From: a virus
IMG/VR virus record: IMGVR_UViG_3300033571_008596
Coordinates: 1 to 24,906 of that record
Direction: 5' to 3' (one strand)
DNA: 24,906 bases
The notes below the pieces were generated by a model. It was not told where the DNA came from and searched no databases. It saw only the letters and a list, made by a program, of their open reading frames with translations. Position 1 is the first letter of the stretch, and each line of letters opens with the position of its first letter. The translations under genes were made by a program, and so were the position numbers. This document shows positions 1 to 24,906 of this stretch, in pieces.

Positions 1-1
1 T

Positions 2-487
2 GCTCCTGTTAAAGATGATGCTCCTGTAGATGGTAAAAAGGTTGCTTCTGGAAAAGCTAAAGCTGAAGAAAAACCAAAAGCAGAAAAAGAACCTAAAGCA
101 AAAAAGGAAAAAGAGGAAAAGAAATCTAAAAGGATTTCAGAAGGATTCGTTCCTGTAACTGAATCAAAAGACAAATCAGTTCAAAAAATGATTTCGGATT
201 TGACTACGGCTACCGGAAAAGATTTGGAAAATTTAAAAGCAGATTTACAGGTACAAGGAATAGATGTCCCTTGGATTTCATTCCTTTCAAAAGGAGATCA
301 AGTAGAATTTGATGCTGCTAAGAATTCACCTTTAGCTGGAACTAAGTTAAAAGGGATTGTTACAGGAATCAGTGACACTGATAAATCTGGAAGAAAATAC
401 TGTAAAGTGAAAGTTGAAGGAAAAGGAACTTTCCAAAAAGCTCAATCTTCAGTTTTCAAAATTGCAAACAATGACTCTGAGAAATAG
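2..487 (+). CDS. C-terminal part of a Lys/Glu/Ala-rich protein (5' end outside window)
   Basis: The reading frame is open from base 2, so the gene begins upstream of the window; 161 C-terminal residues are visible. Residues 11-50 are an Ala/Lys/Glu/Pro-rich, low-complexity and presumably disordered tract (for example KAEEKPKAEKEPKAKKEK). A compact, probably beta-rich domain follows, with SKGDQVEFDAAKNS and a GIVTGISDTDKSGRKYCKVKVEG stretch that resembles small SH3/KOW-like barrels, although this is only an impression. The Met at 188 is internal and should not be taken as the start. A basic tail plus a small barrel would suit a nucleic-acid-binding protein, but that is inference. The gene overlaps the next one by 17 nt. 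I do not recognise the family. Confidence 0.75.
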   Translation, partial: APVKDDAPVDGKKVASGKAKAEEKPKAEKEPKAKKEKEEKKSKRISEGFVPVTESKDKSVQKMISDLTTATGKDLENLKADLQVQGIDVPWISFLSKGDQVEFDAAKNSPLAGTKLKGIVTGISDTDKSGRKYCKVKVEGKGTFQKAQSSVFKIANNDSEK

Positions 488-731
488 ATTTGCCTATGCG
501 TTCGGACTCCTGAAAAAGGAGTCTGATTCGCTTAAGGAAGCTTTGGAGACTATGCCAGTTTTTATAAACAAAAATTTCTCTCCGGAAAACAGAGCCTTAT
601 TGGTTAATCATTTAGTTGACCAATGTCTATTAGATCTAGATTCTGAAAGATCTAAATTACAAAATGAAATCGATCAAAGAAACAAAGCCATCAAGAAAAT
701 CAATACTCATGAGTCAGTCAAAGTCAATTAG
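471..731 (+). CDS. Hypothetical protein, 86 aa, helical
   Basis: This short ORF starts at an ATG inside the 3' end of the preceding gene (17-nt overlap). An in-frame TTG at 414 would lengthen it but deepens the overlap, so the ATG is preferred. The product begins MTLRNRFAYAFGLLKKESD and is predicted mainly helical, with a charged C-terminal stretch (DSERSKLQNEIDQRNKAIKK) that could form a short coiled coil. It has no signal peptide or membrane segment. Its end overlaps the next gene by 23 nt, so translation is probably coupled along this run. No family is recognised. Confidence 0.65.
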   Translation: MTLRNRFAYAFGLLKKESDSLKEALETMPVFINKNFSPENRALLVNHLVDQCLLDLDSERSKLQNEIDQRNKAIKKINTHESVKVN

Positions 732-1176
732 CCAACACGTTGAATACTATTTAGAGGGTTCTCAAATAGTGGAACAAACTATCCGAATGGAATGTGATGG
801 CTGGATGGTCATAACCCACAACGGGTCCGAGATTAATATGCACGAGAGTAGTTTTCTAAAGATGGGTAAACTTTATGAAAAATTAAAAGCTATGCCAAAC
901 TACGACGATGATGTTATCGGGATCGGAAATTCCCAACATCCAGCAAACCAGATAGAAGCTCCGAGTGATTATCCGGACACCATAAAAAAGTCTTTGGATT
1001 ATTACAAAGAACACTCAGACATAAATCCCTTATTAGAAAATTTGGACCAATTAGAAAATCAAATGGTCAAAGGGAAAACTATTATTATAGGAATTATCAA
1101 GGATTTAAGATCTAATGGATTCCAGGACCTGGCAAATTCTTTATGTGTAATAAGAGATCTTTTTAATTATGAATAA
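709..1176 (+). CDS. Hypothetical protein, 155 aa
   Basis: I place the start at the ATG at 709 (MSQSKSISQHVEYYLEGSQ) rather than the in-frame ATG at 664, because the shorter form overlaps the previous gene by only 23 nt, in line with the rest of the operon. The first 60 residues look like a small beta-rich domain (EGSQIVEQTIRMECDGWMVI). An acidic linker with NYDDDV follows, then a helical C-terminal half with LLENLDQLENQMVKGKT. It has no Cys cluster, signal peptide or membrane segment. It overlaps the next gene by 8 nt. The function is unknown. Confidence 0.7.
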   Translation: MSQSKSISQHVEYYLEGSQIVEQTIRMECDGWMVITHNGSEINMHESSFLKMGKLYEKLKAMPNYDDDVIGIGNSQHPANQIEAPSDYPDTIKKSLDYYKEHSDINPLLENLDQLENQMVKGKTIIIGIIKDLRSNGFQDLANSLCVIRDLFNYE

Positions 1177-1435
1177 GGATATAATCATAACAGAGGACGA
1201 TCGTGTCCCTGACGGCTTTAATATCGGTCAGAAATACCATGTTATCTGGGCAGCAAAAGGATGCGTATTCGTTCTAAAGTCTTTCCTTCCTAATTGGATG
1301 GTAGAAATAGAAACTCCTAAAACTAAAAAAGTTCACCTGACTAGTATTTCATCCCTGAGATTAATCAATAAAGATGCTAAACAAAAAGCTATTAAAAGGC
1401 TAAAGGATGCTCAAACCAAACTTAAACTACAGTAG
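1169..1435 (+). CDS. Hypothetical protein, 88 aa
   Basis: This small protein begins MNKDIIITEDDRVPDGFNIG. The middle (KYHVIWAAKGCVFVLKSFLP) looks like alternating beta strands of a small barrel, and the C-terminus is a basic helix (KDAKQKAIKRLKDAQTKLK). It overlaps the upstream gene by 8 nt and the downstream exonuclease gene by 29 nt, so it probably shares their transcript. The strand-then-basic-helix layout would allow nucleic-acid binding, but no specific motif supports this. Confidence 0.65.
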   Translation: MNKDIIITEDDRVPDGFNIGQKYHVIWAAKGCVFVLKSFLPNWMVEIETPKTKKVHLTSISSLRLINKDAKQKAIKRLKDAQTKLKLQ

Positions 1436-2168
1436 AAAAGATTCAATAGTTTATCTGGATGGAAACCCGATTTTGGAATTTGATTCTTATTTTCCAGACT
1501 TCGAAAAATTATCAGAAACAGCAATTGAATACTTAAATAAATATATGTCCCTGTACCCGGACAAAGTTAAAATCTTAGAACCTATGGCGAATAAAATCAT
1601 CAAGATCTTTTATGATGTTGAAACAACAGGATTGAATCACAGAAGACACGGAATACACCAACTATCTGGATTGGTAGAAGTAGATGGAAAAGTTAAAGAA
1701 GAATTTAACTGGTATGTTAAACCAAATCCTAAAGCTGAAGTTGATCTTATGGCTCTGGCTGCATCCGGAACCTCAATAGATGATTTTGATATGTACCCAG
1801 AAATGGAAACAGTTTTCAAAGACTTTAAAAAGATCTTGGATCGATATGTTAATCGATTTGACAAAAAGGAAAAAGCTTGGTTAGTAGGATTTAACAATAG
1901 ATCTTTTGACGATGATTTCCTGAGAGCATGGTTCGAACAGAATGGAGATACTTTCTTTGGATCTTATTTCTGGTCAGATTCATTGGATGTGTTAGTATTA
2001 GCTTCCCAATTCCTTATTCATCAAAGAAAAGATATGCCATCCTTTAAATTGAAAAGGGTTGCTTTAGAATTAGGTATCAAAGTCGATGAATCTAGATTGC
2101 ATGATTCATCTTACGATGTTCAGCTTACGAGGGAAATTTATAACATTGTAACGGATCCAATTTTTTAA
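1407..2168 (+). CDS. DEDDh-family 3'-5' exonuclease (DnaQ-like)
   Basis: This 253-residue protein shows the three exonuclease motifs of the DnaQ/RNase T superfamily: Exo I FYDVETTGL (D70, E72), Exo II VGFNNRSFDDDFL (D168) and Exo III LHDSSYDVQLT (H232, D237). The His five residues before the last Asp marks the DEDDh subgroup. These acids bind two metal ions for 3'-5' hydrolysis of nucleic acid. It may proofread for a phage polymerase, trim DNA ends or act in host nucleic-acid turnover; no polymerase gene is in this window. The exonuclease fold starts near residue 65. The first 60 residues (with IVYLDGNPILEFDSYFP) are an extra segment of unknown role. An internal ATG at codon 60 could make the bare domain. 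The ATG at 1407 has an AAAGG just before it. Confidence 0.88.
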   Translation: MLKPNLNYSRKDSIVYLDGNPILEFDSYFPDFEKLSETAIEYLNKYMSLYPDKVKILEPMANKIIKIFYDVETTGLNHRRHGIHQLSGLVEVDGKVKEEFNWYVKPNPKAEVDLMALAASGTSIDDFDMYPEMETVFKDFKKILDRYVNRFDKKEKAWLVGFNNRSFDDDFLRAWFEQNGDTFFGSYFWSDSLDVLVLASQFLIHQRKDMPSFKLKRVALELGIKVDESRLHDSSYDVQLTREIYNIVTDPIF

Positions 2169-2170
2169 TT

Positions 2171-2491
2171 ATGGACTTTGTAAAAAAACCTTGCAAGCAT
2201 TGTCCTTTCAGAATTGATGTGAAACCTTTTCTCCATCCGGATAGGGCAGAAGAAATTGCTTATTCGACTCAAAATCCTTATATGAATTTTCCATGTCATA
2301 AAACAATAGAACACGATGAAGATACAGGAGAAGGTTTTGAAATAGAAACATCTAAAACTTGTGCAGGATTTTTAACTATGAGAGCTCAACAGGGAGAAGA
2401 AATTCCTGAGGAATTTGAACCGGATTGGGAAGGATGCTACACGGAACCTTTTGAAATGTCTGACGCTTATAGGGAAAAATGGGAAAAATAA
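2171..2491 (+). CDS. DUF6283-like Cys-containing protein, 106 aa
   Basis: The N-terminus has PCKHCPFRIDV, a Cys-x-x-Cys-Pro-Phe-Arg signature like that of the small phage/actinobacterial proteins I know as DUF6283 (the family name is from memory). Further cysteines are C42 (in FPCHKT), C64 (TCAGF) and C89. The spacing C8-C11-C42-C64 would suit a bound metal or iron-sulfur cluster; that is inference, since the family has no established function. The acidic C-terminus ends at a TAA that lies inside the first copy of the 95-bp repeat. The gene starts 2 nt after the exonuclease stop, so the two are surely co-translated. Confidence 0.72.
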   Translation: MDFVKKPCKHCPFRIDVKPFLHPDRAEEIAYSTQNPYMNFPCHKTIEHDEDTGEGFEIETSKTCAGFLTMRAQQGEEIPEEFEPDWEGCYTEPFEMSDAYREKWEK

Positions 2492-2577
2492 TTTCGTTAA
2501 AGTTTGAAAAATATTTTCGTATCTAATTTGGATAATATACTTTTACTCCATCAAACAATAACAAATAGAAATTATGA
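2483..2577 (+). repeat. Direct repeat copy 1 (95 bp, leader/promoter duplication)
   Basis: This segment matches 3272-3366 over 95 bp with one difference (A at 2526, G at 3315). It contains the last nine bases of the DUF6283-like gene (GAAAAATAA including its stop), a promoter candidate, an A-rich 5' leader and the ATG of the following small gene. The offset between copies is 789 bp. Because the nine coding bases make sense only here, copy 1 is probably the source and copy 2 the duplicate. Confidence 0.93.
2503..2545 (+). promoter_or_regulatory. Candidate promoter within repeat copy 1
   Basis: Two overlapping readings fit the Bacteroidota promoter pattern (TTTG, then about 17-20 nt, then TAnnTTTG). 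One is TTTG at 2503-2506 and TAATTTG at 2524-2530 with a 17-nt spacer, the -7 box being one base short. The other is TACTTTTA at 2538-2545 with TTTC 19 nt upstream. Either would start a transcript 20-45 nt before the ATG at 2574. Exact duplication of the segment ahead of another gene supports a regulatory role. Confidence 0.5.
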
Positions 2578-2780
2578 AAATAAAAGTAGAATTCATCCAG
2601 GACAAAACAGGCAAATTATTATTTTCTGCTAATGTGAATACTGAATTTGGTTTAAAATCAGTTATGGAATCTATTCAAAAGTCTAATGGAGGATTAATCC
2701 AAGAAGAAGATTCTTGTATAATCAAATCGACTTTCCAGAATAAAAAAGACATATTTATTAATTTTGAAATTTTATCTTAA
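2574..2780 (+). CDS. Hypothetical protein, 68 aa
   Basis: First gene behind repeat copy 1; the ATG is preceded by the A-rich leader AACAAATAGAAATT and no Shine-Dalgarno sequence. The product (MKIKVEFIQDKTGKLLFSAN at its start) reads as a small alpha/beta protein with alternating strands and one amphipathic helix. It has no Cys cluster, signal peptide or membrane segment. It is separated by 4 nt from the next small gene. The function is unknown. Its conserved leader suggests it is expressed in the same phase as the winged-helix gene at 3363. Confidence 0.65.
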   Translation: MKIKVEFIQDKTGKLLFSANVNTEFGLKSVMESIQKSNGGLIQEEDSCIIKSTFQNKKDIFINFEILS

Positions 2781-2784
2781 TAAA

Positions 2785-3003
2785 ATGGGAACTTTTACAC
2801 AAATCGGGATATCTGAAACTATATCTAGTAAAGACAAATCAATCAAAATACAAATAGTAAAATTCAAAAAAGATAATACTGAAAGAATATTTTTTGCTCC
2901 TAGATTAGAGGGCAAGGCCTTAAATAGAACAATGTTCAGTAGACTTTATGATGCTAGGAATTTAGCTAAAAATTACATAAACTATAAAAAATCTAACCAA
3001 TAA
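2785..3003 (+). CDS. Hypothetical basic protein, 72 aa
   Basis: The ATG at 2785 is chosen over an upstream in-frame TTG at 2764, because it lies 4 nt after the previous stop in the pattern TAATAAAATG typical of translational coupling. The product starts MGTFTQIGISETISSKDKSI and ends in a Lys/Asn-rich helix (ARNLAKNYINYKKSNQ). It is small and strongly basic, with alternating strands in the first half. It may bind nucleic acid, but no motif is recognisable. Confidence 0.6.
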   Translation: MGTFTQIGISETISSKDKSIKIQIVKFKKDNTERIFFAPRLEGKALNRTMFSRLYDARNLAKNYINYKKSNQ

Positions 3004-3015
3004 TAAATCCGAACC

Positions 3016-3255
3016 ATGAACTCAAACAGAAAATTTAAAATCACTCACTTTGATCGTGAGGATGTAAAAGAATTTACTATCGGATTAGATGTTCTAATAG
3101 GATTGAAAAGATCTGATTTTACTGGAACAGAAATGCAATACAGTCTAAATGAAAGACTGGACGAAATATTAGATCTGAGAGAATGGGATAGAATGACTTT
3201 CTTAGAAGATCGATCACAACCAAATAGCTTATCCGTACTAATCAGAATTCAATAG
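3016..3255 (+). CDS. Hypothetical protein, 79 aa
   Basis: A short ORF 12 nt after the previous stop, beginning MNSNRKFKITHFDREDVKEF. It mixes short strands with charged helices (LNERLDEILDLREWDRMTF) and has no Cys, signal peptide or membrane segment. It is the last gene of the 789-bp unit bracketed by the two leader copies. The function is unknown. Codon use and base composition match its neighbours. Confidence 0.6.
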   Translation: MNSNRKFKITHFDREDVKEFTIGLDVLIGLKRSDFTGTEMQYSLNERLDEILDLREWDRMTFLEDRSQPNSLSVLIRIQ

Positions 3256-3271
3256 GTCTTAAAAAGTATTC

Positions 3272-3366
3272 GAAAAATAATTTCGTTAAAGTTTGAAAAA
3301 TATTTTCGTATCTAGTTTGGATAATATACTTTTACTCCATCAAACAATAACAAATAGAAATTATGA
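3272..3366 (+). repeat. Direct repeat copy 2 (95 bp, leader/promoter duplication)
   Basis: Second copy of the 2483-2577 segment with one substitution (G at 3315). It carries an out-of-context GAAAAATAA that is the coding end of the DUF6283-like gene in copy 1. It then has the same promoter candidate (TTTG at 3292-3295, TAGTTTG at 3313-3319, TACTTTTA at 3327-3334), the same A-rich leader, and the ATG of the winged-helix gene at 3363. Confidence 0.93.
3292..3334 (+). promoter_or_regulatory. Candidate promoter within repeat copy 2
   Basis: This is the duplicate of the element at 2503-2545. The single difference between copies changes TAATTTG to TAGTTTG in the possible -7 box, which could alter strength without removing the fixed bases. 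It lies in the 107-nt gap between 3255 and 3363, one of the few intergenic gaps in this region, and would drive the winged-helix gene and those after it. Confidence 0.5.
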
Positions 3367-3593
3367 CTTCAACTATCAATTTAACAGAATTAGAATTACA
3401 AGTAATTAATCTTTTAAAACAAGGAGACCATTTCGAGGATTATCCTACTGAATCAATAGGGAATTTAGTTGACGATACCAGATTGAATGCAAAAGTTTTA
3501 AGAGGAGTTTTAAGTAGCTTAATTCAAAAAGGATTAGTGGAAACAGGAGAATTCCCAAATGGAATGACAGCTTTTCACTATGTAGGGAAATAA
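3363..3593 (+). CDS. Small winged-helix DNA-binding protein, 76 aa
   Basis: The sequence follows a MarR-like winged-helix plan. A first helix (LTELELQVINLLKQG) is followed by a second helix near IGNLVDDT, a recognition-like helix (AKVLRGVLSSLIQKGLVE) and a beta wing (TGEFPNGMTAFHYVGK). The IxxLVxxTxLxxKxLRGxLSSLxxKGLV spacing is typical of transcription regulators that use a bare wing domain. It has no partner domain and is probably a dimer. It sits directly behind repeat copy 2, so it may regulate the duplicated promoters; that is inference from position only. Confidence 0.65.
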   Translation: MTSTINLTELELQVINLLKQGDHFEDYPTESIGNLVDDTRLNAKVLRGVLSSLIQKGLVETGEFPNGMTAFHYVGK

Positions 3594-3616
3594 ACCAATT
3601 AAATAAATTTTTTAAA

Positions 3617-4069
3617 ATGAAAAAATCAATCTTATTAATGCTGATGCTTACCGGGATGGTAAGCTCAGCTCAATTAAAATTCAACGAATCAGAATTCGTA
3701 AGTGTTTCAGTAGTTTCTAATCCAGAAGGATTTTGGGACTCAAACAAGATGTCAACCTCTTTCGAATTACAATATGACGCTCCTCGGGTATACGTCAGAG
3801 CTGTAGTCAAAAAAGGATTCGAATATTTTGACTGGTCCGGAACAATAGGAACCACAATCCAGAATAACAAAATCCGTATTTACTCAGGAGTTAAAATTGG
3901 GACAGTAATCATCGATCGAAATCACTACGCATTAACTGGGATCGAATCCGGAATAGATTTTTTGAACTGCAGCAGATGGTCAATTGGGCCTAGAGTTTCC
4001 TTTGATTATGTAGCCGGACATTCTAACAGATTTGAATCGGGATTGAAATTTACCTATAAGATAAACTAA
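3617..4069 (+). CDS. Exported, probably outer-membrane beta-rich protein, 150 aa
   Basis: Residues 1-18 form a clear signal peptide (MKKSILLMLMLTGMVSSA) with cleavage expected before Q19, the Ala|Gln junction common in Bacteroidota. The mature part alternates polar and hydrophobic residues (NNKIRIYSGVKIGTVIID; FESGLKFTYKI) and ends in aromatic/aliphatic strands, as small outer-membrane beta-barrels do. A phage-encoded secreted protein of this kind could alter the host surface, for instance to block superinfection, or act in lysis. Neither role is shown by the sequence. The gene is 23 nt after the winged-helix gene and 2 nt before a two-helix membrane protein. It resembles a cell gene recruited by the phage. 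Confidence 0.7.
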   Translation: MKKSILLMLMLTGMVSSAQLKFNESEFVSVSVVSNPEGFWDSNKMSTSFELQYDAPRVYVRAVVKKGFEYFDWSGTIGTTIQNNKIRIYSGVKIGTVIIDRNHYALTGIESGIDFLNCSRWSIGPRVSFDYVAGHSNRFESGLKFTYKIN

Positions 4070-4071
4070 CT

Positions 4072-4272
4072 ATGAGAATCTTAATCTTATTTTTAGTAAT
4101 GAATGGAATCCTCTTTGCTCTTCAGATTGGACTTCTTATTTGGTCATTCAGAGCAAATGAATATAGAACTCATAAAAGAATTTTAAAGCTGAACGAAGCT
4201 TTGAAATATATTTGGATTTTCTCTATTATATCTATGACCATTTTAATCCTCGTATTTAAACCTTTTAATTAG
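4072..4272 (+). CDS. Small membrane protein with two transmembrane helices, 66 aa
   Basis: Residues 1-26 (ILILFLVMNGILFALQIGLL core) and 46-63 (YIWIFSIISMTILILVF) are two hydrophobic helices joined by a basic, probably cytoplasmic loop (RTHKRILKLNE). The size and hairpin layout would fit a two-helix holin or another inner-membrane effector. However, no endolysin or spanin is nearby and the region looks early or accessory, so holin is only one option. The gene starts 2 nt after the exported beta-rich protein, suggesting the two are made together and act at the envelope. Confidence 0.68.
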   Translation: MRILILFLVMNGILFALQIGLLIWSFRANEYRTHKRILKLNEALKYIWIFSIISMTILILVFKPFN

Positions 4273-4278
4273 ATCAAT

Positions 4279-4563
4279 ATGAAATATGGAGAATTAATTA
4301 ATCGGGAAGCCTGGGTGCTAATTTGCATCCATACGGATTGGAATGGATTCAATCGGGATTTTCTGACTGACTTACAAATAGAACACGGTTTGTTTATTGG
4401 AACTATTAATACTTCTTCCAATGATGCTTTCCTGGTCAGTAATCTAAAGAAAGGAAATTCTAAGATTGAATTCCTTTTATATCACGAAGGAGTTTTACAA
4501 TCTAGAACTCAAGCAGACAATTGCAACTATTTAGAAACTTTGTTATCTGAGTCAATTAAATAA
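4279..4563 (+). CDS. Hypothetical protein, 94 aa
   Basis: Begins MKYGELINREAWVLICIHTD, with mixed alpha/beta character and a C-terminal helix (NCNYLETLLSESIK). It has no signal peptide; the hydrophobic WVLICIHTD stretch is too short for a membrane span. It starts 6 nt after the two-helix membrane protein and ends 5 nt before the DUF2786-like gene, so it belongs to the same operon. No family is recognised. Confidence 0.63.
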   Translation: MKYGELINREAWVLICIHTDWNGFNRDFLTDLQIEHGLFIGTINTSSNDAFLVSNLKKGNSKIEFLLYHEGVLQSRTQADNCNYLETLLSESIK

Positions 4564-4568
4564 AGGTT

Positions 4569-5399
4569 ATGAAAGAAAACAGAATCCTATCTAAAATCAG
4601 AAAGTTATTAGCTAAAGCAAAAGATCCCGCTTCTTCTGAAAATGAAGTAGAGATCTTTATGAAGGCAGCTCAAAAATTAATGATGGAATATAATTTGCAA
4701 GAAGCGGATATAGAAATCCATCCGAGTGATATAAACAAAGAAGTTGTATTTTCGGACCTTTGGAAAGCTTTTAGATATAAATCCGCTAATTATGAATGGG
4801 AACTTTTAGACATGATTGCTCAGTTCCACAATTGTAGAATTTTCCACGGGATCGAATATGATTTCAATGCAAGTTTTGACACTTGGAGAGATACTAAAAA
4901 AATCAGATTGTCTATAGTAGGAACTTCAGAGAATAGAGAAATAGTAAAAGAGTTGTATGATTCATGTGTTGAAAAATTTCTTCTATTAGCATCCTCTAGA
5001 TATAAAGAATATCAGCTTAAGAAAAGAGCTGAAATTTTAAAAGGATTCGAATCTATGGGATTAGGGACAAAAGGGTTTGATGTACCGACTTTGGAGAAAA
5101 TGAAACTCATGACTTCTAAGCCAACTTTTATTACATCCTATTTGATGGGAACTATTGAAGGAGTTAGGGACTATTTAGAAAAACAAAAGTCTGAGATTTT
5201 AATGTTGGAAGCTGATAGAAATCAATGGGGCCTGATTGTAAAAAAGCATGATGAATTGATTGACTCTAGAATTCCTGAATTATTTGACCATGATATAAAA
5301 AAGAGGAATATAGGGAACGGGATTCCATATAGTAAAGAAGCTTATGAAGAAGGAATTCAAGATGGATCGATAAATCCGGGAACAAAAATGATTGATTAA
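4569..5399 (+). CDS. DUF2786-domain protein, 276 aa
   Basis: The N-terminus matches the DUF2786 pattern well: ILSKIRKLLAKAKDPASSEN, then EVEIFMKAAQKLMMEYNLQE (residues about 5-45), a helical module seen in many phage and bacterial proteins of unknown role. Residues 60-150 form a second region ending in IVGTSENREIVKELYDSCVE, which resembles the domain that usually follows DUF2786. The C-terminal third is helical and charged. No catalytic motif is visible. It is often carried by phages in early regions, but I know of no established function. A modest GG-containing stretch precedes the ATG (AAAGGTTATG). Confidence 0.8.
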   Translation: MKENRILSKIRKLLAKAKDPASSENEVEIFMKAAQKLMMEYNLQEADIEIHPSDINKEVVFSDLWKAFRYKSANYEWELLDMIAQFHNCRIFHGIEYDFNASFDTWRDTKKIRLSIVGTSENREIVKELYDSCVEKFLLLASSRYKEYQLKKRAEILKGFESMGLGTKGFDVPTLEKMKLMTSKPTFITSYLMGTIEGVRDYLEKQKSEILMLEADRNQWGLIVKKHDELIDSRIPELFDHDIKKRNIGNGIPYSKEAYEEGIQDGSINPGTKMID

Positions 5400-5415
5400 T
5401 TTACAAGTTAAAAAT

Positions 5416-5649
5416 ATGAAGCGAGTGTACGAAATACTAGGAATCATTTTGGAGGAAATGATTTTCAATCCTGATGCTCCGGCTTTCACTATCGAGAAGA
5501 GAGTGAGAATCCTGCACCAGGGAAATATCATAGATCGATTTGAGTTCGAATGGACTGAGATCTTTTTACAAGGACGTCCTGAAGCTCAATCAGCTAACAG
5601 AACAGACTTAGAGGAATTAATATCAACAGCTAGAAGATTGGAGGTTTAA
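5416..5649 (+). CDS. Hypothetical protein, 77 aa
   Basis: I choose the ATG at 5416 (MKRVYEILGIILEEMIFNPD) over an in-frame TTG at 5392 that would overlap the previous gene; the gap is then 16 nt. The product looks like a small alpha/beta domain with central strands (FTIEKRVRILHQGN; DRFEFEWTEIFLQG) and a C-terminal acidic helix. It ends 1 nt before the next gene. No family is recognised. Confidence 0.6.
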   Translation: MKRVYEILGIILEEMIFNPDAPAFTIEKRVRILHQGNIIDRFEFEWTEIFLQGRPEAQSANRTDLEELISTARRLEV

Positions 5650-5650
5650 A

Positions 5651-5962
5651 ATGCAAGGTAAATATTTAATTACAACGGATAACTATTTTTTCGGACCTGA
5701 TGGAAGACAATACAGAGCCGTATGGGGCAATGTTTCTGTTTTCGAAGACAATAAGGTCCTAGGAATAAAAACGAACATCAGAGCGACTAATTGGTATGTC
5801 AAAGTTGGATCTGAAGAGAATCACGTCATTGTAGCCGGATGTCAAATCCATTACGCTACAAGATGTGAAGAGAGACCTGAAACTACTTACACTGAACATA
5901 CAATTGAGGATTCCGTAGAAAAGACAATTCTAAGGCCCGATACAATTTATATAGCTGAGTAA
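5651..5962 (+). CDS. Hypothetical beta-rich protein, 103 aa
   Basis: Begins MQGKYLITTDNYFFGPDGRQ and continues with strand-rich segments (YRAVWGNVSVFEDN; NWYVKVGSEENHVIVAGCQI). The GPDGRQYRAVWG turn and the ATNWYVKVG strand suggest a compact barrel. The gene begins 1 nt after the preceding stop and ends 2 nt before the next gene. It carries two Cys (near CQIHYATRC) that could pair or bind metal. Small proteins of this look are common in Bacteroidota phages, but I cannot name a family. Confidence 0.63.
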   Translation: MQGKYLITTDNYFFGPDGRQYRAVWGNVSVFEDNKVLGIKTNIRATNWYVKVGSEENHVIVAGCQIHYATRCEERPETTYTEHTIEDSVEKTILRPDTIYIAE

Positions 5963-5964
5963 CC

Positions 5965-6393
5965 ATGGATCAAATCAAAAAGCAAGTTTGCAGTTTATAT
6001 GCGGCGAAATTTTTCAGAGAAAAAGGACTTTGCAATCAAAGTTTGTTTTATTATGTCCTCAATTGGAAAGGTCCTAGAGGAAATGATATTGAGGACGGAG
6101 AACACATTGTACCATCTTGGGAGAAACATCTAACTAAGCTAAAAGGGCGTGAGCGTGGTTCGGAGATCGAATTTTTACCGGCTTACACCCTGGTTGAATT
6201 GAATGCTTTTAGTTTGCCCGGAGGGGAACATAAAACCATAGAAAAGCAATGTAAGTTCTTAATTAAACAATTTGATGAAGTTGAGGAAAATATGATTTTA
6301 GGTCCAGCTTATAATAGTAAGATTCATGTGAGTTACTTGAATGATAGATACAATAAATTCTTTGGAATTTATGAAGAGTCAACAGAATTGTAA
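5965..6393 (+). CDS. Hypothetical protein, 142 aa, next to the origin-like region
   Basis: Begins MDQIKKQVCSLYAAKFFREK. The middle part has GEHIVPSWEKHLTKLKGRER and the C-terminal part KTIEKQCKFLIKQFDEVEEN. It is mostly helical and mixed in charge, with no signal peptide, membrane span or recognised motif. It is the last gene before the 546-nt gene-free region, and its stop codon lies inside the first TGTAAACAAT box. Proteins beside an origin often bind it, so an initiator or accessory role is possible; the sequence itself does not show this. Confidence 0.65.
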   Translation: MDQIKKQVCSLYAAKFFREKGLCNQSLFYYVLNWKGPRGNDIEDGEHIVPSWEKHLTKLKGRERGSEIEFLPAYTLVELNAFSLPGGEHKTIEKQCKFLIKQFDEVEENMILGPAYNSKIHVSYLNDRYNKFFGIYEESTEL

Positions 6394-6683
6394 ACAATGA
6401 TACACAATGTACACAATCCATTGTTTACAAAGAAACCCTTATTATATATGGTCAAACCATGATTATACACAATGTAAACAATAATAAACCTATTTAATTA
6501 GATAGGGATAAATATAGAGAAATAATACATATATTTTTCTTATATATCACGTTATAGTGTTATAGGAAACCTTGTTTCTATTGTGTCATTGTGTACAGAA
6601 TGTAATTTTTGATGTGTAAAACCTTGATATTGAATTGATTAAGATGTACACAATAAAAAATGATCCAAAAATCATTGTTTACA
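6388..6683 (+). other. Candidate replication origin: iteron-like boxes around an AT-rich core
   Basis: Seven exact copies of TGTA[AC]ACAAT lie here: + strand at 6389-6398, 6408-6417, 6473-6482 and 6645-6654; - strand at 6420-6429, 6588-6597 and 6674-6683. Near matches are at 6399-6408, 6464-6473 and 6580-6589. TTATACACA at 6463-6471 matches the DnaA box consensus TTATNCACA. The boxes flank an AT-rich stretch (about 6483-6575) suited to strand opening. TTGTAAACAATG (6388-6399) and CATTGTTTACAA (6419-6430) form a perfect 12-bp inverted repeat. Clustered boxes of both orientations plus an AT-rich core is the usual layout of a theta-type origin. A multi-site operator for a repressor is the main alternative. 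Confidence 0.6.
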
Positions 6684-6705
6684 TGATTTGGATTTAATAG
6701 ATTTG
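6675..6705 (+). promoter_or_regulatory. Candidate Bacteroidota-type promoter before the leader RNA
   Basis: TAGATTTG at 6698-6705 matches TAnnTTTG exactly, with TTGT at 6675-6678 placed 19 nt upstream as a possible -33 box. A transcript would start near 6712. The -33 region lies within the last origin box (6674-6683), so a protein bound there could block or modulate it. GATTTGGA also occurs twice (6685-6692 and 6700-6707). Confidence 0.42.
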
Positions 6706-6711
6706 GACATC

Positions 6712-6879
6712 TTTCTGATAATTTGAAACCCAGTTTGAGGACATAAAAGATCTTTGCTAGCCGGCAAGGTTGCTATGAGTATTGCGTGAGTCAAAAGGAG
6801 GTTCTTAACTGGGGTCTAATTAATCATTGCCTCCTAAAATACTCTAAGGCTTTAAGAGACCCAGCAATGGGTCTTTTTT
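6712..6879 (+). ncRNA. Candidate structured leader or small RNA upstream of the terminase genes
   Basis: Between a promoter candidate and a strong terminator lies a gene-free, locally GC-richer stretch with several complementary segments. CCCAGTT (6729-6735) pairs with AACTGGG (6807-6813). CTTTGC (6752-6757) pairs with GCAAGG (6764-6769) around a 6-nt loop. AGGAGG (6796-6801) pairs with CCTCCT (6830-6835), crossing the first helix as a pseudoknot would. CTGGGGTCT (6809-6817) can also pair with AGACCCAG (6857-6864), the 5' arm of the terminator, giving a possible antiterminator. This could be an attenuator for the late operon or a free RNA of about 170 nt. No known RNA class is recognised. Confidence 0.42.
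6857..6879 (+). terminator. Intrinsic terminator before the terminase operon
   Basis: AGACCC (6857-6862), loop AGCAAT, GGGTCT (6869-6874), then a run of T to 6879: a GC-rich six-pair stem that can extend by A-T and G-T pairs into the flanking bases. It separates the early region and leader from the late operon. Its 5' arm is also complementary to CTGGGGTCT at 6809-6817. Confidence 0.85.
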
Positions 6880-6908
6880 ATTGGCATTTTACTTTAAAAA
6901 ATTATTAT

Positions 6909-6916
6909 TAATTTTG
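6909..6916 (+). promoter_or_regulatory. Candidate -7 box for the terminase operon
   Basis: TAATTTTG matches TAnnTTTG exactly, lies 30 nt beyond the terminator and would start transcription near 6923, about 17 nt before the TerS ATG. No good TTTG is found at the expected upstream distance; TTGG at 6881-6884 is about 24 nt away. The call therefore rests on the -7 box and its placement. Confidence 0.4.
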
Positions 6917-6939
6917 GTCCAACATCAAAGGGATTGATT

Positions 6940-7395
6940 ATGACTTACTCAGAAAATGAAAAAGAAGCTATCTTCGAGGACATCCTCGATGAGATTATAG
7001 ACGGTAGAGCTATCAGGAATATTTTGAAAGATAAAGGAATGCCGAGGGCCTTATCCTTCTTTCAATGGTTGAAAGCAAGGCCAGAATGGCAAGAGCAATA
7101 CTCGTATGCGTGTGAACTTCGTCAGGAACTTCTATTTGAGAAGATGTTAGAGATTGCGGAGAACCCGGAAACAGGCGAAGAAATAACCATGGATCACAAT
7201 GGAACCAAAATCGTTCAGAAGGATATGATTCAGCATCGAAATTTAAAAGTTAATACTTTGAAATGGCAACTTGCTAAATTGAATCCTAAGAAATATGGCG
7301 ATAAGGTCGACCTTACAACGGATGGTGAAAAATTACCTAGCGATCAAAAAGTAACTTGGAACTTCATAGATGCCAAAAAACCAAAAGCTGAATAA
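6940..7395 (+). CDS. Terminase small subunit (TerS)
   Basis: This 151-aa protein starts at the ATG at 6940; an in-frame TTG six bases earlier is less likely. The first half is an HTH-like DNA-binding region, with IIDGRAIRNILKDKGMPRAL, then SFFQWLKARPEWQEQYSYAC. The second half carries NLKVNTLKWQLAKLNPKKYG, close to the Rx(I/V)xTxKWxxxKLxPKKYGDK hallmark of Sf6-type small terminases. TerS binds the packaging site as a ring and hands DNA to TerL. The stop overlaps the TerL start (TAATG), the usual TerS-TerL arrangement. The candidate leader RNA and terminator lie just upstream, where a pac or cos site would also be expected. Confidence 0.9.
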   Translation: MTYSENEKEAIFEDILDEIIDGRAIRNILKDKGMPRALSFFQWLKARPEWQEQYSYACELRQELLFEKMLEIAENPETGEEITMDHNGTKIVQKDMIQHRNLKVNTLKWQLAKLNPKKYGDKVDLTTDGEKLPSDQKVTWNFIDAKKPKAE

Positions 7396-8759
7396 TGAAC
7401 GTACTGATTGAATATCAACCTTTATACTTTGATGATTATTACCAAGCTGATTGTTGGGGCGGAAGAGCCGGGGCAAGATCTTACTCTTTAACTCAACACG
7501 CTTTATTTGGTTTGATCAACGATTCAAAATTCCGGGCATTCTTTTTAAGAGAAGTACATTCAACTATTTATTCGTCTATGTGGCAAGATCTTAAGGACCG
7601 GATATCTGAGTACGAAGAAATTCATGGAGTTGATCTAAGTAAGGTCATTGAAATCTCTGACAATAAGAATGGAGAGAATTATGCTAAGAACAAAAAGACT
7701 GGTGCAAGTATAACCACAAAGGGTTTCAGGATTTCATCAGGTAACCAAACGGCAAACTTAAAATCCTTGGCCGGTGCTACACATTTGTACATCGATGAAA
7801 CTGAGGAGGTGGCAGAATCAGAATTCAGAAAGTTAAAGTTATCCCTTAGAAAGAAGGATGTCCAAATTAAAATCCTGAGAGCTTTCAACCCTCCATTTGC
7901 TGGTCATTGGATTTGGAAAGATTATGATTTGACCAAGATCGAAACTGAGGAATTAATTCAATTGGTATATGAGTCCTCAGATCTTCCTTTGAAAGAGGTA
8001 AGGGAAATGGCTCTTAGGAACAATAAGACTTATTATAAAGCTGAAATAAAAAAGGGAAAGGAAAAATACATTTCCATCCAAACAAATGCCTTAAACAACT
8101 TCTCAAATCTGAACGATCAAATCTGGGAGGAATATAGATCTATCCTGAATGACGACTTCCACTATTACTGTGTGAACATCCTTGGACTTATTCCTAATGA
8201 AGAGGGAGACTTAGTTTATACTGATTTTGATGTGACTGTGAATGGAACTACTAGGAAAGCAAAACCTGGAGATGTCCTTCATATTGGGATGGACTTCAAT
8301 ATTACTAAGATGAGTGCTGTAGTCCATGTGGTGGAAGGATTAAATAAGTATGCTGTTGCCGAGTTTAGTAATTTGTTTGACACTTACCAAATGTGTGAAG
8401 CCATCAGATCCAAATTCCCTGGTCATAAAATAGTAATCTATCCGGATGCTTCAGGACAAAATAGGAACACCAGCGGACGTAGTGACGTTGACATTATCAA
8501 ATCATTTGGTTATTCGGTTAGAGTGCCTAATAAGAATGGTTATGTACGTGACAGAATCAATATGGTCAATACGGCATTCAGGAAAAAGAACTATTTTGTT
8601 AATCCTTTTGAATGTCCGGATTACACAACAGCTTTACAAAAGCTTAAGTTCAAAAATGGTGAGCCAGATAAATCTTCAGGATTAGATCACATTGTGGATG
8701 CTGGAGGATATTTCATAACCAACCAACCAAAAGTAATAACCGGCTCGTCGAGCCTTTAA
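7395..8759 (+). CDS. Terminase large subunit (TerL), packaging ATPase-nuclease
   Basis: A 454-aa protein of normal TerL length with both domains. ATPase: Walker A-like GGRAGARS (residues 22-29), Walker B HLYIDE (D134, E135) and a coupling motif near FNPP (residues 164-167). Nuclease (RNase H fold): acidic residues D300 in HIGMDFNITK, D351 in IYPDASG and D435 in DHIVDAGG. It translocates DNA into the prohead through the portal and cuts at the end of packaging. The Walker A is unusual: the common GGRGSGKS is replaced by a form with Arg instead of Lys. The gene is intact, and all other motifs are present, so it is probably active. It is most like the PBSX/Terminase_3 group. Confidence 0.93.
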   Translation: MNVLIEYQPLYFDDYYQADCWGGRAGARSYSLTQHALFGLINDSKFRAFFLREVHSTIYSSMWQDLKDRISEYEEIHGVDLSKVIEISDNKNGENYAKNKKTGASITTKGFRISSGNQTANLKSLAGATHLYIDETEEVAESEFRKLKLSLRKKDVQIKILRAFNPPFAGHWIWKDYDLTKIETEELIQLVYESSDLPLKEVREMALRNNKTYYKAEIKKGKEKYISIQTNALNNFSNLNDQIWEEYRSILNDDFHYYCVNILGLIPNEEGDLVYTDFDVTVNGTTRKAKPGDVLHIGMDFNITKMSAVVHVVEGLNKYAVAEFSNLFDTYQMCEAIRSKFPGHKIVIYPDASGQNRNTSGRSDVDIIKSFGYSVRVPNKNGYVRDRINMVNTAFRKKNYFVNPFECPDYTTALQKLKFKNGEPDKSSGLDHIVDAGGYFITNQPKVITGSSSL

Positions 8760-8769
8760 TTTAATAATC

Positions 8770-9150
8770 ATGAAAGCAAAGAAAGAAACAAAAGTAATTG
8801 AAATGGATCCAGTATTAACTAAGGACGAAGCTTACAAGGAATTGTATCTTCAAATCAGAACGGAATCAGAAAACACAATCAAACAACTTGACATCAAGGA
8901 AGGTCAATCCCTTACATCGAATGGGAAAGCTATTTTGATGATTCCTTTCCTGGACGAATTAGGATTGGACACATTGGAAAAAATCAGTGAGGAAGCTTCT
9001 AAGATGGCGAAGAAGGAATCAAACCTTCCAACAAGAGCTAGAGCAGTCATTGAAACATTGTGCATCACAATAGCATCTAGATACAACTATTTGTTAGCTA
9101 AGAAAAACGAATCGAATGAAACTCCTGAAGAAAATACTATCAAGGAATAA
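8770..9150 (+). CDS. Hypothetical virion or tail-assembly protein, 126 aa
   Basis: Begins MKAKKETKVIEMDPVLTKDE and is predicted mainly helical, with LGLDTLEKISEEASKMAKKE and TRARAVIETLCITIASRYNY, ending in a charged disordered tail. It lies 10 nt after TerL and overlaps the next gene by 35 nt in another frame. Its size, helicity and overlapping pair with the next ORF recall tail-assembly chaperones, but I see no slippery site and four genes separate the pair from the tape measure. The role therefore stays open; it is most likely structural or assembly-related from context. Confidence 0.62.
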   Translation: MKAKKETKVIEMDPVLTKDEAYKELYLQIRTESENTIKQLDIKEGQSLTSNGKAILMIPFLDELGLDTLEKISEEASKMAKKESNLPTRARAVIETLCITIASRYNYLLAKKNESNETPEENTIKE

Positions 9151-9724
9151 AAAGAGCAATCCCCTGAAAGGAACCTCGGACAAACTGAATAAACATTCAA
9201 CCGTCCGAGAGTTACTTTCTGCAAATGAGGATTTGACTCTATTAGTCGAACTGACCAAAAGCTCAAATATACTATTTGATACTGAATGGCCAAGTTTGAC
9301 TAAAATGGCGTTCCAAGATGTCCATGATTTATTGGAATACCAGAATAAAGGAGAACTATTTGAGATGGTTAAAATCATCACAGGAAAAAATATCGATGAA
9401 ATTTTAGAACTTGAATCCGGTTTTTTTATTAAGTTTGTGAAATGGATTGGAGAACAATGTAAAATAATAATTAACTTGTACGGAGTCCTTGGAGAAAAAG
9501 AAGAATTTGACGAGGAAGATGTAGCCTATCAAAATGCTGGATCTGAGAAATTAAATCGATACAAGGAAAAAATGATTTACTACTCCATTGACAAAAATCC
9601 TGTTAATTGGCCAGCAATGGAACGAGTACCTTTTGAGGTCATGTTCACAAAGCTTTTGATCGACAAGGATTTGGGTTCCATAAATAAAAAGTATGCTAAA
9701 CTAATGACTAAGAAAAATGGTTAA
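9116..9724 (+). CDS. Hypothetical late protein, 202 aa (possible tail-assembly factor)
   Basis: Starts at an ATG within the end of the preceding gene (35-nt overlap). The first 15 residues are very basic (MKLLKKILSRNKKSNPLKG). Residues about 65-110 hold FQDVHDLLEYQNKGELFEMV. A hydrophobic helix follows near residue 110 (FFIKFVKWIGEQCKIIINLY), which is borderline for a membrane span, and then an acidic linker (GEKEEFDEEDV). The C-terminal helical region (ERVPFEVMFTKLLIDKDLGS) suggests an assembly rather than a structural protein. It overlaps the next gene by 8 nt. The function is inferred only from its place between TerL and tail genes. Confidence 0.62.
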   Translation: MKLLKKILSRNKKSNPLKGTSDKLNKHSTVRELLSANEDLTLLVELTKSSNILFDTEWPSLTKMAFQDVHDLLEYQNKGELFEMVKIITGKNIDEILELESGFFIKFVKWIGEQCKIIINLYGVLGEKEEFDEEDVAYQNAGSEKLNRYKEKMIYYSIDKNPVNWPAMERVPFEVMFTKLLIDKDLGSINKKYAKLMTKKNG

Positions 9725-10205
9725 TATCTGGAAACAAATAACTGATAAACTGAATGAAGAAAACGAATGTGGTCTTTGTTTTGAATTCGTTGGAGCTGGG
9801 AGAGCGGATTACTTTAATAATCTGAAACCTCGAATCAATGATTCTGGAAGCTGTTGTGTTTACATAGGATTACTTAAATTCGGATCCAAAAAGAAATTCA
9901 TAGACAAAGGTCAAGGACTGATGGAAGAATATTCGGAAGACAGATTTGAATTAATAGCCGGAATCCCATCGAAGTTGGATATTCAATTTTACAATGAAAA
10001 TCCTGACCATGATGTTGAAGAGTCAAAATATATAAAGTACATCAAACCAATCATCGATTGTTTAGGAGATAACTATACTTTGCCTTGTTCTGAATTCCCT
10101 AACATGGAAATACAGGAATGGGGTTGGGACTTACTTTTAAACTTTCAGGATTTGAATATGGATGGAATAAAAATAAACGGAGTTTTTAGAAAGTATGTTG
10201 AGTGA
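9717..10205 (+). CDS. Probable tail or neck component, 162 aa
   Basis: Begins MVNIWKQITDKLNEENECGL. The protein mixes strands and helices, with CVYIGLLKFGSKKKFIDKGQ in the middle and WGWDLLLNFQDLNMDGIKIN near the C-terminus. It overlaps genes on both sides (8 and 11 nt) and directly precedes a gp10-like tail-completion candidate. In many siphoviruses this position is held by a tail terminator or minor tail protein, so that is the working guess. No diagnostic motif is visible. Six Cys in 162 residues is high for a phage virion protein. Confidence 0.55.
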   Translation: MVNIWKQITDKLNEENECGLCFEFVGAGRADYFNNLKPRINDSGSCCVYIGLLKFGSKKKFIDKGQGLMEEYSEDRFELIAGIPSKLDIQFYNENPDHDVEESKYIKYIKPIIDCLGDNYTLPCSEFPNMEIQEWGWDLLLNFQDLNMDGIKINGVFRKYVE

Positions 10206-10632
10206 TTCAGAAATAGAAAAAGTAATCAATGTAGTGATTCAAAAGGTGCTCTTTCCTAAATTCAGGGAATTGGGAATGGATGCTTCTGGAGAATGGCTCA
10301 GAACTACTCAAGCTGATAAGAATACCATCATAGGACCAGACTACACTAAATTCTTAGTCAATGGTCGTCCTCCAGGAAAAAGACCACCAATAGCTCCAAT
10401 TGAAAAATGGGTTGAAGCTAAATTGGGATTATCCGGAAAACAAGCAACATCTGCAGCCTTTGCCATTAGTACGGTTATGGCTGAGAAAGGAACTACCTGG
10501 CATCAAAAAGGAGGTTCTGATTTATTAGAAGTTTTAGAAAGTAAAGAAGTATACGATCTATTTGTAAAAACATACGCCTTAGAAGTTCAAGCCATAGTGT
10601 CTGAAAACTTTAGAAGGGCCTTAATTAGTTAA
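10195..10632 (+). CDS. Tail-completion/head-tail joining protein candidate (HK97 gp10-like motif), 145 aa
   Basis: The central segment YTKFLVNGRPPGKRPPIAPI then EKWVEAKLG carries the pattern Y..FL.NGR.PGK.PP...I..WV..K, which I associate with gp10-like tail-completion or head-tail joining proteins of siphoviruses, especially from Bacteroidota. A KGTTWHQKGGS turn and an amphipathic C-terminal helix follow. Such proteins bind the tail end or neck during assembly. The gene overlaps the upstream one by 11 nt and ends 4 nt before the next, within the tail block. The motif is clear; the precise role is inferred. Confidence 0.65.
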   Translation: MLSDSEIEKVINVVIQKVLFPKFRELGMDASGEWLRTTQADKNTIIGPDYTKFLVNGRPPGKRPPIAPIEKWVEAKLGLSGKQATSAAFAISTVMAEKGTTWHQKGGSDLLEVLESKEVYDLFVKTYALEVQAIVSENFRRALIS

Positions 10633-10636
10633 CATC

Positions 10637-11773
10637 ATGCCAATATTATTTGACACTCCGTTTGATGAAAGCATCATCCACCATATTGGAATCAACAATG
10701 TGGTTAGATATTACTCAGACAACACTGTTTCTCCGGTTACTTATTCAACTATTGAATTCTCTAACAACGGAGTTCCAAAGACTAAGACTATCTTTCCTGG
10801 TCCTATGGGGAAATTCTTTTATAATTTTAAGGAGATGATGCAACTTCTTATGGTTGTTAATAACTTCCAAGACAATATATCTTACACAACTCAGATAAAC
10901 AATTGGACTCCTCAATCATATAGAAGAGAATTCTTGAATATCAAGGTCTATTTTGAAGATGAAACTTTTGAGGAGGTTATCCTAGACTCAAGTTGGTTAG
11001 CTTGTTTCTTTCAATATTGGGATTACAAATTCAATTATTATCCGGATAGGGTTAAGAATCAAGCTTGGATATTGAAACCAAAAGCCCCTGGAGAAAATCC
11101 TAGAGTAAAATATTGGGTTGGTTATCCTTTTTCAATTGGATTTTATACAGGCTCTTACACTGGAACAACTGTAACAGGAAACATTGCAGGAGCTGGACCT
11201 ATCCAATATTTGGGTAATATGCAGCCTGGAACAAGGTTAGTGATTTCGGATGGATCTTTGGAATATATAAACTTATTACCAAAAGCAAATTCCCTGAAAT
11301 TTAATTTTTCAAACGGTTCTGGATTTAAAATAAACATAGATCGAATATCCTCTGATTGCTTAGATAAAAATAAAGTTTATTTAAAGTGGTTAAACTCTTA
11401 TGGGGATTTTGATTATTTCCTTTTTGATGTTCCGGATAGGATTAGAAATACAAAATCTTTGGGATCAATAGCTAATGATTTCAATAATTTCTTACAAACA
11501 TCTTCTCCAGAAGAACAAATAGGATTCGATGCGACCGATTCTTTTGACATATACGGAACTTTTTCCCCTGATGATATAATTTATATATCTGATTTGGTTA
11601 TAAGTCCTAAAATTTATCTATTCATCGGCGAACCTGGTCAAACAAGTTCCGATCAAGATTGGATGGGAATAAAATTAAAATCAACAAAGCTCCCTTTAAT
11701 GAATAGAAAGTCGAACAATGTTCAACATAAATTCACTATTGATATGCCTGAACTAAATACTAGAAAGCTATGA
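10637..11773 (+). CDS. Tail structural protein, possibly distal-tail related, 378 aa
   Basis: Begins MPILFDTPFDESIIHHIGIN. It is strand-rich and aromatic, with two notable segments: a Gly/Thr-rich loop (FYTGSYTGTTVTGNIAGAGP, near residue 175) and VYLKWLNSYGDFDYFLFD (near residue 250). The WLNxxGxxDYFxF motif recurs, as far as I recall, in tail proteins of Bacteroidota phages and resembles distal tail (Dit-like) domains. It has no signal peptide or membrane helix. The stop overlaps the 902-aa gene by 4 nt (ATGA), so the two products are probably made in step and assemble together at the tail tip. Confidence 0.6.
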   Translation: MPILFDTPFDESIIHHIGINNVVRYYSDNTVSPVTYSTIEFSNNGVPKTKTIFPGPMGKFFYNFKEMMQLLMVVNNFQDNISYTTQINNWTPQSYRREFLNIKVYFEDETFEEVILDSSWLACFFQYWDYKFNYYPDRVKNQAWILKPKAPGENPRVKYWVGYPFSIGFYTGSYTGTTVTGNIAGAGPIQYLGNMQPGTRLVISDGSLEYINLLPKANSLKFNFSNGSGFKINIDRISSDCLDKNKVYLKWLNSYGDFDYFLFDVPDRIRNTKSLGSIANDFNNFLQTSSPEEQIGFDATDSFDIYGTFSPDDIIYISDLVISPKIYLFIGEPGQTSSDQDWMGIKLKSTKLPLMNRKSNNVQHKFTIDMPELNTRKL

Positions 11774-14478
11774 GTTACATACTCTACTTAAATTCGAAAG
11801 AGGTTGACATGGCTGGAATGAGTGAGATCAAACTTACTAAGCAAGTCAATGACATTGCTAATCTTTCTACTAGACAAACCAATTTTTCTAAACAGTTAAA
11901 GATTAGAAGAACTGCAGTCAATGAAGAAATCTTGGAATTCCTTGGAACGGTTGGATCCGAAACGGATATTCCGTATAGAAAAATAGACGCAGATCTTTTG
12001 AATGCTGACAGTGGTGACTTTGTCATTTATAAGGGTTGGGCAGTCATACTATCTAGAGATGAAGAATTCTATACGATAGCTATTTACGATGGCGTGATTG
12101 ATTGGTATAAAGCTATGGACAATGTCCCTATGTCTAATTTAGATTTGACTGAGATTGACCATTTCAGAACCATACCAACTATCCAAAATTCGATCTTGAA
12201 TCTATTACCCTATAAATATATAATAGCTGATTTCAATGGAGCTGCAACCAAAGTAGGTTATCCTAATATAAATGCTGACTATTTAATCCCATCAGTGAAT
12301 GTGGAATGGCTTTGGATTCAGATCTTTGAATATTTGGGATTCACTTATTCGGGAGATGTTTTTTCAACTCCAGATTTCAAAGATTTATGGCTTACATATC
12401 CTAAGGGAACTACGGTTGGATTGGATGTGACAACTCCTTTATTGGATGTTACATCTTCTCACAACTTGAATTACAATCCGGGTCCTTTAGTCAGAATTGA
12501 TTTGGATGCTTTCCTTTTAACTGCTGGATCTATTCTTTTGGATAGTTCAGGGATCGAATATTATGTTTGTCCTTCTGATGGACAAATTAGAGTAAATCAT
12601 ACTCAAGCAATCAGTGCAACTTATATTGATGGAGGGCAAGGTCAAGAGCTAAATATGATTACCTTAAATACTAGATTGGCAGTTGAGAATAGAAATACGA
12701 ATACTATCTATTTGATTAATCAGGGCCAGCAATTATATATTCCAGTTAACGAGGGAGATGAGATCTATTTTTATGCAGCACCTACCTATCAATCGAATTA
12801 CGGAGGTTGGCCTGATTATGTTTTTGGAGAAGCTAAATTTGTACTAGATTTATACCAAGGAGAAAAGATTGACTTTAAAGGAGCTTTCGAAAAATTATTG
12901 ATTAAAGATTTCATTAATGAAGTTCTTTGGATTTTATGCTTAACTCCTTTTAAAGACCCTTACTCAAAAAATGTTATGTTTAAAACATTTGAAGAAAGAG
13001 TTATGGGAACGGATGCTATTGATATGTCCGACAAATTTGTTAAGCTTAAAAATGAAAAATACAAATATAGTAATTATGCAAAATTGAATTATTTAAGACA
13101 TAAATATAATGCAAGTAATGCTAATTACAATGATGGAGCTTTTGTCATTCAGGATGAAAATCTAAAAGATTCTACTACTGTTATCCAATCTAAATTCTTT
13201 ACTCCTGAATTCGAAAAGGAAGTAGAGATTGATGGCGGTAGATTTTTAAGAACTTATAAATTATGGAATAAGGAATCTAACGACGGAGTTGGTAATCCAA
13301 CTAAGTACAAAGCTTTAGACAATAGATTCTATTTCATAAAATACACGGATGTAACTTTGACGAATCCTCTAACCATAGAAAGTGAATCTTTGGGAGACTC
13401 AGCTGTTTTCAATAGTTTACCTCTGGAAAATTATACAGGATTGACATTTAAGGAAATTCAAAAGAAAGCTTATTCTAAATTAGGATATGTTTTGAACAAG
13501 GTCAAATTGGATGTTCTTCAATTCATGTTGAATCGTCAAGATTACATGGAGTTAGATTTTACTAAAAAATTATATGTTGAACAATTAGGAGCTTCTTTTT
13601 TACTGAATAAGATTAGTGATTTTGAACCTAATAAAGTAACAGATTTGGAAGTTTTAAAAATCAGTCAATCCGATTTAATTTCGGGGGATGATGGCGGAGG
13701 GGGAGTAGATCCAAACGATCCAATCATTCTCACATTTGACTTGACCTTGAATTCTGTTGTTCCAACCAACTATAACTTAGACATAACTTCTGAATTATAT
13801 TTGGGAGTAGCTTTAGGCTCTGGGGAAACAATAAGCCAAATAGAAGTACAAGGATATTCGGGAAATTTATATGCCGATCAATTTGGGGACGATTTGGCTC
13901 AGGGATTAGGAGTTTTACCTTATGGGAATAATTTTATTTTACATAGTTTAAATATTGACAACACCTATGACTATTTAATTACTCCTAGGACTTTTGCTTT
14001 AGTTTATCATGTGATAATGGATAATAGTATTACGGGAACATCATACCATAAATACACTATTATTAAAAATATAACTATTAACTATTCGGAAGCTTGGGGA
14101 GGACAATTTGCTTTCAATGTAACCAATGCAGGTCAGGACACAAAAATAATGACGGAGGATTTCAAACAAAATGCTCCTCTTAGACCGAATGAAATTTATT
14201 CTCACATTGTTCCTCTGGATTTTGTTTATGAGCCTGGAACTACTAGTGAATTTTGGGCTTCTCAAAATGGTCCTTTTACTATAGGAATTAATTCTTATTT
14301 TGCGGACTGGTTATTTATTGAACCCCATAAAGTAGATTTTAGTTATTTTCCAGCTCCTGGAACCGTATATGGTTTGGAGTTTTATTTCGAATTATGGGCT
14401 TATGACACTGTTGCTATGACTTATAGATTAGTAAAAGATTTCATAGGATTTCAAGTAACATTAACTTATAATAATTAA
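11770..14478 (+). CDS. Large tail-tip/tail-associated protein, 902 aa
   Basis: The N-terminus (MSYILYLNSKEVDMAGMSEI, then LTKQVNDIANLSTRQTNFSK) is a recognisable module of Bacteroidota phage tail proteins, with a LTKQxNDIxxLxxRQxNFS core. Residues about 1-630 are a strand-rich body. An Asp/Gly linker (SGDDGGGGVDPNDP, near residues 637-650) then separates a C-terminal beta-rich domain of about 250 residues, suited to receptor or sugar binding. Its position just before the tape measure and after a Dit-like gene suggests the tail tip or baseplate hub. A lytic or peptidase motif is not evident. The functional name is inferred; coding potential is certain. Confidence 0.7.
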   Translation: MSYILYLNSKEVDMAGMSEIKLTKQVNDIANLSTRQTNFSKQLKIRRTAVNEEILEFLGTVGSETDIPYRKIDADLLNADSGDFVIYKGWAVILSRDEEFYTIAIYDGVIDWYKAMDNVPMSNLDLTEIDHFRTIPTIQNSILNLLPYKYIIADFNGAATKVGYPNINADYLIPSVNVEWLWIQIFEYLGFTYSGDVFSTPDFKDLWLTYPKGTTVGLDVTTPLLDVTSSHNLNYNPGPLVRIDLDAFLLTAGSILLDSSGIEYYVCPSDGQIRVNHTQAISATYIDGGQGQELNMITLNTRLAVENRNTNTIYLINQGQQLYIPVNEGDEIYFYAAPTYQSNYGGWPDYVFGEAKFVLDLYQGEKIDFKGAFEKLLIKDFINEVLWILCLTPFKDPYSKNVMFKTFEERVMGTDAIDMSDKFVKLKNEKYKYSNYAKLNYLRHKYNASNANYNDGAFVIQDENLKDSTTVIQSKFFTPEFEKEVEIDGGRFLRTYKLWNKESNDGVGNPTKYKALDNRFYFIKYTDVTLTNPLTIESESLGDSAVFNSLPLENYTGLTFKEIQKKAYSKLGYVLNKVKLDVLQFMLNRQDYMELDFTKKLYVEQLGASFLLNKISDFEPNKVTDLEVLKISQSDLISGDDGGGGVDPNDPIILTFDLTLNSVVPTNYNLDITSELYLGVALGSGETISQIEVQGYSGNLYADQFGDDLAQGLGVLPYGNNFILHSLNIDNTYDYLITPRTFALVYHVIMDNSITGTSYHKYTIIKNITINYSEAWGGQFAFNVTNAGQDTKIMTEDFKQNAPLRPNEIYSHIVPLDFVYEPGTTSEFWASQNGPFTIGINSYFADWLFIEPHKVDFSYFPAPGTVYGLEFYFELWAYDTVAMTYRLVKDFIGFQVTLTYNN

Positions 14479-14482
14479 GGAC

Positions 14483-17400
14483 ATGGCAAGCACAGAAATT
14501 TTAGCAAGGTTTGACATCGATGATTCTGCAATCATCACTAAAATAGCGAAGAACAAAAAAGAGATAACTGAACTTAGAGAAGCCAATAAGGCTTTTATGA
14601 CTGAGTATCAAAAGGGTTTGAAAGAATCTCAGAAAGCTATTAAAGACGAAGAGGATGCACAAAAGAAATTAACGGAAGAATTAAGAGCCGGGAACCTTTC
14701 TAGGTCAGCATATAATCAATTGGTCGATGAATCAAACGAACAAATCCGAAAAGCTCAATCCGAAATAGCTAGACTTTCATCTGAATATGATGTGAATTCT
14801 AGAGCAATGGCTTTGAATGAGGAAAGAATTAGAAATTTATCTACTGAGAATAGAGGATTATCCACAAGTTATCAGGCTGTTATAAATGCTCAAAACGGTT
14901 TATTGGATAATTATTCCAATGAGGGTAAGTCTGTTCAGGAACTTAGAGAAGATAATTTGAAATTGATCAACGTCAGAAACCAACTTGCTACTGTAACAGA
15001 TGGGGAATCTGAAGAGATTAAAAAACTAAATGCTTTAATTGATGAAAATACAAGAGTAATCAATGCGAATGTTTCTGGAGACGAACAGAGAATCATGAAC
15101 ATTGGCCGATACAAAGAAGGGATATTGGATGCTTTTGCTGCTATTAAAGCTGGAGACTTTGCTGGAGGAGTTGATCAAATCAAGGAAATGGCAAACGGAG
15201 CTGGTCAGGCTATTGGCACAATGACAAAACAAGCTTTGGCTTTTATTGCAACTCCAATTGGAGCTGCCATTGCTGGAATTGCGGCGATAGGTACTGCAGC
15301 AAATTACGTTTTTGATTTCAATCAGGGCCTTCAAGAATCGAATGAAAAACTTAGAAGTCTTGGAGTTAACTCCTCGGAGATTTCAAAAGTTCGTTCTGAG
15401 TTACAAGCCACTGCTGATACATTCGGAAAAGAATTTGACGATATTGCTACTAAAGCTAATTCTTTAGCTCAATCCTATGGTATTTCAATTTCGGAAGCAA
15501 ACAGACTTATTCAAGAAGGTTTGGCTAATGGAGGTGCAGCAAATGAAGAGTTTTTAGATTCACTTGGAGAGTACGATGCTTTGTTTCAAAAGACTGGATT
15601 CTCAGCTCAAGAATTCATCAATATTTTGAATGAAGGAAACACATTGGGAATTTATGCCGATAAATTACCGGATGCGATTAAAGAAGCAGGACTTGCTTTA
15701 GACGAACAAACTAAAGCCACTAGAGATGCTTTAGTAAATGCTTTTGGAGCATCCTTCTCAGATGATATTCTTAAAAAGGTTAGGACTGGAGAAATCACTA
15801 CTAAAGATGCTTTAGCTTCTATTTCTGCTGAAGCAGAAAAAGCTAATTTGAATCAACAACAATTAGCTCAATTAACTGCTGACGTTTTTAAAGGAGCTGG
15901 GGAAGATGCCGGAGGGGCATTGGTTATTCTGAAAGCTATTTCAAATTCAGCAAAAACAGAATTATCTGATGTAGCAAAAGCTCAATTAAATTTAGCAAAA
16001 GCAAATGAAGAGTTCAACAAGGAACAAGCTAAGCTTTTTGAAATCGAAGGGTTTGGAACTATCTGGGCAAACATAAAAACTCAGGCCCTTAATTTTTTCA
16101 CATCAGTATTAAGATACATCGGGGATTTTAGAGAAGCAATCCAACCTTTGATTGATATTGTAGGAGTTGTTTTAGCAAATGCCTGGGCAGCATTAAAGAC
16201 AAATGTATCTATAGCCTTTGATGTTATCCTTGGGGGTTTTAAGGTCATAGGAAACGCGCTGGAGACCTTTTTTAATTTTTTCAAGGCTTTAGTCAATGGA
16301 GATTTTAAAGGTGCGTTAAATGCAATTAAACAAGGTTTTACTAACTTCTTTGATATTGTATCTAACACATTTGCAAAAATTAAGAATGCCATCATCGATG
16401 GGATATTGGCTATCGTATCAAATGTGACTCCGATCCTATCAGCTTTAGGAGTTGATGTCGATGCTATAACTAAAAAATTAGAATCATTCAAATCTAAAAT
16501 TCCGGAAGCTAAAAAAGTAAGTATAGAGGCATCTGTTAGCACAACAGAAACCAAAACAGAAAAAAATATAACTAAAGATAATCAGGGCGGACCAGATCCA
16601 AAAAAATTAGAGGAAGCTAGAAAGAAAATAGAGGAAGCTAAAAAATTAGAATTAGAAGCTCAACAGAAACAACTTGATTTATTAAGAGAAGCATCAGAAG
16701 AAAAACTTAGACTTGCTGAATCTGAGTTGAATAATTACATCATGAATAATGCTTCCAAGTTGGCGAATGAAAAATTCCTAACTCAAGCTCTTATTCAGGA
16801 AGAAAAAGAAAGGTTGGATTACATCTCTGAACAGAAAAGGAAACAATTAGAGGAAGAACTCAGAATCAAAAGAGAAGCTATAAATCAGGAGATCGAAGCG
16901 GAAAGGGAAAAACAAAAAACTCTAGTAGGTACTCAGTTGGAAAACTCAAATCTAATCATTGAAAATAAAATCAATGAATTAGCCATTTTGAAATCTGAAT
17001 ACTATGGGAAAGATCTCCAGATTAAAAATGATACTGAGAAAGCTAAAAAAGATATTGATCTAGATTACGATAATCAAATCAGAGAACAAAAACAATTAGC
17101 CCAAGCAGTAGAATACGAACAAAGACTTTTAGACTTACAGATCCAGGGAGCTTCAGAATTTGCAATTAAACAGGAACAACTTTCTCAGCAATATGCAATG
17201 GAGTTGGAAAAATTTGCTCAAGACCTGAGTGATAAATTCAATTTGAAAATTGCTAAAGATGAGGAAGAATATACTATTGAACAAGAAATATTATTAGCAA
17301 GACAAGCTATTGAAGCTGAGCTACAAACTGAAAAGGATGCCCAAAAAGTTTTAGCTTTACAAACTCAGTTAGGAAAACTAACTAATTTGGAAAAAGGATA

Positions 17401-18064
17401 CGCTGAAACAAAGAAACAAATAACAGAACAATCTGAAGCTGCTAGATTGAATGCCATTAGTACAACGCTGGGAAATATACAAGGATTATTTAAACAAAAT
17501 ACTGTTGCATTCAAAGCCATAGCCATAGCCCAAACTACTATTGATACTTATAAAGCTGCAGTTTCTGCTTATGCAGCCGGATTACAGATTGGAGGACCTG
17601 CCGGATTAGTAGCTGCTCCAGTAGCTGCAGGAGCTGCTATTGCATCAGGATTAGCAAATATAGCTAATATTGCTGGAGTTAAATTTGGAAGAGGGGGTAT
17701 TCCGAATGGCCCTTCTCATGCTGAAGGAGGAATTCCAGCTTTAGTGGATGGTAAAAATCCGGTTGAAATTGAGGGCGGTGAAGCTATCATCAATAAAAAA
17801 TCTACTTCAAAATACAAAGGGCTTTTATCTGCTATTAATCAGGACCAAGGGGGAGTTGCTTTTGCAACAGGAGGAATCCCTGGGACCAGTTCTTTAACAG
17901 GAATAAAAGATTTAACTTCTAATGCTTTCAATATGGATTCATTGGCCGAGGTTGTTGGATCCGCTGTTGAAAGAGGTTCTGCATCTGGAACAGCGTCAGG
18001 AAGTCAAAAAGGAATCGGGGACTTAAATACTAATTTAAAAATACAAGAGGATGCAAACTTCTAG
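14483..18064 (+). CDS. Tail tape measure protein, 1193 aa
   Basis: This is the longest gene of the window. Residues 15-180 are charged heptad-rich coiled coil (KKEITELREANKAF; EEDAQKKLTEEL). A hydrophobic segment at about 248-275 (ALAFIATPIGAAIAGIAAIG) and another helical hydrophobic region at 570-660 follow. Residues 690-1010 are again Lys/Glu/Gln coiled coil. The end has an Ala/Gly-rich hydrophobic stretch (about 1020-1070) and the GG-rich tail GRGGIPNGPSHAEGGIPALV, a common ending in Bacteroidota tape measures. The protein sets tail length and is released into the host envelope during DNA entry. At about 0.15 nm per residue it predicts a tail near 180 nm (inference). It starts 4 nt after the 902-aa gene. 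Confidence 0.92.
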   Translation: MASTEILARFDIDDSAIITKIAKNKKEITELREANKAFMTEYQKGLKESQKAIKDEEDAQKKLTEELRAGNLSRSAYNQLVDESNEQIRKAQSEIARLSSEYDVNSRAMALNEERIRNLSTENRGLSTSYQAVINAQNGLLDNYSNEGKSVQELREDNLKLINVRNQLATVTDGESEEIKKLNALIDENTRVINANVSGDEQRIMNIGRYKEGILDAFAAIKAGDFAGGVDQIKEMANGAGQAIGTMTKQALAFIATPIGAAIAGIAAIGTAANYVFDFNQGLQESNEKLRSLGVNSSEISKVRSELQATADTFGKEFDDIATKANSLAQSYGISISEANRLIQEGLANGGAANEEFLDSLGEYDALFQKTGFSAQEFINILNEGNTLGIYADKLPDAIKEAGLALDEQTKATRDALVNAFGASFSDDILKKVRTGEITTKDALASISAEAEKANLNQQQLAQLTADVFKGAGEDAGGALVILKAISNSAKTELSDVAKAQLNLAKANEEFNKEQAKLFEIEGFGTIWANIKTQALNFFTSVLRYIGDFREAIQPLIDIVGVVLANAWAALKTNVSIAFDVILGGFKVIGNALETFFNFFKALVNGDFKGALNAIKQGFTNFFDIVSNTFAKIKNAIIDGILAIVSNVTPILSALGVDVDAITKKLESFKSKIPEAKKVSIEASVSTTETKTEKNITKDNQGGPDPKKLEEARKKIEEAKKLELEAQQKQLDLLREASEEKLRLAESELNNYIMNNASKLANEKFLTQALIQEEKERLDYISEQKRKQLEEELRIKREAINQEIEAEREKQKTLVGTQLENSNLIIENKINELAILKSEYYGKDLQIKNDTEKAKKDIDLDYDNQIREQKQLAQAVEYEQRLLDLQIQGASEFAIKQEQLSQQYAMELEKFAQDLSDKFNLKIAKDEEEYTIEQEILLARQAIEAELQTEKDAQKVLALQTQLGKLTNLEKGYAETKKQITEQSEAARLNAISTTLGNIQGLFKQNTVAFKAIAIAQTTIDTYKAAVSAYAAGLQIGGPAGLVAAPVAAGAAIASGLANIANIAGVKFGRGGIPNGPSHAEGGIPALVDGKNPVEIEGGEAIINKKSTSKYKGLLSAINQDQGGVAFATGGIPGTSSLTGIKDLTSNAFNMDSLAEVVGSAVERGSASGTASGSQKGIGDLNTNLKIQEDANF

Positions 18065-18341
18065 AAGAATCATAAAAGGATTTAAAAATTTGGATAAAGT
18101 TTATGAGGGAATAAACAATTTTAAAAATCCAAAACAACTAGTTGAGCAAGTAGCATTGGATAGATCAAAACAATGTTTAAATTGCGAACATTACAAGGAT
18201 GAAACCATTGACTCCTTAAAAGTTGTTGATCGTATTCCTGAGCTAACAAACAAGATGTGTAATTTATGTGGATGCGTTTTAGCTTTTAAATTAAGAACTA
18301 AAATTATTGACACAGAAAAATGTCCTTTAAAAAATGACTAA
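18051..18341 (+). CDS. Small Cys-rich, probably zinc-binding protein, 96 aa
   Basis: Starts at an ATG overlapping the tape-measure end by 14 nt. It has CLNC at residues 42-45, CNLCGC at 70-75 and a last Cys at 91 (KCPL), a CxxC-24-CxxC pattern suited to a zinc ribbon. The N-terminal 40 residues are basic and helical. Proteins like this follow tape measures in several Bacteroidota phages as far as I recall, but their role is not known to me. It might act in assembly or bind nucleic acid. It overlaps the next gene by 8 nt. Confidence 0.68.
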   Translation: MQTSRRIIKGFKNLDKVYEGINNFKNPKQLVEQVALDRSKQCLNCEHYKDETIDSLKVVDRIPELTNKMCNLCGCVLAFKLRTKIIDTEKCPLKND

Positions 18342-18603
18342 ATTCGAATTCATAAAAGATCAAAAAAATACTCTCAGGATTTTCTCCATGATTGGACTAA
18401 CTCCTGTGACCGTTTTTAAGCACCTAGAAATCTATGAATTTTTCCATTCAATAGATAATGCTACCAAAATGCAAATGTATGAGGATACGGCATCTAAATT
18501 CGAAATGCAGCCTAGACAAATAATGAATATCATAAAGGATTTAGAAGAGGAGATCAATCTCCCTCCAAATTCTAAAATTGTCTCCATTTCTATTTCACAA
18601 TAG
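18334..18603 (+). CDS. Small HTH-like protein, 89 aa
   Basis: Begins MTKFEFIKDQKNTLRIFSMI. The central segment (MQMYEDTASKFEMQPRQIMN, then IIKDLEEEI) has the rhythm of a helix-turn-helix like that of sigma-70 region 4 (YxxxAxxFxMxxRxIxNIIxxLE). It could therefore bind DNA or an RNA polymerase subunit. The short length and lack of other domains prevent a firm call. It ends just before the promoter-like gap in front of the head genes, a sensible place for a late regulator, but that is only context. Confidence 0.58.
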   Translation: MTKFEFIKDQKNTLRIFSMIGLTPVTVFKHLEIYEFFHSIDNATKMQMYEDTASKFEMQPRQIMNIIKDLEEEINLPPNSKIVSISISQ

Positions 18604-18605
18604 GA

Positions 18606-18654
18606 TTTGCAAAAATAATTGCAAACGACTTGGATGTACTTTTCTATAATTTTA
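18606..18654 (+). promoter_or_regulatory. Candidate promoter for the head genes
   Basis: The 84-nt gap holds TTGCAAA twice (18607-18613 and 18619-18625, 12 bp apart), TTGGAT (18630-18635) closely followed by TACTTTTC (18637-18644), and TATAAT/TAATTTTA (18645-18654). The TTGGAT-then-TACTTTT core also occurs in both 95-bp repeats, pointing to a shared promoter class. The paired TTGCAAA could be an operator. Confidence 0.45.
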
Positions 18655-18687
18655 CAACATTATTAAAATCAACTAATTTTATTGCTT

Positions 18688-19779
18688 ATGTTTGAAGTTA
18701 AAATATATGGAGAAATCGTTCCTTTTCAAGACAAATGGATTGAAGAGAATGGCTATTTTAACTTGAATCTTTTAGAGGCTCAACTTACAAAAGCTGCAGG
18801 GAAACCCATCCTTGTTAGGATTAATTCTTTTGGAGGAGATGTAGAAGAAGGATTTGCTATGTATCAAGCTCTAAGAAGATATGCAACTGAACACAAAGTA
18901 GCTATTACAACTAGATGTGATGGAAGATGTGCTTCAATTGCTACAGTTATCTTTTTAGCAGGAGACACAAGAATAGTAAATGAGTATATAAGTCCTTTTG
19001 TTCACAATGCCTGGACTTATGTTGCTGGAGATTCTAAAGAATTATCTAGATTGGCTGTTGATTTGGAAGCAATAAACAATCAAATTGCTCAGCACTATGC
19101 ACTTCATACCGATTTAAGTGTTTCAGAAGCTAGAGAATTAATGGAGAAAGAAACTTCAATCACTCCCGCTGAATGTTTATCAATCAGATTTGCTACTGCA
19201 ATAGAAAAAATTGACAGACCTAAAGCTCTGAAAAAACACGTAAAACCTTTAAATTCAAATAAAATGTCAAACAAGAAAAAAGCCAAAGGGATCTTTGCAA
19301 AGATCGAACGCTTATTGGAAGGCAAGTCAATAAAGAATTTGGATGTGTACACAGACACAAACGAAATTCTTGACTTCTTCGAACTAGGCGAAGGCGATGT
19401 TCCTAAGGTAGGAGACAAAGCCAACTACAAAGATAAACCCGCAGAAGGTTCGTTCAAATTAGCTGATGGAATGACTCAGTATAAATTTGAAGCTGGGGCC
19501 TTAACTGAAATCATGGAGGAAGATGCTCCAGATGACGGGGAAGAAGTAGCAAACCTTAAGAAGGAAATTTCAGATTTAAAAGCAGAGAATGAGCAATTAA
19601 AAGCTAAAAATTCTTCTGCTGATAAAAAAGAAATTAAGAACTTAAAAGCTCAGATCGAAAGTTTCAAAGCTTTAGCATCTGACTTCAAAGCAGCTTTGTC
19701 TGACGATGATGGAAAATCTGACCCAGGAAAAAAAGCTTCTAAAAAAGAAAAATTTTCTAACTTTAAAATCCAAAGATAA
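18688..19779 (+). CDS. Head maturation protease (ClpP-type) with scaffold-like C-terminus, 363 aa
   Basis: The ATG at 18688 is preferred over a TTG six bases upstream. Residues 1-180 follow the ClpP/S14 fold: VRINSFGGDVEEGFAMYQAL, then CDGRCASIATVIFLAGD with probable catalytic Ser83, and SPFVHNAWTY with His106. The third catalytic residue would lie near MEKETSITPAE (about 152-162). The protease cleaves scaffold and capsid during prohead maturation. From residue 193 the sequence changes to a Lys/Glu-rich region with a coiled coil (NLKKEISDLKAENEQLKAKN), as scaffold domains have. An internal ATG at 19264 could give a separate scaffold. The stop overlaps the capsid start (TAATG). Confidence 0.85.
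   Translation: MFEVKIYGEIVPFQDKWIEENGYFNLNLLEAQLTKAAGKPILVRINSFGGDVEEGFAMYQALRRYATEHKVAITTRCDGRCASIATVIFLAGDTRIVNEYISPFVHNAWTYVAGDSKELSRLAVDLEAINNQIAQHYALHTDLSVSEARELMEKETSITPAECLSIRFATAIEKIDRPKALKKHVKPLNSNKMSNKKKAKGIFAKIERLLEGKSIKNLDVYTDTNEILDFFELGEGDVPKVGDKANYKDKPAEGSFKLADGMTQYKFEAGALTEIMEEDAPDDGEEVANLKKEISDLKAENEQLKAKNSSADKKEIKNLKAQIESFKALASDFKAALSDDDGKSDPGKKASKKEKFSNFKIQR
19264..19779 (+). CDS. Possible nested scaffold protein from an internal start, 171 aa
   Basis: Codon 193 of the protease gene is ATG (MSNKKKAKGIFAKIERLLEG), preceded by the A/T-rich TTTAAATTCAAATAAA, much like other starts in this window. The product would be the charged C-terminal part with the coiled coil (NLKKEISDLKAENEQLK) and a Lys-rich end. 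Lambda C/Nu3 and related phages make scaffolds by exactly this kind of nested start. No direct proof of initiation exists here; the alternative is a fused scaffold released by self-cleavage near the same place. Confidence 0.35.
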   Translation: MSNKKKAKGIFAKIERLLEGKSIKNLDVYTDTNEILDFFELGEGDVPKVGDKANYKDKPAEGSFKLADGMTQYKFEAGALTEIMEEDAPDDGEEVANLKKEISDLKAENEQLKAKNSSADKKEIKNLKAQIESFKALASDFKAALSDDDGKSDPGKKASKKEKFSNFKIQR

Positions 19780-20885
19780 TGCCAGCATTTCAATTCCCTG
19801 GTTTGGACGAGCTATTAGCTGCAGCCAATACCATTTCAAAAGCAAGAAAGGCTAATATCAATGAAGTTGTTTTCCAAGAGATTATGGAAACATCTGATTT
19901 CACAAAAGAGCATTCGATTGCTACCGGAGTGGAAGCGAATGATATGGTGCCTATTATGGAGAAAGTGAAACAATGGGGCTTCCTTAAAAAGAGTGACATC
20001 ACTGCAGGTTGTAATTACAACGAATGTGCTGTAACTGATAAGGCAACTCATGTTTTCTGGAACCCTACAAAATATGATTGTGAAATCATTCTTTGTTTAA
20101 CTGACCCATCTTTCACAAGAGACTTCAGAGCATTCTGGAATATCAATTGTGAAAAATACGACAATGATATTGACAACGTTTTAGTTGCTTACATCGTTGA
20201 TCGAGTGAAGGAACATCACAACGAATCTCTATGGAGAATCGCTTACTTTGATTTCAAAACTAACACATCTACAGATTATGCTGGGATTGATGGTTTATTC
20301 GTTCAATGGATGGCAATTGCCACTACAGGGAACACAGATCAAAGAGTTGTTATTACTGAAAATTCAGAAACTACTTTTGCAGATCAAATGGTCCTTGCAG
20401 CTGATGCAGCTAAAAACTACATCAAAGCTATGTACGATAAAATGATGACTAAACGTCCTCACTTATTGAAAAAAGCAGGATTGAAATTTGAGATCACTCG
20501 TGAAATGGCTGTTAACTACTTACACTGGTTACAGGAAGAAAGAGAAGTTAAATGTTGTTACAACATGAATCACGACGGAACAACCTCTTCAGGTTATTCT
20601 TTAGAGAATTTGAACTACTTAGGTATTCCGATTATTATCCGTGATGAATGGAGTGAAATCGTTGAATTCTTATCAGGACCAGAAACTGGATCTACTGCCT
20701 ATGACAAACCTCATAGAATCGTATTAACTTACGACGGTAATAAACCAGTTGGGACTTGTGATGAAAATCACTTAAAAGATTTCCGAATCATCTACGATGA
20801 TGTAACTGAAAAATTACATATCCGAGTGAAGACTACTGTGGACGTAAAAGTTCCTTTAGAGAAAGACTTTATTTTAGCAATCTAA
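19779..20885 (+). CDS. Major capsid protein, 368 aa
   Basis: It lies directly after the protease-scaffold gene with a one-base overlap, and has the length expected of an HK97-fold capsid subunit. The N-terminus is helical (LDELLAAANTISKARKANIN). Later segments such as TYDGNKPVGTCDEN and the strand-rich C-terminus (KLHIRVKTTVDVKVPLEKDF) fit the P and A domains. Codons here are noticeably enriched in C-ending forms (AAC, TAC, ATC), consistent with high expression. Eight Cys (for example C78, C83, C101, C106, C124 and a CC pair) is high for a capsid protein. Assignment is from position, size and composition, as capsid sequences diverge strongly. Confidence 0.78.
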   Translation: MPAFQFPGLDELLAAANTISKARKANINEVVFQEIMETSDFTKEHSIATGVEANDMVPIMEKVKQWGFLKKSDITAGCNYNECAVTDKATHVFWNPTKYDCEIILCLTDPSFTRDFRAFWNINCEKYDNDIDNVLVAYIVDRVKEHHNESLWRIAYFDFKTNTSTDYAGIDGLFVQWMAIATTGNTDQRVVITENSETTFADQMVLAADAAKNYIKAMYDKMMTKRPHLLKKAGLKFEITREMAVNYLHWLQEEREVKCCYNMNHDGTTSSGYSLENLNYLGIPIIIRDEWSEIVEFLSGPETGSTAYDKPHRIVLTYDGNKPVGTCDENHLKDFRIIYDDVTEKLHIRVKTTVDVKVPLEKDFILAI

Positions 20886-20900
20886 TAAAAATATAAAGAT

Positions 20901-21494
20901 ATGCCAAGTACTTGCGGAGCAATCATAGACGACTTAGTTTATGATTGCAACAACAAATCGACTGGAGGATTACAACAGGAAATGAAACTTGTAAATCTAT
21001 CCGATATTAAAGACAATCTTGCTCAGTTTACAATTGAGGACGATGCTACAAACCATACGATTTCTGCATTCACAGGAACAGCAGCAAACTTAAATGGAGT
21101 AACCGTAGAAGGTATTCCAAATAAGCAATTGCTTAAAGCTGGATTTGCTACTACAGAAACGGATTTTGGAACTTTTGTTACTCACAATGTGGATGTATGG
21201 AGTCAATCTGTTACTGAGAAATCAATGTTGTTTTTGAAATCATTAGTCAATGGAGCTGAGGTAGTAGCTTTTGTGAAAAACAAAACTGGACCTAATAGCC
21301 AAGACGAAACTTACTGGGTTTATGGATTTAACAACGGTTTGAAATTATCTGATACTACTTTCAACTCTGCTGAAAATAGTGGATCTTTCATTATTCCAAT
21401 GACATCCAAAGAACCAGATTTGGAACCAACACTTCCTTACAGATTGTTGATCACAGATTTAGCTACAACTAAAACTTTCTTTGATTCATTATAA
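20901..21494 (+). CDS. Probable tail tube (major tail) protein, 197 aa
   Basis: Begins MPSTCGAIIDDLVYDCNNKS, then TGGLQQEMKLVNLSDIKDNL. The Cys...Asp-Cys...GGL...LVNLSDI pattern is one I associate with abundant structural proteins following the capsid gene in Bacteroidota phages. The rest is strand-rich with Gly/Thr/Asn turns (ETYWVYGFNNGLKLSDTTFN) and ends in a DLATTKTFF strand, as tail-tube beta-sandwiches do. Codons look like those of the capsid gene, suggesting strong expression. It could instead be a capsid decoration protein; the size and fold impression favour the tube. Confidence 0.5.
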   Translation: MPSTCGAIIDDLVYDCNNKSTGGLQQEMKLVNLSDIKDNLAQFTIEDDATNHTISAFTGTAANLNGVTVEGIPNKQLLKAGFATTETDFGTFVTHNVDVWSQSVTEKSMLFLKSLVNGAEVVAFVKNKTGPNSQDETYWVYGFNNGLKLSDTTFNSAENSGSFIIPMTSKEPDLEPTLPYRLLITDLATTKTFFDSL

Positions 21495-21495
21495 T

Positions 21496-22317
21496 ATGGA
21501 TTTGACTAAGGAACAATTAGCTACAAAAAAAGGGTCCGATGTTAGACACAACGGACCCCTATTTGATCTGTTCAAAAAGTACATAATCGAAGATTGGGGA
21601 CACATCCCTGCTGGTTGTTTTGGTTGTGACTTTAATAAGCACTTTCAAAAATGGTCTCAACCCTATTTGAAAAAAACAAAATCAGAAATTAAAAAAAGAG
21701 AAATCATGCAAAGAGATTATATCCTAAAAGATGAGAACTATAAAACCTTTTTTAAAGGTGAAGTTCTAAGCAAAAATAGTTCTTCTTCTGAGTGGGCAGA
21801 ATTCGTAAAAGAAAATCCAGCTCAAGAAGAAAAAAGAAGAAACTTATTTTCTAAATTACCATCATCACTTACATCGGATGCTGAAAAAGCTATTGAAGAT
21901 GAAAAAGTTGAAAAAGACGAATTAGAAAAAAAGCCAGAATCAGTACTCCCTGCGGATGTTAGAATTGATCCAGAGACTGGAATGATTATTCACGTTGTTA
22001 CTGAAAAAACTTTAGAAGACAATCCGGGGCTTGCAGAAGAGGGAGTTCAAGTTGGAGACGAAATCTTGATCGATCCAAATGAAACAGAGGAAACTGAAAC
22101 AGAGGAAACTGAAACAGAGGAAACTGAAACAGAGGAAACTGAAACAGAAGAAACTGAAACAGAAGAAACTGAAACAGAAGAAACTGAAACAGAAGAAACT
22201 GAAACAGATTCAGCTGCTGAAGATTTCCAAGACGATTTAATGGGAGACAATACTCCTAATGGAGAAGTCAAAAAAGAAGATAAGCCAAAAGCAAAAAAGG
22301 CTTCGGCTAAAAAATAA
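21496..22317 (+). CDS. Acidic late protein with eight 15-bp tandem repeats, 273 aa
   Basis: The ATG at 21496 is chosen over a TTG at 21481 inside the previous gene. Residues 1-70 look folded, with HIPAGCFGCDFNKHFQKWSQ. A segment near residues 155-190 (VLPADVRIDPETGMIIHVVT) may form a small strand domain. Residues about 196-238 are a Thr/Glu repeat from eight 15-bp units. The C-terminus is a Lys-rich tail (KKEDKPKAKKASAKK). An acidic run next to a basic tail suggests a disordered linker. It lies between the tail-tube gene and the terminator, so a virion or assembly role is likely, but I do not recognise the family. Confidence 0.68.
   Translation: MDLTKEQLATKKGSDVRHNGPLFDLFKKYIIEDWGHIPAGCFGCDFNKHFQKWSQPYLKKTKSEIKKREIMQRDYILKDENYKTFFKGEVLSKNSSSSEWAEFVKENPAQEEKRRNLFSKLPSSLTSDAEKAIEDEKVEKDELEKKPESVLPADVRIDPETGMIIHVVTEKTLEDNPGLAEEGVQVGDEILIDPNETEETETEETETEETETEETETEETETEETETEETETEETETDSAAEDFQDDLMGDNTPNGEVKKEDKPKAKKASAKK
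22081..22208 (+). repeat. Coding tandem repeat, 15-bp unit, eight copies in two blocks
   Basis: GAAACAGAGGAAACT occurs four times (22081-22140). GAAACAGAAGAAACT then occurs four times (22141-22200), followed by a partial GAAACAGA. Each unit encodes Glu-Thr-Glu-Glu-Thr; the two blocks differ only by a silent G/A change (GAG versus GAA). The block structure points to repeat growth by slippage or unequal exchange after the silent change. Confidence 0.97.
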
Positions 22318-22330
22318 AAAATTATTTATT

Positions 22331-22360
22331 AAAATCCCTTCTACTCAGAAGGGATTTTCT
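22331..22360 (+). terminator. Intrinsic terminator after the head block
   Basis: AAAATCCCTTCT (22331-22342), loop ACTC, AGAAGGGATTTT (22347-22358), then CT: a perfect 12-bp stem with flanking A and T runs that could act in both directions. It closes the operon that ends at 22317. Confidence 0.9.
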
Positions 22361-22368
22361 TAATTTTG
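22361..22368 (+). promoter_or_regulatory. Candidate -7 box before the portal gene
   Basis: TAATTTTG directly after the terminator matches TAnnTTTG exactly and is identical to the box at 6909-6916; a transcript would start near 22375, 13 nt before the ATG. No TTTG lies at the usual upstream distance, since that stretch is the terminator stem, so the call is tentative. Confidence 0.38.
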
Positions 22369-22387
22369 AAAAAATCTAAAATTAACC

Positions 22388-23767
22388 ATGGAGCAGTCTA
22401 ATCAAAAATCGAAATTCAAAAAATTTGTCATCGATATAGTTGAACTATTCGATCGATCAATTACATTCGACGAGCAAGACAAAATCTATAAAAATGATTT
22501 GGATAACTTATATCCAAATCGAATGGAAAACTTAGAAAGAAATTCTAAGACAGCCATTAGTTGTTCTAGAAAACTGGGACAATATATTTTTGGAAAAGGA
22601 TTCCAAAATCCAGATTATGAAATGAAATCTAGATCTGGAGAAACAATCGATTTGAATGGGGCTTTATCTATGGTTACTGAAAGCCTTAGAACTCATAGAG
22701 GAGTTTACATCCATTTGAATTATGATATTGAAAATAAAGTTAACTATTTTGATGTTCTAGATTTTAAGAAATGTAGAGTTTCAAAAGTGGATCACTTAGG
22801 TTATCCGGGAGTAATCATATATAAAGACTGGTCAAAAAAATCTTCATTGTTTGACCTATCAAAAAATAAAGACGTTCAATGGTTTTACCCATTCAATAAA
22901 AAGAATATCAATGCCCAAAGATTGGCGGATGTTCAAAATCCAAAAAAGAAAGTACAAACTGAGGAATTGATTCGACAATACAGAGGTCAAGTTTTATTCT
23001 TTAGTCTAGATAAAACTAGTATTTATCCTTATGCTTGGTTATCTGGCCAAGCTGTTTATGATGCTGATTCAGAATTCAGATTAGCCTTATACAGAAACAA
23101 TTCTATTAGAAAAGGTTTTCAGGACAAAACAATGTTTATCCTTAATGGTTTTGATAATTCTACTAAAAAAGATTTTGACAAAACAAGTAAGGAATGGTTA
23201 GGAGCAGAAAATGCTGGTAGTGTTTTCACATTCTCAACTCCAGAATTTGTCGAGGATCCAAATAAATTGATTGTTCCTGTTCAGCTTAAATCTTCGTATG
23301 ATTCTAAGAAATTTGAATTGGATGAAAAAGCTTTTGAAGATTCAATAGCTAAATGTTATTTGGACATTCCAAAAGTTTTAATCAATGATAGAGAAGGAGG
23401 AGTTTTTGGATCTTCAGGTAGTGCAATTGAGGAAGCTCAAAAATTATACTCAAATGGAACTGGATTCCTAAGATCAAAAATAGAAGACGTTTTCTTTGAT
23501 ATTTTTGAAATAGAAGGCAATGAAATAATTCCATTAGTTTCTGATAGCGAAATAGATACCTCTGACCAAATCAGGCTTAAGTCTCAAGCAGAATTAAAAG
23601 CATCAGTAGGAGGAGTAACAACTCTTATGGATCTTGTAAAAGCTGTAAACGCTAAAGAGATTCCGGTTGAGAATGCTGTCGAAATAGTAAAAGAGATTTA
23701 CGGAATAAGTGAAGAACTAGCTAACAAAATGTTAACCATTAATAATCCGGGAAATGGCAAAATGTAA
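22388..23767 (+). CDS. Portal protein (probable), 459 aa
   Basis: The length fits a portal and it is the only protein here of suitable size and composition. The start (MEQSNQKSKFKKFVIDIVEL) leads to YKNDLDNLYPNRMENLERNS and CSRKLGQYIFGKGFQNPDYE. The core alternates strands and helices (HRGVYIHLNYDIENKVNYFD; VLDFKKCRVSKVDHLG). The late segment VFGSSGSAIEEAQKLYSNGT and a C-terminal helical region resemble portal stem and crown regions. The portal is the head vertex through which DNA enters. It lies behind its own terminator and promoter candidate, and downstream of the capsid gene, contrary to the usual order. It overlaps the next gene by 14 nt. Confidence 0.65.
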   Translation: MEQSNQKSKFKKFVIDIVELFDRSITFDEQDKIYKNDLDNLYPNRMENLERNSKTAISCSRKLGQYIFGKGFQNPDYEMKSRSGETIDLNGALSMVTESLRTHRGVYIHLNYDIENKVNYFDVLDFKKCRVSKVDHLGYPGVIIYKDWSKKSSLFDLSKNKDVQWFYPFNKKNINAQRLADVQNPKKKVQTEELIRQYRGQVLFFSLDKTSIYPYAWLSGQAVYDADSEFRLALYRNNSIRKGFQDKTMFILNGFDNSTKKDFDKTSKEWLGAENAGSVFTFSTPEFVEDPNKLIVPVQLKSSYDSKKFELDEKAFEDSIAKCYLDIPKVLINDREGGVFGSSGSAIEEAQKLYSNGTGFLRSKIEDVFFDIFEIEGNEIIPLVSDSEIDTSDQIRLKSQAELKASVGGVTTLMDLVKAVNAKEIPVENAVEIVKEIYGISEELANKMLTINNPGNGKM

Positions 23768-24323
23768 CTTAGAAAATATATGGATTGATAAATCTGATTT
23801 TGATTGCATAGGTCAAGTAGCTAAACATTGTGATTGGGATCAACTTTGTATATTCATCAGAGAGCAAAAAAACTTATTCATCATTCCTAAAATCGGATAT
23901 TGTTTAGTAAAAGTTATAGATGCTAATTTGACTGATGAAACAATTATAAAATTACTATGTGGCGGAGAATACGAAAAGACTGATGGAACGCCAGGATATT
24001 TCTTTGGATTGAAAAGAGTATTGACTCACGCTAGTTATGCTGCTTATATTTTCAGACACGGGATGGTTGATACTCCTTTTGGAGTAGTTCAGAAATTAAA
24101 TCAAGATAGTTTGCCAACTCCTTTAAATGAATTGAGGAGTATTAAAAACGAACATTATAATAATGCTCTTTTATACATGGAAGATTTTAAAGGCTTTTTA
24201 GACACTTTTAAAGATGTCCCTTTATTATCCGATTGTTTTGAAAATTCATGCCGTACGGGACAAGAAAACGCATCGACACAAAGAAGACAATATTCATTTG
24301 CTAATATTACAAAAGATGAGTAA
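23754..24323 (+). CDS. Probable head-tail connector protein, 189 aa
   Basis: Begins MAKCNLENIWIDKSDFDCIG and overlaps the portal gene by 14 nt. Central features are KLLCGGEYEKTDGTPGYFFG and LKRVLTHASYAAYIFRHGMV, then DTPFGVVQKLNQDSLPTPL and a helix (NELRSIKNEHYNNALLYMED). The pattern of L-x-x-x-L...YxxYIFRxGxxxTPFGVVxKxNxxS is one I associate with neck or connector proteins of Bacteroidota phages, which carry a small helical bundle. The position right after the portal fits a connector. It has six Cys. Confidence 0.5.
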   Translation: MAKCNLENIWIDKSDFDCIGQVAKHCDWDQLCIFIREQKNLFIIPKIGYCLVKVIDANLTDETIIKLLCGGEYEKTDGTPGYFFGLKRVLTHASYAAYIFRHGMVDTPFGVVQKLNQDSLPTPLNELRSIKNEHYNNALLYMEDFKGFLDTFKDVPLLSDCFENSCRTGQENASTQRRQYSFANITKDE

Positions 24324-24675
24324 TTTTCAACAAATATTTTTGCCACTAGGAGATAAGAATACTTATACTCAAGGAGACACTTTCCCTGAGGTTTTATTTG
24401 AATTCGACGATTTGGATCCAATCGATTTAACGGGATGTCAAATCAATTTAGATATTTATTCCCATTGTTCAAATAAAGTTCAAAGTTTTAGAGTCGGTCA
24501 AGGATTAACTATATTAAGTTCTAAAAGTTTTAAGATGGATGAGATTCCTGAAAATAAATCTAAATTTTATCCTATAGGAATTCTGAAAGGAGATTTAGAA
24601 ATAATTAATCCAGAAGGGTTAAAACAAACATATTTCGAAGTTATTTTTAAAATAAGAAAACAAATAACCCAATGA
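24316..24675 (+). CDS. BppU-N-like tail/baseplate adaptor, 119 aa
   Basis: The ATG at 24316 overlaps the preceding stop by 8 nt; an in-frame ATG at 24214 would overlap that gene by 110 nt and is rejected. The protein contains DKNTYTQGDTFPEVLFEFDD, then LDPIDLTGCQINLDIYSH and a closing GLKQTYFEVIFKIRKQ. The GDTFxxxxFxFxDxxPIDLTGxxIxxxI pattern is typical of small beta-sandwich adaptors, related to the N-terminal domain of lactococcal BppU, that anchor fibres to the tail. The next gene is a fibre, matching that role. The stop overlaps its start by 4 nt (ATGA). Confidence 0.68.
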   Translation: MSNFQQIFLPLGDKNTYTQGDTFPEVLFEFDDLDPIDLTGCQINLDIYSHCSNKVQSFRVGQGLTILSSKSFKMDEIPENKSKFYPIGILKGDLEIINPEGLKQTYFEVIFKIRKQITQ

Positions 24676-24906
24676 GTGTAAATGCTTCTCAAAATGTCAT
24701 TCAATTAAATTTAAAAGTTTCTCAAACTATTAATCAATTGAATTTAACAGTTACCCAAGACGGTCTTTCGGTCTCGGTCAGTCCTGTTGTATATACATCT
24801 AGAGATGAAACTGACCCAGTATTTCAAGCATGGTTAGCCACAAATCCCTTAAATGGTTTTATCACTCAGGAAACTGACCCTATATTTCAAGCATGGTTAG
24901 CCACAA
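24672..24906 (+). CDS. Tail fibre/appendage protein, N-terminal part (3' end outside window)
   Basis: The frame opens at an ATG overlapping the previous stop and runs to the window end (78 complete codons). The start has a repeated beta segment (VIQLNLKVSQ and INQLNLTVTQ), then the unit ETDPVFQAWLATN, repeated 21 residues later as ETDPIFQAWLAT. ETDPxFxAW units of this kind recur in tail fibres of Bacteroidota phages as far as I recall, where they precede the receptor-binding region. Protein length and C-terminus are not visible. The preceding adaptor would link it to the virion. Confidence 0.72.
   Translation, partial: MSVNASQNVIQLNLKVSQTINQLNLTVTQDGLSVSVSPVVYTSRDETDPVFQAWLATNPLNGFITQETDPIFQAWLAT
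24807..24906 (+). repeat. 63-bp period coding repeat in the tail-fibre gene
   Basis: A 37-bp stretch at 24807-24843 (starting GAAACTGACCC) returns at 24870-24906 with two differences, giving a 63-bp (21-codon) period. The second copy runs to the window edge, so more copies may follow. Confidence 0.9.

Follow-up and report, generated by a model that had tools for sequence, protein, structure and literature searches.

In SaPI origins, iterons of the two orientations surround an AT-rich stretch; the Rep/origin modules of S. aureus SaPIs were reportedly treated by Ubeda in 2007. Phage SPP1 possesses two origins in one genome, oriL and oriR, which share boxes for the initiator G38P, with oriL lying within gene 38, and lambda-type origins consist of direct-repeat iterons inside the initiator gene. 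The multiple short iterons of SaPIs are recognised by a self-loading Rep helicase via its C-terminal domain, and the origins lie directly 3' of the initiator gene (PMC7581432). In the SCCmec system of Cch2 and the CCPol-MP primase, the initiator helicase binds short direct repeats downstream of its gene, also via a C-terminal domain, and the system includes an A-family polymerase and an ssDNA-binding partner (PMC7581432). PolA-SSB primases have been described for mobile elements (PMC10061031). For VapE phages, no origin is described in the literature searched, whose coverage was partial. Here, sequence comparisons lead us to consider it highly probable that the array at 6389-6683 of the locus described below is a phage replication origin, the iterons of which are bound by the C-terminal winged-helix domain of a phage VapE/PriRep1-type primase-helicase.

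The window, that is, the whole stretch of 24,906 nucleotides that was analysed, is the IMG/VR virus record IMGVR_UViG_3300033571_008596. This 24.9-kb record is incomplete, and VapE is not in it, the early genes of the phage falling outside the record. The features at and around the array are as follows.

5965..6393, + strand: last early-module gene, overlapping the first iteron at its 3' end; the related phage genome G001 has a homologue (52.5% over 80 aa)
6388..6430, no strand: 12-bp perfect inverted repeat, TTGTAAACAATG (6388-6399) and CATTGTTTACAA (6419-6430), comprising the first box and the inverted box
6389..6482, no strand: left half-array; exact boxes 6389(+), 6408(+), 6420(-) and 6473(+), degenerate boxes 6399(+) GATACACAAT and 6464(+) TATACACAAT
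6463..6473, + strand: 'DnaA box' TTATACACA of the original prediction (TTATACACA itself at 6463-6471), read here as a degenerate iteron at 6464-6473
6483..6579, no strand: AT-rich core between the half-arrays, 78% AT; presumed duplex-unwinding region
6580..6683, no strand: right half-array; exact boxes 6588(-), 6645(+) and 6674(-), degenerate boxes 6580(-) and 6592(+)
6675..6705, + strand: Bacteroidota-type promoter match, TTG at 6675 and TAGATTTG at 6698-6705; overlaps the last iteron
6943..7395, + strand: terS, terminase small subunit of the Sf6 type (PF20901, E=1.9e-30); first late-module gene
7395..8759, + strand: terL, terminase large subunit (Terminase_3 / Terminase_6C)

The original prediction, made from the letters alone, had proposed an iteron cluster with an AT-rich core as a candidate phage origin. 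Its seven exact TGTAMACAAT boxes were found again on recounting, and a count over both strands of the full record gave zero further exact copies outside the array, as had been stated. When up to one mismatch is allowed, the window holds 12 boxes, where 100 shuffles gave 5.6 on average and never more than 10, and the claim that the boxes are more frequent than expected by chance is borne out by 300 Markov shuffles, in which any 300-bp stretch held at most one exact box. The 12-bp perfect inverted repeat that includes the first box is present, and the AT-rich stretch flanked by boxes is real: nearest-neighbour duplex stability, computed for 24,806 windows of 100 bp, reaches its minimum in the one that begins at 6464, which places the least stable 100 bp of the record inside the array. 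The description of the surrounding DNA as gene-free applies to most of the array, which is intergenic, but not to the first box, which overlaps the last codons of ORF 5965-6393. A change in cumulative GC skew at the array, which had been suggested as a check, was not seen; the skew rises steadily and is uninformative because all genes run in one direction.

Overall, the array consists of short iterons in both orientations around an AT-rich region, as in a SaPI/PriRep1-type iteron origin. With > and < denoting boxes in the two orientations and numbers the spacings, its left half has the order > > > < 44 > 9 >, which matches the left half of the conserved arrays in other phages, and the window conforms to the geometry of this family once the degenerate boxes are counted (inverted box 6420, +44 to 6464, +9 to 6473).

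Downstream of the array, the terS ORF is listed from a TTG at 6934, with an ATG at 6943. The match at 6675..6705 is a possible late promoter, judged by eye against the consensus TTTG...TAnnTTTG, and in locus L008 the last box before terS is overlapped by a comparable promoter-like match. Between 6706 and 6890 of the window lies a long terS leader with a hairpin followed by a T-run (GAGACCC..GGGTCTTTTTT); such a leader is absent from L008, where terS begins close to the last box. An RNA element in this leader was considered and rejected, since its folding is no better than that of shuffles (z=-0.64) and an Rfam search of the region gave no match. Elsewhere in the window, a low-complexity repeat at 22079-22270 encodes EETETEETET within ORF 21481-22317, and a G001 ORF (L097:4141-4818) contains a different low-complexity stretch, AGDTGAGDAG. 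A small ORF of 76 aa at 3363-3593 has a weak DnaD_N match (E=0.003), below the curated cut-off.

In a search of related phages, the two closest relatives, G040 (TerL 76%) and G001 (TerS 66%, TerL 65%), proved to have a box array ahead of terS in the position seen here, and Croceibacter phage P2559Y, an isolated phage of a flavobacterial host, also has one just upstream of terS. A nucleotide search of the array region against the phage collection gave short weak matches only. Similar arrays occur in about 100 fetched loci. A scan of viral contigs with a three-box pattern returned 83 stretches, most of which have 5-12 GTAAACAA boxes in 400 bp, and many of which follow the mirror plan > 19 > 11 < 44 > 9 > [AT-rich core, ~100-130 bp] < 9 < 44 > 11 < 19 <. 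About 70 of the viral loci that matched the pattern, which vary in base composition, share this mirror-symmetric geometry and its recurring spacings; since the scan selected three neighbouring boxes, the order of the left half is partly built in, while the length of the core, the mirror-image half and the spacings of 44 and 9 lie outside the scan pattern. AT-rich cores of ~90-130 bp are common in these relatives, and some arrays have an alternative spacing of 53-58 instead of 44-46, about one helical turn longer.

Two arrays per genome are present in G001, G046, G050, G059, G080 and P2559Y. The second array of G001 lies about 21 kb from terS, between the lysis and early modules. In P2559Y (KC688701), whose record is circular, a GTAAACAA array at 42880-43094 immediately precedes terS (240). 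Its second array, which is degenerate, falls within 23622-23951, between the lysis and early genes; a stretch of the AT-rich core is common to both, and neither an origin nor a repeat is annotated in those parts of the deposited record that were viewed. Two pattern matches in genome contigs were set aside as chance or unrelated, namely L192, inside a predicted coding region, and L196, beside an apparent ParM-type gene. In Lysinibacillus endophyticus (NZ_RBZN01000063.1), a GTAAACAA array with similar 9/45/21 spacing (L197:2484-2772) adjoins a Rep_3 gene (PF01051); this genome gave no PF05272 match, and the array is perhaps a convergent or borrowed origin. The array of an Oscillospiraceae MAG (L194:531-724) is nearly identical to that of the Oscillospiraceae locus L195, but the 8 kb fetched contain no VapE gene, and this array is possibly an orphan origin on another element.

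The VapE family (PF05272) was found in 40 of 50 array-bearing records versus two of 38 terminase-matched controls, which share the terminase and were not selected for arrays; these counts include related phages and are therefore not independent events. The GTAAACAA pair is absent from the two VapE-containing controls (G018 and G025). Counting against the association, several array-bearing records of 32-33 kb (G052, G054 and G077) have no PF05272 match, and no array was found in G089 and G090, which are fragments with a Bacteroidota-type VapE. In eight records (G045, G053, G057, G058, G060, G067, G074 and G076), the array lies directly 3' of vapE, starting about 290-380 bp beyond the VapE domain, and the same arrangement is seen in the Alkaliphilus prophage L193 and in L195. 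In G040, the array is about 9.3 kb from the VapE domain and is followed by terS, and the window array is likewise not directly downstream of an initiator gene and is followed by terS. VapE is present in G040, G001 and P2559Y, the P2559Y protein being 68.5% identical to that of G040, and from these relatives we infer that the phage in the window also encodes such a VapE.

A further sample was drawn by VapE and not by the array, through a VapE-alignment search that yielded 80 loci. If five or more copies of one 7-mer within 450 bp 3' of the gene are counted as an array, 46 of 55 more distant, mostly non-Bacteroidota VapE genes have one, against 18 of 1395 control windows. The repeats differ by phage, and the spacing > 9 > 20 < 12 < 45 > 9 > ~100 < 9 < recurs. 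For the 23 closer members, which are of the Bacteroidota type, this 3' stretch is free of arrays in every case (0/23), and many of them have arrays elsewhere in the record.

The best match of the G001 VapE is PriRep1 with dsDNA (7pds), both by sequence (E=6e-74) and by predicted fold (TM 0.84 by target), a match confined to the helicase part (query residues 369-721 in the sequence comparison). In the G001 model, the C-terminus comprises helices and then a beta hairpin. The early module of G001 combines DNA_pol_A (an A-family polymerase), an Enc34-type ssDNA-binding protein and VapE, and the polymerase and ssDNA-binding pair is reminiscent of the PolA-SSB primases of mobile elements (PMC10061031).

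Three prophage loci of the C. difficile type (L291, L294 and L296) are informative on the C-terminal end of VapE and the iteron. They are 97-98% identical over 11-15 kb, L294 being 99.2% identical to Clostridioides phage phiCDKH02 over 5 kb, and their VapE proteins differ by nine to fifteen residues, all at 769-793 at the C-terminal end save 225, 228 and 631, which set L294 apart. The region matching 769-793 is the beta hairpin after the helices in the G001 model. Over the last vapE codons and the first part of the array, DNA identity falls to about 59-72% and is back to 99-100% within about 400 bp, and the iterons switch as a set, a locus having eight TGTCTACA, eight TGTCAACA or nine TGTTACCA. 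At 12200-12900 of each locus, the vapE end and all adjacent iterons are replaced as a unit. Among Bacteroidota phages, those with GTAAACAA boxes have VapE tails of the type STKNFxxYGKQKYY, and two phages with GAAACAA boxes (G091 and G095) have the tail ST[KR]TFKHYGKQKFY. We take the concerted change of the tail and all iterons in the prophages, together with the tail/iteron correlation in Bacteroidota phages, as an indirect sign that the VapE wing probably reads the iteron.

The original prediction had left open whether host DnaA or a phage initiator acts at the array. A host DnaA-dependent origin might be suggested by the one TTATACACA in the array, from which the iteron differs at few positions. 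However, TTATNCACA has only two exact matches in the whole window, at 6463 and 14858, so that the array contains no cluster of DnaA boxes, and its single match coincides with the iteron at 6464-6473, 44 bp past the inverted box 6420 and 9 bp before 6473. Being at the family's standard 44/9 spacing, this site is best read as a degenerate iteron and not as a DnaA box. Moreover, the iteron varies between phages, even between prophages that are otherwise almost the same, and a conserved host DnaA could not keep pace with such variation. Hence, recruitment of host DnaA is unsupported and we reject such an origin as having next to no probability, and the evidence favours the alternative of a phage initiator. 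A lambda-type origin bound by an O protein does not fit either, the array being intergenic with repeats in both orientations.

The position of the arrays invites two other explanations. The boxes could be operators that control a late promoter upstream of terS and, for the second arrays of relatives, an early promoter; the arrays indeed lie at module junctions (upstream of terS, and at the lysis/early boundary in G001 and P2559Y), the last box overlaps a promoter-like motif in both the window and L008, and the second G001 array is adjoined by a possible helix-turn-helix gene, for which no Pfam family matched. Yet the same architecture is found directly 3' of vapE in many phages, the iterons switch with the VapE tail while the flanking DNA is nearly identical, and an operator has no need of mirror symmetry around the least stable DNA, which together make this explanation unlikely. 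Still less probable is a packaging initiation site (pac/cos) bound by TerS, whose gene follows the array. Lambda cosB and SPP1 pac, both near their terS genes, offer a precedent, and in most loci with TerS near the array, a distance of 44-110 bp separates the array from the terS match downstream of it. However, the other TerS relatives checked (34-50% identity) lack an array upstream of terS, so that conservation upstream of related terS genes fails, arrays adjoin vapE with no terminase match nearby, the second G001 array is about 21 kb off terS, and the identity of the box follows VapE in the cases examined.

The origin that the original prediction had proposed, with VapE as the protein that binds it, as favoured here, is supported by the symmetric architecture, the VapE association and the co-variation of tail and iteron; from these we infer VapE binding, core melting, helicase loading and origin activity at the array. 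The VapE primase-helicase of the phage, a putative self-loading replicative helicase like PriRep1 and SaPI Rep, would use its C-terminal winged-helix domain to bind the iterons TGTAAACAAT/TGTACACAAT, which are set in two roughly mirror-image half-arrays. Two opposed VapE assemblies probably form, one per half-array, which would melt the AT-rich core between them, load as helicases and move outwards, leading to bidirectional replication, with priming by the N-terminal part of VapE or by the phage PolA/SSB pair. As the array is not next to vapE, we describe it as a variant with a relocated origin that would work like the SaPI/PriRep1-type class; relocation away from the initiator gene, to the boundary of early and late genes that precedes terS, with a second copy in several relatives, is the best explanation of its position. 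The two arrays per genome are plausibly two origins, although one of them could be regulatory; given this doubling and the promoter-like motif that overlaps the last box, the arrays may serve in regulation as well as being origins.

A broader hypothesis, which we put forward tentatively and with the balance somewhat against it, is that VapE phages represent a large family of initiator-origin pairs with recurring geometry and a freely changing iteron, in many cases G-NNN-ACA (a visual summary of the VapE-drawn sample that some iterons do not fit), read by the VapE C-terminal wing. Wing and iterons would switch as a unit, presumably because satellites or competing phages exert selection. In the Bacteroidota branch, including the phage in the window, the origin would have separated from the gene and, in several members, been duplicated so that each module junction has one; it may also connect binding of the initiator with late transcription of terS.

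The array provides a concrete candidate origin, open to experiment, for a wide range of little-studied phages, and half-arrays with spacings of 9, 44-46 and ~100-130 bp provide a simple signature for origins of VapE/PriRep1-type replicons in metagenomes. The natural variants, near-identical helicases with differing C-terminal ends and iterons, are a ready test of origin recognition by helicases and of the evolution of its specificity. Among the known systems, SPP1 resembles G001 and P2559Y in having two origins where these have two arrays, but its initiator G38P is unrelated and the boxes differ. G001 combines DNA_pol_A, an Enc34-type ssDNA-binding protein and VapE much as the Cch2 system combines its components, whereas Cch2 belongs to the D5/Primase_Cterm class and has three 5-nt iterons (PMC7581432), and the arrays described here have about 5-12 longer iterons in a recurring mirror geometry. 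Closest by sequence and fold to the G001 VapE is PriRep1, in the structure with dsDNA (PDB 7pds, chain 'Similar to D. nodosus vapE'). The SaPI system is similar in its multiple short iterons and in the candidate self-loading Rep-type helicase with C-terminal recognition; in contrast to SaPIs, the array here belongs to tailed phages of Bacteroidota, has the iteron TGTAMACAAT, is sometimes present in two copies in relatives, and is far from the initiator gene, being placed ahead of terS where early and late genes meet.
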